64,000 bases of DNA from Syntrophorhabdaceae bacterium (GTDB taxonomy: Bacteria > Desulfobacterota > Syntrophorhabdia > Syntrophorhabdales > Syntrophorhabdaceae). The position numbers and the translations under genes were made by a program. The notes under the pieces were generated by a model that had not been told where the DNA came from, searched no databases, and was given only the letters and a program-made list of their open reading frames with translations. The stretch lies in contig DASXUJ010000062.1 in assembly GCA_036504895.1 (NCBI GenBank), positions 124,001 through 188,000 on the forward strand. Reading direction: 5' to 3'. Below, piece by piece: positions 1 to 64,000 of the stretch; positions within the stretch are counted from its first letter, which is position 1, and the number at the start of each line of letters is the position of its first letter.

Positions 1-84
1 ACCCGACCAAAACAATGACAAAACAAGCATAATGATGCAATACCCGATAACGGAACTGCCCCTTCTCTTCATCCGTCTGATCAT
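1..84 (-). CDS. N-terminal fragment of an exported or membrane protein (runs off window)
   Basis: The frame is open for 28 codons from an ATG at 84 to the left edge. It has a G-rich Shine-Dalgarno-like run about 4 nt upstream. The peptide begins with a basic stretch (MIRRMKRR) followed by a hydrophobic run (IGYCIIMLVLSLFW), which is the n- and h-region of a signal peptide or membrane anchor. The rest of the gene lies outside the window, so no family can be named. A sigma70-like promoter at 224-252 points toward it. A second in-frame ATG at 72 is an alternative start. Confidence 0.5.
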   Translation of the reverse strand, partial: MIRRMKRRGSSVIGYCIIMLVLSLFWSG

Positions 85-223
85 TTTTCCCCCCAGGAAT
101 TCGGCCGTAATTCTGATATTCTCATCGGCAGCCTTTTTATAAAATGTGTGTATTGGCACTCTGACTTTGTCGGAGAATTATTGCTTTTTTGGCAGCTGAA
201 TCCTCCGCGACATTCATCCTAGA

Positions 224-252
224 AGAGTATCGTGATTAGTCTAATTTTTCAA
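224..252 (-). promoter_or_regulatory. Sigma70-like promoter for the leftward gene at the window edge
   Basis: On the minus strand a TTGAAA (-35, 247-252) is followed after 17 bp by TACTCT (-10, 224-229). The next reading frame downstream starts at 84, so the leader would be about 130 nt. Otherwise 85-416 holds no gene that I can support. Confidence 0.4.
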
Positions 253-416
253 GTGCTTTGACGAAGATGCCCGTCATGATTGCCCTCGCCTCAAGGCATG
301 GACACGATCTCTTGTCAATAAAGGAAGTTCGTTCTGTGCCTGGATAAATCATACACAGTCAATCATATTTACCGGTGGGAAAAATTGATCGTAGGGCGTG
401 CACCCCATACGGAACA

Positions 417-1316
417 TCATCCCATCTTCGCCATCTGGGACTGGAACTGCTCTTTAAACTTCTTCAGCACTTTGTTTTCTATCTGCCGTACCCGCTCGCG
501 AGAGATTTGAAATATTTCGCCGATCTCCTGAAGGGTCAGGGGCTCTTCGGCAAGGGTTCGCTGGTCGAAAATAAATTTTTCTTTATCGTTTAAACCGCCT
601 TTAAATTCCGTGACTTTCTTCGAGAGCCTTTCCGATTCCTCTTTGCGGCTCACGATCTCCTCCACGTCCTCGTCCGTTTTCATGGTATCCATGATCGTGT
701 CGTCGCTTCCGTCATGGACCGGCGCTTCGAGGGAGATGTCCGTAAAGGCCAATCGCTGCTGCATGCAGTCGACTTCTTCCTCTTTCACTTCCAGGATGCC
801 GGCGAGCACTTTCGGCTCCGGATAAACACCCAGGGCCTCGAGCTTCTGCTTCTCCTTGTTCAGCCGGTAGAAAAGTTTGCGCTGGCCCTGTGTGGTCCCT
901 ACCTTTACAAGACTCCATGAGTCCATTATATGCTTTAGAATATAGGCCCTGATCCAGAAGGAGGCATAGGTAGAAAATTTAGTGCCTTTATAGGGATTAT
1001 ATTTTTTCACTGCGTGGAGGAGTCCCACGTTTCCCTCCTGGATTAGATCCAGAATATTTAAATAGGAGTTGTAATATTCCAGGGATATCTTAACCACAAG
1101 CCGCAGATTGGCCATCACAAGCCTCTGGGCTGCATCGAGGTCCTGGTTTTCAAAAGCGAGGCGTGATACTTCGAACTCCTTTTCCCGCGACAGGACCGGG
1201 TATTTCGATACCTCCGCAAGGTATGTCTTCAACGGATCAAACGGGATTGGGAGGTCCTGGCTCTCCTTCTTCCCGGAATGTTCCTGAGGGGTCTCAGCGC
1301 TCATATCGTCAGTCAT
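417..1316 (-). CDS. rpoH: RNA polymerase sigma factor, RpoH (sigma-32) family
   Basis: A 299-aa sigma70-family protein, close to the usual 280-300 aa of RpoH. Region 2 (about residues 60-135) has the core-binding and -10-recognition signature (LVVKISLEYY, NILDLIQEGNVGL, FSTYASFWIR). It is followed by a version of the RpoH box, QRKLFYRLNKEK, which is what separates sigma-32 from RpoD and FliA. Region 4 at the C-terminus carries the -35-binding helix-turn-helix (LTLQEIGEIFQISRERVRQIE). Region 1.1 is absent, as in other group 3 factors. It would direct heat-shock/proteostasis transcription. It is transcribed alone, with a promoter about 165 bp upstream, giving a long leader. The neighbouring genes give no functional hint. 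Confidence 0.9.
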   Translation of the reverse strand: MTDDMSAETPQEHSGKKESQDLPIPFDPLKTYLAEVSKYPVLSREKEFEVSRLAFENQDLDAAQRLVMANLRLVVKISLEYYNSYLNILDLIQEGNVGLLHAVKKYNPYKGTKFSTYASFWIRAYILKHIMDSWSLVKVGTTQGQRKLFYRLNKEKQKLEALGVYPEPKVLAGILEVKEEEVDCMQQRLAFTDISLEAPVHDGSDDTIMDTMKTDEDVEEIVSRKEESERLSKKVTEFKGGLNDKEKFIFDQRTLAEEPLTLQEIGEIFQISRERVRQIENKVLKKFKEQFQSQMAKMG

Positions 1317-1482
1317 CTCTTACGAATCTCCTTACCGACAGGACGGCCTTTCCCGTCGACCCGGTGAACCTTTATTCCAAGGTCTTCCGACTCGCCGGCG
1401 CCGGCCTGTGTAGTTACGGTACCCGGTAACGAGCACCGGTCTGCCCCTCCCGACCTGGCCCGTCCTCACACGACTTTTACAG

Positions 1483-1511
1483 AATATAAGCACCTTTTTT
1501 GGGGTTGTCAT
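1483..1511 (-). promoter_or_regulatory. Probable rpoH promoter
   Basis: Minus strand: ATGACA (-35, 1506-1511), a 17-bp spacer, then TATATT (-10, 1483-1488). Transcription would start near 1476, about 160 nt before the rpoH ATG. The leader contains G+C-rich self-complementary stretches near 1399-1440. The rest of 1512-1691 holds no gene. Confidence 0.45.
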
Positions 1512-1691
1512 GAAAGATTAATTCGAATAATAACTTTTTTTCACTCGGGGGAGTGGTCCGAAAAAGACACAATTTGCGGAGAGAGGTTCAATCTATCGAC
1601 GCTGGGGGTATGAGGCCGATCTGCAGTTCAATTGCGTTTGATGCGGCGCCGGCCGGTCTCGGAAGATTGAAAACCGGCCTTATTCCTCCCG

Positions 1692-1871
1692 TTATTCCTT
1701 ATCTTCCTTTTTTACCGGTTTGTCGCCTTCTTCGGGCTCGTGCACCGATTTCTTGAACCCCTTGATAGCCTTGCCTACCGCCCCGCCGATTTCCGGAAGC
1801 TTTCCCGCCCCGAAAATAAGAACTACTATTACAAGAATGATGATAAGTTCAGGCGCGCCGAGTCCAAACAT
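1692..1871 (-). CDS. tatA: Twin-arginine translocase subunit TatA/E
   Basis: A 59-aa protein with the TatA layout: a short N-terminus, one membrane helix (residues 9-20), the invariant Phe-Gly at 20-21, an amphipathic helix beginning [18 protein letters not shown], and a short charged tail rich in Glu and Lys. The start ATG at 1871 follows an AGGAGCG Shine-Dalgarno. TatA oligomers form the conduit that moves folded proteins across the inner membrane, together with TatC. No tatC or tatB is nearby. The divergent gene at 2210 encodes a protein with a clear Tat signal, so this is a small Tat gene beside a likely client. Confidence 0.92.
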
Positions 1872-1903
1872 TTATTCGCTCCTTTTTTTACGTTTATCGA
1901 TAT

Positions 1904-1932
1904 ATAATAGTACCGTAAATTAACCCGGTCAA
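1904..1932 (-). promoter_or_regulatory. tatA promoter
   Basis: Minus strand TTGACC (-35, 1927-1932), 17-bp spacer, TATTAT (-10, 1904-1909). It lies about 33 bp upstream of the tatA start codon, in the correct orientation. Confidence 0.6.
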
Positions 1933-2168
1933 CAGGTTATTTTACGGGTATGGCTCTGTCCCTTCCCTTTATCCCGTGATTGTAGTCCTTTCCCCTTAGA
2001 ACGCATGGGAGACCTGCCCCCTCTGTACGATAATATATCCATTCACACCGCTTTTTTATTGATAATTACAGGAAATTGCGGGAGAATCTATATACATGAA
2101 GGGGCCGGGCACTGTCACGGAATAGAGTCCTGTGATGACCGGAGCGTCGGTCTTCTCTCTCCGGTCCT

Positions 2169-2177
2169 TGTTATAAT
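2169..2177 (+). promoter_or_regulatory. Extended -10 promoter for the flavoprotein/cytochrome genes
   Basis: A consensus TATAAT (2172-2177) preceded by the TGn extension, with no convincing -35. The leader to the ATG at 2210 would be about 26 nt and ends in a strong AGGAGG. Apart from this and the tatA promoter, 1872-2209 contains no gene. Confidence 0.45.
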
Positions 2178-2209
2178 CCGGCAAATCTATTAAATATCAG
2201 GAGGTTTAT

Positions 2210-3760
2210 ATGAGCGAAGACACAAAAAAACCGAAGAACTTATCGAGACGCGATTTTCTGAAAACTACAGGTGGCGTTGCGGCAATAGCGGGTATGACGG
2301 TGGGCGCGCTGGCAGGTACCGCGAAAGAGTCTTCAGCGGCAGCAGGTCCGATGCCCAAAAAATGGGATGACGCCTATGATGTCATTGTAGTGGGCACGGG
2401 ATTTGCCGGTCTCGCCGCAGCCATCGAGGCAAAGAACGCGAGGGCAACCGTGGCCGTCATTGAGAAAATGCCGGTCCACGGGGGCAATTCCATTATCAAC
2501 GGCGGAGATTTCTGCGCCCCGGACACAAAATTGCAGAAGGCGGCAGGGGTCCAGGATTCCGCCGAGCTCATGTACAAGGATATGATGAAAGCAGGGCAGT
2601 ACCTGAACCAACCGGAATTGGCCAAGACGGTTGCCTACGGCGCCAAAGATGCACTTGAATGGTGCGAGAGCCTTGGAGCCCGATTTACCAAACTCGGTTT
2701 CCATGGAGGACATTCGGTAAAAAGGGCCAACCAGACGGTTAATGCGTCCGGTTCGGAAGTGGTCAATAAACTTTACGATAAAGCCAATGCTGTCGGAGCC
2801 AAGATAGAGACCCGTACAAAGATGGTGCGCCTCATCGCGAACAAGGATGGCAGGATTGTGGGCATGGAAGTAAAGAAGGGTTATAAATTCCCTGATGAGA
2901 ATTCAGGCAAAACAGCCTTTATCAAAGCAAAGAAGGCAGTGATCCTGACTTCCGGCGGTTTCTCGCGGGATCTACCCCTTCGCCAGTTGCAGGACCCGCG
3001 CCTCAATGACAGGTTTGAGTCCACGAACCAGCCCGGCGCAACAGGCGAGGCATTGCTGGCCGCGTGCATGGCGGGAGCCATGGACCTTCAGATGGACTGG
3101 ATCCAGCTTGGTCCCTGGACGAGCCCCGACGAAAAAGGATTCGGCCATGTCCCCCTCTTTTGCGAGCGTCTCGTCGGCTACGGGCCCATGATTAATCCCA
3201 AGACAGGCAAACGCTTCTTCAAGGAAACAGGAAACAGGAAAGAGCGAGCGGACGCGATCATCCTTGTCGGTGATCCCGTTATCATTATGGGAGATTCCTA
3301 TGCGGTGCCGAAACAGGTATTCCCCAATGCCCTTCAGAAAGGGATGGAGGCGGGGGCCATTAAGAAATTCGACACCCTTGAGGATCTTGCGAAATTCTAT
3401 AATATGCCGGTTGATGTCTTCAAAAAAGAGATTGATCGTTGGAATTCGTTCGTGGAACAGAAGAAGGATGCCGATTTCGACTGTATGATCTTCCCCGATG
3501 CAAAACCCACGGTTACCGCACCTTTTTATGCGGCCAGGCTCTGGCCTAAGGTCCACCACACGATGGGCGGGCTGGTGATCGATAAGAATGCCCAGGTAAA
3601 GGGGTTTGACTTCAAGCCGGTAAAAGGGCTTTATGCCGCCGGTGAGGTGACGGGCGGAGTACATGGGGCCGTGCGTCTTGGCGGGGTTGCCATGGCCGAC
3701 TGCGTGGTCTTCGGTCGTATTGCAGGCAAGAACGCCGCAAAGGAAAAGGCCTGGGGCTGA
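2210..3760 (+). CDS. Tat-exported flavocytochrome c / fumarate-reductase-type FAD protein
   Basis: A 516-aa periplasmic FAD enzyme. Residues 1-46 are a Tat signal (LSRRDFLK, twin Arg 13-14). The FAD-binding GxGxxG is at 62-67. Substrate-site elements of the FccA/fumarate reductase family are present: HHTMGG (449-454), R489 in GAVRLGG, and R343 (GNRKER), which aligns with the catalytic Arg402 of Shewanella FccA. E319 aligns with FccA Glu378, but the position of proton-relay Arg381 appears to be Val322 and the usual GANRLGG is GAVRLGG, so the substrate may not be fumarate (other enoates or urocanate-like acids are possible). There is no heme domain in this protein. The next gene supplies one. 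It starts at an ATG after AGGAGG. Confidence 0.85.
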   Translation: MSEDTKKPKNLSRRDFLKTTGGVAAIAGMTVGALAGTAKESSAAAGPMPKKWDDAYDVIVVGTGFAGLAAAIEAKNARATVAVIEKMPVHGGNSIINGGDFCAPDTKLQKAAGVQDSAELMYKDMMKAGQYLNQPELAKTVAYGAKDALEWCESLGARFTKLGFHGGHSVKRANQTVNASGSEVVNKLYDKANAVGAKIETRTKMVRLIANKDGRIVGMEVKKGYKFPDENSGKTAFIKAKKAVILTSGGFSRDLPLRQLQDPRLNDRFESTNQPGATGEALLAACMAGAMDLQMDWIQLGPWTSPDEKGFGHVPLFCERLVGYGPMINPKTGKRFFKETGNRKERADAIILVGDPVIIMGDSYAVPKQVFPNALQKGMEAGAIKKFDTLEDLAKFYNMPVDVFKKEIDRWNSFVEQKKDADFDCMIFPDAKPTVTAPFYAARLWPKVHHTMGGLVIDKNAQVKGFDFKPVKGLYAAGEVTGGVHGAVRLGGVAMADCVVFGRIAGKNAAKEKAWG

Positions 3761-3778
3761 TTTTTTGAAATAATGGAT

Positions 3779-3811
3779 GGAGAGGAAGGGGCGCTCGTTG
3801 CCCTTTCCTCC
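3779..3811 (+). other. Intercistronic stem-loop
   Basis: A purine-rich arm at 3779-3792 can pair imperfectly with a pyrimidine-rich arm at 3800-3811 between the flavoprotein and cytochrome genes. It has no U-run directly after it, so it is better read as an mRNA processing or stability hairpin than as a terminator. Confidence 0.3.
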
Positions 3812-3867
3812 TTCCTTAACCTCCCGGGTTCTCCCGCGGCATTCCCCTTAAAGGGAAAGGAGATATT

Positions 3868-4410
3868 ATGAGACGCGGCGACACCAGCCTTAAAATATCG
3901 GAGCGCTACGGCAGGCTCCTGATCGGTCTCTCTCTCGCCTTCATCCTGCTCTCGACCATGGCGACGAACGTCATGGCCGTACCCAAAAAACTCGCCACTG
4001 CGAAACCGGGCGATTGTGCGGCCTGCCACGGGAGCGAAAAGAGGCTTCCTCAGGACCATAAAGCCACAAAAGGCATGTCATACCAGGCGTGCCTCGAGTG
4101 TCACGAGAAAAGCGGGCCCATGAGCCTTACCGGTAAAATGCCGGGAAGCCACATGCACCAGATCTCAGGCATCACGTGTACGAAATGTCATGGCAAAGTC
4201 AAAAAACCTGAGGAAGTGAAAATGAAGCAGTGTGTGGCATGCCACAATACGGATAAAATCGCTGAGAAAACGGCAAAGGTAAAACCTCAGAATCCACATG
4301 AGTCTCCTCACTACGGCAGGACTCTGGACTGTAACTTGTGCCATCACCAACACGGGAAATCAGAAAACTACTGCAATCAGTGTCATAAGTTTGATTATAA
4401 AGTGCCTTGA
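3868..4410 (+). CDS. Periplasmic hexaheme cytochrome c, electron donor to the flavoprotein
   Basis: A 180-aa protein with a basic N-terminus, a hydrophobic helix (about residues 17-30) and a signal-peptidase-like VMA/V site near 37. Six CxxCH heme c motifs follow: CAACH, CLECH, CTKCH, CVACH, CNLCH and CNQCH. The end (CHKFD..VP) resembles the tetraheme domain of flavocytochrome c3, but that family has four hemes. It lies 107 bp downstream of the flavoprotein in the same direction, with an AAGGAG site before the ATG. The inferred role is to pass electrons from a membrane quinol dehydrogenase or other cytochrome to the FAD subunit. If the hydrophobic stretch is not cleaved it would act as a membrane anchor. 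Confidence 0.85.
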   Translation: MRRGDTSLKISERYGRLLIGLSLAFILLSTMATNVMAVPKKLATAKPGDCAACHGSEKRLPQDHKATKGMSYQACLECHEKSGPMSLTGKMPGSHMHQISGITCTKCHGKVKKPEEVKMKQCVACHNTDKIAEKTAKVKPQNPHESPHYGRTLDCNLCHHQHGKSENYCNQCHKFDYKVP

Positions 4411-4429
4411 GAGAGACCCGTTTTGGGTG

Positions 4430-4459
4430 AAGGGAAGGCTTCGGCCTTCCCTTTTTTTA
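4430..4459 (+). terminator. Rho-independent terminator after the cytochrome gene
   Basis: A perfect 10-bp stem (4430-4439 with 4444-4453) capped by a TTCG tetraloop and followed by a run of seven T. It ends the flavoprotein-cytochrome transcription unit. Confidence 0.85.
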
Positions 4460-4479
4460 TTCGCCGGACATGGGATGAT

Positions 4480-4944
4480 TTATCTCTTGGGTGGGGTCTT
4501 CTTTGCGGGTGCAGCCTTCTTTTTGGCTTCCGCCGCTGTCTGACGCTCCCTGGCAACCTCGGCCTGGCGTCGCTGCTGGGCCTTCATGGCGTCGATCTCA
4601 TTCCGGAGCTGACTCACCTCTGTTTTCAACCTGTTCCGTTCCTTATTCATGCCTTCAACAGCCGAGTCGAAGCCGGTCTGCATGGTGGAAAGCTGTCCCC
4701 TGATCCCTTTCACTTCGTTCAGCTCGGTATTGAGAGCCGCCATTTTTGCCGCAAGAAAAGCTACAGCGCCCCCTAAGAGCACCATGAGGATAATCAGTAC
4801 CAGCGAAAGAAGGGGTATTTTCTTTATAAAGGAAGGGATCTTCTCTTTTTTCTCTTCTTTTTTTGCATATCCCCGGGTGACGGAAAAATCGGGGAACCCG
4901 TCCATGTTGTTCGTTCCCTTATCGTCTTCATCAAAAATGGGCAT
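4480..4944 (-). CDS. Small single-pass membrane protein with coiled coil, function unknown
   Basis: A 154-aa protein read from the ATG at 4944, which is preceded by TTGGAGGTG. An acidic N-terminus (MPIFDEDD) and a Lys/Glu-rich stretch lead into one membrane helix at about 43-66. A long heptad-like helix follows (about 70-135, rich in Leu, Glu, Arg, Gln). The tail is Lys/Ala/Pro-rich (AKKKAAPAKKTPPKR). I do not recognise a family. The layout suggests a membrane-anchored coiled-coil scaffold. It is transcribed convergently with the cytochrome unit and divergently from the HNH gene. Confidence 0.7.
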   Translation of the reverse strand: MPIFDEDDKGTNNMDGFPDFSVTRGYAKKEEKKEKIPSFIKKIPLLSLVLIILMVLLGGAVAFLAAKMAALNTELNEVKGIRGQLSTMQTGFDSAVEGMNKERNRLKTEVSQLRNEIDAMKAQQRRQAEVARERQTAAEAKKKAAPAKKTPPKR

Positions 4945-5168
4945 AAAGCACCTCCAACGCATGAAAAACCTTCTCCCCTTAATATCACAGATCGACCCGC
5001 TATGCCACAAAAAACTTGCCGACCCGCCGGGTCTTATCCCGTCACGAACTAAGACTGGGGCATGAAGCCGGCACTCTGCCTCTTCAGTGCTGCCCTCTCA
5101 GAAACCCGGCGCTCCTTTTCACCGGAGATGCCTTGTGCTCTCAGGGTTGGTGCGTCGGGTAAAGATTC

Positions 5169-5197
5169 TTGACAAGGATGTTCAAAAAACGTTACCT
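5169..5197 (+). promoter_or_regulatory. Candidate promoter for the HNH-HIT-phosphorylase genes
   Basis: A consensus TTGACA (5169-5174) is followed after 17 bp by TTACCT (5192-5197), a weak -10. The predicted start site would lie only a few bases before the ATG at 5212, which has no Shine-Dalgarno. Confidence 0.35.
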
Positions 5198-5211
5198 TTT
5201 TGCGACGGTTT

Positions 5212-5724
5212 ATGGACAGGACGCTTCTTCTCAATACCACTTTTGAGCCTTTGAGCGTCCTCTCTTGGAAGAAAGCAGTGACCCTTGTATTTCTTGGTAA
5301 GGTAGAGGTCCTGAAGGAATATGAACGGGAGATCAAGGGGGTCTCTTCCAGGATGAGGCAGCCTGCGGTTATCAGGCTTCTAAAGCTCGTCCGCAACCAT
5401 CATATGAGCGTCAAGTTCTCGAGGAGGAATATCTTCCTGAGAGATAACCATACGTGCCAATACTGCGGGAAGAAATTCGACGGCAAAAGCCTGACCTGCG
5501 ATCACATTATCCCGAAATCAAGGGGCGGTTCATCGGAATGGACCAATATCGTGACCTCATGCACTCATTGCAATTTGAAAAAAGGGGACAAGCTCCCCGA
5601 AGAAACGGGAATGCATCCCCGCAAAAGACCCTCGCGACCGAACGGTTTCTACATGATCATGCTTCTGGTAGGGGTGAATAGGATGCCCGATTACTGGAAA
5701 GACTATGTATTCCTGAAGGATTGA
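5212..5724 (+). CDS. HNH endonuclease family protein
   Basis: A 170-aa protein of the common bacterial HNH family. The N-terminal half has the usual opening (LLLNTTFEPLSVLSWKKA). The nuclease domain at about residues 80-130 has two zinc-binding CxxC pairs (CQYC and CTHC) around the HNH core DHIIPKSRGG and the Asn of WTNIV. Such proteins are metal-dependent DNA nucleases whose cellular task is mostly unknown. No restriction-modification or phage gene is nearby. The ATG at 5212 was chosen because it matches the family start; an in-frame TTG at 5200 is the alternative. The next gene follows after 1 bp. Confidence 0.85.
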   Translation: MDRTLLLNTTFEPLSVLSWKKAVTLVFLGKVEVLKEYEREIKGVSSRMRQPAVIRLLKLVRNHHMSVKFSRRNIFLRDNHTCQYCGKKFDGKSLTCDHIIPKSRGGSSEWTNIVTSCTHCNLKKGDKLPEETGMHPRKRPSRPNGFYMIMLLVGVNRMPDYWKDYVFLKD

Positions 5725-5725
5725 T

Positions 5726-6217
5726 ATGGACAGAATATGGGCGCCCTGGAGAATGGAATATGTCGGCGGAGGTGCTGACCGGAAAGATGGGAAATGCTTT
5801 CTCTGTGTCGGGGAAGGAGATGACGAGCGATCTCTCGTAGTAGGCCGGCAAGGCTCCGCTTTTGTCATCATGAACCGCTATCCATATACCAATGGACACG
5901 TTATGGTGGTTCCTGTGCGCCATGTCGGGTCTATTGAGCATTTGCCCGACGAGGAGGCTCTCGACATGATAAGGCTCGTGAAGATCATGTCCGCCATCTT
6001 CAAGGAAGATTTCGAGGCACACGGGGTCAATATCGGGATCAATTCAGGCAGGGCGGCCGGCGCAGGGCTTGAAGACCATTTCCACATTCACATGGTGCCC
6101 CGATGGTTCGGTGATACAAATTTCATGACCGTCGAGGGAGAGGTGAGGGTTATCTCCGAACATATCACGGAATCCTACAGGAGATTGAAGAGAAGGTTCG
6201 TTGAAAAAGTTCTTTGA
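5726..6217 (+). CDS. HIT-family nucleotide hydrolase/phosphorylase (Ap4A-type)
   Basis: A 163-aa histidine-triad protein. It begins with DRIWAPWRMEYV, typical of the bacterial Ap4A phosphorylase-like branch, and has a CFLC pair near residue 24. The catalytic triad is H118-F-H120-I-H122 followed by MVPRW. Enzymes of this type cleave dinucleoside polyphosphates or nucleotidyl adducts through a nucleotidyl-histidine intermediate. It sits 1 bp after the HNH gene and overlaps the following phosphorylase by 17 bp, so the three are co-translated, and the pair suggests a nucleotide-salvage or clean-up role. Confidence 0.88.
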   Translation: MDRIWAPWRMEYVGGGADRKDGKCFLCVGEGDDERSLVVGRQGSAFVIMNRYPYTNGHVMVVPVRHVGSIEHLPDEEALDMIRLVKIMSAIFKEDFEAHGVNIGINSGRAAGAGLEDHFHIHMVPRWFGDTNFMTVEGEVRVISEHITESYRRLKRRFVEKVL

Positions 6218-6944
6218 TCCTTCCCCTCCTGTTCTGACTCCCCATGACATTGTCACGGCTCTTACGGGGAGAAAAGAAAAGGAGCTTCTTCTTCCGAAAA
6301 GGGCGATAATCACTTTCGCCGCGGGAGACCTCAATTTTGTAGTTCGTCAGAAAAAAGGCGTTCTTATCGATGCATGGTCGCCTTTCAAGCAGTTTTACCG
6401 GCTCGATGACACAAATACTATAATAACCCGTTCTTTTATCGGAGGCCCGGCCATTGCGGCCCTCGTGGAAGAGCTCACCGCCTTTGGCATTGAAGAGCTT
6501 ATCATGTGGGGCTATTGCGGGGCATTGAATGAAGAGCTCCTGGTGGGAGATGTGATTACGGCGGTGGGCGCCCTCAGAGAGGACGGCGTTTCACATCACT
6601 ACCCCGGAGAGGACCCGGTCGTGCAGTCGAACTGGCTGGAGGAGTGGCTGCCTCCGGCAAGGTCTCAGAGCTTTCATGAAGGGGTTATCTGGAGCTGCGA
6701 CGCCATATACAGGGAAACGGTCTCCAAGGTCTCGCAGTACCGTGATATGGGCATCAAGGCGGTGGAAATGGAAGCAGCATCTTTCTATGCCGTCTCAAGG
6801 TACAAGAACGTCAAAGGGATTGCCTTCCTCGTTGTCTCCGACCTCTTAAGCGGTGATAAATGGGTTGGTGGTTTCGGTACAAAGGCATTCAAAGCAGGCG
6901 CCCGGAAGCTTTCACAGTTCATCCTCGAGAGGGCGATCGTCTAA
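6201..6944 (+). CDS. Nucleoside phosphorylase (PNP/UDP family)
   Basis: A 247-aa protein of the hexameric PNP/uridine phosphorylase superfamily. Visible signatures are the phosphate-side loop (IMWGYCGALNEELLVGDVI, about residues 102-120) and the ribose-binding GIKAVEMEAASFYAVS, whose MEAA motif contacts the ribose hydroxyls. It would split nucleosides with phosphate to free base and ribose-1-phosphate. The substrate cannot be fixed from sequence; AMP nucleosidase or futalosine-type activity is also possible. The start is a TTG at 6201 after AGAAGG, inside the end of the HIT gene. A terminator hairpin follows. Confidence 0.8.
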   Translation: MKKFFDPSPPVLTPHDIVTALTGRKEKELLLPKRAIITFAAGDLNFVVRQKKGVLIDAWSPFKQFYRLDDTNTIITRSFIGGPAIAALVEELTAFGIEELIMWGYCGALNEELLVGDVITAVGALREDGVSHHYPGEDPVVQSNWLEEWLPPARSQSFHEGVIWSCDAIYRETVSKVSQYRDMGIKAVEMEAASFYAVSRYKNVKGIAFLVVSDLLSGDKWVGGFGTKAFKAGARKLSQFILERAIV

Positions 6945-6971
6945 ACCGGGTTGCCCCATGTTTCGGGGAAT

Positions 6972-7004
6972 AAAAAAAGGGCCGGTTATACCGGCCCTGA
7001 CTTT
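6972..7004. terminator. Bidirectional terminator between phosphorylase and rplC
   Basis: A 7-bp GGGCCGG/CCGGCCC stem (6979-6985 with 6991-6997) and TTATA loop. It is flanked by an A-run on the left, which is the U-run for rplC on the minus strand, and a T-rich stretch on the right serving the plus-strand operon. Confidence 0.8.
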
Positions 7005-7019
7005 TCGTTCCTTTCCGCC

Positions 7020-7661
7020 TTATTTTTTTACCGCTTTCTTTATTACCACTATACCATTGGTAGGTCCCGGAATAGCACCTTCGACCAAAAGAATATTGGT
7101 ATCGCCCCGCACGTCGACGACCTTCAGATTCTGTACCGTTACCTTCTCCGATCCCATATGACCCGGCATTTTCTTTCCCTTCATGGTTCTGCCGGGTGTC
7201 ATATTCTGTCCGATGGAGCCTCCGTGTCTGAAGAATTCATGGCTTCCACGCGACGCGGGAGCCCCTTTGAAATGAAATCTCTTCATGACGCCGGCAAAGC
7301 CTTTTCCTTTGGATGTGCCGGTAACGTCGACAAATTCTCCCGGCTCAAAAATATCTACTAAAACTTCCGCGCCCACTTCGTGAGCTTCAAGCTCTTCGGC
7401 TTTAACCCTGAATTCCTTCAGAAATTTCCTGGGCCCTACCCCGGCTTTAGTGAAATGGCCTGCGAGGGGTTTATTGACGCTTTTCACCTTTACCACTTCC
7501 TGGAACCCGAGCTGAATTCCGTCATATCCGTCATTGGAGACGGTCTTTTTCTGAACGACTGCACATGGACCCGCCTGAATTACCGTAACAGGTATGGCAG
7601 TTCCATCTTCTCCGAATATTTGTGTCATTCCGAGTTTTTTTCCAAGTAAACCGATTCCCAT
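7020..7661 (-). CDS. rplC: 50S ribosomal protein L3
   Basis: A 213-aa L3 of normal bacterial length. The start (GIGLLGKKLGMTQIF), the long central extension that reaches the peptidyl-transferase centre (GFAGVMKRFHFKGAPASRGSHEFFRHGGSIGQ) and the conserved PGRTMKGKKMPGHMG segment are all present, so it should be functional. L3 binds 23S rRNA early in 50S assembly. What is odd is the setting: rplC normally sits second in the S10 operon (rpsJ-rplC-rplD-rplW). Here it stands alone between a phosphorylase and ygiQ, with its own promoter, GGAGGTG ribosome site and terminator. Confidence 0.95.
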   Translation of the reverse strand: MGIGLLGKKLGMTQIFGEDGTAIPVTVIQAGPCAVVQKKTVSNDGYDGIQLGFQEVVKVKSVNKPLAGHFTKAGVGPRKFLKEFRVKAEELEAHEVGAEVLVDIFEPGEFVDVTGTSKGKGFAGVMKRFHFKGAPASRGSHEFFRHGGSIGQNMTPGRTMKGKKMPGHMGSEKVTVQNLKVVDVRGDTNILLVEGAIPGPTNGIVVIKKAVKK

Positions 7662-7687
7662 GGTCCTTCACCTCCGAAAAGTGTTAA

Positions 7688-7716
7688 ATAATAGTAGAAA
7701 AAGACAGTAAAGTCAA
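7688..7716 (-). promoter_or_regulatory. Strong rplC promoter
   Basis: Minus strand TTGACT (-35, 7711-7716), 17-bp spacer, TATTAT (-10, 7688-7693), giving a leader of about 20 nt that carries GGAGGTG. This is one of the best sigma70 matches in the window and shows that rplC is transcribed independently. Confidence 0.75.
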
Positions 7717-7777
7717 GGAGAAATCACATCGCCCCCTTGCCCCTCTCTTTGTTGCCCCGAATCTGCTACACTATTCC

Positions 7778-9541
7778 GTGATGAACAATTTTTTGCCTCT
7801 CACGAAAAAAGATATGGATGCACGGGGATGGGAGTCGCTCGATATAATTATAGTGACCGGCGACGCCTATGTCGACCACCCTTCATTCGGCGCGGCAATA
7901 ATAGGCAGGGTATTGGAATCAGCGGGTTTTCGTGTGGGTATCATCGCTCAGCCCGATTGGAAAAAGACGGACGATTTTCTGGCTCTCGGAAAGCCCCGGC
8001 TTTTTTTCGGCGTCACTTCCGGAAATCTCGATTCCATGGTGGCAAACTACACCTCCCATAAAAAAATAAGGAGCAAGGATGCCTATTCACCCGGCGGGAA
8101 GGCAGGCCTGCGGCCGGATAGAGCCGTTATTGTGTATGCGAACAGGATAAAGGAGGCCTTTCCCGGCTCTCCCCTCGTTCTCGGCGGCATCGAAGCCAGT
8201 CTGCGCAGGGTAGCCCATTATGATTGGTGGGACAATAAGGTCCGGAGGTCCCTCCTCCTCGATGCTAAGGCGGATATCCTCGTATACGGAATGGCTGAAT
8301 CACAGATTGTGGAGATTGCCCGGCGTCTTGCGGCGGAGCAGGATCTTTACGGGATCAGAGGGACTGTGATCGTGCGAAAAGAGGTCCACCCGGGCGAGGA
8401 TTACCTTGAGTTGCCGGCCATGGATGAAGTCTCCCATGATAAGAGACGATTCAACGATGCCTTTCGAATATTCTATACCAACCAAAACCCTTTTTCAGGC
8501 AAGACGCTGGTCCAGCGGCATGACAAGAGGTATGTGATCCATTTTCCCCCTGCCCTGCCTCTCGGCCGGGAGGAGCTGGATGGCGTCTACCGCCTTCCCT
8601 ATGCCCGCTCTCCCCATCCCTCGTATAAAGAAAAGGGCGGTATTCCGGGATTCGAGACAGTCAGGTTCTCGATCATCTCCCACAGGGGATGCTGCGGCGC
8701 GTGCAGCTTCTGCTCCCTTTCGGTCCATCAGGGGAAGATCATCCAATCAAGAAGTCCCGGGTCAATACTCGAAGAGGCAATGGCGTTGTCCCGGAACGAG
8801 GAATTTAAGGGCACGATCACCGATATCGGCGGTCCCACCGCCAATCTGTACGGCGCCCGGTGCTCCCGGTGGGCACGAGACGGCGGCTGCGGAAAAAAGG
8901 AATGTCTCGTACCGACGAAGTGCGCAATGCTGAAGCTAGGCTACAGGGAAAGCATCGATCTCTATAAATCGGTTATGGCTATCCCCGGGGTCAAACATCT
9001 GTTCATCGAAAGCGGGATACGTTATGACCTGCTTTGCGACGATGATTCGGCGGAATACTTCGAGCATCTCTGCCGCCATCACGTGGGAGGCCAACTGAAA
9101 GTAGCCCCGGAGCACGCATCGCCCGCGGTTCTGCGTGCCATGAACAAGCCCTCATTCGATAAATATGAAATATTTGTGGAAAAATTCAGAGAGATCAAAA
9201 GGCGCGTGAAAAAAGACCAATACCTGGTCAATTATTTCATCAGCGCCCATCCGGGAGCGACACTGGAAGACGAGGAGATTCTCTCTTCCTATCTCAGGCG
9301 AAGGGGGATGCACCCGGAGCAGGTACAGGATTTCACTCCTCTTCCCCTTACCCCGGCGGCATGCATGTATTACACGGAAGAAAATCCATTTACAGGAGAA
9401 AAAGTCTTTGTGGCAAAGACTTTTCAGGAGCGGAAATTGCACAGGGCCTTGATCCAGCACCATACCCCTTCGCACAAGCCTCTGGTTGCTAAGGCTATGC
9501 AATCATTGTCGAAAAAAGACCGTCTGAAACCCGCTCGATAA
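7778..9541 (+). CDS. ygiQ: YgiQ-family radical SAM protein
   Basis: A 587-aa protein with the YgiQ (UPF0313) layout. An N-terminal B12-binding-like alpha/beta region (DIIIVTGDAYVDHPSFGAAIIGRVL) is followed by the segment LGGIEASLRRVAHYDWW. The radical-SAM cluster motif is C305-x3-C309-x2-C312 in RGCCGACSFCS. A C-terminal region with cysteines (CGKKECLVPTKCAM) and the tail QDFTPLPLTPAACMYYTE complete it. The reaction of YgiQ is not established. Numbering is from a GTG at 7778; an ATG follows at once at 7781. No Shine-Dalgarno precedes either, and a TACACT -10-like hexamer (7767-7772) lies just before the start. Confidence 0.9.
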   Translation: MMNNFLPLTKKDMDARGWESLDIIIVTGDAYVDHPSFGAAIIGRVLESAGFRVGIIAQPDWKKTDDFLALGKPRLFFGVTSGNLDSMVANYTSHKKIRSKDAYSPGGKAGLRPDRAVIVYANRIKEAFPGSPLVLGGIEASLRRVAHYDWWDNKVRRSLLLDAKADILVYGMAESQIVEIARRLAAEQDLYGIRGTVIVRKEVHPGEDYLELPAMDEVSHDKRRFNDAFRIFYTNQNPFSGKTLVQRHDKRYVIHFPPALPLGREELDGVYRLPYARSPHPSYKEKGGIPGFETVRFSIISHRGCCGACSFCSLSVHQGKIIQSRSPGSILEEAMALSRNEEFKGTITDIGGPTANLYGARCSRWARDGGCGKKECLVPTKCAMLKLGYRESIDLYKSVMAIPGVKHLFIESGIRYDLLCDDDSAEYFEHLCRHHVGGQLKVAPEHASPAVLRAMNKPSFDKYEIFVEKFREIKRRVKKDQYLVNYFISAHPGATLEDEEILSSYLRRRGMHPEQVQDFTPLPLTPAACMYYTEENPFTGEKVFVAKTFQERKLHRALIQHHTPSHKPLVAKAMQSLSKKDRLKPAR

Positions 9542-9549
9542 AAAATATA

Positions 9550-9579
9550 TTGACTTTTTACGTGATTCAGGTGTAAAAA
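9550..9579 (+). promoter_or_regulatory. Candidate promoter for the lytic transglycosylase gene
   Basis: TTGACT (9550-9555), 18-bp spacer, TAAAAA (9574-9579). The -10 is weak. An AAGG ribosome-binding element lies between it and the ATG at 9588. Confidence 0.3.
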
Positions 9580-9587
9580 GGTACCTT

Positions 9588-10202
9588 ATGCGACATTTGG
9601 GAAAACCTACACACCTCATAATCTCCGTCATCGTGGTGGCGTCCTTTGTCCTCGCCACTTTCTCCGTCATACAGGCGTTCAATGGCGACCAGGGAAAAGA
9701 AGGTTTCTTTATAAAGAGCAAGATAGTCGAATACCTGAAGTCCAAGAAAGTCAATGCGTCGGATGATAAGCTGAAGACCATTGCCGACAGAGTCTATGAA
9801 GAGTCGCAGGAATATGGAGTAGACTACCGGCTCATACTCGCGGTGATGAAGGTGGAAAGCAATTTCAAAAACGAAGCGGTCTCCCGAAAAGGCGCGCGTG
9901 GTCTCCTGCAGATTTCCCCCTCCCTTGCCCGGCATGCCTCAAAGAATGAGGGAATCACCATGAAAGGGAACAAGTCCCTGCACGAGCCTGAAAAGAATAT
10001 TAAAATAGGCGTGAACCACATGTCATGGCTCCTCGAAAAGTTCGAGAATCTGAATACCGCTCTCCATGCCTATAATGTGGGATCTTACAAAATAAGAAAT
10101 AAGGCTTCGAAAGAATATTCTCCCGATACGCCTTTCACCCGAAAGGTCCTCAACGAATACAATAAAATGCTTCTGGACCTGCCGGACCCCGACGAAGAGT
10201 AG
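9588..10202 (+). CDS. Membrane-anchored lytic transglycosylase (SLT domain)
   Basis: A 204-aa protein. Residues 10-30 form a signal anchor. After a linker, the SLT lysozyme-like domain spans about 75-190. It has the catalytic glutamate E90 in MKVESNFK, the substrate-groove motif SRKGARGLLQISP, and the ALHAYNVG element that stands for the usual AYNAG. Such enzymes cut the MurNAc-GlcNAc bond of peptidoglycan, forming a 1,6-anhydro product, from the periplasmic face. The short length (no LysM or other binding module) resembles housekeeping or secretion-associated transglycosylases. No secretion genes adjoin it. Confidence 0.85.
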   Translation: MRHLGKPTHLIISVIVVASFVLATFSVIQAFNGDQGKEGFFIKSKIVEYLKSKKVNASDDKLKTIADRVYEESQEYGVDYRLILAVMKVESNFKNEAVSRKGARGLLQISPSLARHASKNEGITMKGNKSLHEPEKNIKIGVNHMSWLLEKFENLNTALHAYNVGSYKIRNKASKEYSPDTPFTRKVLNEYNKMLLDLPDPDEE

Positions 10203-10322
10203 CCCCGGCGTTAACGGCATCTTCCCCATTTTTAATAAGATATTCTCGAAGACCAAAACAAAGCGTTATGCCGTCTCGTTTTCAGCGGGAGCTATGGGTT
10301 TTACCGGATGAAATCCCTGTTA

Positions 10323-10445
10323 TCCAATTCCAACTCAAAGCGCTCTCTTCGTTGCACTCGTCATCTGTTCCTCGGTGTACCGCGAAGTACACCTGCGTCG
10401 CTCCTTCCTTAAGCGCCTCGATATCATCTTTGATTTGGAATTGGA
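10323..10445. repeat. Imperfect palindromic intergenic repeat (REP-like)
   Basis: Two 18-nt arms (10323-10340 and 10428-10445) are inverted copies with one mismatch. At the centre a second short palindrome GGTGTAC/GTACACC surrounds a 6-nt loop at about 10374-10393. The element fills the gap between two convergent genes and touches the stop codon of the minus-strand gene. Its design (paired ends, pyrimidine-rich body, central palindrome) resembles dispersed palindromic repeats. No second copy is evident in this window. It may also act as a transcription end signal. The rest of 10203-10446 shows nothing else. Confidence 0.55.
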
Positions 10446-10446
10446 A

Positions 10447-11817
10447 TTACGTAAAAATCTTACCCGGATTGAGAATATTATTGGGATCGAAAAGCGTTTT
10501 TATCTTCTTCATGGTGGTGATGAGACGTTCGGACAGCTCCATGTCGAGGTACGCGGCCTTGGAGATGCCTATGCCATGTTCTCCTGAAAGGGTGCCCCCA
10601 AGCTTCAACGCCTCCGAGAATATCTCTCTTACGGCCTCATGGGCCTTTTCCCTGTCTTCCTTCGTATCTTTGATCATGATATTGACGTGAAAGTTACCGT
10701 CTCCTGCATGGCCGAAGCTGAGAATAGGTATGGCATAGCGCTTCCCCAATTCCTCGAGGGCATGGATGAGGGCGGGGATGTTCGAGCGTGGGACCACCAC
10801 GTCTTCCGCGATCTTTACCGGATTCAAATTGTAGAGCGCCTGAGAAAGGGTGCGCCTGGCGAGCCACAGCTTGTCGGCCTCAATCGGATCCCTGGTCATG
10901 CGACAGTCTATCGACTTATGCTCCATCATGATCTTCTTGACTTTGTCCGCCTGAGAGTCGATCGACTCCTCGTCACCGTCCACCTCAATGAGCAGAAGCC
11001 CTCCTATATCGGGCGGAAGGCCCATGGGATTGGCCTGCTCACTGCAACGGATCGAGGCTTTATCCATAAATTCGATTGTCGAAGGCACCACCCGGGCCGC
11101 AATAGTAGCTGAGACAGCTTCAGCCGCGTCGTCCACTTCGCTGAAGAGGGCGAGGATCGTGGCCCTGGCAGCCGGCAGGGGAATGAGCTTCAGGGTGATC
11201 CTGGTTACCACCCCCAGGGTCCCTTCGCTCCCCACGAAGAGTCGTGCGAGGTCGTAGCCCACCACCCCCTTCATGGTCCTTACACCCGGGTGAATGATCT
11301 CACCCGTGGGGAGAACAACTTCGAGACCCAGGACATAGTCCCTCGTGACTCCGTACTTTAAAGAATTGGGTCCACCCGCGCATTCAGCGATATTCCCCCC
11401 TATGCTCGAATATTTGTAGGAAGCGGGATCAGGGGGATAAAAGAGGCCATGTTTCGCGGCTTCTTCCTGAAGGGTAAATGTCACCACCCCCGGCTCCACC
11501 ACGGCAATCAGGTTCTTCGGGTCTATTTCGAGTATCCTGTTCATCCTGGTAAAGGAGAGGATCACTCCTCCGGATAAGGGTACCGATCCTCCGGTGAGGC
11601 CGGTGCCGGATCCCCTTGGAATCACGGGAAATCCATGGGTATTTGCGAGGATGAGAATCCGGGATACCTGCTCGGCCGACGAAGGAAAAACCACCAGGTC
11701 GGGAATTGCCCCATCCGTTCTCGCGTCATAAGAATAGCATTGCCTCTCCTCAAGGGAAGTCTGTACGTTTTCCTTGCCTGCAATGGCCTCGATCTCGCTG
11801 ATGATCTTCTTGTCCAT
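10447..11817 (-). CDS. FAD-linked oxidase, GlcD / D-lactate dehydrogenase type
   Basis: A 456-aa VAO/PCMH-fold flavoenzyme. The FAD-binding domain (about 35-215) carries the pyrophosphate loop IPRGSGTGLTGG and GGNIAECAGG. The C-terminal FAD-oxidase domain (about 216-455) ends in the expected SGEHGIG and ILNPGKIF. The family oxidises 2-hydroxy acids (glycolate, D-lactate, 2-hydroxyglutarate) and passes electrons to quinone, electron-transfer flavoprotein or an Fe-S partner. No glcE/glcF, Fe-S or etf gene is adjacent, so the acceptor and substrate cannot be fixed. Confidence 0.85.
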   Translation of the reverse strand: MDKKIISEIEAIAGKENVQTSLEERQCYSYDARTDGAIPDLVVFPSSAEQVSRILILANTHGFPVIPRGSGTGLTGGSVPLSGGVILSFTRMNRILEIDPKNLIAVVEPGVVTFTLQEEAAKHGLFYPPDPASYKYSSIGGNIAECAGGPNSLKYGVTRDYVLGLEVVLPTGEIIHPGVRTMKGVVGYDLARLFVGSEGTLGVVTRITLKLIPLPAARATILALFSEVDDAAEAVSATIAARVVPSTIEFMDKASIRCSEQANPMGLPPDIGGLLLIEVDGDEESIDSQADKVKKIMMEHKSIDCRMTRDPIEADKLWLARRTLSQALYNLNPVKIAEDVVVPRSNIPALIHALEELGKRYAIPILSFGHAGDGNFHVNIMIKDTKEDREKAHEAVREIFSEALKLGGTLSGEHGIGISKAAYLDMELSERLITTMKKIKTLFDPNNILNPGKIFT

Positions 11818-11935
11818 CTATTCCTCGTATTGTAGTAATGGGACGGAGAGTTTACCGATTAATGCGGCACAGGTCCGTGCACAGATATTAATCGAAAACT
11901 CATTGGAAATCAAGGAAGAAAGCGGGAGGGGAAAC

Positions 11936-12676
11936 ATGGCAATACCCGCCGGGGATGAATATATTTGTCTCACGATGACGCCCCGCACACCATACTCCGA
12001 AATAACGGAACAGAGACCCCGCCGCCCCGGTCGTTCGCGCCCCGGGCCGGAGAGCGCCGTGGTCCTTACATTCGATGGCCTGAAAAGGAGTCTGCTCTAT
12101 TCGGAGGAGCTGGGCATTAAACTCGGGACGCGACAGGACGGCGAGCTCTTCAAATGGTTCCTGGCGAGTATGCTTTACGGGGCCCGAATCTCGGAGAAGG
12201 TGTCGAAACATACCTACGAGGCATTTGCCGCCCATAATCTCCTTGCCCCGGAGGAGATTCTCCATGCGGGTTGGGATTTCCTCATAGATCCCATCATGCG
12301 GACCGGCGGGTACGTCCGGTACGACGGAAAGACATCAACAAAGATCCTGAAGAATTGTGAAACCCTGATCGCGCGGTACAGGGGCAGGCTCTCCCGCCTT
12401 CATGAAGAGGCGGAAGACGCTGAAGACCTGGAGAAGAAGATAACCGATTTCTACGGTATCGGGCCTGTAACTGTCAATATCTTTTTGAGGGAGCTGAGAC
12501 CTTATTGGAAGAAAGACAAGGTCGGGATCCTGCCGGCAATCACGAAACTCGCATTGGCCCACGGGCTGGACATAACCGGGCTTAACAGAAGCACCCTTTC
12601 CTTCGTGAGGATAGAGGCGGGGCTTATCCGGCTGAGAAAGGAGCTCTCACCGGGGAAAGAGGATTATAGCCCTTGA
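11936..12676 (+). CDS. Helix-hairpin-helix DNA-glycosylase-fold protein, catalytic residues not conserved
   Basis: A 246-aa protein starting at an ATG after GGGAGGGG. The region from about residue 60 follows the endonuclease III/AlkA (HhH-GPD) pattern: a helical core opening with ELFKWFLASMLYGARIS and a helix-hairpin-helix FYGIGPVTVNIFLREL near 175-190. The Lys of bifunctional glycosylases (LPGVGRKTA) is Val here. The Asp that AlkA-type enzymes carry about 20 residues later is not at the expected place (ILPAIT where AlkA has LPDD). No C-terminal 4Fe-4S cysteines are present. It may bind DNA without base excision, or use different residues. Residues 1-40 look unstructured. Confidence 0.6.
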   Translation: MAIPAGDEYICLTMTPRTPYSEITEQRPRRPGRSRPGPESAVVLTFDGLKRSLLYSEELGIKLGTRQDGELFKWFLASMLYGARISEKVSKHTYEAFAAHNLLAPEEILHAGWDFLIDPIMRTGGYVRYDGKTSTKILKNCETLIARYRGRLSRLHEEAEDAEDLEKKITDFYGIGPVTVNIFLRELRPYWKKDKVGILPAITKLALAHGLDITGLNRSTLSFVRIEAGLIRLRKELSPGKEDYSP

Positions 12677-12701
12677 GTTATTTGTGATTCCTCCGGTTCG
12701 T

Positions 12702-13901
12702 CTATGGCAGAAACTCTATTTTGAGCATGGAAAAATCGTCATCGAGGTCTTTTGACCCCTGCATTCCCTGAAGGGTGGTATAAAGATTTTCGATCTCGGA
12801 TAGGCCGTTTTGGGGACCGGCAAGAAGGTATTCCTTGAGTCCGCCAAGGCTCCACATGGGTCCGTCTTTCATCTTTACCTCGTAGGCCCCATCAGAAAAT
12901 ATGTAGAGCTTCGCGGGAAGGTCCACCACGGTAGTCCCGCTGGTATAGGTTATACCCTCCATACCGCCAATAAACATATTGGGCGTGATGAGCTCCTGCA
13001 CCTGCCCCTGCCCTGACATGAGCAAGGCGGGCGGGTGTCCCGCGGTCGCATAGCGGAGCTCCCTTGTAACCTTGTTGAACACTCCGTACCAGATGGTAAA
13101 GTAGAGGTTGTTCTGCTTCTCCATCTGGAAGGCCTCATTCAGTGAAGTAAGCACCGAACCTGGCTCGGTAAAATTGGTATTGGGCAAAGATTGGGAGCGA
13201 AGCACATTAAGGGCCGAAACGGAGAGCAATGCAGGTCCGACGCCGTGGTCGCATACATCGAGAAGGTATATGGCGAAACGGTCTTCATCGATCCAATGAT
13301 ACCCGAAGGCATCCCCTCCAAGCTCGGCGGACGGAAAGAACCGCCAGTCCGTCCTCAGGTCCCCTTCGTCGAGCGCCGGAGGCAGCAGGGAGATTACGTA
13401 CTCCGCCGCACTGGCGAGCTGGGCGGCCAATATTTGTTGGCTCCTGTAGAGCTTCTCGTAAGCTTCGTTCTTCTCGAGAAGGTTTATATACCCTTTGGAG
13501 TGGTAACGGATTCTGGCAATCAACTCGATTCTGTCCGGCAGCTTCACCAGATAATCGTTTGCACCGACTGCAAAGGCGTCAGCCTTGGTCGACGCCTCCT
13601 CCTTGCTGGAGAGCACGATAAGGGGCACATCTTTGAGTTTGCTGTGGGCCCTGAAAAATTTCACGAGGGTAAGACCGTCTATATCGGGCATGACGAGGTC
13701 CTGGAGTATCACCGTGGGGCCCGTCTCCTGCGCCGTTCTAATAGCTTCCGTCGGCTCTTTGCAATAATGAAACAGGATATCCTTTTCCGGGGCGAGCATT
13801 CGCCTCACGGTTTCACCTACGATCGGCTGATCGTCGACCAGGAGCACGGTGATGGTATGGTGGGTCTCGGGGGTATGGAAAAGGCTCTCATTTTCGTTCA
13901 T
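12702..13901 (-). CDS. Response regulator with PP2C (SpoIIE/RsbU) phosphatase output
   Basis: A 399-aa protein. A receiver domain (about 15-140) has the acidic pair in LLVDDQ, the phospho-acceptor Asp in VILQDLVMPD, and the Lys of YLVKLPD. A helical linker (about 140-170) leads to a SpoIIE-type PP2C domain (about 180-398). Its metal-binding Asp motifs are intact (ELGGDAFGY, LLDVCDHGVGPAL, SDGAYE, DLDDDFSMLKI). It would dephosphorylate a serine on a STAS-domain protein when its receiver is phosphorylated. It is the last gene of the Wsp-like operon and overlaps cheB by 14 bp, so it occupies the place of the diguanylate cyclase WspR. The likely kinase is the CheA at 14933-17242. Confidence 0.88.
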   Translation of the reverse strand: MNENESLFHTPETHHTITVLLVDDQPIVGETVRRMLAPEKDILFHYCKEPTEAIRTAQETGPTVILQDLVMPDIDGLTLVKFFRAHSKLKDVPLIVLSSKEEASTKADAFAVGANDYLVKLPDRIELIARIRYHSKGYINLLEKNEAYEKLYRSQQILAAQLASAAEYVISLLPPALDEGDLRTDWRFFPSAELGGDAFGYHWIDEDRFAIYLLDVCDHGVGPALLSVSALNVLRSQSLPNTNFTEPGSVLTSLNEAFQMEKQNNLYFTIWYGVFNKVTRELRYATAGHPPALLMSGQGQVQELITPNMFIGGMEGITYTSGTTVVDLPAKLYIFSDGAYEVKMKDGPMWSLGGLKEYLLAGPQNGLSEIENLYTTLQGMQGSKDLDDDFSMLKIEFLP

Positions 13902-14928
13902 CGCTCACTATTCCTTTATTCGCTTTAATGTGGGTGACTACGGAAGCGGCGATCTTTTCAACCCCCAGGATCTCACGCGCCGCGCCGATATCTGCCGCGG
14001 CCTTCGGCATTCCGTACACTACTGAGGTGGCCTCATCCTGAGCTATGGTATGCCAGCCGGCGTCGCGCAAAGTCAGCAGGCCCTTTGCCCCGTCTTTACC
14101 CATACCGGTAAGGAGCACCGCCACGCCCTTCTCACGCCACCAATCCCTCGCGCTTATGAAGAACCGGTCCACCGAGGGCCTGTAGGGGTAGTCCTTAGGC
14201 TCGATCACGTAATGGAATGCTAGCTCCGGCCCCACTATGAGGTGATCGTTCGTTCCCGCCACATACACCGTATTATCATCTACTCTCATATCCTCTTTTG
14301 CGAGAACGACCTTAAGCGGGGTCTGTCCGTCAAGCCATTCCGCAAGGCCGTCCGCGAACTGAACGTCCAGGTGTTGCACCACCACGACCGAAGCGCCGAG
14401 GTCCGCCGGCAGACCGGACAGAAGCGCCGCCAGGGCCTTCGGCCCCCCTGTCGAAGATCCGATGGCTACGAGAGGCCGCGGGGGGATGGGAGAGCCCATA
14501 TGGGTCGATTGGCCGTTCATCCGGACCTCTTCCCTTCTTATCAATTTTTCTATCATTGCCAGCTTCTTGAGGAGCTGGTCTTTGCCTTTTATATGGCCCT
14601 TCTCGTCCCGGACGGGCACGCTCACCACATCGAGGGCGCCGTTCCCCATGGCCTCGAAGACCCGCGCGGCATCCCGGGCCGCGGAAGGGGTAACGATCAG
14701 GATCGCGCAGGGGTATGTCCTCATAATGAGCCGGGTTACTTCGGCGCCCTGTGCGCCTGATAACAAGAGGTCTACAAGCAGCACATCGGGGGGATCGGCC
14801 GCGGCCTTGTCTATGGCCTCCGCTCCCGTTCCTGCGACCCAGGCGACCTCCTGGCCCGGTTCCGCGGCAATAACCCTCTCGAGTATCTTCGCTTCACGCA
14901 TCACGCTGTGGGCAATGGCAACCCGCAT
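13888..14928 (-). CDS. cheB: Chemotaxis methylesterase CheB (WspF-like), degenerate receiver
   Basis: A 346-aa CheB. The C-terminal methylesterase domain is complete: the nucleophile Ser in GSSTGGPKAL (near 158), His in VVQHLD (near 183) and Asp in GMGKDGA (near 276). The receiver keeps an Asp in LLVDLLLSG, but the metal-binding acidic pair at the end of strand 1 is replaced by Ala-His (AIAHSVM) and the conserved Lys before Pro is Val (VVSVPV). WspF of Pseudomonas is also altered there, but less so. Phosphorylation control may therefore be weak or absent. It would remove methyl groups from the two MCPs encoded upstream. It starts 4 bp after cheA ends. Confidence 0.9.
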   Translation of the reverse strand: MRVAIAHSVMREAKILERVIAAEPGQEVAWVAGTGAEAIDKAAADPPDVLLVDLLLSGAQGAEVTRLIMRTYPCAILIVTPSAARDAARVFEAMGNGALDVVSVPVRDEKGHIKGKDQLLKKLAMIEKLIRREEVRMNGQSTHMGSPIPPRPLVAIGSSTGGPKALAALLSGLPADLGASVVVVQHLDVQFADGLAEWLDGQTPLKVVLAKEDMRVDDNTVYVAGTNDHLIVGPELAFHYVIEPKDYPYRPSVDRFFISARDWWREKGVAVLLTGMGKDGAKGLLTLRDAGWHTIAQDEATSVVYGMPKAAADIGAAREILGVEKIAASVVTHIKANKGIVSDERK

Positions 14929-14932
14929 CTTC

Positions 14933-17242
14933 CTATGGCTCCCCTATCAGGTCCCTTACCGCATTGGTGAGACCTTCGTCGTGAAAACTGCTCTTGGTGA
15001 GGTAGTAATTCGCGCCTGCCTCAAGGCCTTTTATCCGGTCCTCTTCCCTGTCTTTGTAAGAGACGATGATGACGGGGAGGTTCTTAAAACGTGGGTCGCT
15101 CCTCATTCGTCTGATAAATTCAATCCCATTCATCCGGGGCATATCGATATCGGAGACCACCAGCTCGATTCCGGAGCCAACCTGGAGCAGATTCCACCCG
15201 TCCATCCCGTCGACCCCCACGGTAACGTCATAACCCCGATTCTCCAGGAGCCTTCTCTCGACCTCTCGGACCGTCAGGGAATCATCGACCACGAGAACCT
15301 GTTTCCTGCCCCCGTAAATCTTCTCACCTTTCTCCCTTACCCTCTTAAGTCTTCCGTGGGTGAGAAGGTTGTCGATCGACCGCACGAGATCGTCAACATC
15401 GAAGATGAGAGCGGGTGCTCCGTTCTCGAGGATTGCCCCTGCGCTGATATTGGGGATTTTGCCGAGACGGGTGTCGAGGGGGATAACGACAAGTTCTTTC
15501 TCTCCTACGAAACCGTCTACCACAAGGCCGTATCGGTTGAGACGGTCACTCACTACCACAATGCGAAGCTCGGACGAGACTTCACCGGGGGGTTGGGTCT
15601 CAAGGAGCTGATGGGCGTCCACAATGCCGAGATGCTGGTTTTCATAGGTATAAAACTGTTTATCCTCCAGAATCCGGAGGTCCTCTTTTCCTATCTGTAA
15701 GATGCGGTCGATGCGCGCCAGCGGTATGGCATAGGGCTCGCCCCCGATATTCACGACGAGCCCTCTCACGACCGACAGGGTGAGGGGGAGATGGAGGTGA
15801 AAGGCCATGCCTTTTCCCCAATCCGATTCCGCCCGGACCGATCCGCCTACCGCTTCCACCATGGACATGACCACATCGAGCCCCACGCCTCTGCCCGACA
15901 CCTCGGTCACTTCCGACGCAGTGGAGAAACCGGGGAGAAAGAGAAAATCGAGAAGCTCGCCCTGGGTAAGGGTGGCAGCCATCTCCCGGGAGACGCGTCC
16001 ATCCCGGATGATCTTTCCCCGGAGCTTTTCGATGTCGACCCCCCTTCCGTCATCGGCAACCATGATGTGGAGCGTTCCCGAGCTGTGGCGTGCCTCAAGG
16101 AGGAGGGATCCTTCCGGCGGCTTTGATGCGGCAAGCCTCTCTTCAGGCGTCTCCAGCCCGTGATCCACCGCATTCCTGAGCAGGTGGGTGAGGGGCGCTT
16201 CCAGTCTTTCGAGTATATCCCTGTCTACCCGCGTCGCCTCTCCTGTCACCCGAAAATTCACCTTTTTCCCAAGCTCCTTTGCGAGATCCCGTATCATGCG
16301 CGGGAATCCCGGGATTCCATCGGAAAAAGGCCTCATTCTTATGGCCAGTACCTCACTGTAGAGTTGATCGGCGAGCCGCTCGAGGCTTCGCGTGAAGGCA
16401 TCGAATTTCTCCATATGATCGCCCATAAGATTACGGACGTGATCGAGGGTGGACAGGACCTCGCCCAATCTCTCCCTTAATCCTTTTGGCGCGGCCTTGC
16501 GCTGCATGGAGTGGAGTAATTCCTCGAGAGAGCTGGTAAGCTCCAAGTGCAGGTCCTTCACCGTAAGAAGAGACGAAGAGAAGGGCTTGGTCAAATTGGC
16601 CTGCACGAGACATTCTCCTGCAAGCCCCATAAGCCGGTTGAGGCTTTCCGAGACAACCCGCACCGATGTCTCCTCTACCCGTTCCTGCGGTCGCTCCTGT
16701 GGCTTTTCCATTACGGAAGCCGTGTGGGGGACCACATCTTCGGGAAGAGCAGTCAAGGTTCCGTCCGCTCCTGTCCTATTCGCCGCCGGGGCATCCGGGA
16801 AGGCGGCGACCGGCGTGGCCGGCGTCCCGCCTGATTGAGATTCCCGTATGATGCTGCTCAGCGCCTCGACCCGCGGCCCCTCGTGGGAAAGCCATTGCGG
16901 GATCTCCGACGCATTCAGGGATGAAAGGAGGGAGAGTATATCGTTGCCTTGCAGAAGAAGATCGATATGATGAGGAGAAAGGATGATTGCGCCTTTTTGC
17001 GCTGCCGAAAGCACGTCTTCCATGGCATGGGCAAGAGTAACCACGAGATCGAGCCCGACAATACGGGCTGCCCCTTTGATTGAGTGGGCCGCGCGCATGA
17101 GAGGCTCGATTCCCTCCGGGCTACCCTGATTCTCGACTTCCACAAGGCCCTTATCGAGGACTTTCGCATAATTTTCGGCCTCTATGCGGAAGAGATCGAG
17201 CATGGAGAGGTCCGCCATATCGAATGCGCCTGATTCGCTCAC
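14933..17242 (-). CDS. cheA: Hybrid chemotaxis kinase CheA-REC (WspE-like)
   Basis: A 769-aa protein read from a GTG at 17242 that overlaps the preceding cheW stop (GTGA), with AAGGAG upstream. Order of domains: Hpt with H53 in AAHSIKGAAR; a low-complexity Pro/Ala linker (about 120-185) in place of a P2 domain; dimerisation helices (about 190-270); an HHATPase core with N-box THLLRNAVDHG (near 355) and GRGVGLDVV; a CheW-like domain (about 480-620); and a C-terminal receiver with LVVDDS and the acceptor Asp in SDIDMPRMNG (near 700). This CheA-REC architecture is that of WspE and FrzE. It would phosphorylate the REC-PP2C protein and possibly CheB. Confidence 0.93.
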   Translation of the reverse strand: MSESGAFDMADLSMLDLFRIEAENYAKVLDKGLVEVENQGSPEGIEPLMRAAHSIKGAARIVGLDLVVTLAHAMEDVLSAAQKGAIILSPHHIDLLLQGNDILSLLSSLNASEIPQWLSHEGPRVEALSSIIRESQSGGTPATPVAAFPDAPAANRTGADGTLTALPEDVVPHTASVMEKPQERPQERVEETSVRVVSESLNRLMGLAGECLVQANLTKPFSSSLLTVKDLHLELTSSLEELLHSMQRKAAPKGLRERLGEVLSTLDHVRNLMGDHMEKFDAFTRSLERLADQLYSEVLAIRMRPFSDGIPGFPRMIRDLAKELGKKVNFRVTGEATRVDRDILERLEAPLTHLLRNAVDHGLETPEERLAASKPPEGSLLLEARHSSGTLHIMVADDGRGVDIEKLRGKIIRDGRVSREMAATLTQGELLDFLFLPGFSTASEVTEVSGRGVGLDVVMSMVEAVGGSVRAESDWGKGMAFHLHLPLTLSVVRGLVVNIGGEPYAIPLARIDRILQIGKEDLRILEDKQFYTYENQHLGIVDAHQLLETQPPGEVSSELRIVVVSDRLNRYGLVVDGFVGEKELVVIPLDTRLGKIPNISAGAILENGAPALIFDVDDLVRSIDNLLTHGRLKRVREKGEKIYGGRKQVLVVDDSLTVREVERRLLENRGYDVTVGVDGMDGWNLLQVGSGIELVVSDIDMPRMNGIEFIRRMRSDPRFKNLPVIIVSYKDREEDRIKGLEAGANYYLTKSSFHDEGLTNAVRDLIGEP

Positions 17243-17916
17243 GAGAGGAGACTCCTTTTTAATGTCCGGCGCAACCCGTCCTCGTCCACAAGGCCTATTC
17301 TTCTCTCCTCGAGGTTGAAGATACCTTTGATCAGGCTGGTTGGTGATTTTGCCATGGTTGCGGGAGGCTCGCCCATCGCGCTCAGGCAAACCCGGTAAAT
17401 CCCGAGCACCTCATCGACGGGAAATACATAACGCTCCGACTCGATCCTCACCACAAGCATGCGTTGGAATACCCGTTCCGCGGGTTGCCCTGCCTGACCT
17501 TCTATGGCATAATCGAGGAGGTCCGCCACCGACATGCACAGGAGCAGCTCCCCGTTCACGTTGACTACGCCTTTAAATATATTATTCGTACGCAGAGGTA
17601 CATGATGGACCGGACGGATGGCCGCCGCCTCCTCGAGACAGACTGTTTTCAAGGCAAGCCATTCGCTATTCACCCGAAAGACGATGACCGAAAGGGTTTC
17701 TTCAATGTCGGCCCCTTTTATCCCCGCGATGTTTTTTGTCCATTCATCCAGAAAACCCTCCGGGATCTCCCTATCAAAAAGACGCCTCCCTGCCCGGTTA
17801 TATTCTTCACAATTACGGCAATGGATGATATCGACAAGTTTGGGGCATGATAAATCCCCGGAAATCCCGATTTCCCGCCAACATCTTATTTCCCCGGACC
17901 CCTTCTCCCCGCTCAT
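17239..17916 (-). CDS. WspD-type CheW adaptor with Cys-rich N-terminus
   Basis: A 225-aa protein. Residues 60-225 are a CheW domain (VIVFRVNSEWLALKT, GVVNVNGELLLCMSVADLL). The N-terminal 55 residues carry a conserved Cys-rich segment: CWREIGISGDLSCPKL, then HCRNCEEYNRAGRRLFDR. That is the hallmark of WspD and not of ordinary CheW. The cysteines could bind a metal or act in redox sensing; this is inference. The gene overlaps cheR upstream (ATGA) and cheA downstream (GTGA), so it is translated in concert with them. Confidence 0.88.
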   Translation of the reverse strand: MSGEKGSGEIRCWREIGISGDLSCPKLVDIIHCRNCEEYNRAGRRLFDREIPEGFLDEWTKNIAGIKGADIEETLSVIVFRVNSEWLALKTVCLEEAAAIRPVHHVPLRTNNIFKGVVNVNGELLLCMSVADLLDYAIEGQAGQPAERVFQRMLVVRIESERYVFPVDEVLGIYRVCLSAMGEPPATMAKSPTSLIKGIFNLEERRIGLVDEDGLRRTLKRSLLS

Positions 17917-19190
17917 GGTTCCTTCCTTCGATTCTTCTCAGCGTCCTCAATCCTTCTCATACGCTGTCTGAAAATCTCCGCCCTTGCAGGGTCGCCTCTT
18001 TGTTCGCATAAAAGGGACATATGAAGGAGGGCATCGTAAAACATGGGGTCCAGATAAAGGGTCTTCAAAAAATAAGCCTCTGCTTCATCCGATTTTTTCT
18101 CGGCCTGGCTTATAAGACCCATGAGGCAGTATGCCTCTTTGTCGGCGCCGTTATCCCTCAAATATCTCGAGCAGAGCTCCCGCGCATCGGAAAGAGAACC
18201 GCGGTCCGCCAATCTGCGGATCCCATCGAGAGACGGGGCGAGGGATTTTTTCTCACCCACCGAAGCTTCGTCTTCCGGGGCCTTTTTGCGTTCCTCTGCC
18301 GCGAGAGGTTTCTTCACTCTTCTTCTCGTAAGGGTCCGCTCCTCATCTTTTTTTGCCGGCCCGGTCGGCCGCCCGCCGGGAACATCAGTCCGCGCCGCAG
18401 GTCCTTGTTTCACGCAGGCGAAGGACCTGGAAAAGGAGACTGCCTCAAAACCGTTCTGAAGAAAAGAGGCAAGCTCCGAGTGACCGGTAAAGAGGACGCC
18501 ATCGGGCATGAGGATTCTGTTAAGACGGGCAAACAGCCTGCGCCGCGCCTCAGGATTGAGGTAGATGAGCAGGTTCTTGCAGAATATGATCCGGTAGGAT
18601 TCTTCGTCGGCGAAAAAAGTCTTGCCCAGAATATTGTCCTGATGAAAAGTGACACGTTCCGCAATAAAGGGGATTACCTGAAGTCGTTCTCCTTTGGGGA
18701 TGAAATACTTCTCTTCGTAGTACTTCGTCCCGCCCCTGAATGAAGTCCTGCCGTATTCCGCGGCTGCGGCAATGCGGAGCGCAGCTTTACTGATATCGAC
18801 GGCATCTATGTGGAAATCGCCGGGGGTTACTCCCGCCTCATACAAGGTCATGGCGATGGAGAACGGCTCCTCGCCGGTGGAGCAGGGAGCGGACAGCACC
18901 CTGAGGGGCCCGGATGCTCCGGCGAGAATTTCGCCGGCATATTGCTTCAGAAATTTAAAAGATTCCCTATCCCGGAAAAACCAGGTTTCGGGGACTACGA
19001 TCTTCTCGATGAAGCTCCCCATCTTTTCTTCGTTCGAGACAAGCTCTTTAAGGCACTCCGTCAAATCATCAGTTCCCAGCGCCCTCATCAGTGAATCGAC
19101 TTCGTTCCTGATTACCCGCGAGCCCATCACCTCGGGGTCAAGCCCTATGGCGTCCGTCAGAAATCTTTCAGCCTCGCCATACCTGCTCAC
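17913..19190 (-). CDS. cheR: Chemotaxis methyltransferase CheR with C-terminal TPRs (WspC-like)
   Basis: A 425-aa protein from a GTG at 19190 that overlaps the stop of the upstream cheW. The first 270 residues are CheR: an N-terminal helical part, then the SAM-binding domain with VLSAPCSTGEEPFSIAM, the acidic VDISKAAL and the CKNLLIYL motif. A charged Lys/Arg/Glu-rich linker (about 280-330) leads to two or three TPR units (about 335-420, e.g. AYCLMGLISQ and AYFLKTLYLDPMFYDAL). The CheR-TPR form is typical of WspC and FrzF. It would methylate glutamates on the MCPs. The TPRs probably bring it to its partners. Confidence 0.92.
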   Translation of the reverse strand: MSRYGEAERFLTDAIGLDPEVMGSRVIRNEVDSLMRALGTDDLTECLKELVSNEEKMGSFIEKIVVPETWFFRDRESFKFLKQYAGEILAGASGPLRVLSAPCSTGEEPFSIAMTLYEAGVTPGDFHIDAVDISKAALRIAAAAEYGRTSFRGGTKYYEEKYFIPKGERLQVIPFIAERVTFHQDNILGKTFFADEESYRIIFCKNLLIYLNPEARRRLFARLNRILMPDGVLFTGHSELASFLQNGFEAVSFSRSFACVKQGPAARTDVPGGRPTGPAKKDEERTLTRRRVKKPLAAEERKKAPEDEASVGEKKSLAPSLDGIRRLADRGSLSDARELCSRYLRDNGADKEAYCLMGLISQAEKKSDEAEAYFLKTLYLDPMFYDALLHMSLLCEQRGDPARAEIFRQRMRRIEDAEKNRRKEP

Positions 19191-19651
19191 TCTTCTTCTC
19201 TCCCGGCGGCAAAGAGATATGCTTGCACATTCTCTGGAAGTATACGCTCCACCTCTACCCTCTGGACCATTCCATCTGACCTGTACATCGCATCTCCGAG
19301 AAAACGCGCCCCTTCGACCTCTATGCCCGGTGGCGTGAAATCTTCCGCCTTGCAAGATACCGTCTCTGTCGCCCGTTCGACCAGTAGGCCGAGAATATGG
19401 TGTTTTTTGTCCGCTCCCGTATAATCGACAAGGAGGATGCGCGTGCTGAGGAGAGGACGGCACGGCTCTTCATAAAGAAGGGCGGAGAGGTCTATCACGG
19501 GGACGATGGTTCCCCTGTAGTTGAAGAGTCCTGCCACATAAGGGGGTGCATGAGGAAGGAGATTAAACCGCACCATGGGCACTACTTCTATGACCCGGGA
19601 GACATCCATGCAGTAATGCTCACTTCTGATTTGAAAGAGAAGAAAAAGCAT
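19187..19651 (-). CDS. cheW: CheW adaptor (WspB-like)
   Basis: A 154-aa single-domain CheW. Characteristic segments are FLLFQIRSEHYCMDVSRVIEVV, the strand-turn GLFNYRGTIVPVIDLSALL, and a middle portion typical of WspB (RILLVDYTGADKKHHILGLLVERATE). It would link the MCP tips to the CheA-REC kinase. It starts 6 bp after the second MCP ends, and its stop overlaps the GTG of cheR. Confidence 0.9.
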   Translation of the reverse strand: MLFLLFQIRSEHYCMDVSRVIEVVPMVRFNLLPHAPPYVAGLFNYRGTIVPVIDLSALLYEEPCRPLLSTRILLVDYTGADKKHHILGLLVERATETVSCKAEDFTPPGIEVEGARFLGDAMYRSDGMVQRVEVERILPENVQAYLFAAGREEE

Positions 19652-19657
19652 GTCCTC

Positions 19658-21778
19658 CTACGAGCTCACCCTGAACCTGGATACCTCATCCTGCAATCCT
19701 CCAACCGCCTCGTTGAGCTGCTCCGTCACCTTCTTGAACTCCACCAGAGAGTCACGGGTCTGCCGGGCCGTCTCATTGAGCTGGGACATGGCCTCGCTTA
19801 TCTGGCCGGCACTATCCGACTGCATGTGCATACCCTGGTTTACGGCTTCGAGATGGGGCTGCAGCTCGCGGGTGTGAGCGATTACCCTTTCCAGGTCTCC
19901 GCTGATGTGAGAGATATTCCCCGTACTATCCCTCGTCTGTTCGGTATAGAGCTCCACTGCGCCTATGCCTTCCCTTACGGACGCCTGAGTCTCGGTGATC
20001 ATCGATTCTATCTCGAGGGCGGCCACTGCCGTCTGGTCTGCGAGCCGCCTGATCTCACGGGCGACAACCGAAAATCCGATGCCGTATTCTCCCGCCTTCT
20101 CCGCCTCGATGGCCGCATTGAGCGAAAGGAGATTGATCTGGTTCGCCACTTTGGTGATCGCCGTGATCACCTGGCCTATATTGCCCATCTTCTCACTGAT
20201 GGCGCCCAATTTTTCAGAGCTTTGTGAGGTGCTGTCGAGCAAGTTTTTCATGCTTGTCCTGATCTGGGAAAGCCCATCCATGCTCGACCCTGCCAGCTCG
20301 GCGGCAGTGGCGGCCATACGGGTGATATTGTTCATTCGTGATGCAAAATCCTGTGCGGTGGCCGATATTTCCGCGCTTGTCACGCTTACCTCGTTAATGG
20401 AAGCTGCCTGTTCTGCCACCGTTGCCTCGAGCTCTCTCGCCGAAGCGGCAATCTCAGCGGAGGACGAGGTGACCTGGACACCCGATTTCCTCACCTGTTG
20501 AAGCAAAGAATCGAGGTTGAGGGTCATGGCGCTTATTGCATAGAAGAGCTGATGGACCTCGTTCTTCCCGATGGACGGGGATGAATTGCCCGAATTGAGC
20601 GAGTGACCGTCCTGGCCTGCGGCCCAAAGGCTCTCCCTCGCCTGCTGAAGGTTCCCCCCGGCGACCTCTCCCGCGATCTGCGCCACTCTTCCGAGTGGCC
20701 TCGAGATACCTCGGGATATAAGAAGGACTATGGTCACCGCAAATCCCAGGGCAAGAATACTGAGCGACAGGGCGCCTGCCGCCTTAGTTCGAAAACTCGA
20801 TATCCTTTTGTTCAGGAGGATCTTAAGCTCCCCCATGGCCGTCTGTCGCAATGCGGAACCGGCATCCACAACTTTTTGCGAAGGCTCGAGGAAATCGGAT
20901 ACGGTCATGGTGTAACCGGGATCGCTCGTGAGCAGTTTGCCTATTACCAGGAATTCCAGCAATGAGGATTCATACCGGGAGAGGGCGGGGGCGATGTTCT
21001 TCTGCAGGGTCGGGCTCCCTCCGTAAAAATCCCTGTCTTCGCTGAAAACCGTTGCCATGCTCTGGCGGATGCGCTCCAGATCGTTTTCGAGAAATGCGGA
21101 GTATACTGCGAGCTTGTTCACGTCGTCCTTTGACCTGAAGCCTTTATAAAGAAGGGATTCAATGTAAAGGATGAAATTGGTCAGCCGCTCCTGGGTTTTG
21201 GGAAGAACCGAGAGGGTGACATCCACCAGATAGGTGGTCTCCAGGTCCGGGTCAAGGACCATATTCGACGTGTCGCCGACCCGCTTGATCAGGGCAAGGA
21301 CGGGTTGAATCACGGTTTCATGCCAGCCGTCATTTTGAACCGTGTTATCAAATTTTTTCCAGGTCGCATTCAGCTCCTGCCAATTCTTGTAAATACGGGT
21401 GTAATGGGATTCCGTCATGTTGGCGGATTTGAGCCACCCTTCGCTGATTTTGAGAAGCCCTTCCTGTTCTCTGGCCACCTTGATAAGTTCCGTGAAAGCG
21501 CTGTCTACGGCCTTGCCGTTTGTGACGATCTTCTGTTCCAGATCCTTGTTGCCTTCCAGATAGAGACGGACCAGGAGCTGATGCTCCGAAATGAGCTCTG
21601 CAATTTTTTGCAGTGGCTCTACCACCTTAAGGCCCTGCATCTCCTGCCGGGAAAATTTGATATTGTGGTTAAAACCGGCGACCATGAAATAGAGAAGGAC
21701 GAGGATGGGCACGGCAAAGACGAGGCTGCTGATCAGAATTTTATGCGAAATCCTGAGACCTCTTAAATATTTTCTCAT
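19658..21778 (-). CDS. Methyl-accepting chemotaxis protein (WspA-like)
   Basis: A 706-aa transducer. The first membrane helix is at about 13-35 and the second near 335-355. Between them lies a roughly 300-residue, mostly helical periplasmic domain (TESHYTRIYKNW, DPDLETTYLVDVTLSVLP), which reads as a long helical-bundle sensor and not as a Cache or PAS domain. HAMP follows, then the signalling helices with the hairpin tip KVANQINLLSLNAAIEAEKAGEYGIGFSVVAREIRRLADQ. It overlaps the upstream MCP by 4 bp (ATGA). The EKAGE form in place of EARAGE at the tip is shared with its neighbour. Confidence 0.92.
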   Translation of the reverse strand: MRKYLRGLRISHKILISSLVFAVPILVLLYFMVAGFNHNIKFSRQEMQGLKVVEPLQKIAELISEHQLLVRLYLEGNKDLEQKIVTNGKAVDSAFTELIKVAREQEGLLKISEGWLKSANMTESHYTRIYKNWQELNATWKKFDNTVQNDGWHETVIQPVLALIKRVGDTSNMVLDPDLETTYLVDVTLSVLPKTQERLTNFILYIESLLYKGFRSKDDVNKLAVYSAFLENDLERIRQSMATVFSEDRDFYGGSPTLQKNIAPALSRYESSLLEFLVIGKLLTSDPGYTMTVSDFLEPSQKVVDAGSALRQTAMGELKILLNKRISSFRTKAAGALSLSILALGFAVTIVLLISRGISRPLGRVAQIAGEVAGGNLQQARESLWAAGQDGHSLNSGNSSPSIGKNEVHQLFYAISAMTLNLDSLLQQVRKSGVQVTSSSAEIAASARELEATVAEQAASINEVSVTSAEISATAQDFASRMNNITRMAATAAELAGSSMDGLSQIRTSMKNLLDSTSQSSEKLGAISEKMGNIGQVITAITKVANQINLLSLNAAIEAEKAGEYGIGFSVVAREIRRLADQTAVAALEIESMITETQASVREGIGAVELYTEQTRDSTGNISHISGDLERVIAHTRELQPHLEAVNQGMHMQSDSAGQISEAMSQLNETARQTRDSLVEFKKVTEQLNEAVGGLQDEVSRFRVSS

Positions 21779-23436
21779 ATAGACCCGTGACTCAGCTTGA
21801 ACCGTGACACTTCGGCGCGGAGGACCTGAACTGCAGAGTTCAACTGCTCAGTGACCTCCTTGAATTCCGAAAGTGATTCCTTGGTGTGCTCCGCCATAGC
21901 GGAAAGCTGGGTCATTGCCTCGCTGATCTGCTGTGCCCCCTCGACCTGATAGTGCATGGTGGCGGTCACATTCTCGAATTGGGGACTGATCGCCTTTACC
22001 TGGTCGATGATCTTGCCGAGCTGATCGCTTATGCTCGAAGTTTCTTCTACCCCCCGGCGTACACCCTCCGCGAACTTGTCCATCTCCATAACGCCCGATG
22101 TAACGGACGACTGCATCTCCCTGACCATATATTCGATGTCTTTCGTTGCAATGGCGGTTTGGTCGGAAAGATGGGTAATCTCCCTCGCCACCACTGAGAA
22201 GCCTTTCCCGTATTCTCCGGCTTTCTCTGCCTCGATGGCTGCGTTCAGGGAAAGGAGGTTCGTCTGGTCCGAAATCTTGTTGATTGTCGTCACGATGCCG
22301 GAGATCTTGTTTGCCTTGTCGTTTATCACTCCCAGTTTTGTGGAGATATATCCGGTGGCCTGAATGAAATCACGCATGGATAGCTCCATGCGCCTCAGCT
22401 TTTCCCGGCCCGATTCTGCGGTGGAAGCGCTTTCGGCCACTGCATCGCCCACGCCCTCCATCGTCTTTGCGAGGGATTCCGAAGTATTCGATATCTCTTT
22501 CGTGGTCGCGGTGACCTCCTTGATCGAAGCGGCCTGCTGCCCCACCGTAGCCTCAAGCTCCCTGGCGGAAGCGGCTATCTCCGTGGTGGATGAAGTAACC
22601 TGCATACCCGAAAGCTGCACTTTCCCGATGAGCGAATCGAGGCTCGACCGCATGTTGTGAAGGGCCCTCAATAGTTGGCTTGTTTCATTCGTGCCTTGCC
22701 CGTAATCTTCCTCTCTCGGCCCTTCCGTTTCCAGTCTGAGATCTCCCTCGGACATCCTCTTAAGCCTTTCCCGAACGGCGGCGAGAGGTGTGGTAATGCT
22801 CCTCGCGACGAGGGCGGAGACTGCGACGATCGCGCAAAAGACCAGAAGCACCAGGAGCGCCTCCCTTAACGCCTTATTCCACAGGGCGGTATCGATATCG
22901 TAGGTATAGATGCCCGAGCCGATCACCCAGCCCCAGGGCTCGAAACCTTTGACGTATGCTACTTTGGGGGCTAAGACCTCCGAATTGGGTTTCTTCCATA
23001 CATAAGGGACAAAACCTGCTTTCTGAGATTTTACCTTGTCGACGAAGGCGATGACTATGGCCTTTACGTCACCGGGGAGATTGGTTGCATCTTTTCCTTC
23101 CAGCTCAAAAAAGGGGTGGGAGAGCATGGTGTGGTTCATATCGTTGATCCAGAAATACTCATTTCCGTCATAACGTAAAGACCTCACCACGGACCTGGCC
23201 CGAAGCTTCGCCTCCTCTTCGGTCAGCTTTCCCAGCTTCGCTTCGTTGTAATAATATTGGACCATATCATACGCGGTTTCGACGACGCTCTTGGTTCTCA
23301 TCTTCTTTTCTTCGAAGAGATCGTTCTTGAGGGAACCGAGAAATATCGCTTCGGTCAGGACCAGCCCCACGAGCGATATGCCCACGATGATCCAGAGCTT
23401 CTGTTTTATCTTCAGTTTTCCGGCGAGACCGCTCAT
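21775..23436 (-). CDS. Methyl-accepting chemotaxis protein with single Cache domain
   Basis: A 553-aa transducer and first gene of the Wsp-like operon. After a membrane helix (about 13-33) comes a periplasmic sCache_2 domain. Its signatures are NEYFWINDMNHTMLSHP and GWVIGSGIYTYDID, which fit binding of small organic acids. A second helix (about 190-210), HAMP and the cytoplasmic hairpin (KISDQTNLLSLNAAIEAEKAGEYGKGF) follow. The tip is almost identical to that of the next MCP, so both probably sit in one array with the same CheA and CheW. A good promoter lies just upstream, and GAGGGGG precedes the ATG. Confidence 0.93.
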   Translation of the reverse strand: MSGLAGKLKIKQKLWIIVGISLVGLVLTEAIFLGSLKNDLFEEKKMRTKSVVETAYDMVQYYYNEAKLGKLTEEEAKLRARSVVRSLRYDGNEYFWINDMNHTMLSHPFFELEGKDATNLPGDVKAIVIAFVDKVKSQKAGFVPYVWKKPNSEVLAPKVAYVKGFEPWGWVIGSGIYTYDIDTALWNKALREALLVLLVFCAIVAVSALVARSITTPLAAVRERLKRMSEGDLRLETEGPREEDYGQGTNETSQLLRALHNMRSSLDSLIGKVQLSGMQVTSSTTEIAASARELEATVGQQAASIKEVTATTKEISNTSESLAKTMEGVGDAVAESASTAESGREKLRRMELSMRDFIQATGYISTKLGVINDKANKISGIVTTINKISDQTNLLSLNAAIEAEKAGEYGKGFSVVAREITHLSDQTAIATKDIEYMVREMQSSVTSGVMEMDKFAEGVRRGVEETSSISDQLGKIIDQVKAISPQFENVTATMHYQVEGAQQISEAMTQLSAMAEHTKESLSEFKEVTEQLNSAVQVLRAEVSRFKLSHGSI

Positions 23437-23462
23437 ATTTTACCCCCTCATGAATCGTGACT

Positions 23463-23493
23463 ATATTAACACAAATATTCAAAAAACTGTCAA
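23463..23493 (-). promoter_or_regulatory. Promoter of the Wsp-like chemosensory operon
   Basis: Minus strand TTGACA (23488-23493) with TAATAT (23463-23468, 19-bp spacer) or TTAATA (23464-23469, 18 bp). The leader would be about 20 nt. It is the only clear promoter for the eight genes down to 12702, all of which overlap or are separated by no more than 6 bp. Confidence 0.6.
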
Positions 23494-23559
23494 TCCTTAT
23501 AGGAATGGGGGGTTTACGAAAGAGTACCGGCAGGCATGCGTTCAGGTCCGGCCGGGGGC

Positions 23560-23991
23560 CTAGACATCGAGGACCACGGTTGCCTTCCATCCTTCATCGG
23601 TTTTTGTAATTTCAAACATATGAAGGGTAACCGCCTTCACATCGACTTTGAAGGCATGTTTTTCGGGGTCCATACGTTCCCCTGACAGGACGGCCTCAAG
23701 AACGAGAGGGCCTTCTTTATCGAAGATGGTGATGTGACGGGGGCGCAGCAAAAGCTGCTCCGAGTCTTTGAAAAAAATAAATTCTTCAAGAAAATCGAGA
23801 AGGAGAAGATCGAGTGTATCGTTGGTAAGGCGCACGTTCCGTACCTCGCCCTCCCCAATTGTCCCCAGGTCGTCGACCATTACGCTCATCACCGCATCCG
23901 CGGCGGCGGCGAACAAGGCTTCGCGCGTTTCCCCCGTGGCTTCAAATGCCGTATCGGCAATGGCTATGTCGGGAAGATTCCGGTACGGCAC
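23560..23991 (-). CDS. Archease
   Basis: A 143-aa protein of the archease family. It shows the metal-site residues and beta-strand pattern of that group: an early DIAIADTAFEATGETREALFAAAADAVMSVM, a central LLDFLEEFIFFKDSE and the C-terminal EITKTDEGWKATVVLDV. Archease accelerates guanylylation and turnover of the RNA ligase RtcB. Its gene starts 5 bp after rtcB ends, so the two are co-transcribed. This fits the known pairing well. Confidence 0.9.
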   Translation of the reverse strand: MPYRNLPDIAIADTAFEATGETREALFAAAADAVMSVMVDDLGTIGEGEVRNVRLTNDTLDLLLLDFLEEFIFFKDSEQLLLRPRHITIFDKEGPLVLEAVLSGERMDPEKHAFKVDVKAVTLHMFEITKTDEGWKATVVLDV

Positions 23992-23996
23992 GTCAC

Positions 23997-25484
23997 CTAC
24001 CCCTTGATGTTTCCTATCGGCATCAATCGCACTACCCTGCTGCTGAGACCGGCGAGCTCGGTAGCCTCTGCGACCTCATCGATGTCCTTATAGGCCCCAC
24101 CCGCTTCTTCCGCCAGACCCGCCATAGAGCTCGAGCGGACATAGATTCCCCGTTCCTCCATGGCTCTCTGGAGAGTCCTCCCCTGGACCAACTTCTTTGC
24201 CTGATGCCTGCTCATCCTTCTCCCGCTGCCGTGGGCGGTCGAATAAAAGGCCTCATTGCCTGAGATCATGCCTGCAAGGAGGTAAGAGCCCGTCTCCATG
24301 CTCCCACCAATGATCACGGGCTGACCCGTCTGCCGGTACTTCTCGGGGATCCCTTCCATTCCCGGCCCGAAGGCTCTCGTGGAGCCTTTTCTGTGCACCA
24401 CCACATCGCGCTGCCTTCCGTTTACCAGATGGCGCTCCATTTTGGCCGTATTGTGAGCCACGTCGTATACCATGTGCATTCCCAAATCACGCGGGTCGCG
24501 GTCAAACACTTCCGAAAATACCTCCCGCACCCGGTGGAGAATCATCTGCCGGTTCGCATAGGCCATGTTCGCCGCGCATTTCGTCGCGGCAAAATAATCC
24601 TGCCCTTCCGGGGAAAGGAACGGGGCTGAAGCCAGCTCCCGGTCCCTTAGATGGATACCATATTTCTTTTCAGCCACACTGAGAAATATTTTGAGATAAT
24701 CGGAGGCAACCTGATGACCGAATCCACGGCTCCCGCAGTGGAACATAAGGACCACCTGGTTCGGGATGGTAAACCCCATGAGGCGCGCCTTCTCCGGGTC
24801 GAATATATTTTCAGGTTTCGCCACCTGGATCTCGCAGTAATGGTTGCCTGAACCGAGAGTGCCCAACTGGTCGGTCCCCCGTTCCACCGCCCTGTCGCTT
24901 ATCTTTGCGGGGTCCGCGCCTTTGAGGCAGCCGTTCTCTTCAGTCATCTCCAGATCCTCGGGCCAGGCGCAGCCCCTTTTGTAACACCACTGGGCGCCGG
25001 AACTCAGGATTTCATCAAATTCTTTCCGCGAGAGTTTGACGAACCCCTTGCTGCCCACTCCCGCAGGCACTTTGTGGAATAGCCTGTCTACCAGTGTCTT
25101 GAGGCGGGGCTTGACCTCGTCGAATGTGAGGTTCGTACGGACAAGCCTCATTCCGCAGTTTATATCGAATCCGATTCCCCCCGGTGAGATTACGCCTTTT
25201 TCAGGATCAAAAGCAGCCACGCCGCCTATGGGAAAACCGTATCCCCAGTGTCCATCGGGCATACAGCAGGCATGTCCGATAATCCCGGGGAGACAGGCAA
25301 CATTCGTGATTTGGTCGAAGACCCCGTCGTCCATGGCATTAATGATCTGCTCGGTGCCATAAATACGTGCGGGCACATGCATACCGGGCTTATATGTAAC
25401 GGGGATCTCCCAGAGAGTGGGGGAGCGTCTTGTAAGAACTTCCGGCCTTGCCATTTCCTTTACCTTAGGGAAAGGTTTAATCAT
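23997..25484 (-). CDS. rtcB: RNA-splicing ligase RtcB
   Basis: A 495-aa protein of the long RtcB form. Metal and GTP-site motifs are visible: MPDGHWGYGFPIGGVAAF, GGIGFDINCGMRL (the Asp and Cys that bind manganese), GSGNHYCEIQ, FHCGSRGFGHQ, MVYDVAHNTAK, RKGSTRAFGPG and the terminal AHGSGRRMSR that contains the guanylylated His. It joins 2',3'-cyclic-phosphate and 5'-OH RNA ends. In bacteria it repairs cleaved tRNA and rRNA. The start is uncertain: the ATG at 25484 directly abuts an AGGAGG, so the ATG at 25454 with an AAGG 8 nt before it may be used. Confidence 0.93.
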   Translation of the reverse strand: MIKPFPKVKEMARPEVLTRRSPTLWEIPVTYKPGMHVPARIYGTEQIINAMDDGVFDQITNVACLPGIIGHACCMPDGHWGYGFPIGGVAAFDPEKGVISPGGIGFDINCGMRLVRTNLTFDEVKPRLKTLVDRLFHKVPAGVGSKGFVKLSRKEFDEILSSGAQWCYKRGCAWPEDLEMTEENGCLKGADPAKISDRAVERGTDQLGTLGSGNHYCEIQVAKPENIFDPEKARLMGFTIPNQVVLMFHCGSRGFGHQVASDYLKIFLSVAEKKYGIHLRDRELASAPFLSPEGQDYFAATKCAANMAYANRQMILHRVREVFSEVFDRDPRDLGMHMVYDVAHNTAKMERHLVNGRQRDVVVHRKGSTRAFGPGMEGIPEKYRQTGQPVIIGGSMETGSYLLAGMISGNEAFYSTAHGSGRRMSRHQAKKLVQGRTLQRAMEERGIYVRSSSMAGLAEEAGGAYKDIDEVAEATELAGLSSRVVRLMPIGNIKG

Positions 25485-25582
25485 CCTCCTGGATTTTGGC
25501 AATCGGGGAAATGTGGGACCCAAAAGACGAATGACGTGATTTTCCTGAAAAATGAAATCTAACCTGCGGCGAGGGCTGAATC

Positions 25583-26152
25583 TTATCCTTCGCGCCATTC
25601 CCCGACGAAAACCATCCCTTCCGCCACCTCTGATGCCTTTTCTCTATCGAAAAGGTATTCCACGAGGGTAAGAGAAAATTCCACCGCCACACCCGCACCG
25701 CGGCCGGTAATCACATTTCCGTCGACTGCCACCGCACCTGAAATAACCTCGGCATTCGTGATGAGATGTCTGAATTCGGGATGACAGGCGACGCGACGGC
25801 CGTCAATAAGACCGTGATGATGGAGCACTATGGCAGGGGCAGCACAGAGGGCGCCATAGAGTTTTTCCTCCTCGGCCTGTTGCTTCAAAAGGTGAATTAC
25901 CGCCTTCGAGTCACGAAGATGCTCTGAACCGGGCATCCCGCCGGGAAGTACCACGAGGTCATAGGCATCATTGACGCATTCCGCGACCAGACGGTCGGCC
26001 ATCAATTTTACGCCCCTGGAGCCGACTATCTGAAGTCCGCTCACGGATGCGACCGTTACCTGCGCCCCTGCCCTCCTCAGCACATCGATGATGCAGACCG
26101 CTTCCAGTTCTTCACTGCCGTCGGCTATAGGTACTATAACGGCCCTATCCAA
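25583..26152 (-). CDS. DJ-1/PfpI family protein (YajL-like)
   Basis: A 189-aa single-domain DJ-1 protein. The nucleophile elbow has C103 in GALCAAPAIVLHHHG, and the partner Glu lies in DGSEELEAV (residues 11-19). The end GRGAGVAVEFSLTLVEYL is typical of the YajL/DJ-1 branch. Members act as glyoxalases, deglycase-like or oxidative-stress proteins; the activity of this one cannot be read from sequence. It lies 98 bp before rtcB in the same direction and may be transcribed with it. Confidence 0.85.
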   Translation of the reverse strand: MDRAVIVPIADGSEELEAVCIIDVLRRAGAQVTVASVSGLQIVGSRGVKLMADRLVAECVNDAYDLVVLPGGMPGSEHLRDSKAVIHLLKQQAEEEKLYGALCAAPAIVLHHHGLIDGRRVACHPEFRHLITNAEVISGAVAVDGNVITGRGAGVAVEFSLTLVEYLFDREKASEVAEGMVFVGEWREG

Positions 26153-26209
26153 TGGTACCTCCTCATGCCTGCCGCCTCTTCCCTTTCATCGAAATGGGGA
26201 GGAAAGCTG

Positions 26210-26416
26210 TCAACCGGAGAAGTTCGCCTTCACCCATCCCGAATTAAGAGCCACATGCGCTGCCCCCAGCAGCGCCGTCATAATACCGCCTGCAACATGT
26301 ACCACTTCAAAAGCCTCCGTTCCTATGTATCCTCCGAATACTGCGGTGATCACCTGATTGAGAAGGGTGAAAAAGAGCACACCATTTACGATTTTCAACA
26401 GTCGAATTCTCTTCAT
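26210..26416 (-). CDS. Small two-helix membrane protein, DUF4405-like
   Basis: A 68-aa protein with two membrane helices (about 7-28 and 38-56) and two histidines, H40 and H54, in VVHVAGG and GAAHVALNSGWVKANF. This pattern matches the small DUF4405-type membrane proteins related to cytochrome b561 helices, so heme b binding is possible but unproven. It is about 57 bp upstream of the DJ-1 gene on the same strand. Confidence 0.65.
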   Translation of the reverse strand: MKRIRLLKIVNGVLFFTLLNQVITAVFGGYIGTEAFEVVHVAGGIMTALLGAAHVALNSGWVKANFSG

Positions 26417-26552
26417 CCATGTCGCTCCGCCGGCTCGAAGCCCTGTTTTTCACACATTAAGCCCTCCCTGAGCCGGATGCAAGGGCAGCAGTCGTGACGG
26501 ACCTCCCGGATTGGGTGAGAAAATAGTACCATCAGGTTATTATCCCATGGCC

Positions 26553-27731
26553 TTAAGAGCGCACTTTAAACTGGGCGATCATCTGTTCAAGGGCCTCTGC
26601 TACCTGGGCTACCCGAATCGCGGCGGGGCCCGTCTCATGAATTGTCCTGGACGTTTCACTCATAACCGCCGATACCTTCTGTATATTACCGGCCGTCTGG
26701 CTCGTGGTCGCAGTCTCCTGTTCGACCGCCACGGCAATTTGATTGATCTGAGTATCGACCGTATTCATTTGACCCACGATAGTACGGAGAAATTCTCTGG
26801 ATTGGTTGGCCTTTTCAGTGCCCACCTCCACCTCCCTCACGCTCTCGTCAATAGAGATGACGATACTGTGAGTCTCGAGCTGCATCGCCTCGATGGTCCG
26901 TGCGATCTCCCCTGTGGCCACCGTGGTGCGCTCCGCCAGCTTACGCACCTCATCCGCCACCACGGCAAAGCCCCTTCCGTGCTCGCCCGCCCGGGCCGCT
27001 TCGATGGCCGCATTGAGGGCAAGCAGGTTGGTCTGATCCGCAATGTCGTTTATAAATCCCACCACCTGTCCGACCTGGTCCGATTTTGCCCCCAGGGTCT
27101 GCACAAAATGGGCGAGACCCTTCACTTTTTCGGCGATATTCTTCATCACTTCCACTGTTTCTTCTATGATGGTGCCACCCGCATGTATCGCCTGATTGGA
27201 GTGCTTCGAACTGTCCGCAGCCAGCGTGCAGTTACGGGCGATCTCCGAAGATGTCGACGAGAGCTCTTCGGAAGCAACGGCAATTGAGTTGACCTGCGAG
27301 GAGATCTCCTCAAAAGCCGATACCATCTGCTCGATCGTGGCCCGCATTTTTGCGGACGCCGAAGACATCTCATCGCTGTCCTCGGCAACATGCTTCATTA
27401 TACGCCGGAGGTTATCGATAAACCCGTTGAACTGGCGGCCAATTTCGCCCAGCTCGTCACGGGATTCCACCTCCACCTGTTTGGTGAGGTCTCCCCTGGT
27501 CACCTGCCCGATAGCTTCTACCGTCTTCTTCAGGCCAGCCGTAATAGTACCGGCCAGGCCGAAGCTGGCAGCAAGGGAGGCAACGGTCGCGACACCGATC
27601 AGCGAAAACTGCACTACCGGCGGGTAAGCGGCGTAGATCGCCCATGCAAGCACCAGAAGAAAAAATATAAAGACGCACGGCGCAATCAGTAGTTTCTGAG
27701 ATATCCGCAAATCGGCAAAAATCTGTTTCAC
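26553..27731 (-). CDS. Methyl-accepting chemotaxis protein without a periplasmic sensor
   Basis: A 392-aa transducer. Two membrane helices (about 12-32 and 40-60) are joined by a loop of only a few residues. HAMP (about 62-115) follows, then a cytoplasmic signalling domain with the classic tip [41 protein letters not shown]. With no ligand-binding domain it may sense membrane state or internal signals, or depend on partner receptors. The EAARAGE tip differs from the EAEKAGE tip of the Wsp-like MCPs, which suggests another CheA/CheW array. No che gene is adjacent. Confidence 0.88.
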
Positions 27732-27903
27732 GATGCCCTCCCCTATTGAGGTGATTCCCCCAAATAATTCAGATCAAGGTCATTCCACCCCTGAAGGGCG
27801 GCTGTCCTTATCTTACGCTATTGTAGCCGACGCCGGGGTATTTCGGGTCCATCTTTGCACCCGGGCGGTATCTAATTTGTTTATCGGTATTCTCGGAAAA
27901 GCC

Positions 27904-28593
27904 TTAAATGATTATGCCCTTTTCAACTTTATTTTTCTCAATTTGGGATAAATCGAGTTGTTTCATAATGACAACGCCTGCGCTCTTCATCTCCTCGATG
28001 GCTGCGGCAGCGGTATCCGACGCGATCCCCCTGGAAAGGCTTTCTATTACGATAGTGGAAAAACCCCTTTTTCTGCCGTCGAGGGCGGTATATTTCACAC
28101 AGTAATCGATAGCAACCCCGAAGATTACGATTTTCTCTACCTTTTTGGAACGGAGCAGGCTTTCGAGCGCGGTCTCATTACCACCCTCATCCTGAAAGGC
28201 TGAATAGCTATCGAACCGGGAATCGGCACCTTTTTTCACTATTTCATGAAAGAGGCCGTTGTCGATAAGAATCGCGGCCTTTTCCGTGGCCTGCACGCAA
28301 TGGGGGGGCCAGAGCATCTGTCTTCTTCCGTCGACCTCCACCGTATCTCCCGCTTTTTTTCCTTTATGAGACGTGAAGAAGGAGACATGGTCCGGAGGAT
28401 GCCAGTCCTGGGAGCCGAAAACAAGGAACCCCGCCGTCTTCAGGAGACGCGCCGCCGCCTCGACCTCATCGATATAGTTCTTGCCCGTCCCCGGCACCGC
28501 AAGAGATCCGGCGGCAAATTGGGTAAAATCCCCCTGCATGTCAATGACGAGGGCCGCGATGCCCTTTCCTTTCTCTCTTTCCCTGCTGTTCAT
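27904..28593 (-). CDS. pncA: Nicotinamidase / isochorismatase family hydrolase
   Basis: A 229-aa cysteine hydrolase from an ATG after AAGGAGAG. It has the nicotinamidase triad elements: Asp in LVIDMQGDF, the metal-binding SQDWHPPDHVSF (Asp and two His), the segment QMLWPPHCVQ, and the nucleophile Cys in GVAIDYCVKYTALDG. It would convert nicotinamide to nicotinate for NAD salvage. NAD synthetase (nadE) lies 3 kb away on the same strand, which is consistent. It begins about 60 bp after nrdJ ends. Confidence 0.85.
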   Translation of the reverse strand: MNSREREKGKGIAALVIDMQGDFTQFAAGSLAVPGTGKNYIDEVEAAARLLKTAGFLVFGSQDWHPPDHVSFFTSHKGKKAGDTVEVDGRRQMLWPPHCVQATEKAAILIDNGLFHEIVKKGADSRFDSYSAFQDEGGNETALESLLRSKKVEKIVIFGVAIDYCVKYTALDGRKRGFSTIVIESLSRGIASDTAAAAIEEMKSAGVVIMKQLDLSQIEKNKVEKGIII

Positions 28594-28652
28594 CGATCTC
28601 TCCTTTTCCTGGAAGCAACGAAGGTGCAATCCCCCGGGCACCCCTATGGGGT

Positions 28653-30338
28653 TTAACAAATCTGCTGAGACGAACACGAAAGCACCTGAAAAGCCCGGCT
28701 CTTATCGCGGAATACGGTGGTCCCTTTAAGGCCGCTCCGAAAGGCCTGCTCGTATATCGCTATAATCGCATCAGGCGTCGCGGATGCGGGGAGATTGATG
28801 GTTTTCGAAACCGCGTTATCCACATGTCTCTGGAATACCCCCTGGATCCTGAGATGGATGAGCGGCGGGATCTGGTGGGCAGTACGGAAAAGTTCATCCG
28901 GCGGTTTTGCATACCGGGAGTCCTCCCTCATCTCCTCATAGAGAGGATCTCTTATCTCGAGCTCGACGTCTCCAAGAAGACGGCGCGTGTACCGGATGTC
29001 GTATACAGGCTCTATACCTCCCGAACAACCCGCAATAATGCTCAAGGTCCCTGTGGGCGCCACGGTGGTAGTGGTGGCGTTGCGCTGGGGCATGTTTTTC
29101 CTGTCCCACGTGCTTCCTTTATAATTAGGGAAGACCCCCCGCTCCTCGGCAAGGCGGGCCGATGCGGTTTTCGATTCCTTCTGGATAAAGCTCATGACCT
29201 CTTCTCCCGCCTTCTCCGCCGAAGGGGAATCATACGGGATGCCCAGGCGTATGAGCATGTGGGCGAACCCCATAACGCCCAGCCCTATCTTGCGGTTGCC
29301 CCTCGTCACTTTATCTATGCCGCCGATGGGATACCTGCCCATTTCGATTACATTATCCAGAAATCTCACCCCAAGGTGAACGAGGTCTCCCAGCCTTTTC
29401 CAGTCTATCGTCCCCTTCAGCGCAATTTTCGAGAGGTTGATGGAGCCGAGACAGCACGATTCATAGGGGAGAAGGGGTTGCTCTCCGCACGGGTTCGTCG
29501 CTTCTATGTCTCCCATGTGGGGAGTCGGATTGGCCCTGTTAATGGTGTCAATGAAAAGGACCCCCGGTTCTCCTGATATCCAGGCTGATTCAGCGATTAG
29601 TCTGAAGAGGTCGCGGGCTTTCAGCCTCTTCGTTGTCTGCTTCGTTCTCGGGTTAAGAAGGGCAAAATCCTCTCCTCCCGCATAAGCTTTCATAAATTCA
29701 TCCGTAACCGCAACCGAGAGGTTGAAGTTGGTGAGCTCATGAGGGTCTCTCTTTATGGTTATGAATTCCTCTATATCAGGGTGGTCGATCCTGAGGACGC
29801 CCATATTCGCCCCCCTGCGGGTACCGCCCTGCTTAATCACTTCGGTGGCAACATTGATAACTCTAATGAAGGATACGGGACCGCTCGCCTCGCCCATGGT
29901 GGAAAATACCCTGTCATTCTTGGGCCTGAGTCTCGAGAAGGAAAACCCGGTGCCCCCGCCTGTTCTATGCACCATGGCTGTCTCTTTTACTACGTCGAAT
30001 ATGGATTCCAAAGAGTCAAAGACAGGCAAGACAAAGCAGGCCGCCAATTGGCCCAGTTCCCTGCCCGCATTCATGAGGGTCGGGGAATTAGGCAGGAACT
30101 CGAGATTGGAAAGCATCGTATAAAATTCCTCTTCCCTCTCGGCTTTCCGGGCAGAATCAAATTCGTCCTCGCCCCCGGCAATATGGCGTGCCACCCGCCT
30201 GAACATATCAAGCGGCGTTTCGATGACCGATCCTGATTCATCCCTGAGGAGGTACCTCTTCCTCAAGACGAGGATCGCGCTCTGATCCATCTTTTCTTCC
30301 CTAACCGTGATGCCCGACTGAGTCTTCTCTAGCCCCAT
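28653..30338 (-). CDS. nrdJ: Adenosylcobalamin-dependent (class II) ribonucleotide reductase
   Basis: A 561-aa protein from an ATG after AAAAGGA. It contains the RNR barrel signatures: LPNSPTLMNAGRELGQLAACFVLPV with the first redox Cys, RTGGGTGFSFSRLRP, NPCGEQPLLPYESCCLGSINL with the thiyl-radical Cys, and the phosphate loop APTGTLSIIAGCSGG. The C-terminus ends VLSCSSQQIC, which can supply the swinging dithiol. It is one of the shorter forms (long ones reach 700 or more). It makes deoxyribonucleotides using B12 with or without oxygen, so the cell needs cobalamin. No riboswitch-like leader is seen upstream. Confidence 0.93.
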   Translation of the reverse strand: MGLEKTQSGITVREEKMDQSAILVLRKRYLLRDESGSVIETPLDMFRRVARHIAGGEDEFDSARKAEREEEFYTMLSNLEFLPNSPTLMNAGRELGQLAACFVLPVFDSLESIFDVVKETAMVHRTGGGTGFSFSRLRPKNDRVFSTMGEASGPVSFIRVINVATEVIKQGGTRRGANMGVLRIDHPDIEEFITIKRDPHELTNFNLSVAVTDEFMKAYAGGEDFALLNPRTKQTTKRLKARDLFRLIAESAWISGEPGVLFIDTINRANPTPHMGDIEATNPCGEQPLLPYESCCLGSINLSKIALKGTIDWKRLGDLVHLGVRFLDNVIEMGRYPIGGIDKVTRGNRKIGLGVMGFAHMLIRLGIPYDSPSAEKAGEEVMSFIQKESKTASARLAEERGVFPNYKGSTWDRKNMPQRNATTTTVAPTGTLSIIAGCSGGIEPVYDIRYTRRLLGDVELEIRDPLYEEMREDSRYAKPPDELFRTAHQIPPLIHLRIQGVFQRHVDNAVSKTINLPASATPDAIIAIYEQAFRSGLKGTTVFRDKSRAFQVLSCSSQQIC

Positions 30339-30375
30339 TGATATCCTTTTCATATGAAAAAAAATAATCTGAGAA

Positions 30376-30404
30376 AAATTAACTATTTCCGATCCCCCTG
30401 TCAA
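30376..30404 (-). promoter_or_regulatory. nrdJ promoter
   Basis: Minus strand TTGACA (30399-30404), 17-bp spacer, TAATTT (30376-30381), about 38 bp before the chosen start codon. Confidence 0.5.
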
Positions 30405-30502
30405 CCGGTCATCGGGAGCCCGGAGCGGTCTGAGTGTGACAAAGGTCATGTAATCGATCCGATTCCTCAACGTATACTGTCTCTTCAGTCTATCGACGGT
30501 TT

Positions 30503-31636
30503 ATGGAGAGTTTGAAGGCTATAGCGCTTTTATGCGCGGGTACCATTATACTGTGCCTGCTCTTTCTCTTTTTCCGCACCCGGATAAAGGAAAGGCAGAG
30601 TCATGGGCTCCCTGCGCCCGCCCCAGTGAAAACGGCCCGCCTTGTCGGATCCCATGATAACCGGTACGAACAGGACCCCGAGATAGAGGCCGTCCTGAAC
30701 CTCTATCCCGTGCTTAAAGCAATCCCCTATGTTCTTGTCCCGGAAGGGGCTGTCCTCAAGTCCGCCGACGCCGTGGAAGCGTCGGCGAGGAGAGAGATGG
30801 AGCAAAGGATATCGGCCTGTGGCCTGTTGCAGGCCAACTCAGGCAAACTCCTCAATCTTCTGAGGGACCCGGAGTCGAATCCGGGCGAGATCACTATCAT
30901 CGTCTCCACGAACCCGGTGTTTTCGGCAAAGCTTCTTCGGGCCGTCAATTCCGTCTATTTCAGTCTTCCCCGCAGGATCACGTCGGTGGGGCGGGCAATT
31001 ACCCTTCTGGGATATAACAACGTGAGGTCCCTGGTGCTCCAGGACGCGCTACAGAGTATGATCCCGGTCAACCGAGCCGGCTCGGACACTTCGGTAAAAA
31101 TATGGGTCCATTCGGCCATCGTCTCGGCTTGCTCGGCATACCTTGGAAAAACGAATTTCGGTCTATCGGAATATGAGCTTGCGACCATGGGCCTGCTCCA
31201 TGACATAGGAAAGTACTATATGGAGGGCTCCGATCCAGGACCGCATGCTCACCCGGGCGTCCCTCTTCCTTTATGGGAGGAGCAGACCTACGGTTTCACC
31301 CATGCCTTCCTCGGTTCTCTTGTTGTGGAGAAGTGGCGACTGCCTGCCCTTGTCTCCCGTGCCATCGCCCATCACCATGACCCGTCGTTCAGCTCCCCCG
31401 GGAATATACCCGCGGATTGCATCAGGCAAAGCTTCATCGTTTGCCTGGCCGATCTGACGGCAAAGCTTCTCGATTACGGCGGAGCCGGAGACGGGATACT
31501 TCCAATACGGCAGGAATACTTCAGAAATTTCGGTTTACCGGACGACCCGGCAGCCCTTATCACTCCCACGCTTATCAAAGAGGCCCATAAAGCGCGGAGT
31601 ATCGTAGAATCTTATGTGAGACCCATCACCGACTGA
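30503..31636 (+). CDS. Membrane-anchored HDOD-domain protein
   Basis: A 377-aa protein with one N-terminal membrane helix (residues 6-23), a linker, and an HDOD domain (about 90-310). Unlike many HDOD proteins, it keeps HD-phosphohydrolase-like residues (WVHSAIVS, GLLHDIGKYY, HAFLGSLV, AIAHHHD), so metal binding and hydrolysis remain possible. The family takes part in signalling and stress regulation, with largely unknown biochemistry. It is transcribed alone, divergent from nrdJ. No Shine-Dalgarno is obvious before the ATG. Confidence 0.82.
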   Translation: MESLKAIALLCAGTIILCLLFLFFRTRIKERQSHGLPAPAPVKTARLVGSHDNRYEQDPEIEAVLNLYPVLKAIPYVLVPEGAVLKSADAVEASARREMEQRISACGLLQANSGKLLNLLRDPESNPGEITIIVSTNPVFSAKLLRAVNSVYFSLPRRITSVGRAITLLGYNNVRSLVLQDALQSMIPVNRAGSDTSVKIWVHSAIVSACSAYLGKTNFGLSEYELATMGLLHDIGKYYMEGSDPGPHAHPGVPLPLWEEQTYGFTHAFLGSLVVEKWRLPALVSRAIAHHHDPSFSSPGNIPADCIRQSFIVCLADLTAKLLDYGGAGDGILPIRQEYFRNFGLPDDPAALITPTLIKEAHKARSIVESYVRPITD

Positions 31637-31666
31637 TCGAGATCGAAGAAAACCTCGTGTCGCTTT

Positions 31667-33751
31667 TTATCCGAAAAATTCACGCCCCGGGTCTTCGTCC
31701 GGTATCTCGTCCAGCAGGGCCAGCCAGACCGTTGCTTCGCCGTCACTCGGCGCGCGGTAATCTCCTCGGGGAGAAAGGGAACCGCCGGAGCCCACTTTCG
31801 GCGCATTCGCGATACAACTGCGCTTATATTGACTGTATGTGAAAAATCGTTCCAGAAAAACTTTGAGCCAGCTTTTTATTTCTCCGATGGAATATTGATT
31901 ACGCTGCTTCTCGGGAATATCGGGCCATGATCCCGACCTGCGGTCGCGCCATGCGGTCCAGGCGAGAAAAGCCACTTTGGTAGGCAAATAACCGAATCGA
32001 AGGATGTAGTAAAGGCTGAAGTCCTGAAGCTCATAGGGTCCGATCACGTGCTCCGAATGCTGGCCCGGCTCTTCATCGGTCATCCCCGGGATCAATTCCG
32101 GGCTTATGGACGTGGCGAGCACATCATAAAGCACGCTGCTCACATCCGCCCCCGCTTCACGAGTTTTGGCGAGCCAGCGGATCAGGTATTGGACCAGGGT
32201 TTTAGGGACGCTTGCGTTCACATGGTAATGGGCCATATGGTCACCCACCCCATAGGTCGACCAGCCGAGAGCCAGCTCACTAAGATCGCTTGTGCCCACG
32301 ACTAATCCCCCCTGAAGATTGGCGATGCGGAAAAGGTGGCTGGTCCGCTCCCCTGCCTGAACATTTTCGAATGCAATATCGTAGAGCGGCTCCCCTTCGG
32401 CGAAGGGGTGCTCCATGTCCCGAAACATCTGCATACAGCTCGGCCTGATATCTATTTCCCGCGTGGTGCAGCCCACCGAGGCCGTAAGCCTCCTCGCCTG
32501 ATCGAGTGTGCGCGCGCTGGTGGCGAATCCCGGCATTATGAAGGCAAGTATATTTTCCCTGGGCAGGGCCATGACATCCATGGCGCGGGCACAGACGATG
32601 AGCGCCTGGGTCGAGTCGAGTCCTCCCGATACCCCGATCACCACCTTCTTGATGCCCGTTGCCCGGAGTCTTTTTACCAACCCCTGCACCTGGATCTCAT
32701 AGACTTCGCTGCACCTTTCGTCCTGTCTCGAAGGATCGCTCGGCACAAAGGGGAAGCGCTCGTATTTCCTCTCCAGGGGGAGTCCCTCCCCGTCCGGGAG
32801 GTTAAGGTCCACCCGGATTTTACGGAACCGGCTGAGCTCCTCTTTATGGTATTCGCCATTCTGGCTGAAGCTGTTCTGGTACATACGGTCCTGGCTCAGG
32901 CGATCGAGGTCGACGTCACCCGTTATTATCTGAGGACCATAGGTGAAGCGTTGCGATTCCGCTACCAGGGAGCCGTTCTCACTGATTATCCCGTGACCGT
33001 CCCACGCGAGATCGGTGGTCGATTCACCGAAACCGGCGGCGGAATAGGCATAGGCAGCGATGCAACGCCCCGACTGGTTGGAGACGAGCTGTCTCCGGTA
33101 ATCGCCCTTGGTCACCGTCACGTTGGATGCCGAGAGATTGAGGAGGACCGTCGCTCCGGCAAGTGCCGCATATGAGGAGGGCGGGACCGGTACCCAGAGG
33201 TCTTCGCATATCTCCACATGGAACGACAGAAGGGGCTGCTTTTCAAACCTGAATATGAGGCTTGACCCGAAAGGAATATCCGGCTGCCCCGGAAGCTCGA
33301 TTGTATCACCCGGGGCCCTGGTGGCCGGAGCAAAATGGCGCAGCTCGTAATATTCCCGATAATTGGGCAGGTACGTCTTCGGCACCACTCCGAGTATACG
33401 CCCTTCGCACAGAATGACCGCACAATTAAAGAGCATGTCCCGGACTTTAAGGGGCAGGCCCACTGCCGCCACCACCGGCAGGTCCCGGGAGGCATCGATT
33501 ATTTTTGCGAGTCCTTTGATGCAGCCGTCGAGGAGCGCCTGCTGGTGGAAAAGGTCCTCACAGGTATAGGAGGAAAGACCCAATTCAGGGAAAAGGGCAA
33601 GCACGGCTTTTCTTTCTGCCGCGAGTCGCATTAAGGCAACCGTCTGTTCGGCATTGAAGGCAGGGTCCCCCACCTTTACTTCAGGTATGGCTATGGCGAG
33701 GCGCGCGAAGTTATGGCGGTAAAGATTGAAGAATGGCTTTCCCGATGTCAC
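31667..33751 (-). CDS. nadE: Glutamine-dependent NAD+ synthetase
   Basis: A 694-aa two-domain enzyme. The N-terminal nitrilase-type glutaminase (about 15-300) has Glu in [11 protein letters not shown], Lys in [10 protein letters not shown] and the nucleophile Cys in [10 protein letters not shown]. The C-terminal synthetase (about 350-690) has the pyrophosphatase loop [31 protein letters not shown], and a lid segment near the end. It converts deamido-NAD to NAD+ using ammonia tunnelled from glutamine. The length fits the mycobacterial-type long form. Its start overlaps the end of ilvD by 4 bp (ATGA). Together with pncA it marks a nicotinate-based NAD route. Confidence 0.93.
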
Positions 33752-35406
33752 TTAAATACTGCCCCTGTGGAAGCGCTTGTCACCATCTCCGCATAACGGG
33801 CCATATAGCCGCTCTTTATCTTCGGTTCGGGCCGCTTCCATGCCTTTTTCCTCTTATCCATCTCCTTCTTGCCGACCTTGAGCTCTATGCTCTTTTTTAC
33901 CAGATCGATCTCTATTCCGTCCCCGTCCTTTATAAGGGCAATGGGGCCGCCCTCCGCAGCCTCGGGGGAAACGTGGCCTATGCAGAGCCCCCTTGTTCCT
34001 CCGGAAAACCTGCCGTCCGTGATCAAGGCACATTCGGCATCGAGACCCCGACCCGCGAGAACCGCGGTCGGTGTAAGCATCTCCCTCATGCCCGGTCCAC
34101 CCTTCGGGCCCTCATAGCGAATGATCAGTGCGTCACCCGGACGGATCTTCCCCTCCATGATCGCCGCCCCGGCCTCTTCCTCGCTTTCGAAAACCCTTGC
34201 AATACCCGTAAAATGCCAGGCCTCTTCCGGTACGCCGATCCGCTTCACGATCGCGCCGTCAGGGGCAAGACTTCCATAAAGCACGGCGAGGCCGCCTTTT
34301 TCGTGATAAGGCCGCCCGAGGGGACGGATCACTTCATTCTCTTCCACGGCGGCTTCTTTGAGGAGATCGCCCAGCTTCCTGCCTGCCACGGTCATGCACT
34401 TCTTGTTGATGAGGTTCTTCTTTGAAAGCTCCTTCATGATGGCATAGACGCCACCTGCTTCAAATAGATCTTCCAGATGATGGGGACCCGCAGGGCTCAT
34501 ATTGCAGATGTGGGGAACCCGTTCCGATATCTCGTCAAATATGGCTAGCGGCAGCTTCAGGCCGGCCTCATGGGCTATCGCCGGCAGATGGAGCGCCGTA
34601 TTGGAGGAACCACCGAAGGCCATATCGACCGTGACGGCGTTGGTAAAGGCATTGAGGGTGACGATATCTTTCGGCTTCAGGTCTTCCTTTATAAGGCCCA
34701 CGATACGCTTTCCCGTCATCTTCGCGAGTCTCACCCTTGCCGCATGGACCGCGGGAATGGTCCCGTTGCCGGGCAGGGCGAGGCCGAGGGCCTCGGAAAG
34801 GCAATTCATCGAGTTGGCGGTAAACATACCGGAGCACGAGCCGGGACCCGGGCAGGCGCATTGCTCGAGCTGAGTCAGAGCCTCTTCGGTCATGAGTCCT
34901 CCCGCTACTTTACCGACCCCTTCAAAGACAGTGATAAGATCGACGGGTTTTCCCTTGAACTTACCGGCCAACATCGGACCTCCGCTCACCATGATGGCGG
35001 GTATATTAAGTCTCATGGCGGCCATCATCATGCCGGGAATGATCTTGTCGCAATTCGGGATCAGGACCAGGCCGTCAAAAGGGTAGGCCTTGGCCATTAC
35101 CTCTACGGAATCACAAATGAGCTCCCGCGAGCCGAGGGAGTATTTCATGCCTTCATGGTTCATGGCGATGCCGTCGCAGATTCCTATGGTGGAAAATTCC
35201 ATCGGTGTTCCACCGGCCAGCCGTATACCGTCCTTTACCGCCTGGCAGATACGGTCCAGGTGTATGTGACCGGGTATAAGTTCGTTGGCCGAATTGGCAA
35301 TCCCTATTATCGGTCTCTCCAACTCTTCCGGTAAGCAGCCCATGGCACTGAAAAGGGACCTGTGAGGCGCTTTTTCAATCCCTTTTTTCATTTTATCCGA
35401 TCTCAT
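33748..35406 (-). CDS. ilvD: Dihydroxy-acid dehydratase
   Basis: A 552-aa enzyme of branched-chain amino acid biosynthesis, converting 2,3-dihydroxy-acids to 2-keto acids. Fe-S ligands lie in [15 protein letters not shown] and [21 protein letters not shown]. Substrate and metal motifs follow ([37 protein letters not shown]). The length is normal. GGAGGAG precedes the ATG. It forms a two-gene unit with nadE. Other ilv genes are not adjacent, although the threonine ammonia-lyase for isoleucine synthesis is in the same window at 53182. Confidence 0.95.
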
Positions 35407-35628
35407 TCGTCTCTCCTCCTACGGTATAGGTGAACCGTTTTCCGCCTTCCTTCCGAAATTCCGAAATAGGCGTCAATATAGAAGATTATTATAAAAGCCT
35501 TTTAGAATTCAACTAAATAGTAGGCGTGGTTGATTTCTCTTTCGTTTTATTCTAATGTTATACCCATACTCAACCGGCATTTGAAAGGCCATCCGGGGGA
35601 AAGATCATTAGAGGGCGGTAAGAAGCTC

Positions 35629-36294
35629 ATGAGGGAATCGATACGACAATTTATTGAATTGGCAGCGCGGAACCTGCCCATGGAAGAGCCCATTTTCGAA
35701 TTCGGCGCCCTTCAGCTACCAGGTCTTGAAGGAGTGGCCGATTTACGGACTTTTTTTCCGGGAAAAATATACGTGGGATGCGACATGAGGGAAGGCACCG
35801 GAGTCGACAGGGTGCGCAACCTCCACCATATTGAAGAACCGGGGGAGTCTGCGGGAACGGTCATAGCCCTCGATACCCTGGAGCATGTGGAATTTCCTCA
35901 CAAGGCATTGCGTGAAATCCACCGTATACTCAAGCCTGACGGGATCGTGGTGATAAGCTCGGTCCTCGATTTCCGGATTCACGCCACACCCTATGATTAC
36001 TGGAGGTTCACCCCGGACGGTTTCCGGAGTCTTCTCGCGCCTTTTGCCTCCTCTTTTATCGGCTTTGCCGGTATAGAGAGGTTCCCTCATACGATCGTGG
36101 GCATAGGTTTCAAGGGAAAGGGCCATGGACTGGACGGCTTCTTGAATGAATTCGAGCCGTGGAAGACACGCTGGAGAAAACCGAAAGGTGATTCCTGGAA
36201 AGATGTGGCAAACCTCTTCATCCCTCCTCTCTTCGTAGGACTGGACAGAAGGATTGCCCGGCTCGTGGGAAAGGCAAAATCCCGCACATCGTGA
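35629..36294 (+). CDS. Class I SAM-dependent methyltransferase
   Basis: About 221 aa. The methyltransferase fold is seen in FEFGALQLPG (weak glycine loop), YVGCDMREGTGVDRV (strand 2 acid), and ALDTLEHVEFPHKALREIHRILKPDGIVVISSV, which is the motif of the Methyltransf_11 group. A YDYWRFTPDGFRSLL segment is common in proteins that act on glycans or surface polysaccharides, but no such genes adjoin, so the substrate is unknown. The start is uncertain: an in-frame TTG at 35530 would add 33 residues. The upstream gap to ilvD (35407-35628) is AT-rich, with a TATAAT toward ilvD. Confidence 0.7.
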   Translation: MRESIRQFIELAARNLPMEEPIFEFGALQLPGLEGVADLRTFFPGKIYVGCDMREGTGVDRVRNLHHIEEPGESAGTVIALDTLEHVEFPHKALREIHRILKPDGIVVISSVLDFRIHATPYDYWRFTPDGFRSLLAPFASSFIGFAGIERFPHTIVGIGFKGKGHGLDGFLNEFEPWKTRWRKPKGDSWKDVANLFIPPLFVGLDRRIARLVGKAKSRTS

Positions 36295-36442
36295 TCCCGG
36301 TCCATCATGCCATTTTAAACTGTAATTTCAAAAGCGTAATTTGCCTGTCCCGCTGAAGTTCCCTCTGAAGAAATCGAATGGCCTGCTAAGATGTGTTAAA
36401 GATATTAATGGAGAGACGTAAGGGCTCCCGCAGCAGGCGGCG

Positions 36443-37018
36443 CTATCCGCCCTCGAACTCCCGGGGGTAACTTACGGTCGCGCCCGAAGTGGCAAGGGCC
36501 CCTTCTTTCAATTCGATTGCCATGAACCTATCCCGCGGGGCCCCGAAGGGGGCCTTGATGTTCCATGCCCTTGCCGGTTTAAAACCGAATCTTCTATAAT
36601 AGGAAGGATCACCATACACGATGACCGATTCGTGGCCAAGCTCCCTGGCGGTTTCCAGCCCCTCCCTCACAAGCTCGCTGCCCACCCCTTTCTTTTGATA
36701 ATCCGGAAGCACGGCCAAAGGGGCCAATTCGAGGCTGGAGCAATGAACATTGTTTCCTTCGATCAATATGGGATAAAACAGAATGTGACCCACTACCTTG
36801 CCCGGCTCAGCCTCAGCCACAAGAGAAAGGTTCCGGGTGAAGCGTTTTGACTGCCGCAGGAGCCATACGAAACGACCCTCGTTCGTCTCCTTGAAGGCCG
36901 AGTCATGCACCATAGTGATGCCACAGCAGTCGGTATCGTTCTCCGGCCTTACCTTCACACCCAGCCTGCTCAGAAACCGTCCTTTACTCAAAAAATGCCT
37001 TCTTCGCGCGCTTTTCAT
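36443..37018 (-). CDS. GNAT-family N-acetyltransferase
   Basis: About 191 aa. The GNAT fold spans from VKVRPENDTDC to the end. The acetyl-CoA site is seen in LELAPLAVLPDYQKKGVGSELVREGLETA (the Q/R-x-x-G-x-G/A equivalent QKKGVG). The following segment, GHESVIVYGDPSYYRRFGFKPA, is typical of the YhbS subgroup. The substrate is unknown. The start is uncertain: ATG at 37018, or a GTG nearer the domain, about 20 codons later. The flanking stretches 36295-36442 and 37019-37210 show no other gene. Confidence 0.7.
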   Translation of the reverse strand: MKSARRRHFLSKGRFLSRLGVKVRPENDTDCCGITMVHDSAFKETNEGRFVWLLRQSKRFTRNLSLVAEAEPGKVVGHILFYPILIEGNNVHCSSLELAPLAVLPDYQKKGVGSELVREGLETARELGHESVIVYGDPSYYRRFGFKPARAWNIKAPFGAPRDRFMAIELKEGALATSGATVSYPREFEGG

Positions 37019-37210
37019 CCCGAAGGGACATCCCTTCACCCAACGTCGCGGCATATCGGCGTGTACGCCCGGGGCCTCTCGATTAACTGTCCCAAGAGCC
37101 GGAACTGCTCGCTCTTCAAGTAATCTTTGTTCAATTGATGTTAACACCCGCACCGGGAGGTGTCAAACAATTTTTCGCCTTGACCGTGGTTTTTCGAACT
37201 CCTTGTGACG

Positions 37211-38608
37211 TCAGCGGGGCCGGTGACCGACTGTTCGGGTTATTAGACGCAAAGGCCAATGGAGGGGGCTTCTCAGTATTCTGCACGCTGACGAAAGCCT
37301 CTTCAAGTGCTCACCCGAAGTTTTGATCTCTCCGTATACCGCCTGACTATAGATGGTTACTATAATGCCGATATCAATGCTGAGGGAGGGGAAGCGAGTT
37401 CCCAGGCGGTTCGCGAATTCCGACGGGGTCTCTTCCGGACGGGAAGGGCATCCGGAGCGACGGGCCCATTTCATCAGTATCCTATAGCCGTCGCCTGCCG
37501 AGCGGATGCCTCTCGTGTGCTGCCTTATCGTCGCGCCCGTACCGACTAATTTCCTCCATAACCAAAAGAACCAGGGAGGGACATGAAATACCTGGTGCCG
37601 TGGGCGCCGCTCTTTGCGTGTTGCGGACAGGAGCCATCTCGCCGCCAGGGCCAATGCTACGGCCATCATCGCCGATGACAGGAGGAGAAGGACACCCCAC
37701 AGACCGTAGCCCAGTATTTTATCGACAAGCTCCATCCACCAACTATCGCCCGCCCCATAGGACACGCTCCATGCTTTTCCCCGTGAAACGGAAGACGCCG
37801 GCTCGGGCCTGATGCTTCCTCTGGAAAAGAGAAAGAAGAGAGTACTTTCGATAAAAGGAACCGAGAAACCGGCAGCGTTCTTCAACATTCCATGAGTCGC
37901 GCGGGCAGCTGAATTGAGCGCCGGAATTGCCGGACCTGTGGCGACCACTACAAGAATAAGAAGAATCAGGATGAAACCCATGATAACCGCGGTCCCTCTG
38001 AAGGATGCAGAGCGGTTCCCGTCGTCCGGCCGTAAAATTACAATAGCAAAAATACCGGCGAGGAGAAAAGGAAAGATCAGGACCTCCGGTATGACCGCGT
38101 CTATTATCAACCCCCCTTTCACGCGCAGAGCCAGCTTGAAGAGAAAAAGGCAGAAAAAGGCAGCAAGGCCGATATCGAAGCGGGAGCAGTATTTATAATA
38201 TGTCGCGGGTCTGCGGCTCATGGCGACCCCGCCTATCCAGAAGAAAAGTGTCCAGAGAACCACCAACCCAAGACCCGCCCACTGGACAAACCCGTGGAAA
38301 TGGGAAATCGGGGCCTTAAGCCATTCAACATCGCTGAATGATTGGAGGGGGAAATAAACCGCATTTACGGCCGCCGTCGCGATGCAGGCAAACCCGGCCA
38401 GATGAAGGCCGAGGACCGCAATAATCCTCCATCCCCTGCCCGTAGCCGCACGGCTCGTCAATAGACCCGCAATAAAGGCCCCGAGGGCCACATGTAGAGG
38501 ATAATGACCATCGACAATTCTACTAAGAGAGAGGGCGGCCCAGGAATAGAGCCAGCACATCTCCATAATGACCGCAGCCGGATAGAGAAGAAAGGACTTC
38601 CGGTTCAC
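37211..38608 (-). CDS. Multi-pass membrane protein with DUF4129-like C-terminus
   Basis: A 465-aa protein with about eight membrane helices, a periplasmic loop near 245-285, and a cytoplasmic C-terminus. The end has the DUF4129 pattern: a YRILMKWARRSG helix, an ETPSEFANRLG turn and a final Tyr-Gly (SQAVYGE). DUF4129 proteins usually have a transglutaminase domain and sit with MoxR and DUF58 genes, exactly as here, although the transglutaminase part is missing. The function is unknown. It is the last gene of that operon and overlaps the DUF58 gene by 4 bp. Confidence 0.75.
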   Translation of the reverse strand: MNRKSFLLYPAAVIMEMCWLYSWAALSLSRIVDGHYPLHVALGAFIAGLLTSRAATGRGWRIIAVLGLHLAGFACIATAAVNAVYFPLQSFSDVEWLKAPISHFHGFVQWAGLGLVVLWTLFFWIGGVAMSRRPATYYKYCSRFDIGLAAFFCLFLFKLALRVKGGLIIDAVIPEVLIFPFLLAGIFAIVILRPDDGNRSASFRGTAVIMGFILILLILVVVATGPAIPALNSAARATHGMLKNAAGFSVPFIESTLFFLFSRGSIRPEPASSVSRGKAWSVSYGAGDSWWMELVDKILGYGLWGVLLLLSSAMMAVALALAARWLLSATRKERRPRHQVFHVPPWFFWLWRKLVGTGATIRQHTRGIRSAGDGYRILMKWARRSGCPSRPEETPSEFANRLGTRFPSLSIDIGIIVTIYSQAVYGEIKTSGEHLKRLSSACRILRSPLHWPLRLITRTVGHRPR

Positions 38609-39813
38609 GGGGCCCTCGCCTCTCTTCGAAATGGGCCGCCCTCAAAAAGAGTCTCCCCTGAGGTCGAGGAAAAATCCACCTCCTGACGGGACACATCTCC
38701 CTGCGTGATAAACCGAACCGGTATGTTTCGTCTACGGAATGATTCCAACGCCCTTTGCACGAGGAGGTTTTTTTGAAAGGCAAAATAAAGACATGTGAGC
38801 CCCCACGGCAGAGGTAACCCACGGTTCAAAAAGTCTCCCCCATCGCCTTCGGGTTGATTGGATAATCTCGCAAGGATTTCGAGAATGGCAGCCAACCGGC
38901 CTCCGTTCCTCGCGACCCGCAGAAAAGAGGGGCTCTCCCCGTTTCTCTTCCCGTTCGTGAGGAATCCCACTGCCGCGCCCCTTCGGTCAAGCTGCACCAC
39001 AATAGATGCGGCGACCTCGAGGAGCCGTTCGAACGAGTCCCGTTCATTCTCATATCCCGCAACATCTATAACGATCAGCGCCTTTTCGTGTTGGGAGGAC
39101 TCGAAGACTTTCTCCTGAAGACGGTGGTGTCGCGCGCTCGCCTTCCAATGGATGTAACGCGAGGGCGTTCCATGACGGTAATCAGCAGTGCCCGATATAT
39201 AGAGAGGATCCTTAATGGCGCTTTGAGCTCCGGCCGCGCCGAAAAGATCCCGCCTCGGGAAGGAAAGGGGACCGGGATCGACCAGTCTCGGGAAGACTAT
39301 AATCTCGGAGGAATCCCCGATCATTTCCTTCCTTGGAAAAAAACCGGGAAGGTCCGCGGATGTCGCACAAATGGGCCCTATCTCGTAAACGCCCCTTGTC
39401 AAAACCCCTAAGCTCCGTTCGGCACGTATCCCCTGGTGCCACAGGAGCGTGCCCTTGACCGTCACGTCCATTTCGTCCGCCGGGGACTCCCCGGCTTCGC
39501 AGACCGGCGCATGGAGCTCTAACCAGATGGGCATCAATTTACGGTTTTCGGCCGCCAGAACGAAAGTAAGCTCTTCACCGGCAAAAATCCGCCGGTTTCC
39601 CAATTCCCGGCTGCATTCCACCCCATGGAAACTGAAACGGCCCCATACCCTTAAGCCTCCCCCAAGGCCCAAAACGAGCAATGAAAGGGCGATCAGGCCC
39701 CGCTCAGCGTAAATCAGAGAAAGAAAGAGTGTCAGCCCCGCGAAAAGCATCGCGGGGACCGTCAAGAAAAGAGTCGATACCCTGCGGAGTTCTTCGGTGT
39801 TACGGGTCATCAC
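38605..39813 (-). CDS. DUF58-domain protein of the MoxR operon
   Basis: A 402-aa protein. Two membrane helices (about 10-55) are followed by a beta-rich part and the DUF58 signature DYRHGTPSRYIHWKASARHHRLQEKVFE near 215-240. A von Willebrand A-like section follows with a MIDAS-type start (ALIVIDVAG). DUF58 proteins act with MoxR ATPases in maturation or envelope-stress functions that are poorly defined. It overlaps moxR upstream (ATGA, 4 bp) and the DUF4129 gene downstream. Confidence 0.85.
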   Translation of the reverse strand: MMTRNTEELRRVSTLFLTVPAMLFAGLTLFLSLIYAERGLIALSLLVLGLGGGLRVWGRFSFHGVECSRELGNRRIFAGEELTFVLAAENRKLMPIWLELHAPVCEAGESPADEMDVTVKGTLLWHQGIRAERSLGVLTRGVYEIGPICATSADLPGFFPRKEMIGDSSEIIVFPRLVDPGPLSFPRRDLFGAAGAQSAIKDPLYISGTADYRHGTPSRYIHWKASARHHRLQEKVFESSQHEKALIVIDVAGYENERDSFERLLEVAASIVVQLDRRGAAVGFLTNGKRNGESPSFLRVARNGGRLAAILEILARLSNQPEGDGGDFLNRGLPLPWGLTCLYFAFQKNLLVQRALESFRRRNIPVRFITQGDVSRQEVDFSSTSGETLFEGGPFRREARAP

Positions 39814-40748
39814 CCCACCGGGGCAGGAACGGGCATGTGATTCAGGATCTCGTCGATTACATCTTCCTGTCTCTTCCCCTGCAACCGCTCTTCATCCCTG
39901 AGAATCAGCCTGTGGGAAAGGACCTGGACCGCCAATGCCTTTACGTCGTCGGGAAGCACATATTCCCTCCCCCGAAGCGCCGCCAACGCCTGACCGGCCC
40001 TCATGAGTCCAAGGGAGCCCCTGGGGCTTGCGCCGAGGCGGAGCGACCGGTGTACGCGGGTGGCCCTGACGATATTGGCAATATACTCCCTCACGGGCAA
40101 AGAAACCCTTATCCTCTTCCGCGCCTCCTGGAGGGATAAGATAATCTCGGGACTCGCCACCCCATGCAGCTCATGTAACGGCTCCTTTTCCTGAAAGCGC
40201 TCGAGGATCTCGACTTCCTCACTCATATCAGGGTAACCGGGGCGGATTCTTAGGAGGAACCTGTCGAGCTGTGCTTCCGGCAGAGGGAACGTCCCCTCCA
40301 GCTCGATAGGATTTTGGGTGGCTACCACGAAGAATGGATGGGGCAGAGCGTAACTCGTACCGTCCACCGTGACCTGGCGTTCTTCCATGCTCTCGAGGAG
40401 GCTCGCCTGGGTTCTGGGAATGGTACGGTTAATCTCGTCCGCCAGGAGCACGTGGGTCATGACGGGACCGTGCTGAAAAGTGAATTGACCCGATTGGGGA
40501 TTATAGATATTAAATCCCGTAATATCGGCAGGCAGGAGGTCGGGGGTAAACTGTACCCGCTTAAAAGAAGCGCCTATGGATAATGCGAGGGCTTTTGCCA
40601 GCAGCGTCTTTCCAAGACCTGGTGCATCTTCAAGAAGCACATGCCCGTCCGCCAGAAGCCCCACGAGAAGGAGCTCCATGGTGTCCCGTTTTCCCACAAT
40701 CACACGTGAAATATTTTCAATTATTGCTGCGCATGAATCGAATTGCAC
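39810..40748 (-). CDS. MoxR-family AAA+ ATPase
   Basis: A 312-aa ATPase. The Walker A motif is EDAPGLGKTLLAK (near 36-48), Walker B is HVLLADEINRT, and sensor 1 and the MoxR-specific segment are in FVVATQNPIELEGTFPLPEAQLDRFL. The lid has ASPRGSLGLMRAGQALAALRGREYVLPDDV. MoxR proteins act as chaperones that insert cofactors or activate partner proteins with VWA domains, here presumably the DUF58 protein. It is the first gene of a three-gene operon joined by 4-bp overlaps. Confidence 0.92.
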   Translation of the reverse strand: MQFDSCAAIIENISRVIVGKRDTMELLLVGLLADGHVLLEDAPGLGKTLLAKALALSIGASFKRVQFTPDLLPADITGFNIYNPQSGQFTFQHGPVMTHVLLADEINRTIPRTQASLLESMEERQVTVDGTSYALPHPFFVVATQNPIELEGTFPLPEAQLDRFLLRIRPGYPDMSEEVEILERFQEKEPLHELHGVASPEIILSLQEARKRIRVSLPVREYIANIVRATRVHRSLRLGASPRGSLGLMRAGQALAALRGREYVLPDDVKALAVQVLSHRLILRDEERLQGKRQEDVIDEILNHMPVPAPVG

Positions 40749-40881
40749 CGCGCCCCCGGCTGTCGTTCTCCTTGTAAGAGGAAGGGAAGATTACCCGCTA
40801 TTTAGTACCACGCAGGCGGCAGTCTGTAAAGAGAATTGTTCCCCCGGTTCCTCCTCAAAACCGGGACCGGCGATTCGCTCC

Positions 40882-43827
40882 TTACCGGTCCAATATCTCC
40901 CTCACCTTCCGGAGCAGCTCGTTGGGGGAGAGAGGTTTCGATATAAAATCGAACTCCTTTTCCTTAAGTCCTTTATCGAGAAGGATATCCATGGTATGAC
41001 CGCTCATGAAGAGGAACCTCACGTCGGGCCTTATCTTTTTGATCTCCTCCAACGCCTCTTTCCCATTCTTCCTGGGCATCACCGTATCGAGAAGGAGAAG
41101 ATCGATTTTTTCCGCCTCACGAAATTTAGCCACCCCATCTTCACCGTCAACCGCTTCTACAACCCGGTACCCGCACAATTTCAGGATATCTCTCGTAAAC
41201 CTTCGCACCTCGTCATTGTCCTCTGCAATGAGAATGGTCTCTTTCCCTTTATCCAGTGCAAGAGACTGGGACTGTTCCGTCCTGGGCGCCCCTTTTGCGA
41301 CGGGAAAATAGATTCTGAATGAGGTGCCCGTGCCCTGTTCGCTGTAAACCGTAATATACCCGCCATGCTGTTTTACGATTCCGTATACTGTGGCCAGCCC
41401 GAGACCCGTGCCCTTGCCTGTCGCTTTTGTGGTAAAAAAGGGCTCGAATATCTTCTCCCTTGTGGCCTCGTCCATTCCCACGCCCGTATCCGACACCACC
41501 AGGAGCACATATTGACCCGGTTGACCGAAGCCATGAATGGACATGAACAGCTCATCGAGCAGGACCGTCTGCGTTTCGATGGCGATCACGCCCCCTTTAG
41601 GCATGGAATCCCTCGCATTCGTGACGAGGTTGAAGAGGATCTGGTCGATCTGCGTCGCATCGGCCATGAAGGATACATTTTCCGAATCGAGACGGGTGTG
41701 GAGGGTGATATCTTCGGTGAGGAGCCTGTTCAGGAGCTGCTTGGTCCCTTCCACGATATCGTTGAGACGGATAGGTTGCAGGTTGATCGGTTGTTTACGG
41801 CCGAAGGTGAGGAGAACCTTCGTCAGTCCTGCTGCCTTTTGCGCTGCAGAAAGAATTTGGTCCACGTAGACGCGCAAAGGATCGGAGCCGTCCATTCTCA
41901 TCTGGAGAAGGCTGCCGTAACCCACGAGGGCCGTGAGGATATTGTTGAAATCATGTGCGATGCCGCCCGTCAGGGTACCTATGGCCTCCATTTTCTGGGC
42001 CTGACGAAGATGGGACTCCAAATGCTTCTCCCTGGTAATCTCGATAACCGTCCCCATTGCCGCAACCCGCCCTTCGTAGGTGATGGCGCTGCCCAGGGTT
42101 TTCAGAATACAGACATGGCCGTCTTTTCTGATAGACCTGAAGTCATACTCGATATGGTTCATCTCGCCCGCCATTCTGGCCGCAATGTTTTCACTCACCA
42201 GCGCCTTATCGTCCGGGTGGGTCAGGTCGGCGGGGCCTAATGTATCTACGAGCTCGTTGTAAGAATACCCCGTCATGTCGCAGAACCTTTGGTTCACGAA
42301 ACGGAAGAAGTCATCCTGAATGATATAGAAGCCCACGAGGGAGCTCTCCACCACGCCCCGGTATTTTGCCTCCGATTCCTTAAGCGCCTGCTCGATGCTT
42401 TTTCTCTCCGATATATCGATGATAATGGCCCGGAATCCTGAGAGGACCCCCCCTCTCATTATGGGACTCGCATAGATCGTCACCGGGAAAACACTGCCAT
42501 CCTTGCGAACTGCCATATACTCCGGCGTTCCCATCCGTGTCTCCCCTGCTGCCAGCCTCCTCACGTTCTCGCTCGCTCTTTTGTAATCCTCCGGGGTGAG
42601 CACCTGACTCAAGTTTCGGGTCCGGCTATCGAACTCCTCTTTCGTGTAACCGAACAGCCTGCACCCATGCTCGTTTTCAAAGGTGAAGTTGCCCATTTCG
42701 TCCAGTTCCGCGATCGCCTGGGGCAGCGATTCCGCAAGCTCCCGGTAGCGTCTTTCTCCTTCGGCTGCCTTTTCTTCCGCGCGGAGAAAGGCCGTGATAT
42801 CGGTGGAGACTCCCAAAACTGCCCTTTCCCCTGTCGCCGAGACGGAAAAGGGTATCTTGACGGTCCGCAGGATGCGCGTGCGGCCGGTGATGTCGGTGAT
42901 CCGCTCCTCCGGGATCTCTTTGGGAACGCCCCCTTCTATGACCCCGAGATCGTCCTCCCGGAAATGCTCCACTTCCTCCCCCTTCGGATTGAAATCACGA
43001 TCCCTTTTCCCGAGGAGACCTTCCACCGTGGTCCCGAACGCGTCGGCCACTGCCTTATTTGCGAGAATGAAGCGGCCATCGCGATCTTTTGCGAAGATGA
43101 AATGTGGGACGAGGTCAATTACCTCGCGGAGCCGCCCCTCGCTCTCCCGGAGGGCCTCCTCCGCTTGGTTCCGCATCTTTATCTCTTTTTCAAGCCGGGT
43201 ATTGTCCTCTTTCTGGAGTCCCATGGATGCCGCCATCCGCGTGTGAAGACCATGGGTCGCCAGAACCAGAGGCACCAGATACATGAGATAGCACAGGAGA
43301 TCCATGATCCAGCCAAAGGGAGAGATCATGTAAGCAGCCACGCCTGGCCTGGTCACCACAATTCCGGTGCATACACAGGCTCCTGCAAGACAGATAATCA
43401 TTCCACCGGCCGCGACAGCCATAACGCCTGCCCTCAGTCCGAGAAAAATCCCCGCAAATGCGCATAGGGCGGAGAGGTGAAGCATGCCGGTACCCCCCAA
43501 ACCGAGATCCAGGAGCGACTGGAGGGCAATGAAATAACCGATCAGGAGCATGAATCCGAAAACACGGGGAACAGGCCACCTTCTCCGGTATTTGAAAACA
43601 AGAGAAACTGCGAGGAGTGTCACCACATGGAGAAAGAAGGGGAAAGTGAAACCTGGCTTCGAGAGGGCACGCCAGAGAGAGACTCCCAGCGCGGCCACTC
43701 CGAAAGTCAGCATCAGGGGGAACATCCTGTCGAATATTTCTGCTACCGCGGGAAATATTCGTTGATAATCTTCAAACGTGGAATAATCGGCGGTGATGCG
43801 TCGTGACGGATGGATTCGTGAATTCAT
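40882..43827 (-). CDS. Hybrid sensor histidine kinase with three PAS domains and a receiver
   Basis: A 981-aa membrane kinase. The N-terminus has about six membrane helices (about 30-200). Three PAS domains follow (about 230-345, 355-475, 485-605; e.g. DLVPHFIFAKDRDGRFILAN and ESSLVGFYIIQDDFFRFVN). The dimerisation box has the phospho-His in GGIAHDFNNIL, the ATPase has N-box LFNLVTNARDSM and GKGTGLGLATVYG, and a C-terminal receiver carries the acceptor Asp in LLLLDTVMPRKNG. It should autophosphorylate and pass phosphate to its own receiver. No separate response regulator adjoins it, so its output is unknown. Confidence 0.92.
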   Translation of the reverse strand: MNSRIHPSRRITADYSTFEDYQRIFPAVAEIFDRMFPLMLTFGVAALGVSLWRALSKPGFTFPFFLHVVTLLAVSLVFKYRRRWPVPRVFGFMLLIGYFIALQSLLDLGLGGTGMLHLSALCAFAGIFLGLRAGVMAVAAGGMIICLAGACVCTGIVVTRPGVAAYMISPFGWIMDLLCYLMYLVPLVLATHGLHTRMAASMGLQKEDNTRLEKEIKMRNQAEEALRESEGRLREVIDLVPHFIFAKDRDGRFILANKAVADAFGTTVEGLLGKRDRDFNPKGEEVEHFREDDLGVIEGGVPKEIPEERITDITGRTRILRTVKIPFSVSATGERAVLGVSTDITAFLRAEEKAAEGERRYRELAESLPQAIAELDEMGNFTFENEHGCRLFGYTKEEFDSRTRNLSQVLTPEDYKRASENVRRLAAGETRMGTPEYMAVRKDGSVFPVTIYASPIMRGGVLSGFRAIIIDISERKSIEQALKESEAKYRGVVESSLVGFYIIQDDFFRFVNQRFCDMTGYSYNELVDTLGPADLTHPDDKALVSENIAARMAGEMNHIEYDFRSIRKDGHVCILKTLGSAITYEGRVAAMGTVIEITREKHLESHLRQAQKMEAIGTLTGGIAHDFNNILTALVGYGSLLQMRMDGSDPLRVYVDQILSAAQKAAGLTKVLLTFGRKQPINLQPIRLNDIVEGTKQLLNRLLTEDITLHTRLDSENVSFMADATQIDQILFNLVTNARDSMPKGGVIAIETQTVLLDELFMSIHGFGQPGQYVLLVVSDTGVGMDEATREKIFEPFFTTKATGKGTGLGLATVYGIVKQHGGYITVYSEQGTGTSFRIYFPVAKGAPRTEQSQSLALDKGKETILIAEDNDEVRRFTRDILKLCGYRVVEAVDGEDGVAKFREAEKIDLLLLDTVMPRKNGKEALEEIKKIRPDVRFLFMSGHTMDILLDKGLKEKEFDFISKPLSPNELLRKVREILDR

Positions 43828-44161
43828 GGGCGGCCCCGGTATAAGGCAAATCCCGGCCGGGCTATTCGCCGGCTGTGCGACCCAGGCCCGCCAAAAACCG
43901 GTCGAGCCTGTCCGAGATGATCTGTTTTTGACCCTGTCACCCTCAATTACCTTAATTTCCTGTTATTCCCAAAGTCGCAATTCCCGCATGGGTTCGTCCT
44001 GAACCGCAGGAACAACCAATTCATGCAACGCACTTTATCGTCTTATAGTATTAACGGACGGGCAGAGGATTTCTTAAGTATTTTAGATTTTTAAATCGAT
44101 TTTTTGTTGGATTTGTCGTCATGTCCCTTTACGCTCTCAGCATTTATCGGTGAACCTTTTT

Positions 44162-45616
44162 TCACTCTCTCTCGGAAAGGATATGAGTTTCCTTCGGGAG
44201 AGTGAAGTAAAAAGTTGCGCCTTGACCGGGCAGGCTCTCCGCCCAAACCCTTCCCCCGTGAAGGAGTGCGATACGCTTGACGATAGCAAGTCCCACCCCT
44301 GTCCCCTCGAATTCGTCCCGGGTGTGAAGGCGATGGAATGGATCAAACATTCTCTCCTTCTCTTTCATGTCAAATCCAATGCCGTTGTCCTTTACGGAAT
44401 AGACATTCTCCTCTGCCCCTTGCATGCCTCTCACTTCAACGAACGGCCTCTGCCCATGGGAAGAAAATTTGAATGCATTCGACATAATATTTGATAAAAG
44501 CTGCCTCACCATCCGCTCATCGCCAAATGCATCCGGGAGAGGGGAAACCGTCGCTTCGCTTTCGGGATAGATCAGCTTCAGGTCCTGTACCACGTTATCC
44601 GCGAGTTTTCCCATGGGAATCTTGCTGAATTGCAGGGCTTCCCTTCCGAGCCTGGAATAGGCGAGAAGGTCCTCTATAAGGTGCCCCATCCTGTCGGCGT
44701 CCGACCTTATCAGAGTAAGCCAATACCTGCACTTCTCGTCAAGATTTTCCCCGCACCTTTCCCACAAGCGGCGCGAAAAACCTTGTATGGTAACAAGGGG
44801 GGTACGCAGATCATGGGAGACCATGGAGTTGAAGGCTTCCAGGTCTCTGTTGGCGATTTCCAGGTCCCGCACGTGCTGTTCAAGTTCTTGATTCAACTGC
44901 AGGATTCTCGTCTCTGCTTTTTTGATCTTCGTAATGTCCCGGAGTACCGCCAGGGTCCCAGAACGACCCATGTAGTCGATCATTCCCACTGATGCCTGAA
45001 GAGTGCGCATCTCACCGTCAGGCCTCTGGATTCTGTATTCCGCCATTCCGTCAAGGCTCTCTCCTCTCTGGCGGGCACGAACCCTTTCCTTCACTGCCTC
45101 TTTATCCTCGGGCACAATGAATTGGTCAAAGGGATGGTCAATTACCCGGGAAGATTCGTCCAGACCGTGGATCTTCAGAAAAGCCTTATTCACGAGAACC
45201 CTTTCCGTCCCGACCGTAATAGCGATCCCGTCGGCCACATTTTCCACCACGGCTTTGTAAAGCTCCTCATTTTGTCGCAGAGCTCTTTCAATACGCTCGC
45301 GGCCCGCCGTTTCGCCCGCGTCCTTTTTGAGGAGATCCCGGTACTTCCCGAGCATGAGATAGGATATGGCGGGAGCAGTAAAAGCGGCAAGGAGAACGGA
45401 CATTATGTGAATACCTTTCAATGTGAAGGCCGGAAAAAAATTCTGGTTGAGGAGCTCATAGGCGGACATGGTGGAAAGGGCAACGACGGAAATCAGAAAG
45501 AGCGAAAAAGCCGTCCTTGCCGTGCCGGAAGCCTCCTTCCTCCTCTGCTCCGGGAGAGAATTACGAGACATTTCGATCGCGGAAAGGGCTGATTTCTCCT
45601 GCTCTTCTTCTCTCAT
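44162..45616 (-). CDS. Membrane PAS-domain sensor histidine kinase
   Basis: A 484-aa protein from an ATG at 45616 after GGAAGGGGG. Two membrane helices (about 37-57 and 68-88) are followed by a PAS domain with PAC (about 110-235, VVENVADGIAITVGTERVLVN), a coiled coil, the HisKA box MVSHDLRTPLVTIQGF and a HATPase with MSNAFKFS, DNGIGFD and GTGVGLAIVKR. The kinase region resembles phytochrome-type HisKA kinases. No cognate regulator is next to it. The 43828-44161 gap downstream is AT-rich near 44040-44110, with no gene visible. Confidence 0.9.
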   Translation of the reverse strand: MREEEQEKSALSAIEMSRNSLPEQRRKEASGTARTAFSLFLISVVALSTMSAYELLNQNFFPAFTLKGIHIMSVLLAAFTAPAISYLMLGKYRDLLKKDAGETAGRERIERALRQNEELYKAVVENVADGIAITVGTERVLVNKAFLKIHGLDESSRVIDHPFDQFIVPEDKEAVKERVRARQRGESLDGMAEYRIQRPDGEMRTLQASVGMIDYMGRSGTLAVLRDITKIKKAETRILQLNQELEQHVRDLEIANRDLEAFNSMVSHDLRTPLVTIQGFSRRLWERCGENLDEKCRYWLTLIRSDADRMGHLIEDLLAYSRLGREALQFSKIPMGKLADNVVQDLKLIYPESEATVSPLPDAFGDERMVRQLLSNIMSNAFKFSSHGQRPFVEVRGMQGAEENVYSVKDNGIGFDMKEKERMFDPFHRLHTRDEFEGTGVGLAIVKRIALLHGGRVWAESLPGQGATFYFTLPKETHILSERE

Positions 45617-45749
45617 GGCATCCCCCTTCCAGGTCAGAATCACGTTGCTGGTTATAGTCTTCTTCGGAAGCCGTAGGGCCACGTCCATTAACCGACACTC
45701 ACAGTATACCAAATCTTCTGGCTGGGGAAAAGCCGCGCTTCAGGGGGGC

Positions 45750-45778
45750 TTGATCCTGTCGGGAGTAACGGGTATACT
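45750..45778 (+). promoter_or_regulatory. Promoter before the metallo-hydrolase gene
   Basis: TTGATC (45750-45755), 17-bp spacer, TATACT (45773-45778). The predicted start site is near 45785, which would put it after the GTG at 45779 and just before the GTG at 45788, implying a leaderless message. Confidence 0.45.
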
Positions 45779-46927
45779 GTGGCGGTTGTGAATTTGAAAT
45801 CCCGTACACAATTTCTCGTACTCGCTGTCCTCTTCTTCCTGCTCTCCTGCGCCCATTATCCCGCTTCCATCGATGAGGCCAAATGGAGAGAACAAGTTGA
45901 AGCGGTAAAACCCGGTAGTCTCTACGCCCCCCATTTCCAGGACGGAAGGTATTTTAACCCATGGATGGACCAGGAGCACGGTGGTTTCTTGAGACTGGTC
46001 AAGATGTCCTTCTCCGAGAGTACCCTCTATACGCAGGAAGAGATGGACTTCAAGCCCCGGTTTGTCCCCGGGCTCAAAGATCGGATAGAGGCCGCGCCTT
46101 CCGGTGATTTTATCGCCTGGATAGGCCATTCCACGTTTCTGATCCGCGTGCGGGGCATCTACATACTCACCGACCCCATATTTTCGGAGAGGGCGCTCCT
46201 TCCGAAACGGCTGACCCCGCCCGCTATTACTGCGGAAGAGATAAACGGGATCTCGCCTGAAGTTAATATCCTCCTCTCCCACAATCATTATGATCATCTT
46301 GACGTGCGGAGCATGAAGGAATTGTCGGATAAATCGAAGGTCATCGTTCCCCTGGGGCTCAAAAAGCACGTGGAAAAGATGAATAAAACCCATGTGAAGG
46401 AAATGGACTGGTGGCAGAGCGCCGATATAGGCAACGACGTGCGCGTCTTTTGCCTGCCCGCGCAGCACTGGTCGAGGCGTATGACCCAGAGTACGAACAG
46501 TTCCCTCTGGGCGAGTTATATGATCGTGACACCTGAGGTCACTATCTATTTTGGCGGCGATAGCGGATATTTTACGGGTTATAAAGAGTTCGGAAAACTA
46601 TTTCCCTCCATCACCTATGCCATTATCCCCACCACTTCCCTCAATCCCAGGGCATACATGCATTATGCCCACATGAACGTGGATGAGGCGCTCGATGCTT
46701 TTCAGGACTTAGGTGCGAAATATTTTATTCCCACCCATTGGGGAACCTTCCAAATCAGTACGGAACCCGCGGGGTATCCCATAGTCGAATTAAAAAGGAA
46801 GATGGAATTGCTCAATCTGAACCCCTCACGTTACCTGATAATGGATTTAGGGACTCTTCTCCCCGTTGAGAATGCAGGAACCGGTGTTTTGCCGGCAGCC
46901 GGTCTGGCCGCGGCAGCCGGAAGATAG
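45779..46927 (+). CDS. Lipoprotein metallo-beta-lactamase-fold hydrolase (NAPE-PLD/RomA-like)
   Basis: About 380 aa. A signal peptide ends in a lipobox (FFLLSCAH), so Cys near residue 24 is probably lipidated. The metallo-hydrolase domain has the metal motif LLSHNHYDHLD and later AQHWSRR, YFGGDSGYF and THWGTFQ, with IAWIGHSTFLIRVRGIYILTDPIF at the start. This order marks the NAPE-PLD/RomA branch, whose characterised members hydrolyse phospholipid-type phosphodiesters. The substrate here is not known. GTG at 45788 is a possible shorter start. The Ala/Gly-rich tail is unusual. Confidence 0.85.
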   Translation: MAVVNLKSRTQFLVLAVLFFLLSCAHYPASIDEAKWREQVEAVKPGSLYAPHFQDGRYFNPWMDQEHGGFLRLVKMSFSESTLYTQEEMDFKPRFVPGLKDRIEAAPSGDFIAWIGHSTFLIRVRGIYILTDPIFSERALLPKRLTPPAITAEEINGISPEVNILLSHNHYDHLDVRSMKELSDKSKVIVPLGLKKHVEKMNKTHVKEMDWWQSADIGNDVRVFCLPAQHWSRRMTQSTNSSLWASYMIVTPEVTIYFGGDSGYFTGYKEFGKLFPSITYAIIPTTSLNPRAYMHYAHMNVDEALDAFQDLGAKYFIPTHWGTFQISTEPAGYPIVELKRKMELLNLNPSRYLIMDLGTLLPVENAGTGVLPAAGLAAAAGR

Positions 46928-47092
46928 TCTCCCACACCCTGAGAAGTTGACCGGATAATCCGAAGACCTCTGGATGCCATCGCGAATGTCCCGTTCCCCT
47001 CGCCTCCGGTTTGCAGCAGCGCTTGAAAAAATGTTAGGGTATTTAACCGCCGGATAGCCGTATTCCCGGAATCCCATGGAAAGGAAAAACTA

Positions 47093-48733
47093 TTGGCCGT
47101 TATGAGGGCCATGGCCCGCTTCGCCGCTTTTATCATCTTTTTCGCCGTCCTCGCCTCCGCATCAGGGGCCCAGGGGATCCTGCAATCAAAGACCCTGAAA
47201 ACCGGGGATAATGCGCGGCCTTCGGAAATCTCGAGCGACCCGCTGGGCAGGACCACGCCCCAGGGAACCATTGTCGGCTTTATGATGGCCGCCCGGAAAG
47301 GCGACTACGAGAAAGCGCTGAAATACCTCGATACAAGGAAGGCAGGTAGAGGGGCAAACAAGCTGGTCGATGAGCTGCAGGTAGTCCTCGAAAGGGGATT
47401 TTCAGGATTGGGGATATTGAGCACGAAAGCCGAAGGCAGGCTGGATGATAACCTTCCCCCATCCAAAGAACTGGTGGGGACCATCGAGACAGGCTCCAAC
47501 AGTCTCGATGTGACGCTTGAAAGGGTTCAGCGCGGGAATGAACCGCCTGTATGGCTCTTTGCGTCGGAGACGCTCGCGAAAATTCCCGAGTTTTACGATG
47601 CCCTGGGCGCCAAATTATTCGAAAGATATTTTCCCAAATTTATGACCGATATCGTAGTCCTCTGGTTTCCTCTTTGGCAGTGGCTCTATATCCTGCTCAT
47701 GGCGCCTCTTTCGATTCTTGTGGCCACCCTGGTCACCCGGCTGGTGACCCCGCTTTTTCTGATCCTGATCAGAAAAATTGCGAAAACCGGCGACGAAGAC
47801 CACGTCATGACGCTTACCGGTCCTCTTCGCATTTTTATCCTGGCCCTGGCAATCTGGGCTATCTCCTTCTTTTCCCGTTCCGTACTGATCAGCCTCTTCT
47901 GGACCTACGCGGCCCTGACCCTCACGGTAGCGGGAATCACATGGCTCGCCGTCCGGGTGATCGACGTGGTGGTGAGGCTCAAACACAGGCAATGGACCGC
48001 AACTGCGTCAGGAAGACTCGCCATGATAGAGCTTCTCGGCAAGCTCTCGAAGGCGCTCACGGTGATTGCGGGTTTCCTTATCATCCTCTACTTCGCGGGG
48101 GTCAACATCACCGCCGCCCTTACGGGTCTCGGGATAGGCGGTATTGCCATAGCACTCGCAGCTCAGAAAACCCTCGAGAATCTTTTCGGGGGGATCATGA
48201 TCATTTCAGACCGGCCCATAAGAGTCGGCGATTTCTGCAAGGCAGGCGCCTATATGGGCTCCGTGGAGAGCATAGGTCTTCGTTCCACCTATCTGCGTAC
48301 TCCCGAGCGAACCATGGTCTCAATCCCGAACGGACAGCTTGCTACAATGAGTCTGGAAAATTTCGCATTCCGTGATAAAATAGTGTTTCATCACACAATC
48401 AACCTTCAGCCTGGTATTGCCTCCCCCCGCATCGCGGACTTCCTCTCCGGGATAAGGCAGATCCTCATGGAGCACCCCAAGGTTGAAGAGTCGAGCATGA
48501 GGGCGAACCTCCTGCGCATCTCCGATTCCTCCCTTGTGATAGACGTATTTGCGTATATTCTGGAGAGCGGGTATGAGACATTTCTTGCAATTCAGGAAGA
48601 GCTCCTCCTCTCAATTGTCAGCTTCGCGGAAAAAACCGGGTCTCCCCTGGCGTTTCCAACCGCCCTCAATTGGGCAGCAGCCTTAAAAGGGCCGGCCGAA
48701 GGAGAAGACGAAAAGAAGAAGTCCGATACATGA
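47093..48733 (+). CDS. MscS-family mechanosensitive channel with periplasmic N-domain
   Basis: A 546-aa protein starting at a TTG after AAAGGA (an ATG at 47102 is the alternative). A signal peptide (residues 1-26) is followed by a periplasmic domain of about 150 residues (TIVGFMMAARKGDYEKALKYLD), then about five membrane helices. The pore helix is in ITAALTGLGIGGIAIALAAQKTLENLFGG, and the cytoplasmic vestibule begins DRPIRVGDFCK. The signature is that of MscS/YnaI-type channels, which release solutes on hypo-osmotic shock. The long N-domain is not part of the minimal channel and may gate it or bind envelope partners. Confidence 0.9.
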   Translation: MAVMRAMARFAAFIIFFAVLASASGAQGILQSKTLKTGDNARPSEISSDPLGRTTPQGTIVGFMMAARKGDYEKALKYLDTRKAGRGANKLVDELQVVLERGFSGLGILSTKAEGRLDDNLPPSKELVGTIETGSNSLDVTLERVQRGNEPPVWLFASETLAKIPEFYDALGAKLFERYFPKFMTDIVVLWFPLWQWLYILLMAPLSILVATLVTRLVTPLFLILIRKIAKTGDEDHVMTLTGPLRIFILALAIWAISFFSRSVLISLFWTYAALTLTVAGITWLAVRVIDVVVRLKHRQWTATASGRLAMIELLGKLSKALTVIAGFLIILYFAGVNITAALTGLGIGGIAIALAAQKTLENLFGGIMIISDRPIRVGDFCKAGAYMGSVESIGLRSTYLRTPERTMVSIPNGQLATMSLENFAFRDKIVFHHTINLQPGIASPRIADFLSGIRQILMEHPKVEESSMRANLLRISDSSLVIDVFAYILESGYETFLAIQEELLLSIVSFAEKTGSPLAFPTALNWAAALKGPAEGEDEKKKSDT

Positions 48734-48837
48734 GCATTCCTTCATGGGAAAGCAGGACAATTGGCCGTACAGGGAAGATAAAATCAGAGGGAGCAGAAAG
48801 GGCGGACGGTCCATCTGCGAAACCAAAGGGAGGTTTT

Positions 48838-50061
48838 ATGAGAATCACAAGAGTATTCTTATGGATTTTTATCGGCATGGCTGCTCTCCTCCTCATGGCG
48901 CCGCCGGCTTACTCGGAAAGCGATAGTGCCCAAAAAGGGACCTTTAAGCAGGAGGAACTCGACCAGATGCTGGCTCCGGTGGCGCTCTACCCCGATGCCC
49001 TCCTTGCCCAGCTTTTCATGGCTGCCACGTATCCCCTCGAAGTGGTGGAGGCGGACCGATGGGCCAAAGGCAACAAAGGACTGAAAGGCGATGCCCTGAA
49101 CGCCAAACTGGATAAGCAAACCTGGGATCAAAGCGTCAAGGCCCTCGTTTCCTTCCCTGACGTACTGGCAATGATGAGTGAGAAGCTCGACTGGACCCAA
49201 AAGGTGGGCGACGCGTTTCTGGCACAACAGAAACAGGTCATGGATACGGTCCAGAAATTACGGTCGAAAGCCTACGCACAGGGCAAGCTGACAACCACAA
49301 CCCAACAGAAAGTGGTGGTGAAAGAACAGGTAATCGAAATAGTGCCGTCGAGCCCTACTGTCGTATATGTTCCCGCCTATGATCCCGCGGTAGTCTACGG
49401 CCCCTGGTGGTACCCTGCCTATCCGCCTTATCCTGTATATCCTCCCGGCGCAATGATGGCCACCAGCATGGTCTCCTTCGGTCTTGGAGTGGCGGTGGGG
49501 GCAGCATGGAGCAGCGGCTGGGGGTCGTGCAACTGGCATACGGGCGATGTGAATGTAAATGTGAACAAGAATGTCAATGTGAATAATACCAACATACACA
49601 ACACGAACGTTCAGACGAACAAATGGCAGCATGACCCCGATCACAGGAAAGGGGTGGCTTACCGGGATAACGGTTCGGCACAGAAATACGGGCAGACGCC
49701 GAGAGGAAACGCCGATGCCCGGCAGAATTACCGGGGCTTCGACGATAAAAGCGGGCAGACGCGGCCTTCTTCCAATCAGAAAGGTCCAAACTCCGGGGCA
49801 GGATCAGCCAAGACCGGATCACAGGCGTCTTATGGGCAAAAAAATGCCGGTAAGGGCGCGGGCATGGACAGCCGCCAGCCGTCCCGCCAGACTTCGCAGC
49901 CGAGTGCTTTTGAAGGCGTCGACCATGGCGCTCAGAAGACTGCCATGAATAGTGAAAGGGGGCGGACGAGCCGCGAAAGCATGAGCGCATCGAGAGGCAG
50001 CTCGTCATGGGGAGGCACAGGTCGCTCTGGCGCCTCCGGTTTTGGCGGTCATCGCCGGTAA
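48838..50061 (+). CDS. DUF3300 exported protein with Asn/Gly/Ser-rich tail
   Basis: A 407-aa protein from the ATG after GGGAGG. A signal peptide (about 1-26, ends AYS) is followed by the DUF3300 domain (about 35-190: ELDQMLAPVALYPDALLAQLFMAATYPLEVVEADRW, and VVYVPAYDPAVVYGPWWYP). A Tyr/Pro-rich strip, a hydrophobic Gly/Ala stretch, a repeated VNVNKNVNVNNTN segment near 240-255, and a long Ser/Gly/Gln/Arg tail follow. The role of DUF3300 is unknown. The low-complexity half looks like a surface or matrix-type sequence. It lies 104 bp after the MscS gene and is ended by a strong terminator. Confidence 0.85.
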   Translation: MRITRVFLWIFIGMAALLLMAPPAYSESDSAQKGTFKQEELDQMLAPVALYPDALLAQLFMAATYPLEVVEADRWAKGNKGLKGDALNAKLDKQTWDQSVKALVSFPDVLAMMSEKLDWTQKVGDAFLAQQKQVMDTVQKLRSKAYAQGKLTTTTQQKVVVKEQVIEIVPSSPTVVYVPAYDPAVVYGPWWYPAYPPYPVYPPGAMMATSMVSFGLGVAVGAAWSSGWGSCNWHTGDVNVNVNKNVNVNNTNIHNTNVQTNKWQHDPDHRKGVAYRDNGSAQKYGQTPRGNADARQNYRGFDDKSGQTRPSSNQKGPNSGAGSAKTGSQASYGQKNAGKGAGMDSRQPSRQTSQPSAFEGVDHGAQKTAMNSERGRTSRESMSASRGSSSWGGTGRSGASGFGGHRR

Positions 50062-50088
50062 TCGAATACCGGCTCGAACAAGCATATT

Positions 50089-50137
50089 AAACAAAAGGCC
50101 TTCAGGATACATGATATATCCCGAAGGCCTTTTGTTT
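50089..50137. terminator. Bidirectional terminator
   Basis: A 14-bp stem of AACAAAAGGCCTTC type (50090-50103) pairs with 50123-50136 around a 19-nt loop. A- and T-rich flanks serve both the DUF3300 gene and the minus-strand lipoprotein gene, whose stop codon overlaps the stem. Confidence 0.85.
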
Positions 50138-50618
50138 AGTTCTTCATCCTTTGGAGGAGTAGACTCGAATCTCCCGTATCGATCACAAGAAGCGTTCCCT
50201 CTATCTTGAACCGGGCGTTCACATTGCCCTTGGGTCTGTTGATGAGCAATGTGGAGCCCACTATATGATAGGGGAAGGACTGGCTTTTTTCGGAGCGGTC
50301 CTCGTACACCGTGGTCTCGACCAGGTTTCCATCCGACCTGAAACTGAAGATCATGCTCGCATAGGCTTTCGCAGGTTTCGGGTTAATGCTTGTCACGAGC
50401 CACCTGGAGTTGCCCAGAGGCTTGAGATCCTCGGGCGCAGGCGCCTCCTTTCCGTGATCCACCATTTCATAAGAATAGATTAGTTTGGCCGCAGCATCGA
50501 CGAGGGGCGCGGTTTCTCCGGCATGCTCGGGGCCGCCCTTACAGGAAGCCGCAAGGGCCGCGATCAGGCAAAAGACCGCCAATCCGGTCCAATGTGCCAC
50601 GCTTTTGCGTCTCTTCAT
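50136..50618 (-). CDS. Small lipoprotein, function unknown
   Basis: A 160-aa protein from an ATG after AGGAGG. It has a lipoprotein signal (basic start, hydrophobic run, lipobox LAASC with Cys near 26). The mature part is a beta-rich domain of about 130 residues (RWLVTSINPKPAKAYASMIFSF, LLINRPKGNVNARFKIEG) that reads like a lipocalin-like or META/DUF-type outer-membrane lipoprotein. I do not recognise a named family. The upstream 50619-50905 stretch holds no gene, only a short hairpin. Confidence 0.7.
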   Translation of the reverse strand: MKRRKSVAHWTGLAVFCLIAALAASCKGGPEHAGETAPLVDAAAKLIYSYEMVDHGKEAPAPEDLKPLGNSRWLVTSINPKPAKAYASMIFSFRSDGNLVETTVYEDRSEKSQSFPYHIVGSTLLINRPKGNVNARFKIEGTLLVIDTGDSSLLLQRMKN

Positions 50619-50828
50619 ATATATTCCTCCTATGACATTAGCCTCTTCATTTTGTCTCGAAAATCTTGGCCAGGCAATGCGATTGAAGCATGTTCTAAAA
50701 TATTTCTGCGAGCCAGCGCAACATAGATCAGGGCTCTGCTGTTCGGCCACCCAATCGATAATCTCCCATAGGCCTTGCACAGGTTTACAAAAATGAATTT
50801 GCTTTTTAGAAACGAACGGCAAATAGAA

Positions 50829-50846
50829 GCCGCGTTGAAACGCGGC
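50829..50846. other. Perfect short hairpin in a non-coding gap
   Basis: GCCGCGTT and AACGCGGC form an 8-bp perfect stem with a 2-nt spacer. It lies about 60 bp downstream of the small charged-protein gene on the minus strand, but lacks a following U-run. It might stabilise or end that transcript. Confidence 0.3.
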
Positions 50847-50905
50847 AATCGATTGAATATTTGGTAGTGCGGACACCGGACAAAGGGCATTCACACTCCG
50901 AGCCC

Positions 50906-51142
50906 TTATTTTTCCTGGTGAGCGTCTTTCTCTCCAGCCTGTGCGCCTGCCTCTTCCTGGCCCTCTCCCGTATCGGTCCCTGCCTCTTCCTGGCCCTCTT
51001 CGCCCTCTTCCAATATCTCTTCACCTTCGCCTTCTTCGCCCAGGGCTTTTGCGGCGAAGCGACGCTGTCGCTTTTCTTCCTGTTTCTTAAGACGCGCCAT
51101 CTCTTTTCTTCTTTTTTCCGATTTATATGCCTGTCTCGCCAC
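50906..51142 (-). CDS. Small highly charged protein, function unknown
   Basis: A 78-aa protein from a GTG at 51142 preceded by AGGAGGG. The first 35 residues are strongly basic and helical (RRKEMARLKKQEEKRQRR). The second half is acidic low-complexity sequence built from EEGEEGQEEAG-like units. A 21-nt stretch of DNA is repeated directly inside the gene around 50946-50999, which explains the repeated peptide. The basic-then-acidic layout suggests a nucleic-acid- or ribosome-associated peptide, but there is no direct evidence. It lies about 170 bp after fapA on the same strand. Confidence 0.65.
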   Translation of the reverse strand: MARQAYKSEKRRKEMARLKKQEEKRQRRFAAKALGEEGEGEEILEEGEEGQEEAGTDTGEGQEEAGAQAGEKDAHQEK

Positions 51143-51310
51143 CTAAACCCTCCTTCCTTTTTGTACCTGCCGCCTTTCATCCTACCATTAAAAAAGAAGA
51201 AAAAACAGTCCTTTAGGGGGGGAAATAGGGAGAAGGAGAAATTTAAGAACTACGTGCTGCCGGCCAGGAAACTCCCGCGGCGTTCCCAAAACCACCTGGC
51301 CGGCACATAA

Positions 51311-52894
51311 TCAGGCAACGTAGGGCGAGGTTACTATCTGTCCTTCCTGCTCCCTGAGGGCCGAACAGGTGATCTCGCTTCTCGACTCAAAGGAGAGATT
51401 GCCGACGACGATCCCCACATTGGCATAGATGACCCGGGACACTTTAATTTCAGGCTTGGCCCCTTTTTCTATGCTTTTCTCAAGATCGGTAATTTCTTCG
51501 CGCAGTTCCTCAATGCGGTTTGCCAGCTCTTCAGATGCAGAGAGGAGCTTACGGTAAAGGACTTCCTTCGTCTCCGAGAGCGTATTTTCCCTCCTTTGCT
51601 GTTCCAGAACTCTGAGCCCTTTTCTCACTTCAACAAGAGAAGCCTCCCTTTCCGATCTTTCCTTCTTCTTATCATCCAGCCGCTTTTTTTCTTTCGGCTT
51701 ATATCCCACCCTCAATTCAGTCCTCACGTTCGATTCGGAACCGATCGACTTTGCCTCAATAAGGTTCTGGGCCGATACCTTGCCTCCCAGGATCCGGCCC
51801 TTGCCGGTAAGGACGAAAATTCTGTCTCCCGCGGATAAGGTGGAATGGAGGACGTCGCCTATAAGGATATCTCTCCCCGCTTCAATGGTGCCATACTGCA
51901 CGAAAAGAGCGCTCACGTTGCCTCCCGCCCTTATTATTCCCTTATTTCCTCCCTGGATCCCGCCTTTTATAAGCACATTCCCGCCCGCCTCCACGTGTGC
52001 GTCCTCCACTACCCCGCTTATATCGATATTTTCAGTCGCTTTGACTGAAAACCCGGCAGTGATGGTGCCGTGAATGATAAGGCTTCCTGCGAAATCTATG
52101 TTTCCCGTGTCGAAATCTATATCGCTTTTAATATCCAGAACCGGTTCGACCGTCAAGGTCCGGTCCCTGAGTATGGGCTGGCCGTCTATGTTCGCCAAAA
52201 CCTGGGCGCCGTCATCAGAAAATCGCGTATTTTTACCCGCCACCAGACGGATGTCCCTCACCGATTTCACAGGTATCTGCTTACCCATTACCGTGGTCCC
52301 GCCGACACCCCTTGCGGCCGGTGTTTTTTGTGCGAGGACTTCATCTTTTCTTACCGAAAAGACCGTCTGCAATTCCCGATAATCGACTTTGTCGAATTCG
52401 ATCTCTTTGGGGTGTATGATCGTTTCCCTGGTAAACATATATTCAACGGAAGCGTCCCTTCCCTCGACCGGCTCTTTCCCCGACGCGATCAGGATCGTAG
52501 AATTGTATATTTCCTCCATCACCGCGCGCTCGATCTCCTCCCCGTCTATTCCAAAGACAACCCCGTGCTTTGTGAGGAGCTGTTTTATCTCACCGACACT
52601 TACGGGATTGCCGCCGAGGGGGGGAGATAAAACCAATTCGGCGGACATGGCGTCCCTCGCTACAATGATTTCCGCCTTGCCGTCTACTGCCCTTGCGGCA
52701 AGCACCGGTTTGCCTGTCGAGTGCTCTGCCAGGGCCTTTTCGATACTCTGCTCGTCAATCCAATAGGGGATTTCCTTTTCCCTCAGTGCATGAATTATAT
52801 CGTCCAGGTCCGGATAAGACTCCTGGTCCGAAATTATGACGAAGGCCTTTTTTGTCTCTTCATCGAGATTGACTTCAATGGCAGGATGGATCAT
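51311..52894 (-). CDS. FapA-family (DUF342) protein
   Basis: A 527-aa protein of the FapA/DUF342 family. The N-terminal part is alpha/beta (about 1-180). A right-handed beta-helix of short repeats follows (about 180-400), seen as GxI/V steps such as GSLIIHGTITAGFSVKATENIDISGVVEDAHVEAGGNVLIKGGIQGG. A long coiled coil (about 420-490) and a short terminal beta unit end it. Homologues control cell polarity, endospore or membrane-associated functions; the mechanism is uncertain. It is divergent from ilvA, with no partner genes on its strand other than the small charged protein. Confidence 0.85.
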   Translation of the reverse strand: MIHPAIEVNLDEETKKAFVIISDQESYPDLDDIIHALREKEIPYWIDEQSIEKALAEHSTGKPVLAARAVDGKAEIIVARDAMSAELVLSPPLGGNPVSVGEIKQLLTKHGVVFGIDGEEIERAVMEEIYNSTILIASGKEPVEGRDASVEYMFTRETIIHPKEIEFDKVDYRELQTVFSVRKDEVLAQKTPAARGVGGTTVMGKQIPVKSVRDIRLVAGKNTRFSDDGAQVLANIDGQPILRDRTLTVEPVLDIKSDIDFDTGNIDFAGSLIIHGTITAGFSVKATENIDISGVVEDAHVEAGGNVLIKGGIQGGNKGIIRAGGNVSALFVQYGTIEAGRDILIGDVLHSTLSAGDRIFVLTGKGRILGGKVSAQNLIEAKSIGSESNVRTELRVGYKPKEKKRLDDKKKERSEREASLVEVRKGLRVLEQQRRENTLSETKEVLYRKLLSASEELANRIEELREEITDLEKSIEKGAKPEIKVSRVIYANVGIVVGNLSFESRSEITCSALREQEGQIVTSPYVA

Positions 52895-53084
52895 ATCGTC
52901 GCAAATCCCCTTCCCCTTGCGGGCTGTCCACAGCTTTCCCCTTCACAAGAAACTTGTCCGGGTCATCTGATGTCCCGGAAACAAGCTCCCTCCCCCCTTA
53001 CCATGTATCGGAAATTTCGGCTCAATCCTTAATGGCTTTATGCGTTTATAAACAGTATCAATTGAGATGTCAATTAAAAAAATA

Positions 53085-53093
53085 TGGTAAAAT
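53085..53093 (+). promoter_or_regulatory. Extended -10 promoter for ilvA
   Basis: TGG followed by TAAAAT (53088-53093), with TTGAGA about 20 bp upstream, which is too far for an ideal -35. It is the best candidate in the 287-bp fapA-ilvA gap, which holds no other gene. Confidence 0.35.
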
Positions 53094-53181
53094 GCAGATA
53101 AACCGTGGACGTGGCCGAAGCAAATCAGGAACGGCCGCCTTCGCGCACCGGCACATGTTCGCACCCGAGGAAGGAGAGGTC

Positions 53182-54423
53182 ATGATTACCGTAAAAGAAG
53201 TTCTCGCGGCTCAAAACAGGATAGGACCTTTTATCCATAAGACGCCTTTGATGCGGTCCAGTTCTTTAAGCGAGGCAACGGGCGCGGATGTCTTCATCAA
53301 GGCGGAAAACCTCCAGAAAACAGGGGCTTTCAAAGTGAGAGGGGCTTTCAATAAGATGATAGGCATGAATGAGGATGCAGTGATTACCGCATCCATGGGG
53401 AATCACGCGCAGGCCGTTGCTTTTGCGGCCAGAGAAACGGGAATCAAAGCAAAAATCGTGATGCCTGTCGTGGTTTCCATAATAAAAGAAGAAGCGACGA
53501 GAGGCTACGGGGCCGAGGTGATACTGAAAGGCGCCGACCTGGGGCAATCCCTCGATTTCGCCCTCTCTCAAAAACAATATCCTTTCATCCACCCTTTTGA
53601 CGACGATGCAGTAATCGCGGGACAAGGAACTATAGGTTTGGAAATAATGGACGAGCTCAACAACGTGGACGCGATCCTCGTGCCGGTGGGTGGGGGCGGC
53701 CTGGTCGCCGGGGTTGGGGCGGCAGTAAAAGCCCTATCTCCTTCCACTCAAATAATAGGGGTAGTCACCGAGTCGGCCCCGGCGGCATACCGCTCCTTTC
53801 TCGAAAGAAAATTATTGGAGTGCCCTCCCCGCCCTACAGTGGCCGACGGGGTCAAGGTGGGCAAATTGGGGGACAGGCCCTTCCGGATGATCATCCGATA
53901 CGTCGATGATATCATACTGGTAGCGGAAGATATGGTCGCCCTCGGAGTGCTCCTTCTCATGGAGCGCGCGAAAATGGTGGTGGAGGGGGCCGGAGCGCTC
54001 CCGCTCGCGGCGCTTCTGTCACATAAGGAGCGATTCAAGGGAAAACGGGTGGTCCTCGTAGCGAGTGGAGGAAATATCGATTTCACCGTCATCGACAGGA
54101 TCGTGAGAAGGGGGCTTGTTACGAACGGGAGAATAGTGACCTTTGACGTGGTGGCGGACGACATACCGGGAAATCTGCGCGATCTCACCTCCCTTATCGC
54201 CGGGCTCAGGGCCAATATCCTCGATGTCTCTCACAACCGGCTTACCCAGAGCCTCCCCCTGGAGAAGACTTTGGTCACCTTTACGATAGAAGTGCGCTCC
54301 AGGGAGGACGGAGAGGCCCTTTTTGCCCGGCTCCGCGCCAAAGGCTTTGTGACGAGAGACTCCTCCCGCTTCATTACGGGAGCCACCAGAACAACAGGCG
54401 CCATAGATGATGTCTTACATTAG
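53182..54423 (+). CDS. ilvA: Threonine ammonia-lyase (threonine dehydratase)
   Basis: A 413-aa PLP enzyme from the ATG after AAGGAGAGG. The catalytic domain has the PLP lysine in KTGAFKVRGAF (near 50), SMGNHAQAVAFAA, the phosphate-binding VGGGGLVAG and, near the end of that domain, VASGGNIDF. An ACT-like regulatory region (about 325-410) ends the protein. It deaminates threonine to 2-ketobutyrate, the entry to isoleucine. The short single-ACT form resembles YgkJ/TdcB-like lyases found in many anaerobes. IlvD is encoded at 33748-35406, but other ilv genes are absent nearby. Confidence 0.92.
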   Translation: MITVKEVLAAQNRIGPFIHKTPLMRSSSLSEATGADVFIKAENLQKTGAFKVRGAFNKMIGMNEDAVITASMGNHAQAVAFAARETGIKAKIVMPVVVSIIKEEATRGYGAEVILKGADLGQSLDFALSQKQYPFIHPFDDDAVIAGQGTIGLEIMDELNNVDAILVPVGGGGLVAGVGAAVKALSPSTQIIGVVTESAPAAYRSFLERKLLECPPRPTVADGVKVGKLGDRPFRMIIRYVDDIILVAEDMVALGVLLLMERAKMVVEGAGALPLAALLSHKERFKGKRVVLVASGGNIDFTVIDRIVRRGLVTNGRIVTFDVVADDIPGNLRDLTSLIAGLRANILDVSHNRLTQSLPLEKTLVTFTIEVRSREDGEALFARLRAKGFVTRDSSRFITGATRTTGAIDDVLH

Positions 54424-54476
54424 CAGATGATTATAATCTATTTAAATAATTAGTTCTTCGTAATGGGGAGGCACTG

Positions 54477-54851
54477 ATGAAATTGAGCGAAAAGGAATTT
54501 GACGCCCTCGTAAAAAGGGCGATACGCCGCATCCCTCCCGAAATCTGCGAGCACCTCGAGAATATCATGATCTCCGTCCTCCCAAAACCTTCAAAGGAAA
54601 TGCTCAGGGAATCGGGCCTCCCGAAGGGAGAGACCCTTCTCGGCCTTTTCCAGGGGGTTTCCCTTATGGAGCGACTTGCCACTTTTCCTCCCCTTTATCC
54701 TGATACCATATTCCTCTTTCAGGAGCCTCTCGAAGAGATTTGTCTCACCATAGAGGAGCTTGAAGAGGAGGTCGAGATCACGGTCGTCCATGAGGTAGCC
54801 CATTTTCTGGGCATGGGAGAGGAGAGACTGGCCGAGCTCGGCTATGCCTGA
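54477..54851 (+). CDS. Zincin-like metallopeptidase family protein
   Basis: A 124-aa protein of the short bacterial family with a matrix-metalloprotease-like fold. The zinc motif is HEVAHFLGMGEERL (HExxH with a third ligand region after Gly-Met). Typical members also carry the LLGLFQG and PDTIFLFQEPLEE segments seen here. No signal peptide is present, so it is cytoplasmic. The substrate is unknown. It starts 53 bp after ilvA and is probably co-transcribed. Confidence 0.85.
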   Translation: MKLSEKEFDALVKRAIRRIPPEICEHLENIMISVLPKPSKEMLRESGLPKGETLLGLFQGVSLMERLATFPPLYPDTIFLFQEPLEEICLTIEELEEEVEITVVHEVAHFLGMGEERLAELGYA

Positions 54852-54917
54852 GTTTCCTGCGCACCAGTCTTAGATGATAAAGATTATTGCGAGCGAAGCG
54901 TCCCGTGGTGAAGGGCG

Positions 54918-55547
54918 TCACACAATGGAAACCCTTCGCTCAAGAGTTTCAGGATAAGGATACTCCATTCGTTTTGCCGTCTCACGCGAGACACCGTCTC
55001 CGAAATACTTGGCCACAATCAGAAGGGCGCAATCAATCCCCGCGGAAATGCCGGCGGAGGTAAAAATGTTTCCGTCCTCTACCACGTGAAGGTCTCTCTC
55101 CACCTTCGTATCAGGGAAGAGATCTCTCATCCAATCGAGAAGAGCCCAATGGGTCGTAGCCCGGCGCCCCTTGAGTAAACCTGCCCTGCCGAGAAGCATG
55201 GAACCCGTACAGACCGACGCCACGGTCCCGGCCTCGCGAGCACGCTCGGAGATCCATGTGATGAGAGGCTCATTCCCCATCTCTCTGCGAGTTCCCATCC
55301 CGCCGGGGATGAAAAGGATATCGAAGCGAGGACATGTGGCAATCCCGCAGTGAGGCACAACTTTCATGCCTCCTGTCGTAATCACCGGGTCCGCCTTCTC
55401 CGCCACAAGGAGGACCTCGAAAGGAGAAGGGTCCTCGCCACGGCTCTCTTCATGAAGACGGGTCACCGAAAAGACTTCGAAAGGTCCGCAAAAATCGAGT
55501 GCCTCTACCTCGTCAAAGATCAGAATTCCCACCTTTTTGCGTTCCAT
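54918..55547 (-). CDS. DJ-1/PfpI family protein, isonitrile-hydratase-like
   Basis: A 209-aa protein. The sequence VGILIFDEVEALDFCGPFEVFSV and the nucleophile Cys in ASVCTGSMLLGRAGLL mark the branch that includes isonitrile hydratase and the N-terminal half of GATase-type AraC regulators. GRRATTHWALLDWM follows. No helix-turn-helix is present, so it is not a regulator. The ATG at 55547 is one base after the stop of the decarboxylase-family gene, so the two are co-translated and may work on the same small molecule. Confidence 0.8.
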   Translation of the reverse strand: MERKKVGILIFDEVEALDFCGPFEVFSVTRLHEESRGEDPSPFEVLLVAEKADPVITTGGMKVVPHCGIATCPRFDILFIPGGMGTRREMGNEPLITWISERAREAGTVASVCTGSMLLGRAGLLKGRRATTHWALLDWMRDLFPDTKVERDLHVVEDGNIFTSAGISAGIDCALLIVAKYFGDGVSRETAKRMEYPYPETLERRVSIV

Positions 55548-55548
55548 C

Positions 55549-56355
55549 TCAGCCCATAAACCGGTGGAGGACCTTTCCGCCCGTGATGGTAAGGCCGATG
55601 CTGAAGGTATATCCCTCCAATGCCTGAACAGGCCCGAGGTCCGCAACTTCTTCGAAAAGGGAGGGCATGAAGTAAACCCCGGCCTCGCCCGTCCACGCAT
55701 CCTTCACCGCCACATTCGTAACCGTACTCATGGTAATATCATGAACGAGGGGTTTTTCGGGATTTTCGTAATCGGGAAAGTGGCGCATGAGGTAGAATTT
55801 TACCGGAGGTGCTTCTTCCGGGGGTATCGCCTTCTTGAGGACCAGCGTCCCTTCCACTATCCTTTCTTCGTGGGCAGCGCATATGCCCTTCATTTTTGCG
55901 CCCCCCTTCTTCCCCCCTACCATCGGCGTCAGGTCGTGGAGCTTCGTAATGTGGACACGGCCAAGCTTCTTCGGAAAACCCTGGATGAACCCACGCATAA
56001 GAGTAAAATCGTTGTCCACCCATATATAGGGCACATAGTAACCGGGTTCTCCTTCAAAATCACAGCGTATCATGACGATGCACTCCCTGTACATGGAACG
56101 CTCGGGATTGACGAAGGAGAGATCGAGACTTGCATCGCTCACAGATATCCATTCCACAAACCAGACAGCGCCTTCACCGGGATTCGGACCCATACCGAGC
56201 GGCTCGGGCAGCAGAGCACGGACCTTTTCCGGATCGGCCTTAAAATTGAGGTGCATGGCCTCCCCGCCATAATGCCATGGGGGCGGGTCCAGGAGAGAAG
56301 CTTTCCCTCCCGGTGACAGGGGGAGCATATATCCCTTCAGGGTACTTTGGCTCAT
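55549..56355 (-). CDS. Acetoacetate decarboxylase family protein
   Basis: A 268-aa protein of the ADC fold. It has the Schiff-base region GFIQGFPKKLGRV, with the adjacent lysines of true acetoacetate decarboxylase, and the family landmarks RECIVMIRCDFEGEPGYYVPYIWVDNDF. A start after GGAGGAGG is clear. Family members include decarboxylases and also aldolase- or dehydratase-like enzymes, so the reaction is not certain. It is paired with the DJ-1 gene. Confidence 0.82.
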   Translation of the reverse strand: MSQSTLKGYMLPLSPGGKASLLDPPPWHYGGEAMHLNFKADPEKVRALLPEPLGMGPNPGEGAVWFVEWISVSDASLDLSFVNPERSMYRECIVMIRCDFEGEPGYYVPYIWVDNDFTLMRGFIQGFPKKLGRVHITKLHDLTPMVGGKKGGAKMKGICAAHEERIVEGTLVLKKAIPPEEAPPVKFYLMRHFPDYENPEKPLVHDITMSTVTNVAVKDAWTGEAGVYFMPSLFEEVADLGPVQALEGYTFSIGLTITGGKVLHRFMG

Positions 56356-56472
56356 AATTTTGACCTCCTCCTCTGTGTCGCCTCAGGTGAGGCGGAATGT
56401 GCGCACGTGAAGGCAAAGATTATCTTGTTCCCCACTTACTCTGAAAAACCTCAAGGAACAAAGGGTCGAATT

Positions 56473-56820
56473 TCAAGGCCCTTCGGGCCGGAGCCCTTTG
56501 AGGGCCGTTTCAAGGTCGCCATATAGGGGAATATCGGAGGCAAGGTCCACCATGTCGAATACCTTTTTTATTGTTTCGCCGGCATTTGCAATGACCAAAT
56601 TCCCTTTCTTCCCTTCTATCTCACCGAGCGTCCGGTACAGCACCCTGATCCCGGCGCTGCTCATATATTCGAGGCCGTGGATATCCAGAAGGAGGAATCG
56701 GACGCCCCTCTCCAGGAGGGTCGCACACCATTGGTCGAGCTGGGGGGACGTAAGTGCGTCCAGCCGCCCCCTCACAGTGAGAATTACCACATCTCCCTTG
56801 GTATATTCCGTAATCTCCAT
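56473..56820 (-). CDS. STAS-domain anti-sigma-factor antagonist (RsbV-type)
   Basis: A 115-aa single STAS domain. Strand and helix pattern is standard (VVILTVRGRLDALTSPQL; FLLLDIHGLEYMSSAGIRVL). The switch serine is S54 or S55 in MSSAGIR. The phospho form is dephosphorylated by PP2C enzymes and the dephospho form binds an RsbW-type domain. The gene follows the PP2C gene by 108 bp on the same strand and starts after GGGAGG. With the PP2C and the permease-linked ATPase-like domain it completes a partner-switching set in one operon. Confidence 0.9.
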   Translation of the reverse strand: MEITEYTKGDVVILTVRGRLDALTSPQLDQWCATLLERGVRFLLLDIHGLEYMSSAGIRVLYRTLGEIEGKKGNLVIANAGETIKKVFDMVDLASDIPLYGDLETALKGLRPEGP

Positions 56821-56928
56821 GTCCCTCCCTTTACTGCCGACTCCGTCAGGCCATTGCCCTTAACACATGTGCCTCTCCACATTATCTCAGTTTGTCTCCC
56901 CTTCGTCCACGGTTTTTTATAACGCGAA

Positions 56929-57891
56929 TTATGTGGCAGGACCGAGAAACCTGACGGAAAGGATGGTGATATCGTCCGATTGGACGGCGCCCGCGGCATG
57001 ACGTCTGAGCGCAGCAAGTACGTGCATAATGTGCTCCCGGGGAGATGTCGCTCCGCCCCCTTCCAGGGCAAATGCCAGGCCCTCCTCTCCGAAAAGAGCC
57101 CCCTCGGGATCCATGGCTTCCGTCACGCCGTCCGTATAAGCGAAACATAACCCACCCCGGGGCAGAACAAGAAATTCGTCGCAAAAGGAGGCGGCGGGCC
57201 TTACGCCGAGCGGCCTCCCGGGCCTCACGTCCACCCTGGTAGCTGTTCCCGCGGCATTTATCAAATAGGGCGGGTTATGACCTGCGTTGGAGTAGCGGAG
57301 CTCTCCGGTCTCCATATCAAGGACAGCGAGGAAGACAGTGATAAACATGACCTGATCGTTTTCCCGGCATAGCTCCACATTCGCTTTCGAGAGGATTTCC
57401 GAAGGAGATTGAACGCCCTGTCCCCCTGCGGCAAGCAATCTTATTGCGGTTTTTCCACGGGCCATACATAATGCGGCGGGGACCCCCTTCCCTGAGACGT
57501 CACCTATGACTATCCAGAGGTGCCGTGAACCGGTAAAGAAGAAATCATAGAAATCTCCCCCCACCTCTTTTGCCGGCTCAAGATGGGCGGCCAACTCGAA
57601 GTCGTGACGCGCGAGCTCAGGAGGATGAGGGACCATACTCATTTGAATGTCATGGGCGATTTTAAGCTCACTTTCGATCTTCTCTTTCGCAGCCGTGGCC
57701 TCCTTAAGCTTCTCTATATGTGAAGTGAGCGACCCTGTCATGAAGGCGAGCGCTTTCGCGAGCCGTGAAACCTCATCCTTTGATTTCATGGCAATCGCCT
57801 TGATCCTGGCGCCCGCCTCATGGATGTCGGTGAAATCCGTATAAGAGAGTTGTCGCGCATAGAAGGCGAGGAGATTGAGACTTCCCGTCAT
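56929..57891 (-). pseudogene. HAMP-PP2C part of a frameshifted Cache-HAMP-PP2C phosphatase (3' part)
   Basis: A 320-aa frame from the first ATG, open back to a TGA at 57940-57942. It begins within the second membrane helix (upstream residues read LIASCITTLFLVKR), then HAMP (about 28-60), a coiled-coil linker (about 55-85) and a complete RsbU/SpoIIE PP2C domain: VGGDFYDFF, GDVSGKGVPAAL, YTDGVTEA and QSDDITILSV carry the metal-binding Asp residues. It would dephosphorylate the STAS protein encoded next. Alone it lacks a sensor and a full membrane anchor. It could still be made as a separate protein if a non-ATG start is used. It is in a different frame from the Cache part at 57818-58975. Confidence 0.75.
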
Positions 57892-58975
57892 TCTCTTTAC
57901 CAGGAAAAGGGTCGTAATACAGCTTGCAATAAGGACCGGTCACGGTGAAAACTATCTGCCATCCCACCAAGACCCTGGCGGGGCGGTCAATCTCGTCCCT
58001 GTACACGGAGGCGGCCACATACCAGTCAAGGGGAGGGAAATAATCGACATAGGCTTCCTTGAGGAAACGGAAATCGCCCTCATGCCCCGAGGGTTTGTCC
58101 CAAAGGTATATCAAAGGCAATCCCGGGTTTTTTGAAGCCTTTATAAGCTCATCATAATGGAGGATCACCCGGGCAGGGTCATTTACCTGTGCCGCCTCCT
58201 TGCCTTTGAGGGCAGGGTGGAGGAGCATCTTCTTTTGACCGTTAAAGAGGAAGAAATAGCCGGTCTGCCCGATACGCATTCTGCCCATGGTCTCTTCGAG
58301 GCCTTTCACGACCCTTTCGATCTTCATGTTCATATCACGTGTAATGTCATCGATGTACACACCGGTGCCCACCACCCAATTCCATTTTTTATAAAGCTCG
58401 ACATAACTCAGCTTCTCCGCCGGCTCTTTTTCTCCCAACCGTATATACCAGAATGAGTCAAATCCGCTCCCTTTGGTGAGAGCGGTCCGGATGATGTCCC
58501 GTACCGCGTACTTTCCCTTCACGTCCCGAAACAGGGAAAGGTCCTTTCCGTAGAGTGCCGGATCAGGGTGAGAGATATTCATCCCCTTCAGATCATAGAC
58601 AAAAAAATAGTCGTTGTTTCCGAATTTAAAATTTCGAAGAGATTCGGCGGCTAATCTCTTCGCCTCCCCCTCCGTGAGCGATCCCGCCCGGTAAAGGGCA
58701 TAATATCCATCGATATGCGTCAGGGCCAGGGCCGTGAGGTTCTTAAGCTGCTCTTTGTACCTGAGAAGGGCATACTCTTTATGATAGACGATGCTCCGAT
58801 GCTCGTTCTCGATGTCCAGCTTCACGAGGCGGAGCTGGTCGCGCGCTGCCTGTCTCGTCGTCCTGCTCATCGTCTCCGTCACTTCCACTACGGTAAAAGC
58901 CATAATCGCGGCGGAAGACACGGTAAGGATAGTGATGATGAGGAGGAGTAGTTTTGAACGGAAGGAAGTAAGCAT
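57818..58975 (-). pseudogene. Double-Cache sensor part of a frameshifted Cache-HAMP-PP2C phosphatase (5' part)
   Basis: About 385 aa from the ATG at 58975, which has GAAGG before it; a TTG at 58999 inside the permease gene is the alternative. One membrane helix (about 7-27) is followed by a periplasmic sensor with two Cache-like units: NNDYFFVYDLKGMNISHPDP and TGYFFLFNGQKKMLLHP, each followed by a VVGTGVYID or WYVAASVY strand. The second membrane helix begins as VLVGWQIVFTV and then breaks off into non-homologous sequence. Skipping one base near 57936-57939 restores T-V-L-I-A-S-C, joining it to the PP2C frame. The intact protein would be about 682 aa. Confidence 0.78.
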
Positions 58976-58988
58976 CGACGCCTTCAGA

Positions 58989-60704
58989 TTAATGTTCAAA
59001 ATGGAGGAAGAGGAGGTTCATGTCGTCCCTCTTTTCCTGGCGCACCGCATCCGTGTATTGGCGGATCATGTAACCTGACAGCTTCGTGGAAGCCGCAGCT
59101 TCCCGTTTCAACTCCTCCTTTGAAGGCCGGGATAAGGCAAGCTCCAGGGGTTCACCACGATAGGAAATCGTCATATCGAGCTTGAATTCATCAAACTCCG
59201 CCTTCACCTTCACCTTCCCTTCCTTCACCTCGACAAGGGAGGCTCCTTCAAGAAACTCGTTCAAGGCGGAGGCAGCGCTGTGAATCACTTCCGGACGGGC
59301 GCCCCAGCTTCTCCCCTGATGCTCCATAAATTCGAATATTTTCTCCGAGGAATCAGTTGCCACATTCAGCTCCAGTACCGCCTGTCGTGAAATGCCGATC
59401 CTCAGAAGCAGGTTGAGGAGAATTGCGGCCATCGTGGCGAGAGAGAGGGAGGAGGCGAATACGGGCTTTACCCATGGATGGACGTTTCGATAAAGCTCCG
59501 GCGCCATATCGGCGCTTAAGCCGAAGATGATCGAGGCGCCGACCACGAAGGTCTTGCGGGCATCCATCATTCTTGACATCATGATTTGAAATCCCGCCAC
59601 GATCATGAAACTGACGGCAAAAATGAGCGTTGCTCCGATTACGGGTTTGGGCATTATGAGGAATAGCTCCGCCAGTTTCGGGAAGAAGGCGAGGGATATG
59701 AAAATAGCGCCCACCGCAAAGGCCACCACGCGGCTCGTCGCTCCGGTTGCCACCGAAAGGCCCACATTGGACGACGAAGTCGATTGTCCGTAGCCTCCTA
59801 TAATTCCCGGTATCACCCCGCCCAGCCCGTCAGCAAGGATACCTCGTGAAACCGCGTTCATATCCGGTCTCCTCCAGTCACTGTCGTTGATCTTCTGGCA
59901 CGTCACCAGGTCCCCCACTGTTTTGAAGGTCGAACAAAGGGTGGCCACCGTGAAAGGTATTACAAGAGAAAAATCAAAGGCCCAGCTTATTTTATCCGGC
60001 CGGGGAAGGGCGAAGACAGGGGCGGAGCGTATCTTTTCCAGGTCATCCGCGGTAATAATGCCCAGAAGCGCGGAGATCCCGTACCCGACGACCATTCCTA
60101 CAAGGGTACAGTAAAGCTTTAACTTACCCCTGCTCCACACGCTCAACGCAATGATTGCAAAAAAAGTGACGAGGCCGGTACTGATCTCTGCCGGGCGAAG
60201 AGAAAGGTCTCCCGCCTCATAGCCGAAAAAATTCTTCACCGAGATAGGGATCACCACTATCCCCACCATTGCAACGACCACGCCCGTGACTTCTGAGGGG
60301 AAGAGCACCCTCAGCCGGTGTATGACCCGCGAAAACAGGCACTCGATGATGCCGGCCACGGCCGTCATACCGAAAAGAAGGGGCAATCCTCCCGTGGCTG
60401 CGGCAATCTTTGACGCGTCAAAATAGGAAGGTCCGCACACGGAAGGACAAAGATAGCCCGATCCCACGGGTCCCTTCGTAAAGGCCTGAAGGACCGTTGC
60501 CGCTCCCCCCGCAATCATGGAAAGACTAATGAAGCCCCTCGCCCAATCAGGGCTTATCGAGCTTCCCAGTTGTCGCACTATAAGCACGGGAAAAATAAGG
60601 GCGATAAACAGGACGAACACATGCTGCAAACCCAATATAAGGGTCGTAAAAACTGGCGGCCTGTCATCCACGCCATAGATCAGGTTAGTCGGTTTTTTGG
60701 CCAT
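58989..60704 (-). CDS. NCS2 nucleobase permease fused to an RsbW-like ATPase domain
   Basis: A 571-aa protein. Residues 1-430 form a uracil/xanthine-type NCS2 transporter with about 14 helices (TTLILGLQHVFVLF, the substrate region GYGQSTSSSNVG, TVGDLVTC). Residues about 440-571 form a soluble domain that follows the RsbW/HATPase_c_2 pattern: strand LELNVATDSSE, helix with ALNEFLEGASL, strands GKVKVKAEFDEF and KLDMTISYRGEP, then KLSGYMIRQYTDAV and NLLFLHFEH. The N-box Asn appears as Gly and the DxGxGF acid is absent, so ATP binding is doubtful. The gene ends inside the start region of the Cache-PP2C gene. A STAS partner follows downstream. Confidence 0.82.
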   Translation of the reverse strand: MAKKPTNLIYGVDDRPPVFTTLILGLQHVFVLFIALIFPVLIVRQLGSSISPDWARGFISLSMIAGGAATVLQAFTKGPVGSGYLCPSVCGPSYFDASKIAAATGGLPLLFGMTAVAGIIECLFSRVIHRLRVLFPSEVTGVVVAMVGIVVIPISVKNFFGYEAGDLSLRPAEISTGLVTFFAIIALSVWSRGKLKLYCTLVGMVVGYGISALLGIITADDLEKIRSAPVFALPRPDKISWAFDFSLVIPFTVATLCSTFKTVGDLVTCQKINDSDWRRPDMNAVSRGILADGLGGVIPGIIGGYGQSTSSSNVGLSVATGATSRVVAFAVGAIFISLAFFPKLAELFLIMPKPVIGATLIFAVSFMIVAGFQIMMSRMMDARKTFVVGASIIFGLSADMAPELYRNVHPWVKPVFASSLSLATMAAILLNLLLRIGISRQAVLELNVATDSSEKIFEFMEHQGRSWGARPEVIHSAASALNEFLEGASLVEVKEGKVKVKAEFDEFKLDMTISYRGEPLELALSRPSKEELKREAAASTKLSGYMIRQYTDAVRQEKRDDMNLLFLHFEH

Positions 60705-60720
60705 AAAGGGTCTTGTTCTA

Positions 60721-60750
60721 CTCTTACCACTATCAAAAACTTTTTGTCAA
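60721..60750 (-). promoter_or_regulatory. Candidate promoter of the permease/partner-switching operon
   Basis: Minus strand TTGACA (60745-60750) with a weak TAAGAG (60721-60726) after 18 bp, close to the ATG at 60704. Confidence 0.35.
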
Positions 60751-60815
60751 TGAATCAGGAAGGCTCATCCCTCTACCTCCCACAGAAATTCGGATAGACG
60801 GGGGAGTCTCGCGGT

Positions 60816-60863
60816 ATTGCCTTTACAATCTTCGCGAGGCTCATTATCATAATGTAAGGCAAT
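60816..60863 (+). promoter_or_regulatory. Promoter with flanking inverted repeat before the PP2C gene
   Basis: TTTACA (60822-60827), 17-bp spacer and TATCAT (60845-60850) form a sigma70-type promoter. The inverted arms ATTGCCTTTACA (60816-60827) and TGTAAGGCAAT (60853-60863) overlap the -35 and the start-site region, as an operator for a dimeric regulator would, or a hairpin could form. Confidence 0.45.
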
Positions 60864-60902
60864 ATTTCTTACGTTCATTTAAAGGCCTCCGGAACGGGAC
60901 AC

Positions 60903-61754
60903 ATGGATATTAAGGTCGGTATCAGCGAAGCAATCGGAATGAGGGACAACATGGAAGACCACCACGCGGTCCATGGAGGGCCCGATCTTCCTCTTTTCAG
61001 TGCCGAAGTCTATGACGGTCATCTCGGCAGGGAGGCCGCCCGCCTCGCTTCGGAGATGCTTACCCCCCATTTTCTGAACCGATGGTACGAGGAACAGGAG
61101 AAGCCTGCCTTCGATCGCCTCAACGAAATTCTTTTACTGCGAGAGGCATATAACGCCGTGGATGAGTACATCATCCATGAGGGTATCCAGGGGGGGACCG
61201 CCGCAGCCACCCTTCTTCTCATGGGAGAGAGGTTCTTAGCCGCCAACGCCGGAGATTCAAGGGTAATAATAGGCACCGGATCAGGCGTTGAGACTCTGAC
61301 CCTCGATCACAAGCCGGACTTGCCCGAAGAAAGGGAAAGGATAGAATCACTCGGCGGGGTAATCACCCATCTCGGGACACCGCGTGTAATGGGTTTTCTC
61401 GCGATGACCCGGGCCCTTGGGGATAGGGATCTCAAGCCTTTCGTCACCTCCGAGCCGCGCATCGTCTCCGGCCTCCTGGGCAGAGAGAACGATTATGCCG
61501 TTCTGGCATGCGACGGCGTGTGGGATGTTCTTACTCCGGAGATAGTGATTGCAGTCATCCGGGAGGCCCGGGAAGCCCAGAAGGGAGCCGATGCCATAAA
61601 GGACAGGGCGATACGGGAGGGGAGCATGGATAATGTTACGGTCCTGGTCCTTGACCTCAAGGCCCACACGGCCCGAATGACCAGAGAACGGATGGAGGTC
61701 CGGACGGTCCTGGACATGGCACTCCCTCACGACCCCGAAGATGGACTGATGTGA
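60903..61754 (+). CDS. Eukaryotic-type PP2C (PPM) Ser/Thr phosphatase
   Basis: A 283-aa phosphatase of the PPM branch, not the SpoIIE branch. All metal and catalytic motifs are present: RDNMEDHH, VYDGHLGREAA, GGTAAATLLL, ANAGDSRVII, DHKPDLPEERERI, TRALGD, LACDGVWDVL and DNVTVLVL. It is closer to eukaryotic PP2C in motif spelling (MEDH, VYDGH) than to PrpC or Stp1. No Hanks-type kinase gene is seen in the window. It is divergent from the permease operon. A promoter with an inverted repeat lies 40-90 bp upstream. Confidence 0.9.
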   Translation: MDIKVGISEAIGMRDNMEDHHAVHGGPDLPLFSAEVYDGHLGREAARLASEMLTPHFLNRWYEEQEKPAFDRLNEILLLREAYNAVDEYIIHEGIQGGTAAATLLLMGERFLAANAGDSRVIIGTGSGVETLTLDHKPDLPEERERIESLGGVITHLGTPRVMGFLAMTRALGDRDLKPFVTSEPRIVSGLLGRENDYAVLACDGVWDVLTPEIVIAVIREAREAQKGADAIKDRAIREGSMDNVTVLVLDLKAHTARMTRERMEVRTVLDMALPHDPEDGLM

Positions 61755-61900
61755 GATAAACTGCCCTTACAGGGCCGACTATGGTATTATATCGCATGTT
61801 ATCCATGATTTACGTATACTTTTCAAAAAATGTTCATTTTACACCGACATCTCTTCTTTTAAAGGCAAAGGGCGTCTTTCCTTTACGACAGAGGAAGACG

Positions 61901-62782
61901 ATGGGGCCGAATAGGGGTATCTCTTTTTGCGGAAGCTTCCTGTGGCTCCTTTCATGCCTTTCCCTCATTACCTTCGCCTCTTCACCCGCTCATGGTTCGT
62001 CCCTCTGGGGCGCCGTCGGAAATTCCGTAGAGGGCGGCGGAGCGCTGGTGGGAAAAAACTATGACGGGCAACCGGTGCATTGCGAATTTCGCATGGTAAT
62101 TCCCAGGGAGGGCATTCCCTACCTGGGCCTTTTTCCGCTCCATACCAAGAAAGGCCAGGGGCCGGTAGCGGGAATAAACGAAAAGGGTCTTGCCGTGGTA
62201 AGCGCTGCCCCCGAGACCATCTCGGACTCCAGGATGAACCCTTCGGCAGAACGGATTACGGAAGCATTACTTACCGGATACGAAACGGTCGATGCCCTTC
62301 TGTCTGCGCCCCTCGCGTTCAAGAAAGGCTTTCCCATCTTTTATCTCATCGCGGATCGGCACAAAATTGCGCTGGCCGAAATTCCTCCCCAGGGGGACGC
62401 CTTGATAAGGACTGCAGAAAACGGAACTCTCTTCCATACCAATCATTATATTCAACAAAAATTCATCGATTTTAATAAAAAAATGAGGAAGAACAGCGAA
62501 CTAAGGCTTGAGCGGCTCGCAGGCGCGTTCACCGGCCTTGCCGGCCCCCTGACCATGGACACTTTCATAGGCATAAGTAAAGATAGAGGCACCGGTACGG
62601 AAGATGCCATACTGAGGTTCGGCGGACCCCCAGGCTCCGAGCGGACCCTCGCCTCCTGGATCTTATCGCTGCCGAAAGCAGCCCCTCCAGAACTGCATGT
62701 CGGCTTCTTCGGCGCCGACGAGACGGAAAGGGAATACGACCTGAGGCTCGACCGCTCCTTCTGGAGCGAGGCGGTGGAATAA
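61901..62782 (+). CDS. Exported linear-amide C-N hydrolase (choloylglycine/C45 Ntn family), Ser in place of Cys
   Basis: A 293-aa protein from the ATG after AGAGGAAG. A signal peptide ends at AHG (residues 30-32). The mature start is SSLWGAVGNSVEGGGALVGKNYDG, the pattern of Ntn hydrolases such as penicillin acylase-like and acyl-CoA:6-APA acyltransferase-like proteins, whose first mature residue is normally Cys (C-T/S-L-W). Here that position is Ser33. Further family elements are GINEKGLAVVSAA, ERITEALLTGYETVDALL, IADRHKIALAEI and FHTNHYIQ. The substrate is unknown. Ser could still act as nucleophile after signal cleavage, or the enzyme may be inactive. Confidence 0.75.
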   Translation: MGPNRGISFCGSFLWLLSCLSLITFASSPAHGSSLWGAVGNSVEGGGALVGKNYDGQPVHCEFRMVIPREGIPYLGLFPLHTKKGQGPVAGINEKGLAVVSAAPETISDSRMNPSAERITEALLTGYETVDALLSAPLAFKKGFPIFYLIADRHKIALAEIPPQGDALIRTAENGTLFHTNHYIQQKFIDFNKKMRKNSELRLERLAGAFTGLAGPLTMDTFIGISKDRGTGTEDAILRFGGPPGSERTLASWILSLPKAAPPELHVGFFGADETEREYDLRLDRSFWSEAVE

Positions 62783-62784
62783 GG

Positions 62785-62990
62785 CGTGTAATGCGTGTAA
62801 TGCGTAAATCTGTGTGAGGCGGAAAGATGGAACCTTGTCGAACGAAACAATACCGCGGCCCCAACTCGCACGGCGAGCGAGACCAACAGTAGGCGCCTGA
62901 GGCGGGGGGAGGCTCGGCGGGCTTTTGCCCGTCGAGGGGGCGACGTGAGCCCCAATAAAAAGTTCGTGTGAGGCGTGTGAGGCGGGAAGA
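62785..62990. repeat. Repeat-flanked structured non-coding island
   Basis: Left edge: two tandem 9-nt units GCGTGTAAT (about 62784-62802) followed by GTGTGAGGCGGAAAGA (62812-62827). Right edge: GTGTGAGG units and GTGTGAGGCGGGAAGA (62975-62990), a 15-of-16 direct repeat of the left one. Between them lie about 150 bp of G+C-rich sequence with a hairpin of CGGGC-TTTT-GCCCG type near 62920. No frame is credible. It fills the gap between two plus-strand genes. Confidence 0.55.
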
Positions 62991-63044
62991 CATAAACATG
63001 AGGGCGACGCGAGGCTGAATAATTGTCCCCCATAATGGAATAGG

Positions 63045-64000
63045 ATGGAAAAAAACGACAGAACTTCTTATATAGAAAACCTCGATGATCCTTCACGATT
63101 GAGGGAGATTTATCTCGGCCTGGCCCCGGAGGGACGGAAAGAGATGGTGACGGGCCTCGCGTCGGTGCGGGACGAGAGAGCTGGGATATGTTTTATTGCC
63201 CTCCTCGCCGGTGAGACGGATAAGGAGCTTCAAAAGCTTATCAGAAAGGCGCTTTTCAGGCTCAAGACCGTGGGGATCAGAGTGGAAGAGCCGAGACCCG
63301 CCGGGGAACCGGCATTAAAGGCCATAGAAGATAAAAAAGAGCACAAGGCTTTTATGTCGAATTACGATCAGGAAAACACCCGGATAGTAATTCTCGCCTT
63401 TGAGGTAAAGAAAAATTACTATATCTTCGTGAATGCCATGCTCCACTTATATGATGGCCTCACCGACCTGAAACTCGCGCCCCTTGCCCGTTCCGAATTC
63501 GAGGCGATTATTGCCGAGTATCGGGACGCAACAGACAGGCTCAGCGTCCTCGTGGAGATTTCTCCCGCCTATGCCGCCTGTCTCATCGGAGAAGGAGAGG
63601 CTCTTTCCCATCGTCACGAGGAAGACGTGAGACAGATAAAGCAGTTCGCTTTGAACCTCAAAACAGGGGTGCAGAGGCCCAGGGACCTCTATGAGTTGCA
63701 GATCCCGGACGACATCACGCCGCTGCCCGTGAGCGAGGTCCTGTCGGACGACCTGTTCCACTCTTTCTCTCTGGCATGGGATACGATGGAGGCAGACAAA
63801 GAGGTCCTCGCCTCCGCCACAGGATCGAATATCCTCCTGCCGCCCCAGGTGATGACGGAGAAATTGGAGACCTTTCTGACGGAACTCATTGAAACAGAGC
63901 CATTGAAGGCGAAGCTCCCGTTCCTGACAAGGCTTATAGAAGATTATGCATATATTTATTATTTATCCGGGAGGTATGACTCTTTTATGACCCTCATGGA
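63045..64000 (+). CDS. Unknown protein, N-terminal 318 codons (runs off window)
   Basis: The frame is open from an ATG at 63045 to the right edge. The sequence is soluble, helical and acidic, without a signal peptide or membrane helix. Its opening (ENLDDPSRLREIYLGLAPEGRKEMVTGLASVRDERAGICFIALL) resembles a HEAT-like helical start. Later parts (NTRIVILAFEVKKNYYIFVNAMLHLYDGLTDLKL) look like an alpha/beta core. Codon use resembles the neighbours. I recognise no family. A GGA about 5 nt before the ATG is the only ribosome-site hint. Confidence 0.7.
   Translation, partial: MEKNDRTSYIENLDDPSRLREIYLGLAPEGRKEMVTGLASVRDERAGICFIALLAGETDKELQKLIRKALFRLKTVGIRVEEPRPAGEPALKAIEDKKEHKAFMSNYDQENTRIVILAFEVKKNYYIFVNAMLHLYDGLTDLKLAPLARSEFEAIIAEYRDATDRLSVLVEISPAYAACLIGEGEALSHRHEEDVRQIKQFALNLKTGVQRPRDLYELQIPDDITPLPVSEVLSDDLFHSFSLAWDTMEADKEVLASATGSNILLPPQVMTEKLETFLTELIETEPLKAKLPFLTRLIEDYAYIYYLSGRYDSFMTLM

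Follow-up and report, generated by a model that had tools for sequence, protein, structure and literature searches.

The stretch of DNA considered here, referred to as the window, comprises 64,000 nucleotides of contig DASXUJ010000062.1 from a Syntrophorhabdaceae bacterium. ORF calling and domain profiles recover on its minus strand three loci in tandem that encode a permease, a sensor and phosphatase, and a STAS protein, as an initial sequence-only reading had proposed (Table 1). The operon is real, and since the whole host genome has no more than two genes for free STAS proteins and two for NCS2 permeases, their chance juxtaposition is unlikely. No sigma factor gene is recognised beside the operon and no active kinase gene was found within or beside it; a free, active-looking RsbW is encoded elsewhere in the genome. 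Promoter- and terminator-like sites at the locus occur in numbers close to the shuffled expectation, and a scan against Rfam returned zero families.

Table 1. Features of the permease, sensor-phosphatase and STAS loci (positions within the window).
Feature	Position	Strand	Basis
NCS2-fold permease with C-terminal pseudo-RsbW tail (predicted), 571 aa	58989..60704	-	ORF; PF00860 E 1.6e-55
Xan_ur_permease domain, residues 21-402	59499..60644	-	Pfam profile
Lys261, aligned to UraA Glu241 (TM8)	59922..59924	-	comparison with UraA, PMC5539350
Ser312, aligned to UraA Glu290 (TM10)	59769..59771	-	comparison with UraA, PMC5539350
Predicted pseudo-RsbW/SpoIIAB tail, ~138 residues (434-571)	58989..59405	-	AlphaFold2, Foldseek, hhalign
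Membrane-anchored double-Cache sensor ORF, 393 aa, TTG start	57818..58999	-	dCache_2 E 4e-65
dCache_2 domain within sensor ORF	57986-58882	-	Pfam profile
Reading-frame change zone, sensor to phosphatase	57900..57940	-	frame analysis; single-frame relatives
PP2C/SpoIIE (RsbU-type) phosphatase ORF, 320 aa	56929..57891	-	PF07228 E 5.8e-49
SpoIIE domain within phosphatase ORF	56947-57525	-	PF07228
Free STAS protein (RsbV/SpoIIAA-type), 115 aa, switch serine in YMSSAG (Ser54/55)	56473..56820	-	Pfam E 1e-17

Two of these products correspond to familiar parts of a partner-switching module. The phosphatase retains the GGD, GDVSGKG, DG and SDD motifs of the RsbU type. The assignment of a free STAS protein with a switch serine is upheld by its Pfam match, its YMSSAG motif and a TIGR00377 score that exceeds the cut-off of the model. 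The sensor ORF overlaps the permease stop by 11 nt. The overlapping sensor phosphatase that had been described from the sequence is present in both its halves, but they are split over two different, overlapping frames; the frame switches just after position 57,940, within the stretch where the second transmembrane helix is expected. In relatives the sensor-phosphatase lies in a single frame, of 582 aa at locus L025 and as open frames of about 620-670 aa in relatives from the class. The frame change may be a lesion, an assembly error or a case of recoding.

The permease belongs to the NCS2/SLC23 fold family, with a PF00860 score of 188.9 bits against a gathering score of 27; with TIGR03173 it reaches 247 bits, under that model's cut-off of 414 bits. 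In UraA, uracil is contacted by Glu241 and Glu290 (PMC5539350). Lys and Ser occupy these positions in the window permease, and among 50 relatives that carry the same C-terminal tail the TM8 Glu of nucleobase carriers is present in none, while the TM10 Glu/Gln is absent from nearly all, with Ser, Ala or Gly there instead. Because of these replacements and the loss of the TM8 Glu in all tailed relatives, the uptake of purines or pyrimidines that had been assigned to the permease is unsupported. It shares fold and family with the nucleobase carriers UraA, UapA and PbuX, but differs from them in lacking the TM8 Glu and TM10 Glu/Gln and in its added tail. The tailed permeases conserve the permease fold and a large number of core residues specific to their clade.

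That this tail follows an RsbW/HATPase pattern was a central claim of the sequence-only reading. Pfam finds no match, HATPase included, on the window tail alone, and gives weak HATPase_c_2 matches in 6 of 23 relatives (best 0.0017); a PDB sequence search with the tail profile returned coiled-coil-like chance matches only. As these searches gave little, structural and profile-profile comparisons were needed. Structure prediction, which had been suggested as a check, yields a Bergerat-type fold for the tail (AlphaFold2, pLDDT 88.9; a model of the full-length permease was poor, with pLDDT 60, and was set aside). Foldseek against the PDB places SpoIIAB and RsbW at the top (E 6.5e-7), and the best matches include the SpoIIAB-SpoIIAA, RsbW-RsbV and UsfX-RsfB complexes. 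Along the same lines, hhalign relates the tail profile to RsbW with E 1.8e-9 across 130 columns, and a search with the tail profile picks up a free RsbW, confirmed by Pfam, next to a STAS gene. The RsbW/SpoIIAB fold is thereby confirmed at the level of models and profiles, and the structure comparison named at the outset as a possible refutation does not overturn the idea.

Not borne out is the idea of an active enzyme, since the residues that bind ATP have been lost throughout the tailed family. E483 is retained in the window tail, but the position of the Mg-ligand Asn is G487, that of the adenine Asp is Y515, and the GLG lid reads K541-L-S543. Across the 50 tails the Mg2+-ligand Asn of the N-box is found in none, the adenine Asp has given way to Tyr in 45, and only two keep the second lid glycine, the Gly-rich lid being mostly lost; 41 retain the catalytic Glu position. 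An active RsbW/SpoIIAB kinase would have the N-box Asn, the adenine Asp and a lid rich in glycine; the window tail lacks all three, and the family shows the same pattern. To judge from these residues the tail is a pseudokinase, and an active kinase is very unlikely.

How widespread is this arrangement? In a phylogenetic tree, the tailed permeases fall together in a single deep clade that includes Desulfobacterota and Pseudomonadota. Of the 50 tailed permeases, 8 have a STAS, SpoIIE or RsbW gene next to them, against 0 among about 46 NCS2 loci without the tail (Fisher p 0.006); the tailed loci have STAS in six cases, SpoIIE in six and active RsbW in three. An iteratively built RsbW profile had taken in tail sequences, so a clean RsbW profile was used for these counts. 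The partner-gene label changes six times on the tree, with at least four changes forced by well-supported branches, and the partner genes stand in several gene orders in distant lineages. Locus L025 carries the full set of Cache-SpoIIE, tailed permease, RsbW and STAS, and a free active RsbW adjoins STAS and permease at L025, L092 and L096. The neighbourhood that was to be sought in relatives therefore recurs, and the idea is not refuted, but adjacency is far from universal: 42 of the 50 have no partner-switching gene inside 1.5 kb, several of the 50 lying on short contigs. Co-occurrence in trans adds little, since genomes of the class carry STAS genes both with and without a tailed permease. 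Behind the untailed relative L119/L170 no tail remnant was found. The metabolic neighbours of tailed permeases do not show a single common theme; some adjoin genes of carboxylate use, a hint that comes from a few loci only.

Partner switching is known mainly for the control of sigma factors and of a few enzymes. The three parts of the window operon match those of RsbU/RsbV/RsbW and SpoIIE/SpoIIAA/SpoIIAB by sequence or fold, namely a PP2C phosphatase, a STAS protein with a switch serine and an RsbW-fold domain. Here, in contrast, the last of these forms part of a transporter and its ATP site is gone, and an adjacent sigma factor is not recognised. In SiaABCD of Pseudomonas aeruginosa a phosphatase and a switch protein control a non-sigma target through direct binding (PMC8457831). 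Here the likely target is the permease with its pseudokinase tail, whereas that of SiaABCD is a diguanylate cyclase and its kinase SiaB is active; the window phosphatase matches the SiaA model with E 2e-16, far under its cut-off. The NCS2/SLC23 fold is common to SLC26 (PMC5539350), and SulP/SLC26 transporters likewise carry a cytoplasmic partner-switching domain in cis, but theirs is the STAS half, while the window permease bears the RsbW half and its STAS is free. The SLC5/STAC histidine kinases CbrA (PMC13022988) and CrbS (PMC5715377) also join a transporter domain to a GHKL-type signalling domain; they differ in transporter fold, in that their histidine kinase is active and works with a response regulator, and in having no STAS or PP2C.

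We infer that the module targets the transporter, dephosphorylated STAS docking on the pseudokinase tail and gating the permease, and give this a little less than an even chance. A small extracellular ligand, possibly a small carboxylate, would bind the Cache domains and alter the activity of the phosphatase, which would strip STAS of its serine phosphate. In this dephosphorylated form STAS would then dock on the tail as RsbV does on RsbW, and this might shift the conformation or oligomeric state of the permease such that its putative transport is opened or closed. The opposing kinase would be a separate active RsbW, adjacent to the permease in some relatives and here probably the chromosomal one. 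The broader proposal of a carrier or transceptor derived from NCS2, with a substrate that is not a nucleobase and may be a small carboxylate, gated directly and without a transcription step by STAS docking on a fused pseudokinase in a clade of at least two phyla, is tentative and on balance somewhat doubtful. The partnerless loci, the lack of a kinase gene beside the operon and the split sensor-phosphatase frame are points against gating.

The main rival is a transceptor or sequestration role, in which the NCS2-like domain acts mainly as a receptor and its substrate occupancy tunes the hold of the tail on STAS; STAS let go from the membrane or kept there would then set another RsbW with its sigma factor or another target. 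We consider this unlikely, if a serious contender: the loss of the canonical substrate/proton-coupling Glu from all tailed members, the three loci with free active RsbW genes and the precedent of CbrA and CrbS speak for it, but the conserved permease fold and core residues and some carboxylate-use neighbours fit transport equally, and the operon has no recognised sigma factor gene next to it. It is improbable that the tail is an inherited domain for dimerisation or stability, a role that the STAS of SulP may have, with the partner genes as mere neighbours. RsbW/SpoIIAB and NCS2 proteins each dimerise and the tail is retained at many partnerless loci, yet partner genes recur by tailed permeases in a number of lineages and gene orders, and do not do so by untailed ones. 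Hardly credible is a divergent but working RsbW that phosphorylates STAS at the membrane, for which the retained catalytic Glu position argues and against which stand the lost Asn, Asp and lid and the missing HATPase match of the window tail.

A search of the open literature turned up no publication describing a system of this kind, in agreement with the novelty claimed at the outset. The central domain of partner switching, here stripped of its ATP site, is joined to a transporter in a clade of at least two bacterial phyla and lies beside its usual partners in several lineages, which suggests that a gene-regulation switch acts directly on, or through, a transporter. Should STAS docking gate the carrier or report its occupancy, a large signalling family would gain a post-translational means of controlling transporters, or a receptor built on a transporter. 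The role of the cytoplasmic STAS domains in the related SulP/SLC26 transporters would be touched as well, because the tailed permease looks like the mirror image of their arrangement. The annotation 'solute carrier family 23' should meanwhile be read with caution, as some such proteins are probably not nucleobase carriers.

The three minus-strand loci that a sequence-only reading had described here, a permease with an RsbW-like tail, a Cache-PP2C protein and a free STAS protein, are all found where it placed them (table). The permease also matches xanthine-permease and NCS2 models, with scores below their cut-offs. There is an 11-base overlap between the sensor ORF and the permease stop, the phosphatase keeps its GGD, GDVSGKG, DG and SDD motifs intact, and the STAS protein carries the switch-serine motif YMSSAG. 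With just two NCS2 permeases and two free STAS genes in the whole genome, one of each would hardly share an operon by chance. The sensor and the phosphatase are read in different frames, which switch just past position 57,940, within the expected second transmembrane helix. A single-frame version occurs at locus L025 (582 aa, Cache, HAMP and SpoIIE), and class relatives of the phosphatase have open frames of about 620–670 aa; the frame change may be a lesion, an assembly error or recoding. The divergent PF00481 phosphatase gene may share a promoter region with the permease and act on the same switch. The MppR-like and DJ-1/PfpI genes are possible members of the operon transcript.

Operon genes, their neighbours and further loci carrying related permeases or partners
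Locus	Feature	Position	Strand	Detail
Window	Permease	58989-60704	-	Xan_ur_permease E 1.6e-55, residues 21-402
Window	Sensor ORF, membrane-anchored double-Cache	57818-58999	-	dCache_2 E 4e-65
Window	Phosphatase ORF, SpoIIE/PP2C	56929-57891	-	E 6e-49
Window	Free STAS protein	56473-56820	-	score above anti-sigma-antagonist cut-off
Window	Acetoacetate-decarboxylase-fold (MppR-like) and DJ-1/PfpI-family proteins	54918-56355	-	3' of STAS
Window	Second, different PP2C phosphatase gene	60903-61754	+	PF00481, E 2e-47; 198 bases from permease start
Window	C45/AAT-family autoproteolytic acyltransferase-like gene	61781-62782	+	signal-like N-terminus
L062	Free RsbW and STAS pair, then dynamin-like GTPase gene	7096-10337		unusual neighbour for a partner switch
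L076 (plasmid NZ_CP020371.1)	Two divergent tailed permeases and a third fragment	3722-13728		fragment: last helix and tail, annotated hypothetical; followed after 33 bases by STAS, then ABC substrate-binding protein and SpoIIE
L091 (genome G594)	Two tailed permeases of different subclades, tail to tail	5892-9524		
L102	SulP sulfate permease with its own STAS domain	1063-6192		tailed NCS2 permease lies about 1.6 kb away
L170	Only untailed permease within the tailed clade (Lys in TM8)	4724-7058, 7644-9623		13 bases after lipoprotein-like double-Cache gene, before acetyl-CoA synthetase

The tail (residues ~434-571) had no match in a Pfam search. Its AlphaFold2 model (pLDDT 88.9, alignment of nine sequences) has an RsbW-like order of helices and strands, and its top PDB matches are SpoIIAB, UsfX and RsbW (E 6.5e-7, probability 1.00), mostly in complexes with STAS or sigma partners. 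Against a profile of seven genuine RsbW-type sequences, profile-profile comparison aligned 130 columns (E 1.8e-9). Independently, a tail-only profile run over 296 phylum genomes picked out a free protein of 138 aa, assigned to HATPase_c_2 by Pfam (4e-27) and overlapping a STAS gene. The tail is therefore related to RsbW, and the fold proposed from sequence holds up.

ATP-site positions were read for 50 tails off the profile alignment with RsbW-type sequences. The catalytic Glu position is retained in 41 and the Mg2+-holding Asn in none. In the Gly-rich lid, the second glycine survives in two; the adenine-contacting Asp is replaced by Tyr in 45. Judged by these residues, the tail is a pseudokinase. 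The tails instead share new conserved residues (FDE-x-x-LD, Y-x-G and W-G-A-R), so selection maintains the domain for a purpose other than ATP use. The obvious candidate, we infer, is STAS docking, since RsbW uses that surface in the matched complexes.

In a tree whose columns included the tail, tailed permeases form one deep clade separate from ordinary NCS2 proteins (branch of 1.5 changes per site, full support), with one untailed member, the long-branched L119, placed inside. Within the class, 16 of 46 genomes have them, as do six of 397 genomes from the phylum of a gammaproteobacterial relative; the 13 matches among 296 phylum genomes include a free RsbW (G279) and a tail fragment near a contig end (G004). 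Three named plasmids carry them (Azospirillum thermophilum, Candidatus Thiodictyon syntrophicum, Pseudoroseomonas cervicalis), annotated solely as 'solute carrier family 23 protein'.

STAS, SpoIIE or active RsbW genes lie within 1.5 kb of eight of the 50 tailed permeases. Their orders vary: permease, Cache, SpoIIE, then STAS at 2.2 kb in the window; Cache-SpoIIE, permease, then RsbW and STAS on the opposite strand (L025); STAS, permease, SpoIIE (L030, L031); permease, SpoIIE, with a contig end upstream (L032); SpoIIE with a 5TM sensor, STAS, permease (L065); permease, STAS, RsbW (L092); and RsbW opposite, permease, STAS (L096). None of about 46 untailed control loci, an approximate count as a few are partial or SulP-like, has such a partner within this distance (Fisher p 0.006, ignoring relatedness). 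The partner label changes six times on the tree, at least four of them forced by well-supported branches, which means repeated gain or loss of the association. The same partners in different gene orders argue for a functional link; the 42 permeases lacking them within 1.5 kb show that association in cis is not obligatory. A lack of neighbourhood conservation, named earlier as a refuting outcome, is not what is seen: the neighbourhood recurs in relatives, though not universally.

We tentatively favour, as a real possibility short of probable, a scheme in which the Cache-PP2C protein would provide the input, dephosphorylated STAS would dock onto the pseudokinase tail and thereby gate the permease, and a separate active RsbW would be the opposing kinase. 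The chief rival reverses the information flow, the permease acting as a receptor that keeps or frees STAS through its tail; the transporter-kinase fusions CbrA and CrbS, which act as sensors (PMC13022988, PMC5715377), speak for this rather unlikely reading. A purely structural tail is less likely again, and an active kinase, despite the frequent catalytic Glu, very improbable. In the favoured gating scheme the operon works like a partner switch, but differs from a complete RsbW-type switch in having no active kinase within it. The parts are already known; transporter, pseudo-RsbW tail and partner switch together were not found in the open-access papers searched, in keeping with the earlier remark that no such system is described, nor in a review of STAS-only proteins, whose transporter passages concern SulP/SLC26.

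The pocket sets the permease apart from nucleobase carriers. UraA holds uracil via Glu241 (TM8) and Glu290 (TM10), both essential (PMC5539350); the profile alignment puts Lys261 and Ser312 there in the window permease, which by this residue comparison falls outside that group. Among tailed permeases, counted together with one untailed reference (L105), the TM8 residue is mostly Lys/Arg, with Asp, Asn, Tyr or His in the rest and no Glu; at TM10 nearly all have Ser, Ala or Gly. Untailed controls mostly have Glu/Asp at the first and Glu/Gln at the second of these positions. The purine or pyrimidine uptake suggested earlier is thus not to be assumed. Small carboxylates are hinted at by the positive charge in the pocket, by the surroundings of a few loci and by the window Cache domain, which resembles the MctS and CtpM sensors, scoring far below their cut-offs. 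On the Azospirillum plasmid, genes for 3-oxoacid CoA-transferase and 3-hydroxybutyrate dehydrogenase precede the permease; the sole untailed relative with a TM8 Lys has a lipoprotein-like double-Cache protein on one side and acetyl-CoA synthetase on the other. The lead is weak, since other neighbourhoods lack the theme. At L170, the lipoprotein-like Cache protein could act as the substrate-binding protein of the adjoining permease.
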